Source of the DNA: Pseudovirgaria hyperparasitica
Taxonomy: Eukaryota; Ascomycota; Dothideomycetes; Acrospermales; Acrospermaceae
NCBI RefSeq assembly: GCF_010093815.1
Contig: NW_022985573.1
Span: 186,928 to 250,927 of the forward strand
Direction of reading: 5' to 3'
Length of the DNA: 64,000 nucleotides
Shown: in pieces, positions 1-64,000 of the stretch
Layout: every line of letters begins with the position of its first letter
How positions within the stretch are numbered: the first letter of the stretch is position 1
Notes under the pieces: model-generated
What the model was told of the DNA's origin: nothing
Seen by the model: the letters and a program-made list of their open reading frames with translations, nothing else
Database searches by the model: none
Program-made: the position numbers and the translations under genes

Positions 1-2039
1 TTATTAGTTATATATATTATATATATATAGGGGGCCTATATCTATTTATAGGTATAGTATTATCCTAAGGTTATCGCGCTCGGTATATAACTATAATAAG
101 AGTGGTATTAACCTATAAATATAGAAGAGGACTCGTCTTTCTAGTCCTAGAGGGTGTATAGTATAGTATCCGGGGTGTGTGGTTGGTTTACTCGTCTAGT
201 AGTATTTATAGGGTTTCTAGATAGCGAGTATTATAGCCCCGGTCTCTTCGAGGAGCGTCACCTAGTTCTCTCTTTTATATTATACGTTTACCTATATAAT
301 TTAGAGTATATTCTAGTCCCTTATTAGGTACTAGGGAGTATATATACCTATATACTTATTTCTTAGAGGCGCGACTATCCTCACGCGGTAGCGGCTTTAA
401 CTATACCTTTTAGTCGTCCTATTATCTTCGGGATAGTCTACTATCCTACCTAACTACCTTCCGGAGGGGAGGTTAGAGGTATTATAAAGGAAGAGCCCGT
501 AGTAGGTGTTATATTCTATAACTATCTCGCGTCTCTCGCTTTTATTATATAAATGTATTCTATAACCTATTTACGTTTTATATATGTTAACGACTATAAC
601 GGGTATTTTCTATCGTAGTTTAAATACTATACTATGTCCCTGTTTCTTAGTCCGTCTCCTCGCGGTTTATAAGGGTACTTCTAGATAGCGTGGTCTCTAT
701 AGTACTATCCGCACTTAGTCTTCTATGAGCACCTTTATATAGTATATCTATACCCTTAATAGTTAAAGCACTATATTATTATCTATGCCCTATTCCATGG
801 CTCGGCCATAAGGAGCTCTCCTTCTACTAGGAATCCCTTCTATATAATATATTATACGAGGGCGGGGTCTCGGAGCTCTATAATTATAGTAGAGTGTTTT
901 TTCGCTATTATCTTAATCGCCTATGGGTTCTTCTACCACGCTTTTACGATCTTAATCCCTAGGTATTTTCGCGTGTTAGATTATTCTATACACGTAATAT
1001 TCTCCGCTCTAATAGTCTATCCCTATATAGATACTACGTGTACTATAATTAGGTATATAGCTACTCTAATAGACGCGCTAGGGAAGATACTACCTATCGC
1101 GTTCGGATCTCGCGAGATGTTTTACTATATAGTATTCGTTATAGTAGTAAGTACTACCCTACCTAGTGTAACTTTAGTAGCTACGACGCTTAACTATATT
1201 CCTTTCTATTTATTAATCTTATTTATAATTTCCTTTAGGGATACCTATTAGACCTACGCTAGCGTGTCCTTATCCTAGATTATAATACGTATACTATATA
1301 CTCTATCTATGGTCCTAGTAGTCCTTAGTGCGGTGGCTCCGGGTGTTACTATAATCTAAGCCCACGTGTTAGGGCGCTTACCTTAGAATAGCTCTTTCTA
1401 GATTCTCCGTAGACTAGCTTCTATTTAGTTGAGTCTACTACTAGGTTCCTCTCGTAGCGACTTCCTTTCTTCCTCTATAATTTCTCTTAGGTTCTAGATA
1501 AGGTCCCGGAATATATAAAGGAGGGTCTTCTTTCCCTCCTTAGCGTCCCTCTCTATATATATTACCTAGTATTTAATTTTATCTAGGAGGGTCTCCCCTC
1601 TTAGGGTCCCCTTAGTCTAGGTTATCTATAGTACTTTATACCCTTAGTTAGTGCCTATATTTTAGATAGGTGTCTAGCTATCTATATTAATATCGCTATA
1701 TGGCCGTTTCTACCGTACTAGTAGGGGTATATCCGGCGTCTACCGGGGTATTATAATACCTAAGGCCGCCATGGTTATTAGTTAAGGGTAGCCCTTAACT
1801 AATAAAAGGGGGTTAGCGTGTCGGCGTTTATTAGATATAGTCTATACTCGTGTTATCGAAGAGTCTTCGAGTGTATATATATAGTATCTCTATACGTCGG
1901 TATCGTCGTATATTATATACTATATGTACGCACGTGTGTCGGAGGTTATTATACTCGGTATACTCTATCGTTTAATGTATGTAAATCGCTATTTTACCCC
2001 GAATTGACTATTTTGGTCCGTTGGGGTATAAGAAGTTTT
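1..2039 (-). mobile_element. Tad1-type LINE, 5' part (copy 1)
   Basis: This stretch matches 13786-15822 of the complete copy almost base for base, apart from RIP-type transitions. The element lies on the minus strand, so its 5' end is at about 2039 and the rest runs off the left edge of the window. It covers the 5' leader, the first ORF region and the start of the second ORF. A CCHC-knuckle-like remnant reads on the minus strand around 655-700. Many in-frame stops, low GC and TpA excess show heavy RIP, so the copy is dead. The short plus-strand ORFs at 973 and 1818 are composition artefacts. Confidence 0.75.
1775..1805. repeat. 31-bp palindrome near LINE 5' end
   Basis: A nearly perfect inverted repeat (arms TTATTAGTTAAGGG / CCCTTAACTAATAA around a 3-base centre) lies about 234 bp inside the 5' end of LINE copy 1. 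The same palindrome recurs at 15558-15588 in copy 3 and, near the 3' end of the element, at 2306-2336 and 10781-10811. Confidence 0.8.
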
Positions 2040-2072
2040 TTTAAAGTTATAAGTATAAAAGAAAGTACTATA

Positions 2073-4886
2073 ATAATAATAATATTAGTAAACTAGGTAG
2101 AGTACCACTCTATAGGCGCATGCCTCCTCTAGTCTAAGCTACTATATAAGAAGAAACCTACGAATAGAAAAAACTCCCTTATATCCATAACTACGCTCTA
2201 TCTATCCTCTTGTTCTTTATATATATATAGCCCTAGGGGCTACCTATAGGCCTATAGCCTATATTATAATAGTTTACCCTTAGGCAGCACGTGTAGGTGC
2301 GGAGATTATTAGTTAAGGGCTACCCTTAACTAATAATCACGGTTCTCCCGGGGTTCTTCCGACGTATACTAGGGTTCTTCTAGTATATATCGGGCTTCTT
2401 CCGGCATATATATACGGGTCTACTAGAACTAGGGGAGAGGAAGGTATACGAGCATCTATCGGGCGACGTCCTTAGGGTACTTATTAAGCTATCGCGTAAT
2501 ATCGGAGGTCCTCGTTATACGGACGAGGGCTTATCTTAGGGTATAGAGGCTAGAGCACGTCGCGAGGTAGTAGCGTATTATACCTCTCCGGCCGCAGTCC
2601 TCGCACTAGAGAGATATATCTAGGACGCCTCTCTAGTAGAGGTAATATAGGAGACCTATAGCGCCTATTCGGGCTTAGAGGAGTATAGATACTTAGGCCT
2701 TCGTTAGCCCTTTATATATCTATTTACTCGGTTCCTTCTAAGGCCCTTAGATCTATTCTAGATACCTATCCTATTAGAAGGCCCACTAGGCTTTAAGTAC
2801 CTCCCTCTATTTATCCTAGATCTATAACCGCATGACGCGGCTAAGCTCCTTAGGGCTCTATTAGCTTAGGACGGTATCCGGGTTATTTCGAACCTTCTAT
2901 ACGGTCTAGCTTAAGTCCGCCTCTATATAGTATTTATATTATACTTAAGTTTATTCTATAGTAAGGAGGGCCTAGTAATACGCGCGGATACGTGTACGTA
3001 GTACGGCAAAGGTATATACCCTATCTCCTCTACGTTCTTATACTTATTATTTAGTAAAGTATATAAGTCTCTATATCTAGTAGAAGTTCTATATACTCGT
3101 TACGTTTGTCTCACGTCGGAGGAGCGTTATATTAGTAGCTTTATATACGCCGGAGATAAGGCGGAGTATACGGTTTTATATAGACTTAAGCTTTACCCGC
3201 CGAGCTTATATAAGGGCCGTGTACTAGCACTCGTATCCATATATAAAGGCTAGGCGTGCTAGGGAGATATATAGCTATCTCGCCTTATCCCGGGCTATTC
3301 CCTACGTAGATACCGTAATCCGGCGTATAGTGGTTTCTATCTAGAGGGCTCTAGAGACGGCGTGTGCCATCTATGGTCCCTATTTTAGCTTATTATTAAT
3401 CATGACACCGAGTACGCGTATACTCTATACTAGTGGTTCTATAAAGGCGTCGATTTAGGGGCGACGTGCCCCCTCCCTAGTAGCCTATCCTCTATAGTAG
3501 TTAATAGAGTATATAAGCTAGTATTTTTTAGGTGCGAATTTTACTCTATAGCGCTTTACCTACTAGACGTATTTCTCGTGGTCTCGTTCGAGTCGTGTAC
3601 ATGTTCTACTAGTACTACTATCGACCGCGAGGAGGTATATATCGTCCGCGTATCCAACTACCTCTATATATTCTATTCCCTAAAGGAGGTCTACTATAAA
3701 GAAGAGGAAGAGGATCGGGGAGATAGTGCTCCCTTACGGGATACTATATACCGTCTCCTTATATTCGCTTCGGTATCCGGGGATATATATTTAAGTAGTC
3801 CTTTACGCGAGGAAGGACTATATAAATTATATAATCTACTTAGGTATTCGCCTTATCCGGAGGTTATAGATAAGTCTTATATAGTTTACCTTATTAAACG
3901 CCCCTACTATATCTAGGGAGAGTAGCGTAACGACTCGTTCTTATTTCTATATAGTCTAGATAACCTCGAGGATATATTAAATAGCTATAATTAGGGAGCT
4001 TCCTACCTTCGCCTTCTAGTTTACTAGGAGAAGGCCGTATACCTATACTACTATACTTATCTTCTTAGTAATTATAGCTTCTAGTACCTTACTAAGGTAG
4101 GAGAGGAGGGCGATCGGCCTCCATCCCTTCGGCGTGTTTAGGCTCTTCCCTAGTTTTAGGAGTATAACTATATATACGGTTCGGAAGCTCTATAGGTGGT
4201 ATCCTATACGGGCGCACGCTCGGAATATATGGCCTATAATCGGTAAGGTCGCCTATATGGTCCTCTTAAGACATCGATTCGGAATTCTATCTAGCCCGGG
4301 CGCTTTATCGTTCGGGAGTGTCTTAATAGCGCCGAGTATATCGTCGTCCGTGATTTTCCTAGGGATACTTACGGCTTCCGGGTATTCCGTGCCATTAATA
4401 TCTAATAGGTCTACGGGTTCTAGAAGAGGGAATATAACCTCTTATAGAATCTCTATTTTCTTGAAGCTCGTAGAGTACGTCTTTTCTTAATATATAAGGG
4501 GGGGTATAAGTAGTGTAGGTGTTAGGGAGGCGGTACTTTTGGCCTATTTTACTATATACTATAGTCTAGTAGTATTGCGTGTATGTCTATCCGTAACTAT
4601 ATACTACTATTTACGTCGCTCGTTACGGAGGACCTTATCTCGTTATCTTCTCGCCTCTCTCTATTTATCCCACGCTTTAGGTGTGCGGTTATAGTATACG
4701 CGTGTATATAATCTCCGGACTTCTCGCCTATACTCTCATACTTAAGGTATGCTTTTCGGGTCTAGGGGTCTATATATTCGGTACGGCACGTGTTTATCTC
4801 TTGCTCCCTGGTACGCCTATAGGAGTATGTTCACGGCCTGGTCGATAGCCGGGCCATTAGATACGTCGACTATAGACGGGTCTAGG
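2073..4886 (-). mobile_element. Tad1-type LINE, 5'-truncated insertion (copy 2)
   Basis: A minus-strand insertion of the same LINE as at 10540-15822. It starts on the left with the 3' (TTA)n-type tail and stops at 4886 inside the endonuclease region, so it is 5'-truncated, as is typical of target-primed reverse transcription. It is flanked by a 16-bp target duplication (AAAAGAAAGTACTATA at 2057-2072 and 4887-4902). Reverse-transcriptase remnants can be read in minus-strand frames. RIP stops are dense, so it is inactive. The plus-strand ORFs at 3578, 4134 and 4749 are shadows. Confidence 0.8.
2306..2336. repeat. 31-bp palindrome near LINE 3' end
   Basis: Same inverted repeat as at 1775-1805, here about 233 bp inside the 3' end of LINE copy 2. 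Confidence 0.8.
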
Positions 4887-6445
4887 AAAAGAAAGTACTA
4901 TAGATCCGCTATAGTTATTAAGGTAGAAATAATAATTAGACGTAATCTACTTTTAAGACCGACTCTATATACTAGAAGGTAGCTTATAAATTAATATTTT
5001 AAGGGAATAGTATAATTACGCGTTAGTAGAATACTTTAGTATTATAAGAATAGTTAATTTAATCTAAAGGATATATAACTAGCTAGGTCTTTATAAATAT
5101 ATAAAGAACTATATAAAAACGTATAACGTTTACTAGTATACGAAAGTATATAGATACTTACTATATAGTAAATTAAGACTATTACCTATACTAAAGAAGG
5201 TATAGAAGAAATTATTAATAGATTTTATTATGGATCTACCCCTAAGTAAGTATTCTAGGTATATTTATAATAGTTTACTTATAGTTCTAGATAGATTTAT
5301 AAAGATATTATACTATATCTCTATAAGAAAGATAATCTAAGTACTAGATCTTATAGATATACTACTCCGTAATATAGTTCGGCTCTATAGTATACTAAAT
5401 AGTATAGTTTTAGATAGAGGTCCGTAGATAATATCTAAATTTTAGAAGGATTTCTACTATATACTAGGAATTAAGTAGAAACTTAGTACTATATTCTATC
5501 TATAAATAGATAGATAGACGGAGTAGTAGAATTAGATAGTTAAGGCGTATTTACCCGTATATTATAACTATAATAATAATAATAATAATATTAGTGTTTA
5601 ACTAGGAAGAACTATATATATAGCCATATATATGCTCCATAGACTTAGGCCTCCTCTAGTATTGGCTACTATGTATATAAGAAAACCTCCTGTGATTGGC
5701 TCCCTAACTAGACCCTATTACTAACCTAACCTAGCCTAGTCTAAGTCCTCGAATCCCATTGGGTGATAAACTTACTTCTTATCCTTATATTAGGCTTTTA
5801 TTACTATATTAGTACCGGCTCTTAATAACGCCCTAACCAACTATAGTAGGTATTACCTTTCTTATGATTGGGTAGGTCGCTAGGCTAGGCCTAGTCTTTT
5901 ATTCCTATGTTACCGTGTTTTTTCCTATCTATGGGAATATAGCTTTACGCCGGGTAGTAGTTATTAATTAAGATAACTAATGCCGGAGGGGGTGTATATC
6001 TAATAGGTCCATGCCTTAGCACTAACCCTAGCTAGGCCGAATTCGGAAATTATTCTTCGGGGCTATGTAATCGTCTATGGGTAGGCGGGATACTTAATTA
6101 GGTATTACCGTCTATTTCGTGGTTACCGAGCTAGAGTAAGCGCGAGCTAAGCCGGATTAGGGTAGATAAGGCCCTAGTATATAGTGAAAATTCTATGATT
6201 CGAGCTAAGCTAGTTATGGGTCTAGCCGCTCTAGGCGTCGCTCTACCACTTAAGGTGGCTTAGTAGGTGGCTATATTAGGTAATTCTCATCATGTAATAA
6301 CGGTATAGTCATTTTCACATTACCTAATGGTCGCTTAGGACTAAGTAGTTATATGACGGCAACCTTCACGTTACGTGCTTACTTAGCCCCGTACACTTTT
6401 TAACAGAGCGTACGAAAACTAGTGTGTGAAAAGGTAGCCGTTATA

Positions 6446-6456
6446 GGATTCAAACC
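6446..6456 (-). promoter_or_regulatory. Pol III B box of the SINE
   Basis: On the minus strand this reads GGTTTGAATCC, one base off the tRNA B-box consensus GGTTCGANTCC. It lies about 55 bases downstream of the A box, as in a tRNA gene. Confidence 0.7.
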
Positions 6457-6499
6457 CACGACGTTGGATGACAAACGCTTCTAGTAACGTAGTATACTA

Positions 6500-6510
6500 C
6501 CACTACGCCA
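6500..6510 (-). promoter_or_regulatory. Pol III A box of the SINE
   Basis: On the minus strand this reads TGGCGTAGTGG, matching the tRNA A-box consensus TRGCNNAGYNGG. It starts 8 bases into the element, where the A box of a tRNA gene sits. Confidence 0.75.
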
Positions 6511-6932
6511 CCTGGCCTATATTATAACTATAAGTAGAATAACTAGGTAAGGTTAGTCTATATTACGGAATTCGTATATAATAATAGCTAATATATATTA
6601 ATCTATATAAGTCTATTTAAAGTAAACTTTAGTTAGAACTATAATATATAGTTCTTAGGGACTTAGTTTAAAGTAGAACGACCTAATATTAAAGTAATAG
6701 AAATTACTATAGAACTATTCTAAATATAAAGAAGTATTATAAAGTTACTATAAGATACTATAGATTATAGTAAATTATACTATAATAAGGGTAGAAAACC
6801 TATAATCTTTAATATTAGGGATAAAGTTTTACTAAATAGTAAGAATATTTATAGTATTAGACTAAAGAAGAAGCTTAACTATATAATAATAGATCTATAT
6901 AAGATTACTTATATAATTAATAACTAGGTATA

Positions 6933-7533
6933 TATTAGGCACGTAAGGAGCACGTGGCCTACTAGTTAATTCTATATGTATATAGTAGTCGTATATAAGT
7001 AGTATACTCCACCCTTGAAGTAGTAGCTTTAAGATTTAGTCCTTTTAGTATAGTTAGTTAGTGCATAGAGCCCGCCTCCTTATATAATCTTAAAGCTACT
7101 ACGGGGTTACGGGTTTAACTCTCGGTCTAGTTAACCGTTATTGAATTTCGCACGATTCCGTTTAGCTTACCACGTTATATATACTTTATATACGTAACGG
7201 ATAACATGGTAGTAACGTTACTACGGTAAGTTAGCGTGTCTAGTACTAGAGGCGGCATTACGAGTATTAGTTATGTGTATATATCGTTTATACTAGGCCC
7301 GTTATAGCTAGTTTAGTTTATCTTTTATAAGGTAGCATGCCCATAACGCGTAAGAATACGCGCCTTTAAGAAGGGAGATAATGTTAGGTACATAAGGAGC
7401 ACGTGGCCTGCTAGTTAATTCTATATATATATAGTAGTCGTATATGAGTAGTATACTCTACCCTTAAAGTAGTGGATTCAAGATTCGGTTCTTTTAGTAT
7501 AGTTGGTTGGTGCGTAGAGCCCGTCTCCTTATA
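6933..7533 (+). mobile_element. TRIM (miniature LTR element)
   Basis: Two direct repeats of 152 bp each (6933-7084 and 7382-7533) flank an internal stretch of only about 297 bp. The right repeat begins TGTTAGG. It is preceded by a purine tract (AAGAAGGGAGATAA) of the kind used to prime plus-strand synthesis. A 5-bp target duplication (GTATA) lies at 6928-6932 and 7534-7538. There is no coding capacity. Small size, LTRs, purine tract and 5-bp duplication define a terminal-repeat retrotransposon in miniature. The two LTRs differ mostly by C/T and G/A changes, so RIP rather than age may explain most of the divergence. Confidence 0.8.
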
Positions 7534-7980
7534 GTATACGAGTTATAACTCCCTCCTATATTAAAGATATATAATATATTCTATATTACGCTTCTAGAGC
7601 TATTTTATACCTTATTATTACTAGATTATTCTAAATAGACGCTATATAAAGTAGTTATATAAGAAGGTATAGATATCTATAAAGTTAAGTAGATACTTAG
7701 CTAGTAATATACTAAAGATAGTACGTAGCTATATAAAATTTATTAGAAAGGATATAATTCTAATAAAGATACTTAGGAACCTATAATAAATATTAGTAAA
7801 GTAGCGATATTAGTATATAAGTAGTAATTAGTAAAGAAAGCTATAGAATTATAGAGAATTATACTAAAGTATAGTAATTTAATATTTTTTAGTATAGTTT
7901 AGTACTAAGAATAGCTATCTAAAAGAAAGAAGGTAAAAGAGATATAGATCTTTAAAATATTCTAAGGAATTAAGGAACTT

Positions 7981-8083
7981 CCTTAGAAAGTTCGAACTTA
8001 GAACTCCCTTAGAAAGTTTAAACTAAGAACCCCCTTAGAAAGTTTAAACTTAGAACCTCCTTAGAAAGTTTAAACTTAGAACT
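7981..8083. repeat. 26-bp tandem repeat, about 4 copies
   Basis: Unit close to CCTTAGAAAGTTTAAACTTAGAAC, with 25-27 bp spacing. It lies just after the chromodomain-like part of the gypsy fossil, perhaps in its 3' untranslated region. Confidence 0.75.
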
Positions 8084-8285
8084 TTAAAATTTAACTAAAA
8101 AAGAGACTTAGAAAAATAATTTACTAAGAGAAATAGACATTAAAAATCGGTACTAATTAGTATAGATTAGTATAGATTACTAAAGAGATAAAAGAAGTTA
8201 TTATTAAAGAAAGATAAAATTAAGAAAGCTAAAAGAAAATATAAAGATCTATATAGATCTATATAAACTTATACTAATCTATCTA

Positions 8286-8513
8286 CACGTGCTGCCTAAG
8301 GGCAAAACAACGGTAATACAGGCTGTAGGCTAATAGGCGTACCCTATGGCTGTATACTCAAGACGAAACAGAGGTTCAACGAGATGTAGTTATAGACATA
8401 AGGAAGTTTTTCCCTATAGGCTTTCTTCTTATATAGTGGCTTAGACTAGAGGAGGCATAGGCCTATAGAGTACTACTCTACCTAGTTATACAATATTATT
8501 ATTATTATTATTA
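8286..8513 (+). mobile_element. Severely 5'-truncated LINE tail
   Basis: A 228-bp plus-strand insertion ending in (ATT)n. Its sequence is the reverse complement of the 3' end of the Tad1 LINE (compare 10540-10760). It is flanked by a 17-bp target duplication (TTATACTAATCTATCTA at 8269-8285 and 8514-8530). It is clearly less RIP-damaged than the DNA around it, so it is probably a late insertion, or too short to be recognised well by RIP. Confidence 0.85.
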
Positions 8514-8530
8514 TTATACTAATCTATCTA

Positions 8531-10064
8531 GAAGAAGTAAGATTACTTTAAAATTAAAACCGAAAACTAAAAATACTAGATAAAAGAAATATATTAGTAC
8601 TAATTAGTATAGATCTAAACTAATTAAGTTAGAGTAGAAGTAGAAGTACTAATTACCGCGATAGTTATATCTAATTCCTTCTACTACTTCTTATTTAGTA
8701 TAGTATAGAGCTTTATAATATAAGTCTCTAGTCTTTTATTCTAATACTATAAATTCTATATAGTATACTTTATAGTAGTAAACTTCTCTATAGAAATCTA
8801 TAGAGTAATAGAATCTAGAATAGAGAGGGATAGACTAGCACGGATATACTAAGAATTATATAAATTAGTAAAAAGATTTAATAATTAGTATAGAACTATA
8901 TATCTTTAGTATAGAAACTTCTAGATTAGAGCTATCTTCCCTAAATTTATAGCTCTTTAGTATATATAAGAAAGGAACCTTAGCCTTTTTACTAGAACCT
9001 TTTCTAGAAATTTTAATATTACTAGTATATAGAAAGAAGTCTAAAGTAGTAGAGATTTTAATACTATTATAGAGATTAATATATATTAGTAAGAATCTAT
9101 AATAATTTAAGAAAAATAATATTACCTAGTAATTATAGTAATAATAGCTATAGTAGATTCTAATAAATTCTTATAAATTTTATTAGAATTATACTCCTAG
9201 GCGTAACTCTTACCTTAGGTATATAGCTTATAGAAAGTCTTCTCTAAGGCGTTATAATTAGTAGTATTATACTTCTTATTAGTAGAGGTTACTAGAGACC
9301 TAGTAGTAATCTATACTAATATAAGTAAATCTACGTAAAGTTCTTCGAACTTACTTAAATACCTATAAGTAATAATACTTCTTAGTTATATAAGTACTAT
9401 ATATTATAGATTTAGTACCGCCGTAAGTAATATACGATAGAAAGCGATAACTATAATAATATATAGCTAGATTATTAGAGCCCGGCCTAGGTTAGAGTAG
9501 ATTAATAGCTTTTAATATATTAGTAATATATATAAGATAGGGATTATCTAAAAGCGTCTATTTCTATACTAATTACTTTAGAGTATTAAGATTTTAGGAA
9601 ACTATATTATAATTATTACTAATTTATATAGATTATTATTAATTATTATTATTAGTAGCTAAATATAGTATAAAAATTAGTAAATTATATAAATTATACT
9701 AAATTATAGTAAATCTATATAAATCTATATCTATAAGAATCGGGTAATATATCTAATAATCTAAAAAACTTTATAAAGAGTTAAGAAGTTTTTTAAAGAA
9801 AGGAATATTTCTAAGAAAAGATTTTAATATAGATAGTACCTAGGCTTATCTAATTATATTACGTAATACGCTAGGCCTAATTAGATAATCTTACCTATAT
9901 AAGAATTTAGGATAGATAAAATCTAGTTTATTAGGAAAACACTTATATAAATCTTAGATTAATAAATATTAGTAAATATTAGAGATAAAGTATAGAGAAT
10001 AACTAAGGTCTTATAAGATTTAGAATAGAGATATAGAGATAGATAATAATCTAGATTACTAAGG
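8531..10064. other. AT-rich RIP-damaged DNA, unassigned
   Basis: About 1.5 kb of strongly AT-rich sequence with no usable frame on either strand. It probably continues the gypsy fossil or a second degraded element. I could not assign any domain. Confidence 0.4.
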
Positions 10065-10069
10065 GTAGC

Positions 10070-10209
10070 TGTTAGGCACGTGCCTACCAGTTAATTATAC
10101 ATGTATGTAGTAGTCGTATATAAGTAGTGTACTCCACCCTTGAAGTAGTAGCTTTAAGATTCGGTCCTTTTGGTATAGTTGGTTGGTGCGTAGAGCCCGC
10201 CTTCTTATA
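10070..10209 (+). mobile_element. Solo LTR of the TRIM family
   Basis: A single 140-bp copy of the TRIM terminal repeat (compare 6933-7084), from TGTTAGG to CTTATA, with a perfect 5-bp target duplication GTAGC (10065-10069 and 10210-10214). It lacks about 12 bp near its start relative to the other LTRs. It is the likely product of LTR-LTR recombination. Confidence 0.85.
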
Positions 10210-10214
10210 GTAGC

Positions 10215-10525
10215 TTCCTAAAGGAAGGGGATAATTATTAGGACTTAGCCTTAGATATAATCTAATCTATATATACCTTAGCTAATAGAGTTAGAAGATA
10301 GCGTAAAGGATAGTAAATAGTTATATACTAGATAGATTAGTATTCCTTTATATATATACTCTTAGATTTCTACTAAAAGGGTTTAGTAGTAATTTATTCT
10401 ATAATAGAATATACTCTATTATTCTAACTAACTATACTACTATCTAATAATACTATTCTTATAAAGATCTTAATATATTAACAAGAGTAATATAATTATT
10501 ACCTTATTATTCTTTATATTCTAAT
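10215..10525. other. AT-rich RIP-damaged DNA
   Basis: No coding frame. Sequence is of the same character as 8531-10064 and lies between the solo LTR and LINE copy 3. Confidence 0.4.
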
Positions 10526-10780
10526 CTATTATATCTATAATAATAATAATAATAATAATATTATATAACTAGGTAGAGTAGTACTCTACAGGCCTATGCC
10601 TCCTCTAGTCTAAGCCACTATATAAGAAGAAACCCCATAGGGAAAAACTTCCTTATATCTATAACTACATCTCGTTAAACCTCTATTTCGTCTTAAGTAT
10701 ATAGCTATAGGGTACGCCTATTAGCCTATAGCCTATATTACCGTTATTTTACCCTTAGGTAGCACGTATAGGTGCGGAGG

Positions 10781-10811
10781 TTATTAGTTAAGGGCTACCC
10801 TCAACTAATAA
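10781..10811. repeat. 31-bp palindrome near LINE 3' end (copy 3)
   Basis: Same inverted repeat as at 2306-2336, with one arm mismatch, 241 bp inside the 3' end. Confidence 0.8.
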
Positions 10812-13800
10812 TTAGGGTTCTCCTAGGGTTCTTCTAGTATATATCGGGTTACTACCGGCGTATGCCGGGTCTCTTCCGGCATATATTTCCGGGTCCACTA
10901 GTACTAGAGGAGTAGTAGATATATAAGTATCTATCGGGAGACGTCCTTAGAGTACTTATTAAGCTATTATATAATATCTAAAGTCTTTATAACGTAGATA
11001 AGCTATTACCGTTATATATAGAGGTTAGGGTATATAGCTAGATAGTAGCGTATTATACCTCTCCGGCCGTACGCCTTATACTATAGGGAGGTATTAGGAA
11101 CGCCTCTCTTATAGATATAGTATAGGAGTTCTATAGCGCCCGTTCGGGCTTAGATAAGTATAGATACTTAGGCTTTCGTTAGCCCTTTATATATCTATTT
11201 ACTCGGTTCCTTCTATAGCCCTCGAATCTACTCTAGGTACCTATTCTACTAGGAGGTCTAGTAGGCACGGAGTGCCTCTTTCTACTTATCTTAAGTCCAT
11301 GACCGTATATTTTTTACGAGTTCTTAAAGGCTCTACTAGTCTAGGAGAGCGTCCGGGTTATCTCGGACTTCTTATACTACTTAGCTAGAGTCGGCTTCTA
11401 TTAAGCACCTATACCGTATTTAATTCTAGCCTATATATAGGAGTACACGGTAATATATACTAATTCATGCGCGTAGCGCGGCGAAAGTATATTCTACGTT
11501 TTCTATACGTTCCTATACTTATTATTTAGTAAAGTATACTACCCTCTATATCTAGTAGAAGTTATATATACTTATGACGTCTATCTCGCGTCGTAGTAGT
11601 ACCGTGTTAGTAGCTTTATATACGCCTAATATAAGACGGAGTATACGGTTCTATATAGATTCGAGCTTTATTCGCCTAGTCTATATAAGGGCCGTGTACT
11701 AGCACTCGTGTCCGTACGTGAAGGCGGGTTATACTATAGATATATATAGCTAGCGTGTCTTATCCTAGGCGGTTCCCTACGTGGAGACTATAATCTATTA
11801 TATAGCGGCTTCTACCCGGAGGGCCCTAGAGACGGTATATACCACTTATAGTCCCCATTTAAGCTTATTATCTAGTATAACTCCGAGCGCGCGTATACTT
11901 TATACTAGTAGTTCATTAAATACGTCGATTCGGGGGCGTCGTTCGCCTTCCCTAGTTACCTATTTCCCTTAACGATTAATAAAGTATATAAGCTAGTATT
12001 TCTCCGGGGCGAACTTTGCTCTATGGCGTTTTACCTACTAGAGGCACCTCTTATAGTCCTATTCTAGTCGTCTACACGTTCGGTTAGTATTATTATTAAT
12101 AGCTAGGAGGTATATATTATCGGCGTATCCGACTATCTCTATATACTTTATTCCTTAAAGAAGGTCTACTATAAAGAAGAGAAATAGAATTGGAGAGATA
12201 GTGCTCCCTTATAGAATACCGTATACTATCTCTTTATATTCGCTCTAGTACCTAGAGATATATATCTAAGTTATTCTTTCTATGAGGAATAACTATATAA
12301 AGTATATAATCTATTCTAGTATTCGTCTTATCCGGAGGTTATAAATAAGTCTTATATAGTTTACCTTATTAAACGCTCCGGCTATATCGAGGGAGAGAAG
12401 TAATACTACCTATCCCTATTTCTATACGGCCTAGACGACTTTAATAATATATTAGATAGCTATTATTAGGGAGCTATCTATCTTTACCTTCTGGTTCGGA
12501 GGGAGGAGATTATATTTCTATACCGTAGTACTTATCTTCTTCGCTACCGTAGCCTCTAGTATCTTATCTAGGTAGAAGAGAAGGGCGATTAGTCTCTATC
12601 CCTTTAGGGAGTTAGGGCTCTTTCCTAGTTTCGGGAGTATAATAGTATAGACGACTTAGAAGCTCTAGAGGTGGTACCTCTACGTAACGTATGCTTAGAA
12701 TATACGAGTAATAAGCGGTAGGGTCGCTTTTATAGTACTTTTTAGGCATCGATTTAGAATTCCATCTAGTCTAGGTACTTTATTATTTAGGAGTATCTTA
12801 ATAATATTAAGTATATCCTTCTCCGTAACTTCTTCGGGGATATCTACTATATATAGATATTCGGCGCCGTGAATATCTAATAGGTCTACTAGTTCTAGAA
12901 GAGAGAATATAGCCTTCTATAGAGCCTTAGTTTTCTTAAGGCTCGTGGAGTATATTCTCCCCTAATATATTAGGGGAGGTATAAGTAGCGGGGGTGTCGG
13001 AGTATCTACGCCCTTAGCCTATTTCGCCATATACTATAGCCCTATTATATATTATATCTATTAACTAGTAATTATACGCTACTATTTACGCCTTTCGTTA
13101 CGGAGGACTTTATCACGTTATTATATTACTTCCTTCTATTCTTTCTACGACTCGGGTGTTCTCGTATAGTATACGTATATGTATAGCCTTCAGGCGTCTT
13201 ATCTACTCTCCTATACTTAAGGAATCTCCTTTACTTCTAGGGGCCGGTATATTTAGTATAGTACATGTTTATTTCTCGCATTCTAGTATATTTATAGAAG
13301 TGTCTATACGGCCTGGTCTATAGCTAGATCGTTAGATATATCGACTATAGAGGGATCTAGAATCGCCGATTCTAGGTCCTTTAGATACTTTTTCTAGTTA
13401 GTGTCCTTCTATATCTATTATCCCCGTTATTTATTCGGGGTATATACGTTTATTACGGTTTCCATATATTCGTAGTCGGAATCCGTCTATACCTAGCCTA
13501 GGCGGTAGTATTAGATCTAGTAACTAATATACTCCGTGGCGAAGGTAAGGTCAAGCGTAGACCCGTCTTCGTTCTATTTATATTTTTTCTATATAACTTA
13601 TTCTATAGGTATAAGTAGGTATAGGAAGTCATAGTAGCGGGTGCGTAGTTCCCTTACTCTAAGTTCTTCCCTAACTACGGCTAGGCCTCCCTACTATTAG
13701 TAGTAGAGGTTAAAGTCTCCTAGGAGAATATATTACCCTAGTTCCGTAGTACCCTCGAGTATCTCGTCTAGTATAAGTACACGTTATTAGTTATATATAT

Positions 13801-15557
13801 TATATATATATAGGGGGCCTATATCTATTTATAGGTGTAGTATTATCCTAAGGTTATCGCGCTTAGTATATAACTATAATAAGAGTAGTATTAACCTATA
13901 AATATAGAAGAGGACTCGTCTTTCTAGTCCTAGAGGGTATATAGTATAGTATCTAGGGTGTGTGGTTAGTTTACTTATCTAGTAGTATTTATAGGGTTTC
14001 TAGATAGCGAGTATTATAGCCCCAGACTCTTCGAGGAGCGTCGCCTAGTTCTCTCTTTTATATTATATATTTATCTATATAATTTAGAGTATATTCTAGT
14101 CCCTTATTAGGTACTAGGGAGTATATATATCTATATACTTATTCCTTAGAGGCGCGACTATCCTCGCGCGGTAGCGGCTTTAACTATACCTTTTAGTCGT
14201 CCTATTATCTTTAGAATAGTCTACTATCCCGCCTAACTACCTTCTAGAGGGGAGGTTAGGGGTATTATAAAGGAAGGGCCCGTGGTAGGTATTATATTCT
14301 ATAACTATCTCGCGCCTCTTACTTTTATCATGCGAATATATTCTATAATCTATTTACGTTTTATATACGTTAACGACTATAATAGATATTTCCCGTCGTA
14401 GTTTAAACACTATACTATATCCCTATTTCTTAGTCCGTCTCCTCGCGGTTTATAAGGGTACTCCTAGATAGCGTGGTCCCTACGGTACTATCCGCACTTA
14501 GTCTTCTATAAGTACCTTTATATAGTATGTCTATACCCTTAATAGTTAAAGTACTATATTATTATCTATGCCCTATCCTATAGCTCGGCTATAAGGAGCT
14601 CTCCTTCTACTAGGAATCTCTCCTATATAATATATTATATAAGGGCGGGGTCTCGGAGCTCTATAATTATAGTAGAGTGTTTTTTCGCCGTCGACTTAAT
14701 CGTCTATAGGTTCTTCTACCACGCTTTCACGATCTTAATCCCTAGGTATTTTTATGTATTAGATTATTCTATACACGTAATATCCTCCGCTCCGATAGCC
14801 TATCCCCGTATAGATACTATATATACTATAATTAGGTATATAGCTACTCTAATAGACGCGCTAGGAAAGATACTACCTATTATATTCGGATCTCGTAAGA
14901 TGTTTTACTACGTAGTATTTATTATAGTAGTAAGTACTACCCCACCTAGCGTAACTTTAATAGCTACGATACTTAACTATATTCCTTTCTATTTATTAAT
15001 CTTATTTATAATTTCCTTTAGGGATACCTATTAGACCTACGCTAGCGTATCCTTATCCTAGATTATAATATATATACTATATACTCTATCTATGGTTCTA
15101 GTAGTCCTTAGTGCGGTAGCTCCGGGTATTACTATAATCTAAGCCTACGTATTAGGGCGCTTACCTTAGAATAGCTCTTCCTAGATTCTCCGTAGGCTAG
15201 CTTCTATTCGGTTAAGCCTACTACTAGGTTCCTCTCGTGGCGACTTCCTTTCTTCCTCCGTAATTTCTCTTAGATTCTAGATAAGGTCCCGGAATATATA
15301 AAGGAGGGTCTTCTTTCCCTTCTCGGCGTCCCTCTCTATATATATTACCTAGTATTTAATTTTATCTAGGAGGGTCTCCCCTCTTAGGGTCCCCTTAGTC
15401 TAAGTTATCTATAGCGCTTCGCACCCTTAGTTAGTTCCTATATTTTAGATAGGTGTCTAGCTATCTATATTAATATCGCTATATAGCCGTTTCTACTATA
15501 CTAGTGGGGGTATATCCGGCGTATACTAGGGTATTATAATATCTAAGGCCGCTATAG

Positions 15558-15588
15558 TTATTAGTTAAGGGTAGCCCTTAACTAATAA
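15558..15588. repeat. 31-bp palindrome near LINE 5' end (copy 3)
   Basis: Same inverted repeat as at 1775-1805, 234 bp inside the 5' end. Confidence 0.8.
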
Positions 15589-15836
15589 ACGGGAGTCGGC
15601 GTGTTAGCGGTTATTAGATATAGTCTATACTTATATTATTAAAGAGTCTTCGAGCGTATATATATAGTATCTCTATACGTCGGTATCGTCGCGTATTATA
15701 TACTATATATATATATGTGTATCGGAGGTTGTTATACTTAGTATACTCTATCGTTTAATATATGTAAATCGCTATTTTACCCCGAATTGACTAGTTTAGT
15801 CCGTTAGGGTGTAAGAAGTTTTCTATTATATCTATA

Positions 15837-16860
15837 TATAAATCTATAACTCTAGTACTAAAGAGTCTAATAACTCTACTAGAGACTATTATCTATAATT
15901 ATATATATTTAAATGTAATTATCTAAGCTAATCTCTACTTAGGGAAATTTTCTTCTCTTAAAGATAGCTTAGATAGAGAGAATAGGTTAAGTTTAAAGTT
16001 AATAGATATGTTTATTATTAATAAGTTTCTTAGGTTCCTTCTCTTTCTTTATATAGGACTTATTCCGACTTTTTCTATTTATTATATATTTATAAGGAAG
16101 GTAGTAAAGGTAAAAGAGGTAGAAGAATAGTATAGAGAACGATATAGAGGATAATATAGAGGCCGAGAGTTAATAAGGTAATAGAATTAAAGTAAAACTT
16201 TAATAAGGTTAGTATAGAAACTATAGTTTAGAAAAGAGACCTGTTTTTTATTAAAATATAATAGTTTTCATTAATAAAGAGGTGTTTTAAGGCTTTTATA
16301 GTAAAGTACTAGACTTATAATCTATTATAAGTAGAAAGTAGATATAATTAAGGTTATTAAATATATTCTATAATTATATATAGAGAACTAAGTTCTAGGA
16401 GATAGAGTCGAAGCTATTTAACCGTTTAGACACTAGTCCCGTTTAGGAAGTAGTGTCTCTTACTTAAAGTGCCTTCCGATAATAAGTTTCTTTAATCGAC
16501 TACGCGATTTCGTCTAGCTTTGTTAAAATAGAACTTAAAATTAGACTACTCTTTGAATACGTGCTTTTTCCTCCGTACGTTAATTTCTAACCTCTTAATA
16601 ATCTTTAAATCTTCATCCATTCCATTTTAGAGGTTATCCTAGAAAGCTTCCTTATATTTATGATTTTTAAGCCAAATAGTAGTATCTACTTTGAGTGTAA
16701 AGTTGTCGAAAAAGTGTTCTAGATCTTATAGACTTTACATTAGTAGCTAGAGTAGATGGTTGTTTATAAGCATGCCTTATAGTTGTTCCACGAGTGTTAC
16801 ATCTACTTGTCGCTCGGCTTAACCATCTATATACATTCCTCGCTATTGATGTAGGGCACT
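15837..16860. other. RIP-damaged AT-rich tail of the TE nest
   Basis: AT-rich DNA without any recognisable frame. Base composition climbs toward host level between about 16,400 and 16,860, marking the right edge of the repeat nest. Confidence 0.5.
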
Positions 16861-18555
16861 CCTACTAATGTCGACCGGAAGTCTCGACCGGATCGAATAC
16901 TATAATAGGCCTCTCTTTAGGAGTAGAAGGAAGCTATATAGAATGATCTAATGGACTTGAACTTGGTATTCGAGCGGCATTTCCCTACGACTTAGTGTTT
17001 GTAGTAGTTAGGGGAGACGATAACTCGGAGGCTTTAGAGCTCCGAACTGGACCTACACCTCTTCCAACGCATCCTACAGTGGGACACCAAGTTTCTAATA
17101 CTATAGGTCGGCGTTTGCCACGACTACGAGCTTTGAAAAGTACCACAAACTCACACTCGGCTGCATGTCTCTAGGACTGCAAGAGATGGAATCGTGTGAA
17201 ATGGTTCAGATTGACCAGAGAAATCGAGAGGATATCAAGGTCAAATGTAGTCGTCTGGTAGCTGCTGTGGTTACTTAGGCTATCTCATACATGATCTGAG
17301 CCGGGCTAGGCTACAGAGTAGTATGCACAGGCGAGGCGTACATTGTTCTTCATGTGCTAGCAGATCCGTAAGGGATGTACACTGTTCCCTGTCGGTGCCA
17401 GAGGTACATGTGTAAATGGAGACTAGATGGACACATTGGATCGGGAAGACCGTTTGCATCTTACTACGGTAGAACAGATGCTAACTTTTACACTACTTGC
17501 GTTATAGGCGAAGCCGTGGCCTTCGGAGTGGAGAGACGAAGCGCTGGCTGGGCTTCAGACATGGAAGATCGTCTACCAGGACCTGAGAAGCGGGAGTCGC
17601 GAACTCTAGCCAGTGCTCGCACAGTTATGGGATTCTAGTTGCCTACCATTTTAAGATTGACGCGAGCTTTGGCGCAGAGGTATAGGAGATAAGATGAAGA
17701 ATTACAAGTGAGAGTATATAGTAGAATCCCTACCAAGTCGTCGATGACAGCGGCGATGAACTCTAACTAGAAACATATGCGGACTTTAAGTGTTATAGTA
17801 AGAATAGGAGAATATACATCTAGACCAAGTCGTATCTAAAGCGAAATTGACTTTGACGAAAGATTGTACGGGCTACTAGATCCTCTCCTCTAGTATACAC
17901 ACCCTTTAAGAAAGATAGCTACTTAAATAGAAATGCTACCTTAGCCGTGTGGACGAAATTGAAGGGATGTTCCGCGATGTTTATCTACGCATCTTAGGAA
18001 CTAGAATCCTTGAACAAGAATTAACCTAGATAGATATGCAAAGCTCTAGGAATGTACTAACTAGAAATATAACTAGCCTATTGATTATTCCATCGATACT
18101 TGGTCGGACGAAGAGGTACCATTCCATTATAGTTACCCTAGGACTGCTACCGCTGTTCGTATATATGACTTTAAATGTTCTCTTCGTTATATAATCGAGG
18201 TTAAGATTAAGTTTCGATTCCGACGGAAGTTTAGCGGTAAGCTTGGAGAATTAATAGTATATATAATTTTCTATCTGGCAGGAGAATGTCAATTCATTAC
18301 CGAACCTACATTGTAGATCTCTTGTCCGCTGGATGAGACTTCGATAGCATGCAAACTTCTAACATGAAATGTAGACGAGTCCTATAAAGATTGTCATGCG
18401 GAGTGGGGGTTTAAATGCCAAAGCCTTTGTTAAACCATTTAATAATGTTATTAATAATTTTATCGATGTTTGTAAGAAACGAAAAATTAGTAGCGTTCAT
18501 TCTCGTCTCCAATTTTCTTAAGATTAGCCATTATATCTTACTAAATCCACGAACA
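16861..18555. other. Degenerate intergenic DNA
   Basis: No gene could be supported. One frame at 17375-17638 (plus) is 87 codons long but has a non-ATG start and no family features. The stretch has moderate GC with scattered RIP-like TpA, so it may hold old relics. Confidence 0.35.
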
Positions 18556-18981
18556 GTACGATAATGAGAGAGAGCGTGTCTACTTTAGGACTTGGTCTCC
18601 TCCTATCACGACTTCTAGAGTAGTATAGCGACTCGACTAAAGCCTTCTCTATGCGTTTACAACCTCCGTACTAGTATTGAACTTGAATCTAGTTACCTAA
18701 AGATTGCTATTCGGGCCAAAAAGAAGGATTTCTATCAGCGATATATCTCCATGTGTAATACTATTCGAGTGTAAGTACTCAATTGCCTCTTCCATATATC
18801 CCGGGTTATTAATAGAGAGTTTGGTGCATGAAGTGAAGTTAGGAAGAGCAGGCCTAGATACTTTTAACCATTCAGTACATGTAAGGCTGTTTTGGGCTTG
18901 AATTACAACAGGCGAGACCAAAAATGTATCCATAGCCGTTAAAACTACTGTTAGGGTACATGCCCCTGCGGGATGGAGCAA
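18556..18981 (-). pseudogene. Protein-kinase domain relic
   Basis: A minus-strand frame (18981-18697) reads through a stretch that resembles the kinase alpha-E/catalytic-loop region. 'EAIEYLHSNSITHGDIS' corresponds to the usual AxxYLHSxGIxHGDIxxxNxLL, with HGD in place of HRD. Beyond the stop at 18697 the same strand continues with kinase-activation-segment-like text to about 18556, interrupted by stops. No glycine loop or DFG motif could be placed. It is best read as an old fragment of a fungal kinase gene; no complete domain remains. The product family is inferred from one motif only. Confidence 0.5.
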
Positions 18982-19700
18982 GGATGTCGGTCCCCTCCCT
19001 TACCCTTTCGATGTAAGCCGCATCGATTGGTAGTAGTTTCTTGAGATTAGCGATCCGACAGACCACCCACCCACTCCATCAGTCATCGCTAACTATGTGT
19101 TTACTAAATACCGCATCTTCGAGGAGTTTTACACACTAATGGAAATCTATGGAAAGGTTCTAAAGCCTCGAATGCACGGGAGCTCCATGAGGCATGTATG
19201 GCTGGTAATTTATTTCGATCTGCAAGTGATTATGTCCGGATAGGGGAGCGATAGAAGTCGTTAATAAGGAATTCTTTTCCTTTATTAGAGGAAGTAATGG
19301 ATCCGGAGCTACGGTAAGAGGTGTGTTAGAAACGGATTAAGACTATATACCTTTGCCAATACTATTGTCGAAACTTTGGGTGCTTGTTAGATTCGCTAAG
19401 TAATAGTATGCTATTTAGATGCGAATGTAGGCTAGTAGCAAGACATAAAAGAATGAGTTTCAAGCCACCTAGACGTGCAATTTTATAACTAGAGATGGTC
19501 GTCTTATCGCCGCATCTTCTATAAGCTAGATGAACGAAAAGCGACGAATGAGTTAGATTAAGAATTGCGTTAGGAAGTATACATGACTAGATCAAAGGGT
19601 AGACGTACCTAGCGCTTTCTGGTACTAGATGGGCATGGAAGCCATATAATCATAGAGTTCCTTAAATTCTACCGTGTGAAGCTACGTAGAGAATGGAAAA
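18982..19700. other. Intergenic DNA, nothing recognised
   Basis: No supported gene or repeat. Frames on both strands are short and closed. Confidence 0.4.
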
Positions 19701-19808
19701 ACCGTAGACAATGAAAGTACCGTAGACAATGAAAGCACCATAGACAATGAAAGCACCGTAGACAATGGAAGAACCGTGTATAATAGAAGTACCGTAGACA
19801 ATAGAACG
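19701..19808. repeat. 18-bp minisatellite, 6 copies
   Basis: Head-to-tail units of exactly 18 bp, consensus ACCGTAGACAATGAAAGY. The last three units are the most diverged. There is no spacer structure, so this is not a CRISPR array. Confidence 0.9.
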
Positions 19809-20146
19809 CGTTACTAAGAAAGCTACTTAGAAAGAGTAAGTTAGTAAGTAGTATTAAAAATAGATGATATACTTACAAATATTTAATTTATATTAATTAT
19901 AGAAGTATAGAGAAGAGAGAGTAAGAAACTTAATAACTTACTCTAATAGCTATTTAACTGAAGAACTACTAGTTTAAATTAGTAAACGGGTACGTCTTAT
20001 ATCTTTCTTTCTCTTAATAAGTAGTATATACTATTAGAAGTAGAGGTCTTAGAAGTATCTACTTTCTAATTAGAACCCGTAGTTCTCTTTTTAAGTGTTA
20101 AGAACTTCTAGCTCGGATCTAAGGACCATGAGCCTGATTTGAAAGG
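19809..20146. other. AT-rich spacer
   Basis: RIP-like AT-rich stretch with no coding frame. Confidence 0.35.
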
Positions 20147-20232
20147 TCAACCAAGGCTCATAACTTCACCAAGGATTCCACGTACCAGACTCTCTAGCCT
20201 GCCTGTTAAAAACCTCACAACGTAGCTTCGGA

Positions 20233-20646
20233 TTGCTGCCACGGGCGATTCTAGAACATTATACCACTGAGAATATGTTAGAGCGGAAGGACAAGAGACC
20301 ATGGCCAGGAGGTGTGGCGTATCCGGTTTCGTCATCTAAGAATGGACGTATACGTAGATGTGGACTAAGGAAGCTAGACGTTACCATCCAAGGCTCACTC
20401 AACTCTGCCATCTCCTCATGCAACAGCTCCGAGTCCAGCAACCAAATTGATATAAGCGACTGCGACTGCAAACTCGAAGCTGAACCACTTGAAAGCACTT
20501 CTCTACTCCCTGTGGCTCCAGGTCCCCTTCCACTATCAAGAGACAGTAGTATAAGTAGCCTTGACAGCTGGACGATGAATAATACTAACCGAGAATCATG
20601 GGATAGAAACCCTTTAGCTCGCAATATGCCTAGGTCTCCTTCCTAG
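20233..20646 (+). CDS. Doubtful hypothetical ORF
   Basis: An ATG-initiated frame of 137 codons, rich in Ser, Pro and Asn in its second half (many SS and SxS pairs), with no recognised domain. A second open frame lies antisense to it (20259-20624, 121 codons). At most one can be real and the sequence alone does not decide; it may simply be a non-coding stretch that is free of stops. It has no partner genes nearby and no clear promoter. Confidence 0.2.
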   Translation: MLPRAILEHYTTENMLERKDKRPWPGGVAYPVSSSKNGRIRRCGLRKLDVTIQGSLNSAISSCNSSESSNQIDISDCDCKLEAEPLESTSLLPVAPGPLPLSRDSSISSLDSWTMNNTNRESWDRNPLARNMPRSPS

Positions 20647-21866
20647 AAGTCCAACAAAAAGGGTTCCTTAAACCCTGTTTATACTTTCACACAACGGATT
20701 TTCAGGACTGTTCCCTTTCGTCTTGCATCCTAGCTTCTTCTTAGACCAAGACTAGTAAAGTTTTCGCTAGTCTTAGTCTTCCATGTAGCAAGTAACAAGT
20801 GAAGACACCGTTACAGATATCTAAAGCGAAAGAACAGGATGGTAAGGGAGATCTCCTAGCATAGTCACCGAGGATATATCCTGACGATCGCCCAGACCGA
20901 ACCAAGACTACTTCACTAGATATCAATATCAACCCAGGCATGAAGACCACGAGCACTGATAATGAGACCTCCACTTGGACGCTGACTGAAGCGTCAGTCC
21001 GTAGTGTTAAAGCATCTCCTTCACTTTGCTCATCCGGTCACTCCTCAAAGTAGAGTCCCGGCTCTGTCTGTTCCGAATTCCAGGCCCAAAGAGAGGACCG
21101 GCCTTGAGAGTTGAACACTCGAAGGCAGAGCACCCCTGAGCTTGATGAATGGCGGTTCCGTTTAAGAAATTATGCTCCTGAACGGCCAACCTAAGTAGTA
21201 ACAATGGACACTTCAATTTATGGCACAGAGGTGTAGAGATCTTCTTATTCTAGGTGGATCTATAGCGCTTTCCGCCGCGTTACCGCGATCTTACGTGAGG
21301 ATAGGCTATTCAACGATAGAGTTGTATGATTCGACCCTAACGTGGACACTGCCTAAGTAGGTGATATGATGCTTCCTGAGCGGATAGTAAGAGCCCCAAG
21401 CCGTTAGATCTGCAGGAACGCAAGAAGAGGAAATACATATATTAAGCAGCACGTCTTCGATCCGAAACCTAGGCTTCCTAGCTTCAGTCCTGTAAGAAGG
21501 GTATTCTAGGATGCTCTCGAGGAGGTGCTCAAGGAGGATTTAGAGAACATGAATGATGAATTGCGCGATCCGATGATCCTAAGATCAGGCTGAGCGCAGG
21601 AACCCATAGTAAAAGGACCAGTATAGACGAGAAGCGCACGATCGCCGAAGCGTTACAAGCAGGAATAGTAAAAGAATAGCAAGATACTACTGGTAATAAG
21701 TACTATATGCAGGAGGACAGCAGCAGCGAGTAAGATGTCGGAAATAGTTCCAAAGTCACAAACCTAACAACAGCTCGGATAAACATAAATACAAGATACC
21801 TATCGTTCCTAGTGTCGAGAGCTCTAGTGATATGCTTCCAACTGGTCCTAGACTTCGCCCATTCAC
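20647..21866. other. Intergenic DNA, nothing recognised
   Basis: Several short minus-strand frames (20741-20974, 21007-21216) lack family features. No repeat structure was seen. Confidence 0.35.
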
Positions 21867-22091
21867 TTAATACCCATTCTTACGTGTCTCGGACGTCGTC
21901 ATTCCGCCTCGCCCAAGACACACAACAAGACTAACATTAAAAATGACATTCATATTCGGCACAATCCCACGCAGCGTCTCGTACATGAATTCTGGTCTTT
22001 GCCAGTGGTATATACCAGGAGCGAGCAGCGGTTGCCCAGAACCAGTGTTGTAAAACACATAGTTGGGCATCTCTCGCCCCCTCGTGCTCAT
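21867..22091 (-). CDS. Small hypothetical protein (74 aa)
   Basis: An ATG-initiated minus-strand frame of 74 codons. The middle is aromatic-rich (YVFYNTGSG, YHWQRPEF), and a hydrophobic stretch follows at about residues 45-58 (NVIFNVSLVVCL). I do not recognise it. It may be an exon or a fragment of a larger decayed gene, since no in-frame continuation was found on either side. Confidence 0.3.
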   Translation of the reverse strand: MSTRGREMPNYVFYNTGSGQPLLAPGIYHWQRPEFMYETLRGIVPNMNVIFNVSLVVCLGRGGMTTSETRKNGY

Positions 22092-22417
22092 GCCGCCTTT
22101 CCAGCACCTATTCTGCTATGCTATCTTTGGCATGAGGTTATCCCTTAATTAGCCGCCCATTAGTAGGCTTCTCCAAAGCCTCGCACTGTATTCAGCCAGT
22201 GTGGTTTACCAACGTTGATGCTGTCTGTGCAAAACCTTAACACTGTGCTTCCTTCAGCATCAGCACCGGAAGCTAATGGAAAGGCGTGATAATGAGCCTA
22301 GGCACTGCATAGGAGCCATTGATCCTATGAAATCGAACCGAAACTTTGGTAATTCAATCACGTAGCCGAATATCATGCCTGCCTGCATATCTACGACATC
22401 TATCGTACCATGACTAC

Positions 22418-23269
22418 TCATAGCATTTGCCGTCCTAGAGCTCGTGCAACCTGGCGCTCACGCCTAACACCTATGATCTCCACCATGGTTTGCTTATCAA
22501 CTTTCGGGGCCGTCAGTTCAGGTGTCTGCGACACGAGCCGGGCTCGCTTGGCGACCTCAACACGCATGTCCCTCAGTTCCTCCTTGACAACCCTCCAGTC
22601 CACCCTACACACCTCTAGCTCACCTACACTGCTACTATGGGCCTGTGGCTCCCCGACATGCTTTCCCATCTCCATGATATAGTCTGACACCATCTTCTTC
22701 TCTAGGTCCTCAACGCGAATGAAATTAGAGGGATATTCGCAGTAGATCCAGCCAGCCCCATCTGGGCAAGAGAACGAAGACGGGGTCCATTTCAGGTTTG
22801 CCATAGAGGTCAGACCTTTGGGGATAGACAGGAGTTTCGGTTTGCTGGTGTTCATATTGGCCGGTGCTGGCAGGGTGCGACGCTTAGCTGAGACTGTGCT
22901 CAACATGTCATTTGGCGGAGTCATGCGCTTGCGCACAGCTGGCTGGGGTTGCTTTTGTGGCTCCTGGTCATCGTCGCCTAGCTGGTCGATCAGCCTCTGC
23001 CTCTTTCGTGGCTCTTCCACTGTCTGATGGAGATCTGGCTTCCCCGCCTTCGGCGTTTTCTGTTTCTCTCCTGATCCACACTGGTTGCCTGGCTTTTCCG
23101 TATTCCGTACAACTTCCAGCTTATCTCGTTTCGGCTCGATCTTAGGGTTTCCTGCCACCTTATCAAGCCGCCTCAAAACCATATCCAGCTCATCGGCCTG
23201 AATCTCCAGCTGCTTGGCCATTTTCCCAACCGCTACTTCAAGAGCAGCAATGCGAGCATCTTGGTTCAT
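22418..23269 (-). CDS. Hypothetical protein with N-terminal coiled coil (283 aa)
   Basis: An intact ATG-to-stop minus-strand frame. Residues 5-40 form a heptad-like helix (IAALEVAVGKMAKQLEIQ), residues 45-135 are polar and basic, and residues about 145-200 form the best conserved block, containing LLSIPKGL, MANLKWTPSSFSCPDG and a GWIYCEYPS motif. The C-terminal 80 residues are charged helix. A second copy at 40131-41060 repeats all of these blocks, which shows that the frame is protein-coding and that the family is duplicated locally. The family is not one I know. The 145-aa frame just upstream (23292-23729) is duplicated with it, so the two may be one locus. Nothing indicates a catalytic role. 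Confidence 0.7.
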   Translation of the reverse strand: MNQDARIAALEVAVGKMAKQLEIQADELDMVLRRLDKVAGNPKIEPKRDKLEVVRNTEKPGNQCGSGEKQKTPKAGKPDLHQTVEEPRKRQRLIDQLGDDDQEPQKQPQPAVRKRMTPPNDMLSTVSAKRRTLPAPANMNTSKPKLLSIPKGLTSMANLKWTPSSFSCPDGAGWIYCEYPSNFIRVEDLEKKMVSDYIMEMGKHVGEPQAHSSSVGELEVCRVDWRVVKEELRDMRVEVAKRARLVSQTPELTAPKVDKQTMVEIIGVRRERQVARALGRQML

Positions 23270-23291
23270 GTCTAAAAGGACTCTAGATTAG

Positions 23292-23729
23292 CTAGGAGTG
23301 CACGGAGTGGATGGCATGCCGTACGGGTGCTTTGGCTCGTGGTGACTTGGTCGGGACGTGACGCCATCTGGTGTTTCGCAAAGGCTGTTTGAACGTGTTA
23401 GACGTTTCCAGAGACGACGAAAAGAGTGAGATACCCGTGGCTTCTGCGGCTGCTCTATCCGCCCATTGTACACTTCGCTGCGTCTGCGATTTGTCGCGTG
23501 TGTCGTCGTCGTCGTCGTCACCTGCAGCTCCATTCGGGGACGTGACTGGCGACTTAGGTATCTCCGCCATAACAATATCCAGAGATTCTAATAAGTTTTG
23601 ATGCGATGGATGAGAGTGTCCAAATTCAGGCGTGTATTTGATATATCGCGGCGCGTCGCGTCGCGTCGAGGAGTTCCCATCGTTATATCCATGCGTATCA
23701 TTCATTCTAGCGTGCCTGGTCTTACGCAT
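23292..23729 (-). CDS. Hypothetical protein (145 aa), upstream partner of the 283-aa gene
   Basis: An ATG-initiated minus-strand frame ending 22 bases before the start of the 283-aa frame. It has a run of six Asp (about residues 72-77, from a GTC repeat on the plus strand) and a basic C-terminal part containing NTRWRHVPTKSPRAKAP. The degenerate copy at about 41070-41200 preserves LR-x-RRHLSTKS-x-AKAP in the matching frame. That supports this frame over the overlapping one at 23288-23575. It could be a separate small gene or the first exon of the 283-aa gene. A donor-like GTACGG is present, but no acceptor gives an in-frame join with this frame. Confidence 0.5.
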   Translation of the reverse strand: MRKTRHARMNDTHGYNDGNSSTRRDAPRYIKYTPEFGHSHPSHQNLLESLDIVMAEIPKSPVTSPNGAAGDDDDDDTRDKSQTQRSVQWADRAAAEATGISLFSSSLETSNTFKQPLRNTRWRHVPTKSPRAKAPVRHAIHSVHS

Positions 23730-24135
23730 CCTTCGCTTGTCTAGATTAGAATTCTATAATCAGCTATACTGAAACAAGAACATCACTCGAATAAATTTGA
23801 TTACATATATTACGATTATCGAAAGTACTTCTTTAAAGTCTAAAGCACGCATTTACGTGCTGTGTCTGTCTATACGTCAACTCCGCCACTCCCAAAGTCG
23901 ATAAGAGATTGCATCGATATGTCTTACTTAATGTATTTACATTACGATCGGACATTACAGGTCCCGAGTAGCACTTGATCTAGGCATGGCAAAACATGTT
24001 GCTATCCAGGTATCGTTATACTTGGTCAGGTCTATACCAGACCGTACGTTCCTGAATCCTCTGCTTCGATACCGTAAGAGTTGCTACGAGCTCTTAGCGT
24101 TTATCCTGCCTACCCTATTGTGCATATGACCTAAA
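23730..24135. other. Intergenic DNA
   Basis: Probable promoter region of the minus-strand gene pair. No specific element was identified. Confidence 0.3.
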
Positions 24136-24699
24136 ATGGTCTTTAAGCTCTATGCCTCCATCATTATCGACAGGCCGAGCTTCGTGCTTATGTTCCGTCC
24201 TGCTGAGAGCTGGAATGCAGGCGAAGAACTAGCATTTTGTGAAGTTGAAAGATATCCGAATGTTATGCACTCTTCAGTAGTTTGCCTTGCTAGTCGGCAT
24301 CTTGTCTTAATCGTACTAATACCAGCTAGCTCTACCCTTTGTTTAGGTCATAGTTCTGAAGGTTATTCTGCTGGACAGTACAGTATGATTATAAAGAATG
24401 ACTCCGACAGGGGCAGGGTGCCTCTACGGAGCAGAGACGATATGGAGCAGGCGAATTCGCGGTCTTCGCGCAATGTCTATTCTCGAGGATGTTCTTCCAG
24501 CACAGGTCAAGATATGCTTTCCAAGATGTTTTTTTTAAATGCTTCTCTAGAGACTTCTGAGAATACCTCTGAGGCCAGAGAGACATGGTTGCGAGAGCGT
24601 CCTACAGTGATAGAGTACCAGGATACATTGATGAAAAGACTCGACGCCCAGAGAGAAGAGCACGGAGAACTCAACTGGTATAGCCAATGTCATATATGA
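24136..24699 (+). CDS. Doubtful hypothetical protein (187 aa)
   Basis: An ATG-initiated open frame. The first 70 residues are hydrophobic and irregular; the last 90 are polar and charged (many Ser, Arg and Glu). No family is recognised and there is no copy elsewhere in the window. The frame is long for chance but has no independent support. Confidence 0.3.
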   Translation: MVFKLYASIIIDRPSFVLMFRPAESWNAGEELAFCEVERYPNVMHSSVVCLASRHLVLIVLIPASSTLCLGHSSEGYSAGQYSMIIKNDSDRGRVPLRSRDDMEQANSRSSRNVYSRGCSSSTGQDMLSKMFFLNASLETSENTSEARETWLRERPTVIEYQDTLMKRLDAQREEHGELNWYSQCHI

Positions 24700-25617
24700 T
24701 AGCTACAGTGTATTGCGGTAGGAGACGAAAATTCCATGCGATGGACATGCATGATAGTACTAGCCATGCATTTAACTAGCCAGGCTCCCGCGCTCATTCA
24801 TGGTTCAAAGAAGATGATCTACATGAGCTTTCCCTAAGCTGAGTCGCCCTTCACGTAGTATCATCGAGTCTAGACTTTCGCAAGTGTCTGTACAGCAAGC
24901 TTGACTCATTGCAATCCGGATGTTATTAGACGACTAATGCCAATTGGCCCATCTCTTTCTGACCAGACGCTTCGGCGACTTATCTGTTCTTCAGTACCTT
25001 GTACGCTACATATTCTCCATCCGAATGCAAGTTATTATATGGAGAGGGAGGAGCTGTGGTTTATGTCGGATGAAGCATGAAAAGACGTTCAGCGCGTCGA
25101 ATCGAAAATGGAAAGAGGTATATAGTGTGTTGGTTGGCGAAGACGAAGAGTTTGGCGTAGAAACGATTCTTGCAAGCATAAGAGTGCACTGACTCGAAGT
25201 TTGCCGCCGTGAGCTGCTGTCAGCATCAGGAATTTGAAGTTGAGCAGACGCATACGTTCATAACATATCATCCTTCGGATAACAGCAAGGGAATCTGCCA
25301 TCGTATAGACGATTCGGATCAGCATGTAATTAGAGGAACGCGAGGCGTGGAGTGTGTCTGCTGCTGCAGCCAACGAAAATGGTCTGAAAGACTGATTCAA
25401 TAGTTGTGTGTACATTGAGATTACCTAGGCAAGTTGAGTAGAGCCTGGAATACGTCGGATGCCTAAGGCTGCAACTATAAGCGCGTTATCTACGCGTTAG
25501 GAACCACACATAGTTGCGCTGCGATAGATTGATCTACTCGTCTGAATTACTCTTCCCTGGTCCACTCCTTGGGTCGCCCATGCATTCTCGCATTGCGCCA
25601 CGTTCCTCTGGTGGCCT
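24700..25617. other. Intergenic DNA
   Basis: Short frames on both strands (24944-25192, 25089-25415) overlap each other and show no family features. The last part is the probable promoter of the gene at 25618. Confidence 0.35.
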
Positions 25618-27523
25618 ATGGCGCGCCCTCGACGTAAACGCCTTGCTCTATCAAAGCGCAGTAAGCTAACCTCCAATTCGAGGTCTTTACCCCATCACGA
25701 CTCGGAAGAAGACAGCGAGCTCTCCAGCACCGATAGTAGCTCAGTCCATGGAGGAACGGAGATCACAGGCTTATCCGAGACTGACCCCGATTCCGGGAAT
25801 GACAGTGGTGAAAATGACAATGAAGAGGATGAAGGCGACGGAGCGGATATAACTGATGGTTTGAATGGATCTCGGACAATGGCCAGTGCAAACAACGACG
25901 AGGATTACGACCAAGATGAAGAAGCAGAAGTGAGACCGCCTGCATCGACCGCCATCATGGTGCCGGATGAGGAGTGGTACAAGAACAACCCCAAGAGGAC
26001 ACCAGGGAACTACCACTACCCGAAAGAGATGATTCTTCATGGCCTACAGATCACCGAACAGCAACTACACAAGTTTCATATAAAGGCGGCGAGTATATTG
26101 AAGGAAGATCCCAATGCACAAGCCAATTATGTTACCGCCGAAGAGACTATTATGAGACGGCTTCCAAGGTCATTCAGAAAAGTGGCGTATCAGAATCAAT
26201 GGGCGCATAGCGCGATTCAGAAGTGGCTTCGGCACACAGTCAAGAGAATTTTAAATCCAAGGTTTTTTCGACCGATGGGATCAAAGACAAAGAACGGCTC
26301 TGGCACCAAGGCCGTCGCGAATTCGGTGAGCCTCACATACAAGTGTTTCGTCGCTTGCTGACATCATGAGTTAGAGGAAGAGACGGCGCACGCAAAGCCC
26401 AGCCTTGTCAGAGCAGATACCAGGAACACGCCGAAGTCGTGGCGCTCGCCCGCAAACATCGCCTGGCAATCACCAAACCAGGAATCGAGAACGGCATTCG
26501 AGAGCCCACACCGAACAGCCACAAGTCGCCCCGCCAGTGAATTCGAGCCGAGTCGCGCGTCAGAATGTAAGAAATAGTCGCCATGAAAACGACCCAAGCA
26601 TCATCCAACCCGGTCGCGCCAGAGCTGATGATGAACAGAACAGCGCACGTGACAGCAACGACTCCGAGGGGGAGGAAGAAGAAGAAGAAGAAGAAGAGAT
26701 CGAGAGAATGCGCCGCCAGAACAGTCAGACTGCGTGGCACGATTCCATGCCAGATGTGACTGGACTATCATCTCCTATGTTGCTCACCGATGTGGAGGAT
26801 AACCCAGGTATTGGACTTCCGCTGGAACTACCGCCCATCGTTGAAGACATAACGGAGCCAAATATAGATGCAGGAGAGACAGCAAAGAGAAGTGCGACTG
26901 CTCCAGTGCAATGCCGGTCGCTTGCGATATCTAGCAAAGATACGTCCGAGTATAACATTACTGCTCAGTTTCAAGTTCTTAAAAACCTCGGCGACACCAT
27001 CGCTAGTCGCGCAAAAGAGCATCTTGATTTCTCTAACTCCCACCTTGCCACTTACATAACGAAGAAGGCAGACCTCGCCACATTAAACATCAGCCTCCGG
27101 GCGAAAACGAGTGAACTCGAACAACTGCCGACGGTCGATGGACTACTAACTGAAGGAGACATGTTTGCTAACAAGTCCGCCTCTGTCAGCCTTTTTTCGC
27201 AATACGCCAAGGAAATGGGAGATCTGTTACAAAAAATGAGGCAAACGACTCGCGTAGAGGAGAAATCTCTCAACCATCGGATCAATACGCTCAAAGTCGA
27301 GTTATCGGACTGCCAAACAAATCTCAAATTGGCCGGTACATTCGCGTTACAAAGCGTGGACGATGCACGCCGAGAAATCAGCGAGCTTGAGGCCAGCGCT
27401 TGTGCAGCAGAGAAACTTGTGGAGCACTTCCGCAAGAATGCTCGCGTGAACAGAGATAGACTTATGGCGTTAGAAGTAACGCCTGAGCTCGCAGAGGCGA
27501 AAGCTGCGACATCCGAAACCTGA
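25618..27523 (+). CDS. Two-exon nuclear-type protein with acidic regions and a C-terminal coiled coil (about 618 aa)
   Basis: Exon 1 is 25618-26325 and exon 2 is 26375-27523. The intron (26326-26374, 49 bp) has donor GTGAGC, branch CTGAC and acceptor TTAG, and joins phase 0 to phase 0. The N-terminus is very basic (residues 3-20), followed by a long Asp/Glu/Ser-rich tract (about 28-105). Residues about 110-230 look folded, with conserved-looking Trp, Tyr and Arg (DEEWYKNN, YHYPKEMILHGLQITEQQL, LPRSFRKVAYQNQWAHSAIQ). Exon 2 starts with Arg-rich text, has a run of ten Glu (26664-26697, mostly GAA codons), and ends with about 220 residues of heptad-like helix. The layout suggests a nuclear scaffold or DNA-associated protein, but I do not recognise the family. 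No stop or RIP-like damage is seen. Confidence 0.7.
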
Positions 27524-28089
27524 AATTCGTTGTTCGCCCGGATACTTCTTTGTTACGATCATTTTCTCAACCTCCTTTATCTAGTAATACTTCTTATATA
27601 CTTGGGAGCTCTGCCCATCAGAGTGTTGGCCGATATTTTCTTTTCTTTCCTATGTAACATTGCCATGTTCGTGCACGTTAATCATTGAACTTGGCTTTCA
27701 AGAGATAATACAGTTGGAGAATTGCCGGTGATTCTGGCTTGAATAATAAATAAGCGGTAGGCGTGGCCACGGCATGCGTCCCTCCCTCAGTAAGTACTCT
27801 AGCCACCGTATAGATGTACTAAGATGATATAACGGCAGAGAGATGGCACAATTGCATTATGGCTGCAGCTAACGTTAGTAATCTACGCACTTATACATAA
27901 TAGAACCCCAACTCAATAGATCAAAACACATGTGCCCAATATTTAAAAGTAGCACTGTAAAGTACACACCCGTAGTGTTGGTAGTACGTATAGAAGGAAA
28001 ATCTGCCCACTGCCACCAGTTTATGAAGTGATTATCCACCGGCCTCCTTGTAGGTAGTGTCGATAGCACAGCAAAGCAGAGCCATGTCA
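27524..28089. other. Convergent intergenic region
   Basis: Lies between the 3' ends of a plus-strand and a minus-strand gene, so it holds both 3' untranslated regions. No repeat or further gene was seen. Confidence 0.4.
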
Positions 28090-29001
28090 TCAAGTCTCCT
28101 CAACAGCAGTAACGGTCGCCGCCGTTTTCGCGGCCAGACGCGCCGAACGACGAAGGGGTGCATGAACAGTATTGATACTACAAGTCCCGACCATCACAGG
28201 AGCCAGGTTCGATGAAGTAAGCGGAGACTGGGACTTCGAGGAACCATTACCATTAGTGGCAGTACCGCTCTGCTTCTTCAAGGACAACCCAGTGGTGTCA
28301 TGAGTGGTCAATTTGGTACCACGACTGGTGGTGCTGATGCGGGACTTGCTCGCAATCGAGGGGATTTTGTCGCATTTCGTCGTAGGAGGAACGGCGACAG
28401 AGTCGTTAATGTTAACAGCGCTGGATCTCTTAGGCTGGATGCGGAGGCTAGCGGGAGTGATAACAATCTCTGTACATAGATCCGGTGCAATGGCGCGGGC
28501 CATCTGTGGCGTTGAATCCGACTGGTGTCTATCCTTCCTTGCTGAGCGGGAGAGTCCGGCGGTGTTGAGTTTGACATGCTCACGCAAATTCGTGCTATGA
28601 CTCGCAATAGTAGATTCACCTCCAGCTGATCCAGCGACGTTGATGACACCATCATGTTCAAGCTGAACTTGCTCGAGACGATTCGCAAGCCGGATAGCAT
28701 GTCTATCATGGAGATTCACCTTATGAAGGGCTCCGAGGTTAGGGCTAGATTGCGGCTAGGTATAGACTGTAAGTAAGGGTACGGCGAGCTTGGATCCATT
28801 AATACATACCTGGGGTGCCCTGATGAGTGGTACATAGTCAGTCTCATCAATAGTCTTATTGTCACTGGTGTGAGAGGATGGGGACAACAGTGCAACGGAG
28901 TTTGCTGAACGCGTCAATGGCCTGCCGGAAGGAGAGAAGCGAATGCCCAGATATTGCTTCTCCCGCCGTTGATAAATCTTGCTAGACATGGTAGAGCACA
29001 T
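28090..29001 (-). CDS. Two-exon small basic protein (about 285 aa)
   Basis: Exon 1 is 29001-28810 and exon 2 is 28755-28090 on the minus strand. The intron (28756-28809, 54 bp) has donor GTATGT, a CTTAC branch-like site and acceptor CCTAG, and joins phase 0 to phase 0. Starting at the first ATG gives 285 residues; a second ATG four codons later is equally possible. Exon 1 carries a short motif MSSKIYQRREKQYLGIRFSP. Exon 2 has a helical stretch (RHAIRLANRLEQVQLEHDG) and ends in a basic RRSARLAAK motif, suggestive of nuclear localisation. The remainder is Ser/Thr-rich and probably disordered. The family is not recognised. Confidence 0.6.
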
Positions 29002-29559
29002 GTAGACAGTAGAAAGAAGGACGCCAAAGGCTGCTGGGAAGGATTAAGAGAGACGAGGGAATAGTAATCGGCAAGACTAATGAGGTACTTATAATAACAG
29101 AAGTAGGTGAATGAACGAGCCAGGGGAGAACCTACTTGCATAGAAACAGCCCTTTGCTTGTCAGACAAAACGGGCTTGACACACAGCTTGACCGGTTCGT
29201 GGGATGTTTGTTGTCTCAGCAGCGAACTTGTGTATTGGCGCCAATAAAATACATCGAAATGGCAGAACGTACTAGAGAACATAGCTCCGGAGGACTGTGT
29301 TGCATGAAACAACTTGGGCGACGATAGCCAGAAGGGTGGAGGTCAATTGAGGCCTGCCTGCGATTGTTTGCCCGATGCATTGAATCGGTGGCAAAGCTCA
29401 GATCCATAAGATCAAAGTAGGCATGGGAAGCGCAGCCACCAACTACCCCCAGTTTGTTCTTTGATATGCATTAACGAGGCAGTTCAACCAAAGCTGTCGC
29501 CGCGCGCACGCTTCTTCGGTGGTGACTCTGAAGTCATTAGGCACCGCCGCTGGGATCGG
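29002..29559. other. Intergenic DNA
   Basis: Upstream region of the gene at 28090-29001. Short frames here show no family features. Confidence 0.35.
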
Positions 29560-30530
29560 CTAAAAAGGACGCGGGATCTCTCCTAGCCCTTGTGTAGATG
29601 GCGAAAATTCGTTCGTGAGCGATGGTGTAGACTTCAATACTTGGCTTTGAGATGTGATCGCAGGTCTGGACATACCAGTGTCGAGCTGTTTCTGGAGCGT
29701 GGCTCTGATCAAAGCGAGGCGCTCGCCTGTCGCGTAACCAGCCACATTCCGCAAGTACGATCTAAACTTTCGTACATCATCTTCTTCTCGCAAATGTCCG
29801 CGGAGTATAACCTCCATACGGTACCTGAGAGAGTCAGGCGAACCCTCACGCCAATGTATCCACATATCGAAGCTGTTGGTATCACACGTCAAGCTAAAGT
29901 GGAAGGCTTCGGCTGCTGTTGGCATGTACCCTGTGCCACCGTTGAAGGCGTGTATGTACCTGACAACGGCAGCTCCGTCTCTTGCGCCTCGTAGTCTTGC
30001 AACAGAGTGTCCCTCGGTGCTAGTGAACTTCTTCTTCTACTGAACTGTAAAGAACGGAAAATGGACCGAATTCGTCAGCGCATCTGATAGCTCTACTGAC
30101 TGTATTAGTACTGTTCTTTGAATCTAAGGGAATCAAACAAACCGATGGAACAAGGGCTCCTCCGCTAGGCTAATTGAGGGCTCCGTCATTGCCTCCATGG
30201 CTGTCTCAGTGGTGGCATATCCGAGCACCTGGTCTGGATGAGGTTCTGACAGTAGTCCGCAAGCGACTCTAGTCTCGGGCCTTGATGAAGGCTAAGTTCA
30301 TTGCCATATCAATGCCAGGCTCTTCTGGTAGTTCGATGATGTCCTTCAAGCCTTGGATTGCGCCTTGTTCCGTTCGCGTCTCTGCCCTCCGGCGGACCCT
30401 CTCGATTTGTTCTGGGGTTCTAGTAGACGGCGATGTTTTCAGTCTCTGAATATGCTCCACGTGTTGTTTGACCGCAGGCGGCCAATCCTGCGAACTTCGA
30501 TCTATTGTTATGCCATACTAAGTAAGTCTA
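29560..30530 (-). pseudogene. 5'-truncated hypothetical gene
   Basis: The minus strand holds at least two protein-like exons. The last exon (about 30041-29560) follows a CAGTAG acceptor and contains ARLRGARDGAAVVRYIHAF, a Trp/Asp-rich middle (FDMWIHWREGSPDSLRYR) and a basic C-terminus. An upstream exon-like frame at about 30530-30269 (VEHIQRLKTSPS, TPEQIERVRRRAETR) runs to a stop, but a second frame continues protein-like (GLLSEPHPDQVLGYATTE), which suggests a frameshift there. The 5' end is missing: upstream lies an AT-rich RIP block (30540-31070) with no continuation. It is probably a gene cut off by a repeat insertion and now decaying. The family is unknown. Confidence 0.45.
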
Positions 30531-30539
30531 GATTTATCA

Positions 30540-31070
30540 TCGTATTTAGATCGAGGATTACGAGTGAACCTGGATTTAGTATAACTACTTAATATATAAG
30601 AATTAAGTAGAATATAGTATATAGAACTTAGAGATAGATAAGCTATATTATAGTCTAATATAGCTTATCTATTTACTATTTATTTATATCTTATTAATAC
30701 TTACTATAATATCTACTTAATCTTATTAAAGCGCCTTAAATATTCTTATCTATTAGAAAGCTAAAATACTTCTATATTATAGACTACTTTAGAAATAAGC
30801 CGCTTCTACTTCTTAGAGTATATAGATATATTATACTAGTTTAGAGTATTAGAGCTTTCTCTAGTACTTAGTTCTATCTATAATTACTAGATCTAAGTTT
30901 CTTCTCTTTTCTTCTAGCTTTATAATTAATTTTAGATATATATATATATCTATTAATAGTAGTCTATAGTAATTAGTATTATTAGTTATAATTAAGATAG
31001 AAGAATCTAGAAGCCGTTAAAGTAACTAGATAGATAAATAGCTAAGCATTTAAATACGGAAGATAGGGAC
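30540..31070. mobile_element. Isolated RIP-damaged repeat remnant
   Basis: About 530 bp of sharply AT-rich sequence with abrupt edges in otherwise normal-GC DNA, of the same character as the nest at 1-16 kb. It holds no frame. It is probably a fragment of a transposable element; the family cannot be told. Confidence 0.55.
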
Positions 31071-31454
31071 CCATACTACACTATGCTAGTGTACCGTATG
31101 CCCGCCTAGATTCCAATCATACTTCCGTTACCCCACTACTTACCCGCACGCTACGCCACTTCTATATGCACGCTAAAGTACCGCACGGCATTTTAGGTCC
31201 ACTATCACGAGCATCTCCATTCTATGACATGGATACGCATATATCCATATACAAGCCGCAAAGCTACTAACACCTATGGCACTTATTTACTAACGTTTGA
31301 GTGCTAAGCTACGTAGAGCCTTAGGAACCTAAAGCATGACTATACATACTACCATGACCATGCCCAAGTTTATCTATGTGCAGAATCAGGCTTGACATTG
31401 CCGGTGGGTACGGGATAGTATAAGTATAAGTATACCCTTAATAGTTTCATGGTT
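31071..31454. other. Intergenic DNA
   Basis: No gene or repeat recognised. Confidence 0.3.
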
Positions 31455-32071
31455 CTAAATGACCATAGCTTGACGAGCACGCCACGTACATCTAGAGGAC
31501 AGGGAACCAGCTGCAAGCCACCATGAGAACATCGTCCAGTTAGACTTCGTCCGGCAATCGCGATCGTGGGAGAAGTCAGGAATCGAGAATTCTTGTAGAA
31601 AGTCCATAATGCAGGCCGGTGAACACGGGAATGCCAGTTGGGGGTAGTTGATTGCGCGAATTTCGGTGAAGGCATGTCTCATCAGACAGATGGTCGACCG
31701 GAAAGCAGGGCTTCTGTATGGCTTGAGTGATTGCATGTATGCGAAGCTCGTAACGAATGGGACAGGTGTGCAATATTTAGATATTCGATTTGCGGACCAA
31801 GAGAACCGTTGCCTCGCCTGGTTTTCCTGGCTCCACACCAAGTCCCATTTATTAAGCTACCGTTGGTTGTGAAACAGCATAGAGCCCGACAGAACTTGCA
31901 GACGGGTAAGGTAACGTTAAGAAGGACCCTGTCAATATATGCCAGCGGGATACTTCGTCTAGGGAGACAACAGAAGCCTTGTAGGATATCATCCAGTGGA
32001 AATGGAGTCCGGATGTCCCCCTTCACCGCAAGTTCGACAACGGCTCGCCAATGGATCTTACTCGAGGTCAT
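31455..32071 (-). CDS. Possible hypothetical gene
   Basis: Two overlapping minus-strand frames look protein-like in succession. The first (32071 to about 31890) begins with an ATG and contains IHWRAVVELAVKGDIRTPFP and RSIPLAYIDRVLLNVTLP. The second (about 31841-31455) contains YMQSLKPYRSPAFRSTICLMRHAFTEI-type text and a Cys/Pro-rich segment. A short intron could connect them, but I could not fix its sites. The 5' end lies about 250 bp from the start of the helicase gene on the other strand, so the two would share a divergent promoter. No family recognised. Confidence 0.3.
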
Positions 32072-32318
32072 GAGAATGCATGTACTCCCCTGTGATTAAA
32101 TTCTCAAATCAAACGAAGTTTATAACGAAAAAGAAATACTTCTTGATGTCCTTAGGCTACTGTGCTGCGTGCAGAGTATACCCGGCCGTACCAGCCGACA
32201 TTACGGTCGTATCAAGCCCAAATATTGCCCATTTCCGCTCTTCCTCGCACTTTTGCTTCACTCAGATTTAGCCTATATTACACTGTTCAGAACCCTCAAC
32301 GAGCGCCATATCAATCCT

Positions 32319-35300
32319 ATGGATAGGTTTAGTCAACACAGGCGGGGAAGAGGATTCGGGAGCGGATTCGGGAGCGGATTTGGGCGGGGCAATCCAGGGC
32401 AAGGCAACAGGGAAAGAAACGAGGCCAGCCTCAGGCCATGTCATTATTTTTCAAAGAATGGCTATTGTAAGTTTGGCTTATCATGCAAGTTCTTCCATGG
32501 TCCGTCAATCGTAGATAGAGATAGGAGACAGAATCATGGAGGACGACCGCCCGGATCTAAGGAGACACCCGAGCAACAACAGGCCAGAGTGGACTACAAT
32601 GCGTGGCGCCGATTCATCAAGGTATCACCTACTAGAACTGACGAGAGAACAATGGAACAGCTTTGGAGTGATGGTCTTGCCATCTTGAATGGCGACAATC
32701 TAGAATGGCAGCAAATGTTGCCACGCGATCTGGACAGCGACGACTATCAAGGCAGGGAACATATTAAGGATGTACTAGAGCTGCGATCAAGCCCAGGAGA
32801 AGAGCACAACTTCGTTCGCATTGCGCGTTCGTTTCTCTCCGTCATCACTCATCGGGCTCTCCTAGACTGCCTCTCGGTTGATACCGCTGTTGGAGCGCTT
32901 TATAATTTCGTGAGTGGCGCGAATGGGAACCGTGCGATTGCATTCTTCCAGCATCTTTCCCAAACGCTAGAAGAGTCTTATTTAAAATCCGCCGACTCTA
33001 TCGCAACGATCCAGACTATTCTACAGACCATGCTGGTAGCACTTCGAGAGCTCCTTGGGAGAGAGCCTCGCGCTAGATTGAACGAAAACATTACATCTTT
33101 ACTAGATCAAATGGAAGAGACTACCAAGTTAATCGCTAGAGATACACGCGATTTGATCATGCCAATCACCCTAGGTCAGATCAATGAAATCCGCGCTATT
33201 GTTGCACGAGCAAACGGACTTCTTGCACAAGATGATACTAGACAGATGAAAACTATCACCAAGTCAGCATATCCCCGCAACCTGGTAATGCCACAAGATC
33301 GCCATGATAACGACAAGCCTGATATTGCTAATGTCAAGATCTTTCCGACTTCTGAGGAAATTATGAGCGATGCGATTGACTTTTTACCCTCCACCGATCT
33401 CGACCAACCTCACTTCCTTCAAGACAAAGTTGAAAGACATATCGATACATGCTTTCGTCTTCTTCGTCATGACACATTTGGAGAATTGAAATCGGCTTTA
33501 GGGTCATTCTTGCATACCGTACAAGGCGATCCGGCTTGTATTAACCATCCAAAGCTTAGTCTCGGGGATATTCGAGCTTTCCACTACTTGCATGCGTTCA
33601 TTAGCTATATCTCATTTGATCGTCGGCATGGTCTCGAAATGAATATAACATTCAGACAAATCCCGCAGCTACGCCAGAAATCAGCGAAAGAGAGACAAAA
33701 ATGGTGGCAAGACTCAAAAAGACTTGGCGAGGGTGTTCTTCTCTCATTAATCGCAGTTCAAGACGATCAAGTTCAGCACTTATTCTTCACGGTTAGTAGA
33801 AGAGATACGGACACGGGACACGATGGGAGCCTTACAAAGGAAAATGCTCAATGCACCATTACTTTAAAGCTGGTGGCCACCGATCAGACACAAGTAGCTT
33901 TGGCCGTTTCCTTGAGCTGCCAAAAGACACAGGGGATCCTTCTAGAGTTTCCTGGTACCATTCCCGCTACGTTTGTACCGATTCTCGAGAACCTAAAGAG
34001 AATGCAAAAGTTTAGCAGGCTACCTTTCAAAGACTGCATTCTCCCTGACCAAATTGACGACACCCGGAATCGAAAAGGCGGCAGCACTCTTGACATACTA
34101 GCCCCACTTTACGCTCGTCATCCTGGATTTGCTTTCAACTTGAAGTCCATTCTCAAGATAGATGCGGTGGGAAACGATGACATCTACGTGCTACCAACAT
34201 CTTCTCCTAATGACGCAGCTATCATTGACACAGTTGAAGCTCGCACCGCACTAGATCGCGGCCAGAGTCAAGCCTTGATATCAGCGTTGACGCGAGAATT
34301 TGCATTCATCCAAGGCCCGCCTGGTACTGGAAAGTCGTATCTTGGTATTGAGTTGATGAAGGTTTTGATGGACTGTAAATCAAGAGTAGAGTTGGGGCCT
34401 ATCATTGTGGTGTAAGTTGGGGTCTCAAATCTCAAGTGCTTGGCTAACGATAGACAAGGTGCTACACAAATCATGCGCTCGATCAGTTTCTTGAGCATTT
34501 AATTGACATCGGAGTCAAAAAGACCATTCGTATCGGAGGTCAGAGCCATTCCACTGTTCTGGAAGAGCACAACCTTCGAAAGATTTCCCAAAGCGAAGGC
34601 AAAACAAGATCGGAAGGTTTCCTCCTTCACAAGTCATACGAGCGTTTAGAGCAAGAGTGTGAGAGAATTAAGAAGAGCCTAGGGCGCCTTCATGGCACTT
34701 TTAGACATGCCAACTGGTCGAATTTGCAATATCACCTCATGTACAGGTACTCAACGATTCATGACCAATTTAGTCGATTTGACGAAGACGGTTTTGAGCG
34801 GGTTGGTAAGCCTCTTTTTGATGCCTGGATTCCTCCTACTAGCAATGATCGCCCAGTCACGGAAAATGGCAAGACGGAACCGGCGGCCACCTTGATCAAC
34901 CACATTTTAGACAAGGCAGCAGCCAATGTCCATTCCTTGGCACAGGAGGAGAGGCAAATGCTGATGCGCTTTTGGTGTCAAGAGATCCATGATACTGCTC
35001 TCGATGATCTTTATGAAAGGTTGAAAATGACAGAGTCCGCGCAAAAGCAACTTGCCGACATCCATGACGAAGTTGATCGGCGAGTGCTTCAAGCTGCGGA
35101 CGTCATTGGAATTACGACAATAGGACTAGCGAAAAGGATTTCCACGCTGCAGCGTGTGCGATGCAAGATTGTGATCTGTGAGGAAGCTGGAGAAGTCATG
35201 GAACCGCACATGATATCTGCGTTGCTTCCGACGGTAAGTCGCTCCCAGAAACAGCACTGTGGCAGTGTAAGCGTACTAACGACAACATTTATAGGTTGAG

Positions 35301-38300
35301 CATCTGATCCAGATCGGAGACCATGAACAACTTCGTCCGCAGATAAACAACTATGGTCTTTCGCTCGAAAGCAAGCAGGGTGAGTTGTACCAATTAGATC
35401 GAAGCCAGTTTGAAAGGCTGTCCGTTGGGCAACCTGGGCGACCTCGGATCCCTGTAGCTCAGCTAAACGTACAGCGACGTATGCGTCCTGAGATATCGAA
35501 GTTGATACGGGAAACCATCTATCCTAGTTTGATCAATCACGACACAACCATCGACCTTCCAGACGTCGTTGGAATGCAGAAGAATGTATACTGGCTGGAT
35601 CATGACCATTTGGAAGAGGGAAAAAACTCCGACATGCACCAAAAGTCTCATTCTAATATTTGGGAGGTGGAAATGGTGCACGGATTGATCCGCCACATTG
35701 TTCGACAGGGTGTCTACAGAAGCAGCGATATCGCTGTCTTGACACCTTACACTGGACAGTTACAGAAGCTTCGCTCAGTGATGAGAAACGACTTTGAGAT
35801 CGTGCTTAGCGACCGAGATCAAGAGGCACTTGATAAGGACGGATTTACCGAAGGCGACGCAAGTCTTCAACAAGGAGCTGCCGGGCAGCAGTCGTCCTCC
35901 TCCAACGCCGTTTTGGAAAAGAAGAAGCTCAGTGATCTCTTACGGATTGCAACTGTGGACAACTTCCAAGGTGAGGAGGCCAAGGTGATCATTGTCTCTC
36001 TTGTCCGGAGCAATAAAGAAAAGAAAGTCGGATTCCTCAGGACGACAAATCGAATCAATGTTCTTCTCAGTCGAGCCCAGCACGGACTGTACCTGATTGG
36101 TAACTCTGATACATATTCAAACGTTGAAATGTGGCAGAAAGTTATCAACATGCTTCGATTAGCTGACGCAGTCGGAACAACTTTGGGGCTTAGCTGCCCG
36201 CGCCATATTGAAACCGAGATCATAGTCCACGAGCCTCATGACTTTCCCAAAGTCAGTCCAGAAGGAGGATGTCGTCTTGCATGTCTCTGGCGCTTGCCTG
36301 GATGTGGCCATATGTGCCAGTCTAGATGTCATTCGGAAAGTATGCACAGTGCATTCTTGTGCGCACAGCCTTGTCAAAGGCTACTTGAACCATGCGGACA
36401 TGCTTGCCAGAAGCCGACGTGCGGAGAGAATTGCGGAAGATGTCACATCAAGCTGAATAATGTGCCGCTTCCTTGCGGGCATTTCAAAGATAATGTACTC
36501 TGCTTCCAAGCACAGAATCCTGGTCTACTCTGCTGCTCCATTCTGGTTGAGAAGCTTGTCCCATCCTGCGGACATACCGTAAAAGTGACCTGCTCAATCG
36601 ACGTGGCGTCGGAAAGATATCGTTGCTCAAACCCATGCGCCTCAACATTACCCTGCGGCCACAACTGTCCGGGATCGTGTGGTAGCTGTAATGCCAAGGG
36701 CGTTGAAGGCAAAGTGTCGACGTCACACCAGAAATGCACCAAATTGTGTAGCCGTCGATTTGGCACCTGTAATCATTCCTGTCAAAAGGCTTGTCATGGA
36801 AAAGACTGCGGTCCTTGTCTCTCTCCCTGCGAAGTCCGCTGCCAGCATTCGAAATGCACCCTGCGCTGCCACGAACCATGTGCGCCATGCATTGAAAGAT
36901 GCACATGGGAGTGCCAACATCGTGGACGGTGCACCATGTAAGTTTTATGTCTCTGCGAGCTTGTTATCTTCGATCAACTGAGCTGATGCTGACCTTTTTC
37001 TTTCTTCTCAGGCCGTGCTCTGCACCTTGTAACAGACTGCCCTGTGATCAGCGTTGCTCGAAGAGTCTTCCTTGTGGCCATCAGTGTCCAGGTATATGTG
37101 GTGAAGCATGCCCAACCGACTACTGTCACGCCTGTGGCTCCAAGCCAGATGCCAGAGTTGATCTTCTGGAAATGAAAAGCTACAGCGAAATCAAGATCGA
37201 CGAGACTCCAATCGTGGTTCTCGGATGTGGGCATTTTTTCACAGCAGAGTCGCTGGATGGTCTTGTGGGTATGAGCGAAGTTTATACTACCGATGTGTTT
37301 GGAGACTTCACTGGCCTAGCAGATATCAGCGGCTCTTTAGCGATGAAAGTACCCAAGTGCCCAGACTGCCAACAGCCAATCATGCAATACATAACTCAGC
37401 GATACAACCGAGTCATCAACAGAGCGGTGATTGATGAAATGTCAAAAAGATTCTTGGTTAATGGTAAGACTGAGCTCCAAGAGCTGGAAACGAACGTTGA
37501 GGATCTTGAGTCAGGCCTCGTGGAGTCGAGGGAAAACATTAAGGACTCTGTAGAAAACTTGACGTCAAAGATTCGAACCCGATATCATGAATCCAAGAAG
37601 CTACAAAGTAAGCTTGAAGATTTCCTCCGGAACGTTGCAGATCGACATCAGCCGGCTCATAAACTCCACGAGGCCGTTGTCCAGGCTAGTAGGAGCAACA
37701 GTACAGACGATCCTGCATCTATTGCTGATGCATTTGGTTCACTGAGTATCCACCGAAACAGCATTGGCCCCGTCGAGCGAGACCGCAGAGTCACCTTTGG
37801 GGGTCGCGTTCTGCAGATGAAGGCGGAGTCCATCATACTAGAAGACAAGTTCCAGATCATAAAGAAGCTTCGATCCGGTCCATCCAACGAAGACGCGAAA
37901 CTCTCCGGCGGAAATCCACAAGATCTTACGAAATCTTTCATGAAAGCTTGCGCATTACTAATAAAGGACTGCGAGATCGAGAAGCTTCCTAAACTCGCAG
38001 TAGAAGCTTCAATCCACTTCGCCACAAACGCACAACTCTACCGCTCATCTCAATTGTCCGGTGAAGATAGAAAGAAGGCTACCGAGTACGTAGAAGAGGC
38101 GAAGGATTTGCTGAAGCAAGCGCATGAACTATGCGAGCAACCCTTTCATAATGCAAATCAACTGAAAACTTGCGTCGAGGAAAACATCCAGATTCTTGGA
38201 AGGGAGTGGTACGAAGAAGTGACTGCCAAAGAAGTTGCCGAAATCAAGAAGGCCATGGTAAGTGGTAGAGGAGGCATCGCAACACACTCGGGTCACTGGT

Positions 38301-38501
38301 ACAATTGCGCAAACGGACATCCTGTAAGCATCACAGTTAGCAAATACACAGTGTAGAGGCTAACACCCCAGTTAGTTTGCTATCGGTGAATGCGGAATGC
38401 CGATGCAACTTGCGCGCTGTCCGGAATGCGGCGCGGCTGTTGGAGGATCAAGTCATCAGGCTGTCGAAGGTGTTACCAGAGCCGCACAAATGGAAGAATA
38501 A
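32319..38501 (+). CDS. NFX1-type zinc-finger SF1 helicase (ZNFX1 / Hrr1 / SAD-3-like), about 1,982 aa
   Basis: Five exons: 32319-34411, 34459-35233, 35295-36937, 37012-38323 and 38376-38501. All junctions are in frame, with GTAAGT/GTAAGC donors; CTAAC branch sites are visible in most introns. Order of parts: Gly/Arg/Phe-rich N-terminus; CCCH finger (C41, C50, C56, H60); a long helical region; SF1 helicase with Walker A GPPGTGKS (666-673), a CEEAGE Walker-B-like motif (938-943), GDHEQLRP (964-971), NFQGEEAK and NRINVLLSR (1208-1216); NFX1-type Cys/His repeats (about 1270-1560); coiled coil; and an RZ-type finger at the C-terminus (C1936, H1940, C1947, C1956, C1959). The relatives ZNFX1, fission-yeast Hrr1 and Neurospora SAD-3 act in RNA silencing with RNA-dependent RNA polymerase, so a similar role is inferred. 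Key ATPase residues are intact. An in-frame upstream extension to 32169 exists, but its start is not ATG. Confidence 0.93.
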
Positions 38502-38655
38502 GAGTATATATGGTGGATAAAGCATCTGTGACAATTGAAGAGACTCGGATCCGGACCAATGGCGCGGATTCGGGCCAGAGTCAGGTGTTGGCTCAGCTAG
38601 GGAGTGGTAGAATAGACTTCATCTGTCCTCAACACGTATTGCCGACTCACAATTG

Positions 38656-39828
38656 TTACATTGCCACTAACGACAAGAACCGTGGTCGCCACACTCGTTC
38701 GGCCCAATCCATTAGCCAATGCAAGACTGCTACTACCTTCATTGCATCGAAGCAAGACCTCGAGCTCCCGATAGTAATCTGCTCCCACACGGTCATCTTC
38801 TGGTTATTCTTAGAGACGATTAATAAGTGCCAATCATGACCCTGCGCAACAAGAAGCGGGAGAGCAGGCCAGGGTCCAACCGTAGTGCCCTGAATGAGAG
38901 AAAGACGTTTCAGTAGAGCATCCGTCCATATTGCAATCTGTGGTTTACCGTCAGTCCATGATTTCATGGGACTCTTAGCGTCCACATGGATTGCGATGGG
39001 ATTGCGACGCGCTCGAGTTGTGTGATTCCAAGACTTGATGGACAAGCCGGGGAGTGGACGAAGGCGGGTCCAGGCCTGGTTTATGGTCGAGTCGGGCTTG
39101 AAAGTGACAACGTAATCAATAGCCCGCCCAGGGAGAATAGACCTGGCGAGCGATCCGGGTTCAATTTTGGCCGTTTTTCTACTGACGATCAGTATACGAT
39201 TCCGGCTGTAGAGAGTGCGAACCAACACATTAACAATCTCAAGGGTCCGCGAGTGCTTGCATGTGTCACAGGCAAGTTTGAGTAGTGGGTGCTGGACCTC
39301 AGAATTCCACCAATCCTCAGAAGCACCTGGTCCACGATCATGTTGTCGTGCTTTCTCTACAATACCCAGTATTTGCGGTGGGGTAGGCATGGTGCCAATC
39401 TTACAGCGCTGCTCCAGGTCGGTCGCCCATGAGTATTGGTAACGCATCCTTTCCACGGCCGGCAAAGCAGACAGTTCATCCATGCTATCGTACCCCAGTA
39501 TCCCAATGCCGTCGGCGAATCGTTGAATTGGTGTGCGCATCAGCGTGACATCTTCCGGCTCCGGCCCATCCCCATCCAGATCGTCATCGAAGTTACGGAA
39601 AACGACCGGGTTTTCTTCATCCTCGAGTATTTGAATCTGTTTTACGGGGCTAAACGTCCACTTTGCCGTGAATGGACGTCATAGGCGTCGGAACTTGCCT
39701 CGCTCGAGGGAGTAGGTGGCCTTGAATGTCAACAGGAGTCAGCGATTCTTCACGAATTGACAGCAGATCGCATACAATTCTTGAAGCGACTGGATCTCAT
39801 CAATCCAGACCTCGATGCTACGGTTCAT
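38656..39828 (-). pseudogene. PD-(D/E)XK-nuclease-like fungal protein gene with two in-frame stops
   Basis: A single minus-strand frame of 391 codons from an ATG at 39828 to the stop at 38656. It is interrupted only by TGA at 39739-39741 and at 39679-39681. The intact 294-codon stretch (39540-38656) has the features of the fungal PD-(D/E)XK-like family: SILPGRAIDYVV, a LRPLPGLSIKSWNHTT block, PIAIHVDAKSP (the D-x-K pair), then KPQIAIWTDALLKRL, a LLVAQGHDWHLLIV strand and a WEQITIGSS loop. Text on both sides of the stops stays protein-like (LQELYAICCQFVKNR, LERGKFRRL, KWTFSPVKQIQIL). It is most likely a gene recently disabled by two point changes; a shorter functional protein from 39540 is possible. 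The 3' end lies 155 bp from the helicase stop, convergent. Confidence 0.6.
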
Positions 39829-40130
39829 GAAGCCGATGGCGGTGCTGGGAAAGGCATCTTGACGACAGAACACGGTCTGTTTGTTGTTCGTTGTTGTGAG
39901 GACTTTGGCGACCGTGATAGCCGAGAATTGCCCGCCGGCGACTAGATTAGATCTAGACTAATTAGCGACAGAGGCGAGGAAGATGCGACAGACGACGTAC
40001 ATAAGAGAGTAACAGATTCACTCGGAGAGGTATAGTCTGATAGCTCGCGCAGCCTGGCCCTCTTGTGCAGCGCCTATCCTCTCCAGCATGATTTCCTCGT
40101 CAACCTTAGAGTCTTCACGCCTGGTGTTCT
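39829..40130. other. Intergenic DNA
   Basis: No gene recognised. It lies upstream of the decayed nuclease-like gene and downstream of the paralogue at 40131. Confidence 0.3.
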
Positions 40131-40603
40131 TCAATCCACTCTGCACACCTCCAGCTCCTCATCACCGTGTTGCTCCGCATTGCCCATATACTTTGCCAAT
40201 TCCAAGACATGGCTGGACATCACCTTCCTCTGCAGATCCTTGACGCAAATAAGGTACGAAGGATATGCGTAGTAGATCCAGCCATGACCGTCGGGGCAGG
40301 AGAAGGAAGACGGAGTCCATTTCAGGTTGGCCATTGACTTCAAGCCTTTGGGAATGGACAGGAGTTTGGTTTTGGTGCCGGCGGTGTTGGCCGGTGCTGC
40401 AGGTGACAAGACGCGTCGCTTTGATGCTGAGGTCCCCTCGCTTGACACGTCGCTTGACCGTATCTTGCGCCCCGGTATACGCTGCCTGTCCTGCTCTTGC
40501 TGTCGTGGCTCCTGGTCTTCATCGCCCAGCTGGCCAGTTAGCTTATCTAGGTGCTTCGTCCACTGTGGCCTGTTCGCTTTCACCTGTGGAGGATCTGTCT
40601 CGT

Positions 40604-40835
40604 GCGTGTCCTGCGTGTCCTGCGTGTCCTGCGTGTCCTGCGTGTCCTGCGTGTNNNNNNNNNNNNNNNNNNNNNNNNNNNNNNNNNNNNNNNNNNNNNN
40701 NNNNNNNNNNNNNNTGCGTGTCCTGCGTGTCCTGCGTGTCCTGCGTGTCCTGCGTGTCCTGCGTGTGCTGAGTGTGCTGCGTGTCCTGCGTGTCCTGCGT
40801 GTGCTGAGTGTGCTGTGTGTCTTGCGTGTCCTGCG
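40604..40835. repeat. 9-bp tandem repeat (GCGTGTCCT)n around an assembly gap
   Basis: Consecutive 9-bp units TGCGTGTCC with CTGAGTGTG-like variants at the right end. Being a multiple of three, it stays open in every frame on both strands, which creates the spurious repetitive ORFs here. The true length is unknown because the gap lies inside it. Confidence 0.9.
40655..40714. other. Assembly gap (60 N)
   Basis: Sixty undetermined bases inside the 9-bp tandem repeat. The assembler probably failed on the repeat, so the number of N is unlikely to reflect the real length. Confidence 0.98.
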
Positions 40836-41939
40836 CTTCTCCTGCCTTGCACAGACGATCTGTATCTAGTATTCGCGTCGTCATCGTCTCTTCCGCCGTG
40901 TCTCGAGTGGCCGGCGTGGATCATTGCTTTTCTACCCTTCTAAGCCACTTGAAGACTAGTTTTAGCTCATCGGCCTACATCTCCGACTATTAAGCCATCT
41001 TCCCTAACATGGCTATCAGAGAATCCATACGGGCATCTTTGCTTGGATCTGGTTTTGGAGATACTGCCGTACGGGATGGGGTGCTTTGGCTGGTCGCGAT
41101 TTGGTCGAGAGGTGGCGCCGTAGGACTCGCAGCGGCGGCTTAACTATATTAGTCTTTTGAAATAGAGGCTGGAGGACTCAAGAGAGTAACGTACTTATGA
41201 CAGCTCGCCCAACTCCCTCTAACGTTCCTGTGGCTTCCAGGCTACTTCAGCATGCATGGGGGACACCACTGGAGCCTCCTATAGGCTTGCTGTATTGGTG
41301 TTTGGCGTGCTAGGAGTGAATGTAGCATGCTGGAGCGTGGAGTGTCTGGGTGTTTGTGTGGTGCAGTTGTAGCGTCGCGTTGCGTCGCCTGTGACAGGAG
41401 ATCGACTGGATCTAGCCTAGTGACGTTTTTTTGCCATCTACGTCATTAGCTGTTCTCTATCTTCACACACAAAACAAGTCCTTGCAGTACCTACCTCTCG
41501 TCCATGATAAGAATAAGAACAGTGATAGGCGCTAGGGAGCATAATAACCGACACCATTGTGACGCATTCGCAGTGTCTCTTCGTTGAACACGCTGACAGT
41601 TAAATATGCGTGATGATAGGGGAGACGACGTTGCTAGGTACGATGCGAAAAGGCGCGGGGGCGTAAGCTAGGACGGGTTAGCCATTGGAAACGGGAACAC
41701 CCTAAGATCTCGAAGTTTCCGCTTGATATGGTCATGGCCATGGACGATAACGACGGGTTGATGATGGTCTTGATCGATTGTCGATGTGATTGATCTCGGA
41801 GGCTCAATCTGCTGTCTGGATCCGGGTGATGTCTTGATGTTTACTTACCTACCTGTGCGAGGTTAGATATCCTGTTTATCAATACTTGAAATCACACGGG
41901 CTTGGACTCGAATAGTTAATCATAGTTGGTGAAATAGGC

Positions 41940-41940
41940 G

Positions 41941-41967
<27 letters not shown>
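41940..41967. repeat. (GA)n microsatellite
   Basis: An uninterrupted GA run of about 26 bases. Confidence 0.95.
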
Positions 41968-41971
<4 letters not shown>

Positions 41972-41983
41972 ATGGGACATGAG

Positions 41984-42100
41984 CGGTACATGGATGGTAT
42001 ATGGACAAGACATGGACGAGACATGGACGAGACATGGATATGATGTGGACGCGAGGTCGATAGGACATGGACGAGACGTGGATGAGACGTGGGCGAGGAG
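41984..42100. repeat. Degenerate 12-bp tandem repeat
   Basis: Imperfect units of GACATGGACGAG, about nine in all, most regular at 42006-42040 and again at 42066-42100. Confidence 0.75.
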
Positions 42101-42675
42101 TGGATGTGGACCCGCTGGGCAGACGCAGGTGTCATGTGTGTCAAAGATGATTCGTAGAGTTGAGAACACTCAAATTGGATATATTATGAAGTGTAGAGAA
42201 GAGAGTCTGAGAGACTCAAAAGAAAGCTATTTAAGCAAGCGGAAGACCACTAGTCCCGGTTGGGAAGTGGGTGCTGCTCATGTACTCCTTCCTGTTAACA
42301 ATGTCGAGCACAGCTCCGTAGAGTGCTCCTGCAGCGGATACCAGGTGCGAATAGGACATAAATCGGATATGGGTGCGAGCCTAGCCAGTCTGGCATGTGA
42401 ATCTTGTGTATAGAGTATGTAATAGGAGACGACAAGAGAATAGATAAGGAGAAAAGAGTTAGTAGAAGAGGAGATGTCGAACGAAGAGACGGCGAAAGAG
42501 AAACGAACTGCGACTATTACCCAGCTTCTACGCAATTCATCAAGCATCATTCGTACCTATTAAGACACGGAGTTCATCTAAGATACAAGTGGAGTGGACC
42601 ATGAAACGGGCATAATTTATACCAGCTACTGATACTATCCAACTTCGATCAAAGAACATGGTCTTCCTCTGATAC

Positions 42676-43743
42676 TCACCAGATTCCATAGTACTCGCCA
42701 CACTTCACAAGCACTCCTAACAACGCCTGACGGAATGTGATGGCTCCCTTGGCCTTTCTAGCATTGTCTTCGTCCCCCTTCTCGGTTGCGATAATTGTGA
42801 TTTTAGGTGTCGGAAGGATGTTAGCTTTGCGATCCTTTCGCAGGGAGTGCGTGGCGCTCTGACTCTCCGCAATGGGCGCGTCCACGTCTTTGAATTCCAG
42901 GATAATCATAGTTCTCCAGTCAAAAAGCACTACGATGGGGCAATGCGGCGAATCCTCAGAGTACTTCTCGCACTGTTGCGTTATGTGGATGGTGTCAGGA
43001 TCCCGGAGATACCTGGGATGTTTGATCTCCTTGGGCCACTGTCTGAGACGTTCTGGTGGGATATCGGCTTCGCTACCGATCACCTCCACAGCCCGAGCAT
43101 CATGGCTGGCTGCGTTGAACAACGCGACGTCAATACGGCCCACTTTTTTGAGCTCGAGGAGCCCTAGAGAATCTTCACGTGTCTTTCTGTTGGCTGATGC
43201 TTCTTCTTCTCCTTCTTCTTCGCTGTCGTTGTCATCATCGCTGTCGTCATCATCACTGTCGTCATCATCGCTTGGTATGGCCGAGGACTCTCTTTCTTGG
43301 AACGCCAGCCTCATGTCGATGCGGGAGCGGGATGACAGATTAAACTCGTGCATTGGGCAGAGCTTGACAGTCTTGGGATTCTCCGACAGTGACAGCGCGA
43401 CTTCGAAAAAGATGATAACGGGAGTGGTGAGAAATGCAAAGGTGTAATGAGAAACATCAGCCTCAGACAGGGTGACTGCATTTCCGGTCTTAGGGCCCAC
43501 GAAGCGAGAGACTTCTTTCGGGGCCCTCCTAGGTACCAGTTCTATTCGTCGTTCAGCGGCTTCAGCTTTAGATCTCCAGTAGATACTACCTGCATGTCGG
43601 TGGCTGAACTCCCAACGACGTGCTGGCTCGGATGGTCTGGTTGGTCTTTTGTCTCTCTTGGTTTCGTCCGGAATCTCTGGTAATGTCTGATTGAGACACT
43701 GTCGAATTCGCAGTTGGCGGTAAATGCTGGAAGACGCTGACAT
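42676..43743 (-). CDS. Hypothetical acidic protein (355 aa or longer)
   Basis: An intact minus-strand frame from ATG at 43743. Residues 1-60 are basic. Residues about 95-150 look like a folded core (HYTFAFLTTPVIIFFEVALSL, KLCPMHEFNL). An Asp/Ser/Glu tract fills about 157-185. Then comes GLLELKKVGRIDVALFNAAS, a CPIVVLFDWRTMIILEFKDV strand pair and a C-terminal KITIIATEKGDEDNARKAKGAITFRQALLG. The E-F-K-D in the paired strands and the overall pattern might suit a restriction-fold-like protein, but this is a guess. The frame ends within a donor-like TGGTGAGT, so a further small exon downstream is possible. No family is recognised and no RIP-like stops are present. Confidence 0.65.
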   Translation of the reverse strand: MSASSSIYRQLRIRQCLNQTLPEIPDETKRDKRPTRPSEPARRWEFSHRHAGSIYWRSKAEAAERRIELVPRRAPKEVSRFVGPKTGNAVTLSEADVSHYTFAFLTTPVIIFFEVALSLSENPKTVKLCPMHEFNLSSRSRIDMRLAFQERESSAIPSDDDDSDDDDSDDDNDSEEEGEEEASANRKTREDSLGLLELKKVGRIDVALFNAASHDARAVEVIGSEADIPPERLRQWPKEIKHPRYLRDPDTIHITQQCEKYSEDSPHCPIVVLFDWRTMIILEFKDVDAPIAESQSATHSLRKDRKANILPTPKITIIATEKGDEDNARKAKGAITFRQALLGVLVKCGEYYGIW

Positions 43744-43896
43744 GTTGCTACCGGCGAGAATTCTAGAACGGCAGCAAGTAGGGGAGATCTGACCGCCATA
43801 AATGGACTTGGGTGGCTAGGTGCAAACATACGCCTGCAATCATCGCTCATCTGTTTGTGCGAATGCCGTAATCGAACGATTTACGGAAACAAGCGC

Positions 43897-44400
43897 TCAG
43901 CTGCTGGTAAATGTATTCTGCATTTTCACCGGCCCAACGCGCCGAGCGCTCTGGAGCAAGTCATTGTGCCTGAGAGTTTGCAGCTTGTTGTAGCATCGAG
44001 TGCTTGTCACAATCAAGAAACGATTTCCAAGCCGGTTAGTGCAGTGAACACCAGTGAACGCGCATTCCGCTCGCGCGATCTCTCGAAACCCAACCTGCGG
44101 TGAGAGCCCAGGAACGAAAACACTGTTAAGCCATGAATCGTTCGTCGTGTTCACGGTGACTGCGCCGACACTGTCGCCCAGGAGGGACGCCTCGTTGAAC
44201 GAGTGAGCGAGACCTTCCAGAGCTTACACAAAACGTGTATTGCCACAAATCCATACAATATCCAAGGTCTTCTTGAATTTCTCCTGATCAAATAACGCAT
44301 TTAACTATAGATTCATAGCTCGATCGCGCGAGTGCGTGGTCTCCCTCTTGTCGCATAACTGCCAGCCCTCTGCAGCTTTACTTTGAGTCGATCTTCTGGA
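43897..44400 (-). pseudogene. Decayed hypothetical gene with CAA/CAG-type stops
   Basis: One minus-strand frame reads protein-like for about 165 codons (AAEGWQLCDKRETTHSRDRA, LNALFDQEKFKKTLDIVW, ALEGLAHSFNEASLLGDSVG, GFREIARAECAFTGVHCTNR) up to the stop at 43897. It contains a TAG near 44303 and a TAA near 44227, both explicable as former CAG/CAA. An intact 85-codon piece (44154-43897) remains. The family is unknown. It lies just upstream of the acidic protein gene, in the same orientation. Confidence 0.45.
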
Positions 44401-45476
44401 AGTGCTGAATTCGCAGTGTCTGATTGAGCTCCGGTCACTGTATCTGTCGCTGAGTCGTTATAGGACGTCAATATCATTCCTCGACACGACGTCTGGACCT
44501 AACTATGCTGGAATAGTGTTTCTAGGAGATGAATTAATAGACCTCGAGCTAGAATTGCGATGCATTCAAATCTAGTAACCCAGCCTTATTGACTTCGCCC
44601 ATGCCATGTCCGATCTCCTGTGCTGATATATCTGTAGTTGCCTGCCTAGCAGTGTCCACCTCTTGTGTTTATAGCGCCGATAAGTTGAGTTGATGTGTGT
44701 CCATAGCCTAGTAGAGTTCAATACGTAACACCGTAATCGCACGAGGAGGTCGAGAGCCGACACCAAAGCGGGGGGAGGAAGAGAATGGGTAGCATGCTGG
44801 GGCTATAGGTCAATCACTCTCCAGCTGGTACTTGTAGCTGGACGGTACCTTGAGGTGATAAGAAGCGTGAAACTACGCAGTAACGCCGGATGAATGGGCG
44901 TCTAATAAACCTTCGACTGGGCTAGAAAAGAGTACACCAAGTGGTAGGACAAGATGCATTATTTGTAGACGATCAGAGTGGACAGCTGCTCAAGTATCAA
45001 GGTGAAGGCTTCCGAGAAATTCGGCCTCAGACAACATGAGCACGACCGGACGTCACGTTGCTAATCAGGCCACACTTCGCATGTGAATAAATGCGTGCTC
45101 ATACAACACACTCTGCCTGAATCCCCTGACAGTAGACACCGAATCTATGGAATGTTAGTAAGTCAATCACAATAGCTGGGCGTCGTACTATCATGTGATC
45201 AGATGACGGGAACCTCACCTCATCCAGATGCTAAGTACGATGTGGCCAAGACGAAGCCAACCGCAGGCTGAAGTCTACCACAAGCGTTGAAACGAAGAAG
45301 TGGGGTTAATATCTATAGATGATTGCGCGCGCACATAGCATTTACGTCTGTATTCTACACACGACTAAACACGTTGTCGGCTACGAAGCTCAAGGACGGC
45401 ATGCAACAGAGCTCGAAGTAGAGCCTGGGCGTAGTCCTACTGGTTTAAGATTCCTTTTGTCCAACTCATTACTCAA
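44401..45476. other. Intergenic DNA
   Basis: Nothing recognised. Short frames (44572-44766, 45319-45588) lack features. Confidence 0.35.
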
Positions 45477-46601
45477 TCAGACGCGGACCATGTTGCCTGT
45501 TTGTAAAGTCTCGTCTCTCTGTGTTTCAGCTTCTTTGCGTTGCTCATCGTCCAGCTTCCTCATCCAATGGCAGTACACACTGTCATGACCCTCGTGCATC
45601 TCTTTGATCCAGAAGTTGGCGTGGAAGAACGATGGCCTTGGTGGAACGGGGTCGTCCTTTTCGTAGCCTTCCAACTGCCGAGCCTTACAGCCCTGGATTG
45701 TACCTTGACTTCCGTACTCACCGCAGAGCCAGGCATACGCTTTTTCGATAGGCTTTTCGATGTAACCTAGCTCGGCGTATTCGCGTTGATGCATCCAGTA
45801 GGTAATAGGGTGAGGGCGAGTTTCGGAGTCATCGAAGAGTTCGGTTTCGGCAAAATCAGTAATGACAGGAATAAGCTCAGAGGACGAAGTTTCTCGGAGG
45901 ATAATGTTGCGTGGTGGAATGTTCCTAATGCAGATGCCATTCTTCCAAAGGTTCGAGACGCCGTCGATAATTTTTATCATAACCTTTCGTTTAGTTTCGG
46001 GGGACGCTTGAAGCTTGTCGAGATGGCACCCTTTGATGTATTCCATGACAACAACTTTGTGGAATTCCTCTCTTGGGTAGGGATAGGGATGAGCATCATC
46101 ATCAAAGTTAGCGTAGAATATTGGAGTTACACTCTCCTCATTGCAACGTTGTAGGGCGGTGACCTCTTGACTGTTTGCAGCTTTCAAGGCTTCTACGACA
46201 TCAGAACGTGTAATCGAACCGGACTCATTATCAGTAAAGGGTGTTGCATAGTACTTCGTACTGAAAATCTTGACGACAAGAACCTGTCCTGGGCGGAAGC
46301 CTAACACTCCATCTGGGTTGGCAGCATCTTTCATCACAACAACTTTCCAGACTTGTGCGCAATTTTTGCCGTGCGCGAGCTTCTTCTTGCGCTTGAGTTT
46401 CAGCTTTGCGTCTGTGTTCGGGAGTGTGAGGGTGAGGTCGGCCGCTGATTCTGGCTCTTGTTGAGACGCCTCTCGTTCCTTTGGAGGAGTTATTGGTAGA
46501 GTGGTAGAGAGCTCTGGTGTTGATGAGAGACTCATCTCGCTCGGGGGCTTCATTTCTTCGTCTGAGTCCAGCATGCTGAGAGGAATGCGACGTGGAGTCA
46601 T
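45477..46601 (-). CDS. Protein-kinase-fold protein with degenerate catalytic loop (374 aa)
   Basis: A minus-strand frame. I start at the ATG at 46601 (MTPRRIPLSML); the frame is open to 46829, but that extension looks non-coding. Residues 1-95 are a Ser/Pro/Glu-rich tail ending in a Lys/Arg cluster. The kinase-like part follows: QVWKVVVM, a VLVVKIFS strand with the candidate ATP-binding Lys, a helix with EVTALQRCNEES, the hinge KVVVMEYIKGCHL, and then GICIRNIPPRNIIL where active kinases have HxDxxxxNxxL. The catalytic Asp is therefore not in its usual place. VITDFAET stands where DFG is expected. It is probably a pseudokinase or a divergent fungal kinase-like family member, cytosolic. The frame has no internal stops. 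Downstream, QLEGYEKDDP and a Trp/His-rich C-terminus look ordinary. Confidence 0.75.
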   Translation of the reverse strand: MTPRRIPLSMLDSDEEMKPPSEMSLSSTPELSTTLPITPPKEREASQQEPESAADLTLTLPNTDAKLKLKRKKKLAHGKNCAQVWKVVVMKDAANPDGVLGFRPGQVLVVKIFSTKYYATPFTDNESGSITRSDVVEALKAANSQEVTALQRCNEESVTPIFYANFDDDAHPYPYPREEFHKVVVMEYIKGCHLDKLQASPETKRKVMIKIIDGVSNLWKNGICIRNIPPRNIILRETSSSELIPVITDFAETELFDDSETRPHPITYWMHQREYAELGYIEKPIEKAYAWLCGEYGSQGTIQGCKARQLEGYEKDDPVPPRPSFFHANFWIKEMHEGHDSVYCHWMRKLDDEQRKEAETQRDETLQTGNMVRV

Positions 46602-46948
46602 TGATGGCTCGTAAGGGAATGATGGAGGAAGAAGGAAAAGGCACCCAGGAGCGGCACGTGCGAAAGATCGTTTGTGGCTTTGTTTCCCACGCAAGTCACC
46701 TGTGGATGGTCCCCTCCAGGTGATGTGGTTTGTTCTCCGCCTAAGACGTGTTACGGAGAGTAAATATTCGTGATTGCATGGCATGTCTGCACATACAAGA
46801 TTGAGACGCCGAGCTCGGGCTTCGGACACAGTACTTGAAGTCGGGGCGGGACGCTCGAAGCATGTCGTCGGAGTGCATAGGTATGCGTCCGAAAGATCCT
46901 TTGTGTGGACAACGAAGGAGAATGAATAGGTTTCTCGTAAGGCAGTAA
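46602..46948. other. Upstream region of the kinase-like gene
   Basis: Open minus-strand frame to 46829 but with Arg-rich, non-conserved-looking content; probably 5' untranslated region and promoter. Confidence 0.35.
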
Positions 46949-47153
46949 TGTATACCTCAGGCAGGATACATACCTCAGGCAGGATACATATCTCAGGCAG
47001 AATATATACCTCAGGCCGGAGTGTATACCTCAGGCCGCAGTGTATACCTCAGGCTGTAGTGTATACCTTAGGCCGGAGTGTATACCTCAGGCCGGATGTA
47101 TACCTCAGGCCGCAGTGTATACCTCAGGCTGTTGTGTATACCTTAGGCGACAA
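46949..47153. repeat. About 18-bp minisatellite, about 11 copies
   Basis: Units around GTATACCTCAGGCCGSA with lengths of 17-19 bp. The first three units differ (ATACATACCTCAGGCAGG) from the later ones, so two subtypes are present. The plus-strand ORFs here come from the repeat. Confidence 0.9.
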
Positions 47154-47199
47154 GGCCTAAATGCCGGGCCGACCTCGGGCGCAGCGTCGAAGGTGGTAA

Positions 47200-47760
47200 A
47201 CTTTCTGCTTGTGCTTACTAAGACCCTGTATAGCCGTATCAAGTCTTCAAGCCAGCGAGGTCCACATGTCTCTCGGATGTCCGCTTGCCATTGGCAATTA
47301 CTGTTCTTCATACCAACGGCTCCATTGCTGAGACCCATGCTCATTCTGTTCGAAAGATCCCGAGAAGCACTCGTCCGAGGGCTATAGTATACGATATCAT
47401 CATACATCTCCCACACGGAGAACACGAGTCTCGACGTGGCTTTTATCCAGCAAGCATCTATCTCACAAGAATGAGCATCATGTCGTCCAGTGATATCTCT
47501 TTGTATGCCAGTGTCCAGGCGTCTTGCGTACTTGTGTCATCGATAAATTCAAATGTCGGAGGACTCGCGCCTCTGCGAAGAAGCCAGTAAATATATCCTT
47601 GGGAAAATATGTCCCACCGTTAAGCTTGCGAAATGTGACGAGGCCATGGTTCTGCACAGCCTCTATACGGTGATTAGGAATGTTCGTCATGTACGCGTAC
47701 AGTCCCACCGAACTTATGATGGTGGTCGTCCGCATGTCTGAGCGGAATTCACGAGCTCCG
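47200..47760 (-). pseudogene. Relic of a hypothetical gene
   Basis: On the minus strand, one frame around 47615-47460 reads GYIYWLLRRGASPPTFEF, IDDTSTQDAWTLAYKEISL and DDMMLILVR and then a stop. The same frame continues as plausible protein text through several further stops to about 47200. The start could not be placed. It reads like a decayed gene of unknown family; support is only the protein-like composition. Confidence 0.3.
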
Positions 47761-50345
47761 TGATCTGTTAACACTGAGGTCCATTATAACCCAATGGAGG
47801 GAGACGCGACTCACCTCTTACCCAATAATCCATCGCGTTCATGCTAACAATACATGCTAACAATCCTCTGATCAGCATGGTACAGCCTTAGGGGGCCCCA
47901 AGTTGTATCTATCATGCTCAACGATACGGAGCCAGGTAACGCTCATGTCAGGTCTCCTCTGAGACGAAGAATATACTGATTGCTTTGACTGTGTAAGCGG
48001 TGATGATACTGAAGGAGTCAAGTATAATCATCCTCAGGCGGATTGTAGACGTCATTCGACACCTGCGGCTGGTAAACCATTTCGCCAGCCAAGCTTCGGC
48101 ATATGGATGGAGCGTGCTGGTAACCTTCTTTTCTAAGCTTCTAAAAGAAATTAGCGTCCTGCAAGATCTCATCTTAATAGAGGATTTGGTATTTACACGA
48201 CATATAAGTAATGTCGAAAGTGACGCAAACCGTAAGCATAAAATAAGCAGCTAACCAGCCTCCACTCACCTAGGCTTTGCAAAATGTCCGCCATTTTCAG
48301 TCCTTGAACAGACATGCTATAAAAGAGAATCAAAGACTACGCACGTTAGCTCTAAAATTCGTGGAGTCGTTGCGACAGGAATGTAATGGTAGTAGTTGGT
48401 GGGGATGGTTGGAGTTGGTCGTGTGGTCCTTCGCAGGCGAAACAAAACAAGTGCACTTCTAGGGTCTTGGCATGCATTTGATTTTTATGAAATGCATAAG
48501 TCCTGTCTACTACCGAACCGTAGCTAACAATTAGACGTAGTTCCTTTCGTGGCGCGTAACATGCGCGATGCAATCAAGGATTAGAAGTTAGACAAACGTG
48601 CATTGACAATTCAGTCTACGATCTTCACCTATCATTCATTCTCTGCCAGTTGTTCAAGGGTGACTGCTACAGTCATTTCGCAAGCAGTGATCGCGGTAGA
48701 GTGCAAATTTGTTGAAGATACCATGCCTCGACCACGGTCTGGGACAGATTGTAAAATACTTCTAGTAGCCTCAAGACATTAGGACTCGCCAACAGTTGTC
48801 AATGAATCAAAAGATACACGATTCGGTGACGTGAACGAGTGTTCGGCGTCCTCGTCTTACTACTCGTCAGAGTCGCACTCTCGTAATCAACCTCCATCTA
48901 CGCAGTCCAAGATCAACCCAAGTGCTCCTCGAAGTCGTCATCCCACCACGTCCATTCAACTATCCCTTTTCATATTAGGCCACCTATGCTTACTCTATAC
49001 TTCTAATAGTTCCTCTTTCTTACATCGTCCCCTGCAAGACCATTCGAGAGAACGCTATCTAGACAGGCGATGAATCTCTTAAGATCTCACCGCTGACGTA
49101 CAAGTTACAACGAGAGTTACAGTTCAAGAGAAAGGCAATATCTAGCATGTCAATGCCCCTTGGTCTTGACGAGAACAAGAGAGAAGAATAGGCCACTGCT
49201 AGGACGGTTGTTCCCTATGCATTTGGTCATGAATGAACTCTACTTGCTCCTGACGGCCAAAACACCACCACCGTTGCAGTTACACCGCTCTCACTTGATG
49301 AGTCTGAGTTAGAAGAATTGGGAGGTATACCGCCGCTTGTCACATCCTGCTGTGAGTTACGCGTTTCTACTGTACAATTTCCCCTAGCTTATAGGCGACA
49401 GGACAGCTTGTGAATAACTTCCATATGGTACGATGTGCGAAAGGGAAATCCGACAGGGCTCCAACCTTGGGCATTCATATGGTTGGTACTATGCATTTTA
49501 CGAACTCCTTCAATATACACCTCGTCTAGGAAATGACGGATCCTCGACCCGACATCGATAGCACGTGGGTATTTCGATCCTGCTTGGAATTGTACGTCGA
49601 TGTCTTTAGCCTTTTCTTCTTCTGCTTTAAGTTTATGGTATTCGTGCCACGGCCAATCGCTATGTACAAGAAGTCATTATCAAGTATCAACTACCGTTAA
49701 AATCACTTGTTCCAGGGAGAGCCAGCGACTGCGGTATCAAGCACAGTCTCTGTCTTGTGGAGAACGACATCATTATGATGTCGATTTTACTGATATCCAT
49801 GAATTGGACTGCTGGTCGCCCTCCTAACAATGTCCATGTTGTTGGGCTTGCCTTTGGATACGCTCTTCTTCGGCTCCTTTATTGGTACACCATCTTCTGC
49901 GGGATCCTGAAACAAGGACAACCTATAAACTATATCAAAGTGTGAACTCAGTCGTATCACCGTCGGCACAAGTCATCCGCCATCGGTTGTGTTTAGGATG
50001 CCGATTGCGCATATAAAGTCGATTGTCGGCTGCTTGAGCTTCGTCGCTATGTATTTCCAACGGATGAGATAGTAAATAGTCGTGTTATATTGTCAGACTA
50101 CTCAATCACTCGTGAGGTCGGATGAAATGCGAAATATTGTGAGATGTATTGTTGTATGGCCTATACTTGGGCACTAACTACCCTAAGTCTTAACGAGTGG
50201 TGTAACAGCCACACGTATGCTTAAGAAGGGGGACCTATTACTTCTTGTTCTGATATTCTCGTAAGTCAACATATAGTCTATGCGATAGAGTTAAACCCTC
50301 GTGTAGATCTTGTACGGATTCAGGCCATAGCTATATATATACAAA
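47761..50345. other. Long stretch without recognisable genes
   Basis: About 2.6 kb with only short closed frames on both strands (for example 48831-49073, 49600-49945). Normal to slightly low GC. Old decayed genes may be present, but I could not support any. Confidence 0.4.
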
Positions 50346-51550
50346 GTGGTATTCCCTAATCGAATGCACAAGTCGCTAGCGGTGGCAGATGTCACCATAG
50401 AAGAATACTGCGAAATACAATGGCCTCCAAGCAAGGCATCGTTGAATGTATATCCTACGATTCGTCTAGAAGAATACATTATACTTGACCGGGCATCCGA
50501 CTTCGAAGACGATGGCGAAAGAGACGGTGGTAATCCTTTCAACCTCACGAGGGCAGGTCACAAATTCGCCTCGGGTTCTACCCTAGGAGCATCTGAATCG
50601 AGCTTTACCACGGAACTATAGGTGTAACATGATACCATAGATTCGAGAATGACGAACCACTCTGCGTCTCCATCCCAAACGGAGCTTACTACGAAACTAA
50701 AGGAGCAGACCAACACTAGCATATCCATGATGCCAGAGCGGGTCATCATCTTACAGTGTTTGACTAAGTCATCATCTAACCTAAGAGTGACCACGATGCT
50801 AGAGCAGGTCAACAACTTGTAGTATGGACTGAAACCCCACGTAAGATTCTAAGTTTAGATTGGGCAGTCTTTCAAGCCTAGCAAAGGAATCATGATTTGC
50901 TGGTTAATAGACTGAATTCTTTACCGAAGAGGACCAAAAGAGGAGCCATAGTTTTGGTACTGCTTTCAAAATTCCAGGACCAATCAGCCCTGGGACTACA
51001 ACTATATGGAGAGATCGCTGAGGCTAGGGCTGCTGAAGCAGAAATTCTTATCCAGCTGCAACGTCCCTCAACCATAGAAGTGCCGTATTCTCGAGAGGTT
51101 CACCGGAAGCTTGAATACCTAAGTCGCAAGTTCATTGAAGTCCCGATGGAGGTCTATTTGACTTGGAACCATTAGAGGACGGTAATGATTGCCACTCAGA
51201 GCCACCGGCTCTCATAAACTAACAGAATAGCTGCGATTAAGAGTATCAAAGCACAAATGCCTAGAACTCTGGCGCTATGAAGATCAATCTTCCTATCTAT
51301 ACTATTGTCCCTAACACCACTTATGGCTATGCGAATTACCTATTGTATGGACTACCATACCTCAATGGATCTCTCTGGTACGGCCCTACTCATCGCCTTT
51401 CGATTTCAACCTCCCAACTCGGCACTGATAGATATGTCATTGTTTAGTTGCTATAGACTAACGTCACAATCCTTTGTCAAGAGTATATCTCTCAATAAAA
51501 CCTTGTGGGGACTGTTCTCCGAAGTACGCGCCCAGCCACTGTCTTTTTAG
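50346..51550 (+). pseudogene. Decayed hypothetical gene left of the viral fossil
   Basis: A plus-strand frame from about 50346 reads protein-like (MHKSLAVADVTIEEYCEIQW, YPTIRLEEYIILDRASDFED) and continues past TAG and TAA codons with coherent text (TNHSASPSQTELTTKL). Near 50,815 the coherent text passes to another frame (RTKRGAIVLVLLSKFQDQSA, LYGEIAEARAAEAEILIQLQ, YSREVHRKLEYLSRKFIEVP), which goes on through TAG, TAA and TGA codons to 51550 with hydrophobic, possibly membrane-spanning segments (SIFLSILLSLTPLMAMRI). Most stops read as former CAA, CAG or CGA. It was a host-like gene of about 400 codons, family unknown. It ends within about 70 bp of the viral fossil. Confidence 0.45.
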
Positions 51551-51612
51551 TATGTAATCTGTGTGAGTTGCAACTTTTCGAGGCCGCCATAGTACAGATC
51601 TCTGTGAGTTTA

Positions 51613-53446
51613 GTAATACCGCGAGAAGACTACTGGCAGCGCTACTGTCACCAAAGTCATCAAGACGTCGCCGCACGCCAGGAAGTTCGAAAACGTGCCC
51701 TTGTCGTACAAGACGCTCCCAGCCTTTCTCGAGATCCCCTTAATCTACGTCATTATCGACCGCTCGACGTCGTACTTTAGCACCCTCACGCCCCTCCTAG
51801 TGCTCACCCTCTGCGCGTTAATGTTGGGGTTGATTGCGATGTACGACTACTTATCGAGCTCTATCTTATATAGCTCCTCGAACCTCCCTACCCCTACCGT
51901 CACGATTAACTTCCTCTCGTCTACTAGCCTGGGCCTCGGCCCGCTCTTACACTACCTTCCTTATCTTAATCGACATCTGCGTGACATCGTATAAGATCGT
52001 CGACAAGTTGGTGTTCCCTAAAGCGCTTATGAATGCCCTTATAACTATCTTAGGCATGTGGGGTTTCTTCTTACCCATCCTCTTTATAAGGTCCTTAAGT
52101 AATACGGAGTCGTTCTCGAAGGGGACCACGGTTATCTCGTAAATGATGTTATCCACCATGCTCTTAGGGGCTTTATAGCACGTGACCTTGTCCTTTAAGT
52201 TAGTCGCGACGAGAGGGCGGTTCTTACATAATAAGTTAACCGTGGGCTGCTTTAACCTAAGCGTCTTATAGGGCTTCACGCAGACTATGCCGTCGAATTA
52301 TAACCTGTAGCTGAACGTTTTGAGGACCTCCGTGATCGAGCTCTAGAATTTTATCGTCCTTATCTCCGGAACGCAAGTCTCGAGCCCATGCTCCCCGAGG
52401 TACTACCTAGCCTTATTCTTAACGCGCCCGTTCCCAGCGAGCATGTGGATGTACATGGGCATCCTATTAAGTATCATCTCTACGACCAAGACGTCGGGGG
52501 TATTCGTAATCTGCATGAATAGTAAGTAGGTGCTCTTCATCCTGCACGTGACTATGATAAGGTTAGTATCGGAGGGTGATTATATAGCCGCCGTGGTAGT
52601 AGAACACATACATCTTTATGCCGTCCACCTTATGTATAAAGTACCCCTCGTGCCCATCGAGATTGGAGACGTCCACTATATTGTGGTCTAAGTTCCTCGC
52701 CTCGTTTATAGAGTCACGGTTGATCTACTTAGTTATCTTCGTGTGGCTCCCTAGGAAGGAGACGCTGTAACTCGTGATCACCCTTAAGTTGTTCGTTAAG
52801 TAGTCCTTCTCGAACTCTATCTCGCACGCGTAGCTGGTCCCTAGGTGGCCCTTATACTCCGTCGCGTTCGAGTGCGCAGTCGCCGAGCGCATGTTAATCT
52901 TAAGGGACTTCTAAGTCATACTCGTATAGGTCTACACCTTATAGATCGTCCCCTCGAAGTCGAACTCTAATAAGTTAGCTAGATGAAGCTAGGCATAAAC
53001 TTAATCTTAGTCACGGGCACCTTCACGGTCTTCTCCCTAGCATTCCTGACCCTTACCTACACGTTCGTGTTATATGGCTCGCCCTACTAGAGTGTGTAGG
53101 ACTGCTCCTTGTAGTTCGTGACTACCACAGCCCTACCGAGCTTCTTCTTCTCCACGTTCTTCCACACCGCTTTAGCCATCCCGCTGCTAAACCTCATCTC
53201 GATCTTTTCGTAAGGGTCGTCCGACATGGAGGTGATGTTGCACGCCCTCGTCGGCTCCACAGGCCCGTCAATCAAGCGCGCCTTGAACGAGTTCTTGTTG
53301 TATAGCCCGGTGTCGTTCATCTTCGTTATCACCCTCCTTAATGAGTCCGACGGGCCTCTGCACTTACATATTATCATCTCGGCCGGTTCATCCGCCCTAA
53401 TCATCCTCATGTGCCTGATCTCGGCCTTCTCGGGGTCCTTGCTCAA
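51613..53446 (-). pseudogene. Fossil viral-type mRNA capping enzyme (triphosphatase, guanylyltransferase, methyltransferase)
   Basis: Minus-strand frames show the three parts of a large-virus capping enzyme in order. The triphosphatase part carries glutamate-rich strands (EKIEMRF near 53190; CEIEFEKD near 52820), as in metal-tunnel triphosphatases. The guanylyltransferase part carries KVDGIK near 52615-52632, the KxDG nucleophile motif, then FDGIV near 52300 and a TLRLKQPTVNLL stretch near 52240 that fits motif V (LKxKxxxTxDL). A methyltransferase-like glycine motif follows near 51870 (VGVGRFEEL). Poxvirus D1, African swine fever virus NP868R and killer-plasmid ORF3 share this architecture. 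The gene is a fossil, broken in roughly ten or more places; an intact 110-codon piece (52279-51947) and a 119-codon piece (53446-53087) remain. Identification rests on motifs, without database comparison. Confidence 0.7.
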
Positions 53447-53599
53447 TATGCCGAGCTAGTAGATGTTGGGTCGGTTGGTGGCCTCCATCGTGTACTAGTC
53501 TTATTATCGTACCGTTCTTCTAGATGTAGTGGTAGTAGTTAATAGGCTACTTCTAGTCGACCACGGTCGTGTATGTAGACCAGTGTCGTATTGCTAGCG
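53447..53599. promoter_or_regulatory. Divergent intergenic segment of the fossil
   Basis: About 150 bp between the two fossil genes. It must once have held both promoters. No specific motif was recognised. Confidence 0.35.
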
Positions 53600-55326
53600 T
53601 GTGTCTACGAGCTACCCCTGACGCTAACTATTAACCTCGAGAACTACCAGAGCAGCTTAAAGACAGTCTTCCGCTACTAGAACTACGACCACTACAAGAT
53701 GTGCCATATTAGCTATATTGAGTGCCTCGCGTGCAAGTAGAACATCTCGTCGAAGGTCATCTTGTGTAAGCACGCGCAGCCCGGGAAGGTATACATTACG
53801 AACGACGAGCTGCGGTCGACCGACGTAGTCAAGTAGGTAGGTAAGAGCGCGAAGTGGTCGCTAGACCTACACGACTACATGGACGTCATCACGGTCTATA
53901 ACTACCAGCCGGCCTGCCCGAAGACCGAGTAGGACTATACGTGGGACGAGGACGTCGAACTAACGTAGTTCTTCTCGAAGTTCTAGGTCTGGCGCAACGA
54001 AGGGGTCTACAACACGACATACATGATCGAAAAATATAGCGCCATCTAGTACATGAGGAGGTTCGCATGCCTCGGTTGCTTTATAACGCCTAGAAGACCT
54101 TCTACCACTCCCCTACTAGACCATGGAGAATGGGACGCCCTTTACGGCGAGGGAGGTCCTGGTCTGAGGCGGGGTGGCCAAGTTCGTTAGGTCGGTACAC
54201 AAGTACGTGTGGACCAACATCAACGTGGAGAACCTGAATGTGTACAAGGCGGACATTAACGACGCGAAGTCCCCAGTCCCGTGCAAGTAACACGACTACT
54301 GTCCCGGGCACTTGTGCTACGACGCGGACTTGGACAGCTACATGATACCATACGGGTTTGCCAGAGGCAATGAGGACACATATTCGGACAGTAGCTTGAA
54401 GAACCAGGCCGTCATGAGGTATGAGATCACGAACAGAGAGTTGGCGAACCACTACTACTCGAAGCTTGCGACTAAGCGCGGGATCTTAAGGAAGCAGAAC
54501 AACGGCACCAGGCCCGTGAACAGCTTCAGGCTCGTCGCGTCGCCCCCCCTAGCGGTGTCGTTCAGGAATGGGGTGCCGTGGAAGTTGCTCGACCGCGGCT
54601 ACGTGGAGGTCTCAAGGAGGGTCTTGTCGAAGGCGAACTTCATGCACCTCTCGCCCGACGGGTACTGCTCCGTGAGGAAGATCGAGGTGGGGGAGACGAT
54701 CATCGTGGGGAGATGCCCATCGCAGGGTAAGAACAGCACAGTGCCGCTTAAGGTGAAGTTGGCGCCGGAAGGAAGGGGTGGACTCGATCGCGATCCCGTG
54801 GGAGCTCTGTAGACTAACGAACGCGGACTTCGACGGGGACGAGGTGTGGGGGTTGGTGCCTATGACCGTGGCGGGATCCGAGGAGGTGGAGAAGAGGTGG
54901 TTCGAGATGTGGGAGTCGAACGAGGAGCAGACCGTCTTCAACAACGCATACGAGATGGGGGTCAGGAGCAACGTCAGCAGCGAGGTGGACCCGGCCATGT
55001 TGACGACCATGACGGTCAGGGAGATGTCCGCGCACAAGGGCGGGAAGAAGTACGACAGCATGATGCTCAAGCCTACGTCGTGGTCGCAAATGTATAAGGT
55101 CATGATGTCCAAGACCTACTGGCAGTCGTCCGTGACCAGGGGCGAGAACGGCATCTTCAACGTGTATATGGGTAGGAGCTCGTTGGCGGACCCCTACGGG
55201 TACATGAGAACGGGCATTATAATGGGGTGCTGCCTCAACGTCAACGACGACAGGGTAGGGATCAACTCTTACCAGATTCTCAAGGTCCCGAAGGCATTGA
55301 ACGAAAAACAGTCATGTAGCGTGCCA
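53600..55326 (+). pseudogene. Fossil DNA-dependent RNA polymerase largest subunit (RPB1 / beta-prime-like)
   Basis: Plus-strand frames contain the hallmark catalytic motif NADFDGDE at 54820-54843, whose three Asp bind the active-site magnesium in all multisubunit RNA polymerases. About 100 bases upstream, GRCPSQGKNS corresponds to the usual GRQPSLHKxS block, and further upstream are Cys/His pairs (CLACK, CKHAQPGK near 53740-53780) that may be an N-terminal zinc site. The distance from the presumed start to the catalytic motif (about 400 codons) suits RPB1. After the motif the residues VWGLVP replace the common MNLHVP, and the text continues to 55326 without reaching the usual full length (over 1,300 residues), so the 3' half is absent. 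The fossil is broken in several places. It is too divergent to be the host's own Pol I, II or III subunit, which is inferred from the motif surroundings. Confidence 0.8.
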
Positions 55327-55714
55327 TAATGGCGAACCTGGAGTTGTGCGATACCGTACGGCGAAGTGCTATGAATCTATTGGTGAAAGTAAGACTGAGA
55401 AAGAGATGATACACCGGAATGGCACTTAAAGATGAATTCAGATTCGATTAAGCGAGGACAACAGGAGAGTCAGGCGATAAGAGATGATATCGAAATGCGA
55501 CTGGAGTGCATGCGAGCAAACAAGAGACAAAAATATCTATGAGGCGTCATAGAACAAGTTGCTAAGCCAGTTTCGACGACCGTTAGAAGCAAGCCTTCAT
55601 GACTAGGGGATCATGAGCGATGTTAATCAATCTCTTTCGGTCGTAATCTTCCATCAATAATAAAACATCTCTTTTAAGTTAAGACTGGCAACGTCGAGCC
55701 TCGCATATTACAGG
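55327..55714. other. Spacer right of the viral fossil
   Basis: No gene recognised. Base composition returns abruptly from the GC-rich fossil to AT-richer host-like DNA at about 55,330, which marks the junction. Confidence 0.4.
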
Positions 55715-56623
55715 TAGATTATCGTAGAGAAAACAATTCGATCACGCATAGACTTTAGAACCCTTATTCCAAAGCTTTTAAGCACCGAGGTATGGAAAGA
55801 GATAAACTAACTTGGACATGCTAAACCAATACTAATAGAACCTTTTCCAGTAGCCTCGTCGAATATCAAAACAAATGAAGGGGTATAGGATAACCCTGGC
55901 ACTCGCTACGATTCGTCCCCCCACCGCATAAGCCCAGCCTTAGAGTTCGAAGCTAAAGTTACTTCTTAAGATAATCTTAACGGGGATACTTCTACTCGAA
56001 AATGCGCTGGTCCTAAACGTGACATCGTCGAGAGTGGGGCTGAAGTCTTCAAGGCAGAAGCAGTTAGCAGCCACATAAACGACACTGGTATTTCCATAGC
56101 CGCTTTGATATTAGCTCTGAAATACAGCGAAGGCCTAATGATTGAGTTTGTCGACAAACCTAGATTACTACACAGTCTTATGGAGACGATCGAACCTCGC
56201 ATTCTTAACCTTATTCGGCTTTTCAACGCCCCTGAATTACAGAGGTGGCAAGCTTAAGTAACAGAGGCGGCGCGCTTAAATAAGCGGCTATAACAAATCG
56301 AATTGCGAACCTCCAGCTTCTTCGAGCATTGTTTCGACACTAGAATTAGGATTAACCCGGCTAGGAGAGAGAGAGGACGTTTATACGCAGATCACGCGAT
56401 AGTGCTCACAGTCCTACCCAACCAGGCTTTGAAGAACCGCGCTACAAATGCCAGAATCACACGCCTCTATATCACCTTCTTTCACGTGGTAGCTCTGCTT
56501 GCTTATCTATTGTCGTTCTTTCTGTATGTGATGGTGTTTGATTTCGCTGTGCTCGTTGCGATATCTCTCGTCATCAGCCTGTTCTTGCACTGGGTCTGTT
56601 GTTGGTACATGGATGATGCGTAG
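55715..56623 (+). pseudogene. Decayed membrane-protein gene with CAA/CAG-type stops
   Basis: One plus-strand frame stays coherent for about 300 codons: RTLIPKLLSTEVWKEIN, HAKPILIEPFPVASSNIK, ISPALEFEAKVTS, RDIVESGAEVFKAEAVSSHI, ISIAALILALKYSEGLMIEF, RILNLIRLFNAPELQRWQA, and then an intact 107-codon end (56303-56623). It is crossed by TAA near 55820, TAG near 55886, and TAA at 55967, 56255 and 56291. Each is one C-to-T step from CAA or CAG. The C-terminus has two or three membrane helices (LYITFFHVVALLAYLLSFFL, FAVLVAISLVISLFLHWVCC). This was a fungal membrane protein with a soluble N-terminal part; the family is not recognised. It is the immediate right neighbour of the viral fossil. Confidence 0.6.
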
Positions 56624-57286
56624 AGAAGCAAACAACATACAGTGGTATGGGTCCAGAACTTGGTTCGGTGGTCGCAAGTTATTAGGAGGTACAATGCGAG
56701 TACTTCGTCTTTGGTACGTGATTCCACCGATTAGACCATTACATGAGGGCGAGGAAGAGCAGTTAGTGACTGACCGAGTGTGTATGAGGGACAGTAACAC
56801 GTCGATGATTACCACTACTCCACTGTTGTATTCCTCATGAGCCCTGTCCTTGTGATTATGTGTTTTTCGCGAGATTTTCGGATCTAGAAACAGATACGGG
56901 CATCAGGGCCATTGGCGACTGAGGACAAAAACGAGCGGCGATTGGTAAGAGCTTCAGCCATAACAACAGAGTAATCATCCTCTGATGCCTGTGCAGACTA
57001 TACATCTTACGCTTGAGCTCGCGTAACGCGACTATATGTGTAAACACTTGGTCTCGATGGTATAGTAGGATGCCAATTGTTCCTGTTGTTTCCTTGCTCT
57101 TGAGCCACGTTTCTTGCTACCTACGTCGCGCGGGATAATGTAAGTCGTGCTTCTAGTGCAGTCGAATGCGTCAGAGACGGCATAATAAGACTTCGGATGC
57201 TCACTACATGTAATACGATGTGTACCTCTGCTAAGCGCATTGTCTTCATAACCTTTTCTACTGACTGTTTGGTGCTAATGATCGAA
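56624..57286. other. Intergenic DNA
   Basis: Nothing recognised; lies 3' of genes on both sides. Confidence 0.35.
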
Positions 57287-58720
57287 CTAGTGACAACAAC
57301 TTCGGCTGGGTGGTGATCGGATCAGCCTCGCCATTGCGACGAGCAAAGTCGTGGCGTGCGAGATTCGAACAACCGCGTAGTATCTGTGTGCTCGTCGTGG
57401 TCGTAGTGTATAACGGCGCGATGCTAAGAGGGAAGACGATAGCCTTAACAGCGAGTGAATGGCCTGCACTGTTCCGTGCTGTGTCCACCATTTACCGCAT
57501 GCTCTGCCCGTCCATATCTCTTGGTGGTCCTTGACCGTCCACGCTATGCGGAGGTCGTTTCCTCTTCCCTTCCCATGGGGGCGATAGTCTTCATTATCCG
57601 AGTCGTCCCCCTCATCCCAATCCGACAAGCCCTGCCCACTATTAACATTGCCTCTCGGCCTCTGAAATAGCACTAGAGCCTGCCTGAGGCATTCCAGGCC
57701 TTCACGGGTGACGGCCTCGACCTCCTCCCTTGTCGAGAACCATGGAGTCATCCTCACCGAGGAAGGTTCTTCGGATAAGTCAGCCATGGACATGATATCT
57801 GAACCACACAAGGAGGATTGCTCTGACGATGCATTCTCCATCTTCACGCTTAGAGACGCATTGCGGCGATCAGGACAACCAAGACTCGTCGCATCTTTCC
57901 TGGCTTTAGGCCCTGCTGACCTTGCCAGGATCAAGCGATGACCAGTTTCAATACGCTGCGCAGTCTTGTCAGTGTCAAGCCCAATGGGTTCTGTTGCAGT
58001 ACATACTTTGTGGGGTGCAATACTATGGTCTACCGTGCTGCCTTCCTGCTGCGTCCTGAGTCCACCTCTCATCGTTGACGTGAGTGTACCCCATGAGGTA
58101 GTAACAGCCACACCTCCTAGTGTGACTTGAGAGGTAGAGGCGTTTGCTGAGACACGCTGGGGACCGGGACACAGGAATGTTCCAAGTCTCCAAGACCTAC
58201 TTCGAGTGTTGTACGCACGCTGCGAACAAACTCCCAGAAGCTGTGCTTGCCAAGTCCAAAATAGACGTCGTACTGCGCGGTCAACCCTGACTTGATATCT
58301 AACAAGACAAATTAGCACGACCAACGGTGCTCCGCCATCAGTTAGCGTTCTTGACCCTGGGAGCCGTCGTAGAAACCCTTCTGAGGCTGCCTGGGGTCTA
58401 TGTCGATGCTTTTAGTCGTCATCTACAGTGCTGCTATGATTATAGACCGAGTGGACTCTAGGAGGACGTTCCATCCTGGAATGATAATAGAGCCGTCGGC
58501 CAGAATCGCGAAGATCACGTTGACAACATCTGAATCTGGCGTGAGTCCTAGCACCTCTCCAATATCGACATTCCAGGAGCGATGGGGTTGCTTCAGTCAA
58601 TGTTGGAGCCTCTTCCCCGTTAAATGGTCCTCTAGGTCTCTGGAGAGGGTTTTCAGCCATGCGCACCTGTCTCTCGACCGCTTGCGACCGACAATAAACC
58701 ATGTATATGTCCTATAATTG
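57287..58720 (-). pseudogene. Decayed hypothetical gene, about 470 codons
   Basis: On the minus strand one frame reads from about 58700 as CAWLKTLSRDLEDHLTGKRL, NVDIGEVLGLTPDSDVVNVI, FAILADGSIIIPGWNVLLES, DPRQPQKGFYDGSQGQER, QYDVYFGLGKHSFWEFVRSV to about 58117. It is crossed by TGA, TAG and two or three TAA codons, mostly explicable as former CAA/CAG. At about 58150 the coherent text passes to a second frame that is open to 57287 and contains RTQQEGSTVDHS, SSVRMTPWFSTREEVEAV and an acidic SDWDEGDDSDNEDYRP. That could reflect a frameshift or an intron. The first part looks like a folded domain and the second is disordered. No family recognised. Confidence 0.5.
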
Positions 58721-58885
58721 AATTGATGGGGTACGTCTGCATGGGGATTGTGTCCTGTTTAATGCTGGTCTGCGCATCGACGTCCACAGAATTTTGACCG
58801 GAACCAGGAGTAGGAGTACCTCGGACGTTCGCAGGCCAAGTTGCACCTGGTTCAAGCTCTGAACCACCATGTATGGCGACTCCGA

Positions 58886-58961
58886 CATCCTGCAGTAAGG
58901 CCTCGCGACCTGCTGGACTCGGGCATCCTGCAGTAAGGCCTCGCGACCTGCTAGACTCAGA
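58886..58961. repeat. 38-bp tandem duplication
   Basis: Two adjacent copies of a 38-bp unit starting CATCCTGCAGTAAGGCCTCG, differing at two or three positions. Confidence 0.9.
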
Positions 58962-59448
58962 CTCCTGAGTGCGAGTACACGTTCGCAGAGTACACGGAGC
59001 TCGGAATTGAGGCTGTTGGGTGCGAAGCAATGGGAGAGGAAACTCACGATGCCAGAAGTTCGCTGTGTGTGGCGACGCTGCACAGTTGATTTGGGCGCCA
59101 GGAAAGGTATCTTTGTAGTGTGATGGAGGTTTCGCAAGTTCGTTTCGGCTACCACAGGCAACCGATTATGTATAAGCGGTTCAGATGCGGCAAAGCCGTG
59201 TGCTTTGTGCTGGCCAGGTTTGTCTTCCCCTATCATCTATCGCTGGTAATTCACCAGTCACGAAAACCAGAGGCCAGCCACACAAAATCATGTTCATATC
59301 GTAAACTACACCTCAAACATGGATGGATTTTCTAAGCCCAATGAGTTTGTTTATCCATTTTTATAGCGTCAATTCATTTAGTTCGAGCGACTAGGTCAGC
59401 ACGAGGGGATAGTCGATAGCCAAAGCACTCCTACACGATCTCTGCTTC

Positions 59449-59808
59449 GTGGACTCCTCGCGGAAAGCTGCGGCTCTTACGAGCGAGTTCCATTCCGCAT
59501 TCCTAGCGAAGCGCGTGGATCCACTCAGAAGAAGACCCATACCTGACGAGTTACAATGCCGACTGGCCCAGACCTGGCACAACACCCAACCGCAGCTCGC
59601 GCGGATGCATCTTCACCAGCACGACAAGACCCATGCAATTCTGGCCAAGGGGGTGCAGAGTCTGGATGAGTTGAATGCAAGGCTAATCAGTGCAAGAGCG
59701 ATAGCCGTCAGGGCAGATGTCGGGGATCGCAATGAGGAGGAAGCGAAGAGGCTGGTCTTCATCGGAGCATACCGCGTACTTGATGCGCTGATGTGGAGGA
59801 GATCTTGA
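59449..59808 (+). CDS. Hypothetical helical protein, possibly partial (119 codons)
   Basis: An open plus-strand frame whose only start near the left end is GTG, so the true start is uncertain and the piece may be a 3' exon. The content is protein-like and helical: AALTSEFHSAFLAKRVDPLR, RLAQTWHNTQPQLARMHLHQ, VQSLDELNARLISARAIAVR, AKRLVFIGAYRVLDALMW. It has no stops and no recognised family. Confidence 0.4.
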   Translation: MDSSRKAAALTSEFHSAFLAKRVDPLRRRPIPDELQCRLAQTWHNTQPQLARMHLHQHDKTHAILAKGVQSLDELNARLISARAIAVRADVGDRNEEEAKRLVFIGAYRVLDALMWRRS

Positions 59809-61139
59809 AAGCCATCATAGAAGGTTATTTGGCGGGCGAAAGGGCAGGCGTAGAGACTGATGGATAAGCGAAGTTATTGTCTACAGGACCAAAGAGAGTA
59901 GCCTAGCTCATAACGACCCGCAATACAGGAGGAGTCATTAATAGCGTTGTGGGCATACTCTATAAAAGATATGCTCACGGAAGAGTTGTTCAACCTGGTG
60001 TCTTACTTCCGTCATATCTCCTTTCATGGCTGCGTGATAGCATTATTCCACTTCTAACCGTCTCTTGTATCCTGGTGATTAGAGCGCATCGGCGAAGGCG
60101 GAAAGGCTGGGATCGTTTCTTGCATGGTAATTGATGAGATGGTCATAAAGCGGGAATTGATGACATTATAAACAGACAAAAGACGAGAGGAATGGGCTTG
60201 ACCTAATTAGCTAGGGATTGGAGGATAACGACCCGCTGACTAGACAGTGACTAAGCCCAGATTATGCGCTGACTATGTGCTGAATAAGCACGAGTTAGGC
60301 ACAGATTAAGCGCTGATTAAGCACTGATTAAGCGATGATAGCGAGCTGGAGGCTGGGATCAGCAACCTTGCTCAATCAACAACCTTACCACTACCGTCTA
60401 TCACTTCCGAATCTCTATATATAACACTTCAGCAGCGCGAGGCTATAGCTGGGGGTGGCCATGAGGTGTCTGATTCTAGTTGCAATCAATGCATAAGGAG
60501 ACTAATTCCCTTCATCTTTTTTGCCCCAATCAAAGACAACTGGCACAAAGAAGTGCTTCACAGCATTCATCACTCGTATGCTATTACCTTATGCTGCGAT
60601 ACTATCACATGCCGCACGATAGTAACGAGGAAGATTTGAACGCAGGAGACAACCATATTCGATGGTCCACTGGAAAACTACTGGATTACCACCGTCCATG
60701 TCAGGTGTATTTCCCCGATGTCTCTACTTCCTGGGTCGTCTATGCTGCATTTCGTGCTTCTATTACACTTCCTAACCGGTAAGACATTATGTAGGCCTCT
60801 CTCTTCAATGCGACATCTCTCTATAATAGAGGTGGCATCGGGGTTAGACTAACTTTTTAATTCCATGTTCTGACACTATACCCTAAAACCCCATCACTCC
60901 CTCGATGCTTATTAATTTTCCATCTTTCCTAATACTTATAATTCTAATACTAGTAACTGAACTAATAGTCCCGATTCTTAAGATTACGCCAGTCTAGCGC
61001 TATCATGATATTAGCATTGAGCTCTATTAGGGCTGTCTTGAATTTATCTTATTACTCGAACCTTTTTATCGTTATATACTTTTCTTCATCTAGAAACCAG
61101 AAGACCACCCACAGTCCTGACGTTCCAGTTCATCGCCGG
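59809..61139. other. Intergenic DNA
   Basis: No supported gene. The frame at 60480-60782 (plus) has an irregular composition. It includes the short degenerate repeat at 60240-60340. Confidence 0.35.
60240..60340. repeat. Degenerate short tandem repeat
   Basis: Seven or so imperfect units around GCTGATTAAGCA, 11-13 bp each. Confidence 0.65.
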
Positions 61140-62010
61140 TATAAAGCGGTTGGTCTTACTCTTTGTTTGGCCGTAGACTAAGGCTACATAGGCTATTATG
61201 GCCCTACACCTTCTGCGGCATCGGAAGCTTCCCAAGATGCTGTCCGAACAGAAAACAGTGTTTTGGAGAACGCTGTGACACATTGGGAGACAGTGATGCA
61301 GCATACAGCCCTCTGTACGAGACGGGGCTTTATGTAACTTTGCGATGGATGTAGAATACAGATCATCTTACTTCTACCAATCGAGAAGGTCGCCTTAGGT
61401 GATGCTCCACCTGGCAGAGTTGTCACTTTGGCGTACATCTGGACTTATACCGTTGTCCCGTTGAACAAGATAGCACGCTTGCGCTCCGAAACTGCAAAGG
61501 AAATTAATGACCTTGCCCGCGTCCCTGCTCTCACTCAGACCAAATCAACTGTTTTCAATCACCCAAGTGCGAGCGAACTCAAGGTATCCCGTGGGCAGGT
61601 GGAGTTTTGCAGCGTTGAATTCGCTAACAGACAAAGCAAGAAAGGAACGCTGGATATTTTCAGCTTCACCGCGACGGCTAACAAGACCGTTCCCTTGATT
61701 GGTGATCAGGAGATAAAGACGCCAGTCTTGATGATTTACGTGGTTGTCTCAGTATCGCTCCATAAAACCCTGTTTTTTCCAATCGAACAATAGCCGAAGA
61801 AGCTCGGTATTGAAGAACCGATGCGAAATTTGTGAGGCGTGTAAAGTCGCGGCTTTTTCTGATGAGATCATAACACAGCCCCAAGGTTACAAAACTACAG
61901 TGTGTCGGCAAGGCGTACAGCTCTCAGACGGCGAAATCCAATGTTTAGCTATCGGTCGCGCCCTCATGTCCTCTGCGATCCGTCTTGCGCCGTGCTTTCC
62001 AAGTCTTTAG
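61140..62010 (+). pseudogene. Relic of an HMT1/ATM-type half ABC transporter
   Basis: Plus-strand text follows the end of a transmembrane domain and part of a nucleotide-binding domain of the ABCB half-transporter class. SVLENAVTHWETVMQ near 61260 resembles the conserved ESVxNWxTVxYFN segment. VVTLAYIWTYTVVPLNKIAR and ALTQTKSTVFNHPSASELKV then lead into the domain-opening VSRGQVEFCSVEFANRQSKK (61590-61645). Walker A is destroyed (LIGDQEI where GxxGxGKS is expected). A QGYKTTVCRQGVQLSDGEIQ stretch at 61880-61945 keeps the signature (LSDGE for LSGGE) with CLAIGRALM. Walker B is missing; the frame ends at 62010. The pieces lie in different frames with indels, so it is dead. Intact relatives export thiol conjugates or act at vacuoles or mitochondria. 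Confidence 0.65.
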
Positions 62011-62982
62011 CGCCTCGCGGATTAGTGTCGGTGTGCTCGAGAGCGTGAGTTGGAGATAAATCATTCCACCGTCCAATGAATGCAAGGTAGAGTCTTTAGA
62101 AGAACATTCCAATCTTCTAGATCGTATGAAGGGGTACACAGAGATAAATCAGAATTACTCGCCAAACGAATGGCAGGAGTCGCGGCAACGAGAAAAGAGA
62201 CCAAGTCAACGGTTCCGGCCTAATGCCAGAAGAACAAGACAGCAGAGCGTTAGTAAATCCTAGTCTCACTTATGACAGCTTGTAAGACGAGAGATTCTCC
62301 GGTTCCTGCCTTTGAGATCGTACACATATCATTTCCGACATGTTCATCCTCTTCGGCGCTGTCATGACTTGATTGACATGGATGGTCCTAGAGCGTCCAA
62401 CCGCTCTGATTAGCTGGGGAGGGGCGATTGTGATTGTACGTTGGTTTTAGCATGCCTGCTTGGATTTATAGCCCCCATAGAAGAGCATGGTGTAGTACAA
62501 GGCGAGCATCACTGCTGCCTGGATCCGTGATAGCGACAGCGATGATGAAAGGCCATTGGAGCGAGGCAAACATCTCAAGCCATTCTTCCTTTCATTGGTC
62601 TCCTATACTTCATAGCTTGCGTGCCGGAGTCCACGCTCGCTGTATGATGGACATACAAAGAGCAAACGCCAACATTGAGAGAAAATTATAGTTTAGTTCA
62701 TAATGTCAAAGCGTGTTATACTCGTGCACAGCCCACACACTCACAAGCCGTTAACAAGCGAAGCTATTCTCTTATGAACAGACATAAATGAAGCTGCCAC
62801 ATACGAGCATTTCATTCTTATGCAATAATGCGCATACTGTCCATTTAGGAACAAGGGTCAAGGAATCTACGGCATGAAGCATTCAATTTAGCGCTGTCTT
62901 GGACCACTGAATCATAGAAAGTATCTTGCTCCTGGTATTATGCCCAACACGTCCAAGACGACAGGGCCGGTAGTTTGGGGTT
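62011..62982. other. Intergenic DNA
   Basis: Nothing recognised. The frame 62434-62691 has no family features. Confidence 0.35.
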
Positions 62983-63213
62983 ATGGGGCGTGGTGTTGAA
63001 TTTGGATGTACACGGCCAATAGGAAGGAAGGATGTGGCCGAGTTGTTTGCGTTTGCGAGGGAAGAGTGGTTGCTACAGGGCAACGGGACGATTGTGTGGG
63101 ATGCGACGCGTATACATGAGCGACTTTGGAACGAGCGTGGCATTGAGATGCATACTTCCGTGGGATGTACGCTGAGCGGTGGAAACAAGACAAGGGGCAC
63201 GAGTTTGTCCTGA
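62983..63213 (+). CDS. Small hypothetical protein or 3' fragment (76 aa)
   Basis: An ATG-initiated frame with protein-like content: EFGCTRPIGRKDVAELFAFA and REEWLLQGNGTIVWDATRIH. Its last residues are encoded by the first copy of the 38-bp tandem duplication, so the present C-terminus may have been created by that duplication. The family is unknown. Confidence 0.4.
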   Translation: MGRGVEFGCTRPIGRKDVAELFAFAREEWLLQGNGTIVWDATRIHERLWNERGIEMHTSVGCTLSGGNKTRGTSLS

Positions 63214-63247
63214 GCGGTGATAACAAGATAAGGGGCACGAGTTTGTA
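63172..63247. repeat. 38-bp tandem duplication
   Basis: Two adjacent 38-bp copies starting CTGAGCGGTG and ending GGGCACGAGTTTGT, with a few C/T-type differences. Confidence 0.9.
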
Positions 63248-63532
63248 CAGATAGCCTCCGTGGGTTGAGTAAGAGGACAGGAACTTCATCCAAGTTCCCA
63301 TTGGCTTGTTAAGAGCGGCATGTTTTACCCTGTCATTCATTCGGACGCTGTTTTAGCTCGTCATATTGGCGATGCTCCCGGACAGGACAAGTGGAGGCTT
63401 TCTCTCCTCAACCTGATATGCATATCAACTTTCTCTTTCCTGTGCTTGTTAGTCTCCGAGCATCTTCTCGCACACACCGATCGCTCAATCACTCCTTGTC
63501 TCTGAATGCTTTCCTCTCCACTCTAGCAACGT

Positions 63533-63925
63533 ATGCGATGGATTGTCTTTAACTTAGTCGTCCTTAGCGATGGTGCGAATCATCTTACCGTGGGGGAACT
63601 GCTCAACGTTTTCGCCGACATCGAGTGTGAGACCGCGTGCTATGACGGCTTTTTCGTTACAGCTCGAGATTGCCGGCCGCCCAATGCTAAAACTATGAAG
63701 ACGGTCTCGCTCAAGTCAACTCGTCTGGTACCGCCAAAGAGATCGCCAACAGCGTCCTTAGCCAGCTCCAATCACCACGGTCCCGGATGCTCAGCTCGGG
63801 ATGAGAGCTCGGGGCATGAGTGTGCCGTTTCCAATCTACCAGTTCATACGGATAGAAGAAGGTCTATCTTGTCACACTATCCTACGTGCTCCACTAAGTA
63901 TTGCTCAGCGCTCTCACAATACTGA
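63533..63925 (+). CDS. Doubtful hypothetical protein (130 aa)
   Basis: An ATG-initiated frame: the first 45 residues look ordered (MRWIVFNLVVLSDGANHLTV, LLNVFADIECETACYDGFF), the rest is Ser/Thr/Pro-rich. The frame is complete and shows no damage. No family is recognised. Confidence 0.35.
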   Translation: MRWIVFNLVVLSDGANHLTVGELLNVFADIECETACYDGFFVTARDCRPPNAKTMKTVSLKSTRLVPPKRSPTASLASSNHHGPGCSARDESSGHECAVSNLPVHTDRRRSILSHYPTCSTKYCSALSQY

Positions 63926-64000
63926 CGATCAATAGCCTAGCTCAGCGCTCAATCGGTTCAAGAAGCGTATCAGTTTCATCACTGCCGAGTGTCAGATGGG

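Follow-up and report, generated by a model that had tools for sequence, protein, structure and literature searches.

The linear plasmid pGKL2 of yeasts is about 13 kb in size, and nuclear fossils of yeast linear plasmids are known in yeasts. According to PMC6211774, the RNA polymerase and the capping enzyme associate in vivo both in poxviruses and in pGKL2; in the plasmid, ORF6 fuses the β and β′ parts in one reading frame, next to a small ORF7, and this β′ is without most of the clamp. Cytoplasmic linear plasmids infect only Saccharomycetales according to PMC10328495, and no dsDNA virus infecting fungi was known according to a paper from 2023 (PMC10640383). The same paper describes an Asfarviridae-related insertion of 1.5 Mb in the arbuscular mycorrhizal host Rhizophagus irregularis, where viral polymerase and capping genes lie in a fungal chromosome.

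We analyzed a window of 64 kb (the whole stretch of DNA to which positions refer here; C25:186,928-250,927 of a 35.03-Mb genome in 59 contigs), and it holds a decayed foreign stretch of about 3.7 kb that carries part of an RNA polymerase gene and a capping-like gene. This stretch is probably the fossil of an ascomycete dsDNA element, a virus or a linear plasmid, which brought a multisubunit RNA polymerase of its own and, in all likelihood, a capping enzyme as well. The first-pass annotation had proposed a module of foreign viral or plasmid type left as a chromosomal fragment, and this proposal finds support: the polymerase belongs to a family distinct from the host genes, and the capping half is represented by motifs only. 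The Rhizophagus insertion is huge and recent, whereas the insert described here is small and decayed, and its polymerase is of another family. The source resembles pGKL2 in having its own RNA polymerase with a strongly reduced β′, a capping gene and ascomycete carriers. Unlike the fused ORF6 product, the β′ of this family stands alone as a chain of about 600 aa; its named carriers lie outside Saccharomycetales, and its contigs are about twice the size of pGKL2. The RPB1 of poxviruses and asfarviruses is full length (chains of 1250-1285 residues in vaccinia), whereas the family protein is about half as long and has one recognised RPB1 domain in the five relatives scanned.

The polymerase fossil and its family of relatives

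A search of 5.8 billion proteins with an open piece of the polymerase gave five proteins of 598-608 aa, with 43-53% identity and E values from 1e-59 to 5e-41. The profile of these five proteins gave 33 matches, of which 31 form the family P0002-P0032; the other two are ordinary RNA polymerases (E 2-3e-3). The polymerase features of the window are as follows.

54123..55316 (+), broken gene, truncated at its 3′ end, coding for an RNA polymerase subunit of reduced RPB1 type; ends estimated by eye
54291..54809 (+), open piece 1, 173 codons; P0032 matches 111 residues at 58% identity and P0003 161 residues at 55%
54757..55326 (+), open piece 2, 190 codons, frame different from that of piece 1; P0002 and P0003 match it at 52-53% identity
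54820..54843 (+), catalytic motif NADFDGDE, read directly, inside the 190-codon piece

Residues 14-229 of P0003 match 54,135-54,782 (48% identity, 224 bits) across one TGA and one TAA, and residues 224-400 of its 598 match 54,769-55,299 (52% identity, 208 bits), so the fossil spans the first two-thirds or so of a protein of about 600 aa. The last third was not found in the genome in searches with P0003 and P0008 at E up to 10. Of the 88 family columns that are at least 90% conserved, 72 are kept in the fossil, and eight of the 16 misses are gaps; columns D252-E257, in the motif region, are conserved to at least 90%. A feature check found the double-psi beta-barrel active site with NADFDGD to be present. 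When the open piece was compared alone, Pfam returned RPB1 domain 2 at 13.9 bits, below the cut-off, and a PDB search returned nothing relevant. The naming of this gene as the largest subunit of an RNA polymerase is borne out by NADFDGDE at 54,820-54,843 (+) together with the P0003 matches.

Family members measure 598-646 aa in 23 of 31 cases, with four longer (679-810) and four shorter (342-473), and thus about 600 aa is the normal form of the family. In all five relatives that were scanned, RPB1 domain 2 was the only RPB1 domain recognised: the full RPB1 domain set is absent from the one chain, and no β domain was recognised. The RPB1 active-site fold is predicted in one modelled family member (VIA-align), in a structure comparison that barely covered residues 344-607, and further RPB1 domains may be supplied by a second protein. 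Scored with the family profile, the window pieces reach 256 and 203 bits and the largest-subunit genes of the host 31-38 bits; host and IMG/VR polymerases, at about 30-45 bits, are homologous and distant. In a tree among known polymerases, for which 12 of the 31 members were used, the family forms one clade apart from host, phage and IMG/VR polymerases, and within that tree it has no supported neighbour (path about 7.8, long branches). IMG/VR holds at least 50 distant polymerases at 20-34% identity, with no close family member among the matches listed and none with other queries. No paper describing the family was found among titles and abstract starts, a scope that leaves out preprints and most subscription papers. 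Judged by these sequence comparisons, the relatives constitute an unnamed, distinct family of mostly ~600-aa RPB1-like proteins.

The candidate capping gene and the decay of the stretch

Beside the polymerase lies a presumed gene on the opposite strand, and between the two a possible further gene.

52975..53497 (−), presumed RNA triphosphatase part, a 174-codon frame whose only stops are six TAG; its position is the sole basis for the name
52809..52823 (−), EIEFE, from the motif chain, a candidate for a glutamate strand in a tunnel triphosphatase
52614..52631 (−), KVDGIK, candidate guanylyltransferase motif I with the nucleophilic lysine, from the motif chain
51947..52570 (−), presumed C-terminal half of the guanylyltransferase and OB fold; DGIV at 52,283-52,294, then KQPTVN
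51577..51954 (−), possible cap methyltransferase part, weak, read by eye; no family match
53591..54112 (+), possible additional gene lying between those for capping and polymerase, coding for several cysteines; a 174-codon frame whose only stops are seven TAG

On the (−) strand, between about 53.5 and 51.6 kb, EIEFE, KVDGIK and DGIV...KQPTVN follow one another in this order as ExExE, KxDG and motifs IV and V. With both strands of the window compared, the pattern K-x-D-G-[ILVFMPTY]-[KR] occurs nowhere but at KVDGIK. The motif chain occurs once in the 64-kb window (both strands), in none of 3000 simulated 2.2-kb sequences and in none of 60 simulated windows (all simulations first-order Markov), numbers that flatter the chain, since the patterns were textbook motifs loosened after the sequence had been seen. 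Comparison of the capping pieces with Pfam and PDB gave nothing relevant (in PDB, unrelated weak matches only). A search of the 5.8 billion proteins with the presumed C-terminal half of the guanylyltransferase drew 199 candidates, none of which matched at E up to 10; decay of the gene, or the region that was chosen, may account for this null result. PF10640 had no match in the genome, and this profile was also silent in every control. For the three-part capping enzyme that had been proposed, the motifs thus stand in the expected order; the libraries did not support the identity of the enzyme, and its methyltransferase part is weak. From the motifs, we consider it probable that the divergent gene is a capping gene.

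The two genes had also been described as divergent neighbors. Their divergent orientation holds; they are not directly adjacent, as the possible reading frame at 53,591-54,112 (+) intervenes. No relative of this frame was found, and its sole Pfam match is a zinc ribbon at 9.3 bits, far below the cut-off. Neither a replication gene nor a capsid gene was found linked to the module.

Outside the polymerase, the presumed frames contain 21 TAG, three TAA and no TGA stops, and the polymerase frame is interrupted by one TAA, one TGA, no TAG and a frameshift. The window copy cannot make a full polymerase or capping protein. One further feature concerns base composition.

51600..54122 (no strand), RIP-like dinucleotide bias; TA/AT 1.37-2.17, (CA+TG)/(AC+GT) 0.70-0.52

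As a reference, 145 overlapping flanking 1-kb windows had medians of 0.76 and 1.19 for the two ratios, with extremes (1.45 and 0.59) that overlap with the stretch. Within the stretch, 250 bases from 53,251 are free of the bias (0.72 and 1.11), and the polymerase part is little biased (TA/AT 0.67-1.09, (CA+TG)/(AC+GT) 0.86-0.89). Such dinucleotide bias is a trace of repeat-induced point mutation (RIP), which normally requires duplicated sequence. Because RIP needs a repeat, a second copy of the module may formerly have been present in the genome; none was found there now, and the stretch is single copy. The bias argues that the module DNA has long been resident in the fungus. The polymerase pieces contain seven CAG, one CAA and seven TGG codons, and the excess of TAG fits a RIP-type change because CAG and TGG would yield TAG; it is no proof of RIP, since two non-coding reverse-strand frames (from 54,111 and 54,769) are also TAG-only. 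The TAG excess had raised the idea of an alternative code with TAG as a sense codon, which was rejected: the relatives are open in the protein collection, and the stops of the polymerase are TAA and TGA, with no TAG.

Carriers of the family and possible sources of the insert

Four members of the family have named carriers.

Hortaea werneckii, KC359_g8917, on a 26,847-bp contig
Xylaria venustula, F5Y03DRAFT_44989 (P0026), on a 101-kb contig
Podospora conica, QBC39DRAFT_333875, on a 206-kb contig
Xylaria telfairii, F4803DRAFT_575154, on a 5.6-kb contig

All four are fungal, from the classes Dothideomycetes and Sordariomycetes, and relatives also occur on environmental contigs, which are often 24-33 kb long. 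The longest contigs of the 31 members are below 24 kb in 16 cases, 24.4-32.5 kb in 12 and above 100 kb in three, which leaves the range of 33-100 kb empty. We take these sizes to mean that the element exists in a free form of about 25-32 kb and has also inserted into chromosomes; the estimates of its size and gene content are indirect. In a quick, midpoint-rooted family tree, the deepest split divides the three members whose contigs exceed 100 kb, and chromosomal insertion of family elements therefore probably happened more than once. In that tree P0028 groups with the window, and P0026 and P0027 belong to a group of 12 rows (SH-aLRT 100) that does not contain Hortaea. The gene model of P0026 seems, by eye, to fuse the polymerase with an unrelated C-terminal part, as across an insertion junction. 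P0027 is an open frame of 613 aa in a chromosome-sized contig of 2,130,122 bp, and may be a recent insertion or a kept gene.

It is barely conceivable that the stretch is a pseudogene derived from RNA polymerase and capping genes of the host itself. The broad protein families are the same, NADFDGDE is common to both, and the host genes do respond to the family profile at the 31-38 bits given above; the relatives P0003 and P0008, however, score the largest-subunit genes of the host at 12.9-15.7 bits, against 152-224 bits for each window piece, so that the best matches of the polymerase are not the host's and the scores rule out such an origin for it. The genome has three largest-subunit genes elsewhere, with no stop within the match (PF00623), and three RPB2-type genes, one with a TAG inside the match (PF00562); a fourth RPB2-type gene was not found in the genome with PF00562. 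The host's one capping guanylyltransferase (PF01331; C1, 181 bits) and one N7-methyltransferase (PF03291; C4, as three close matches, with two weak matches elsewhere) likewise lie away from the module, on different contigs. Contamination or misassembly, by which element DNA was wrongly joined to a fungal contig, is very improbable. Inspection of the listed repeats by eye showed no target duplication at either junction, as a wrong join would have it. Yet the module lies within a 308,417-bp contig whose nearer end is about 66 kb away, its junctions are without N (the 60 N of the window are all near 40.65-40.71 kb), it is truncated, frameshifted and full of stops, its RIP-like bias is unexpected in free element DNA, and relatives occur in three contigs above 100 kb. 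A phage or bacterial origin was rejected, as neither the 50,697 phage records nor the 72,556 plasmid records searched contained a match to P0002 at E 0.01; in prokaryote genomes scanned with P0008, none of 21 matches to exact patterns was confirmed. The family shares with jumbo-phage polymerases a match of phrog_2987 (478 positions), which we take to be the jumbo-phage β′ half, to all three members tested at 30-43 bits; it differs from them in the absence of P0002 matches among the phage records and in its four fungal carriers.

An improbable source is a larger virus, nucleocytoplasmic or mirus-like, in which the family would represent one transcription gene and not the mark of a 25-32-kb element. 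Genes for RNA polymerase and capping are present in such viruses, the Rhizophagus insertion offers a precedent, and a soil survey (PMC11265010) reports NCLDV-Ascomycota co-occurrence, which accounts for 16 of the 18 NCLDV-fungus pairs of one network. Against this stand the short form and single recognised RPB1 domain of the family, its apparent absence from the listed IMG/VR matches, and the contig sizes, since none of the 28 contigs below 100 kb exceeds 32.5 kb and 12 exceed 24 kb. The NCLDV capsid profile PF16903 had no match in the genome and was also silent in 14 of 14 controls. It is somewhat less improbable, though still unlikely, that the family is a killer-plasmid lineage of pGKL2 type that spread to filamentous fungi: the pairing of a reduced polymerase with a capping gene is the same and the β′ of pGKL2 is likewise reduced in its clamp, but the fused ORF6 and the confinement to Saccharomycetales, each as given in the papers cited above, differ from the separate family protein. 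No protein-primed family B DNA polymerase (PF03175) was found in the genome, where only a fragment of the element is present; one control rang, below the cut-off. The kinship claimed at first pass accordingly holds for the foreign virus or plasmid type; poxviruses, asfarviruses and killer plasmids gave way as relatives to the unnamed RPB1-like family.

If the stretch is such a fossil, the living element would be about 25-32 kb long and, on the model of poxviruses and yeast linear plasmids, would see to the transcription and capping of its mRNA itself, outside the nucleus. It would have integrated into the chromosome by accident, and the insert would then have mutated, probably by RIP, and lost its ends. 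We lean towards a lineage of dsDNA viruses or linear plasmids of about 25-32 kb that still circulates in filamentous ascomycetes, with a uniquely reduced polymerase, self-capping and repeated chromosomal fossils. With members of the family in Hortaea, Podospora and Xylaria and on element-sized contigs, the question of whether such elements occur in filamentous fungi can be approached directly, and the family bears on the origin of killer plasmids and their polymerases.

Other features of the window

Positions 1-16500 are AT-rich and heavily RIP-like (TA/AT 1.66, (CA+TG)/(AC+GT) 0.21), and two very similar 162-codon frames there, at 763-1251 and 14546-15034, are probably a mutated repeat. A protein-kinase-like reading frame at 45480-47048 scores 23.6 bits, below the Pfam cut-off, and a 9-bp minisatellite at 40603-40835 is broken by the run of N. 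On the same contig as the fossil, 32100-38356 holds pieces of a ZNFX1-like RNA helicase gene, with zf-CCCH and AAA_12 above the cut-off and weak AAA_11, ZNFX1 and RZ-type finger matches.
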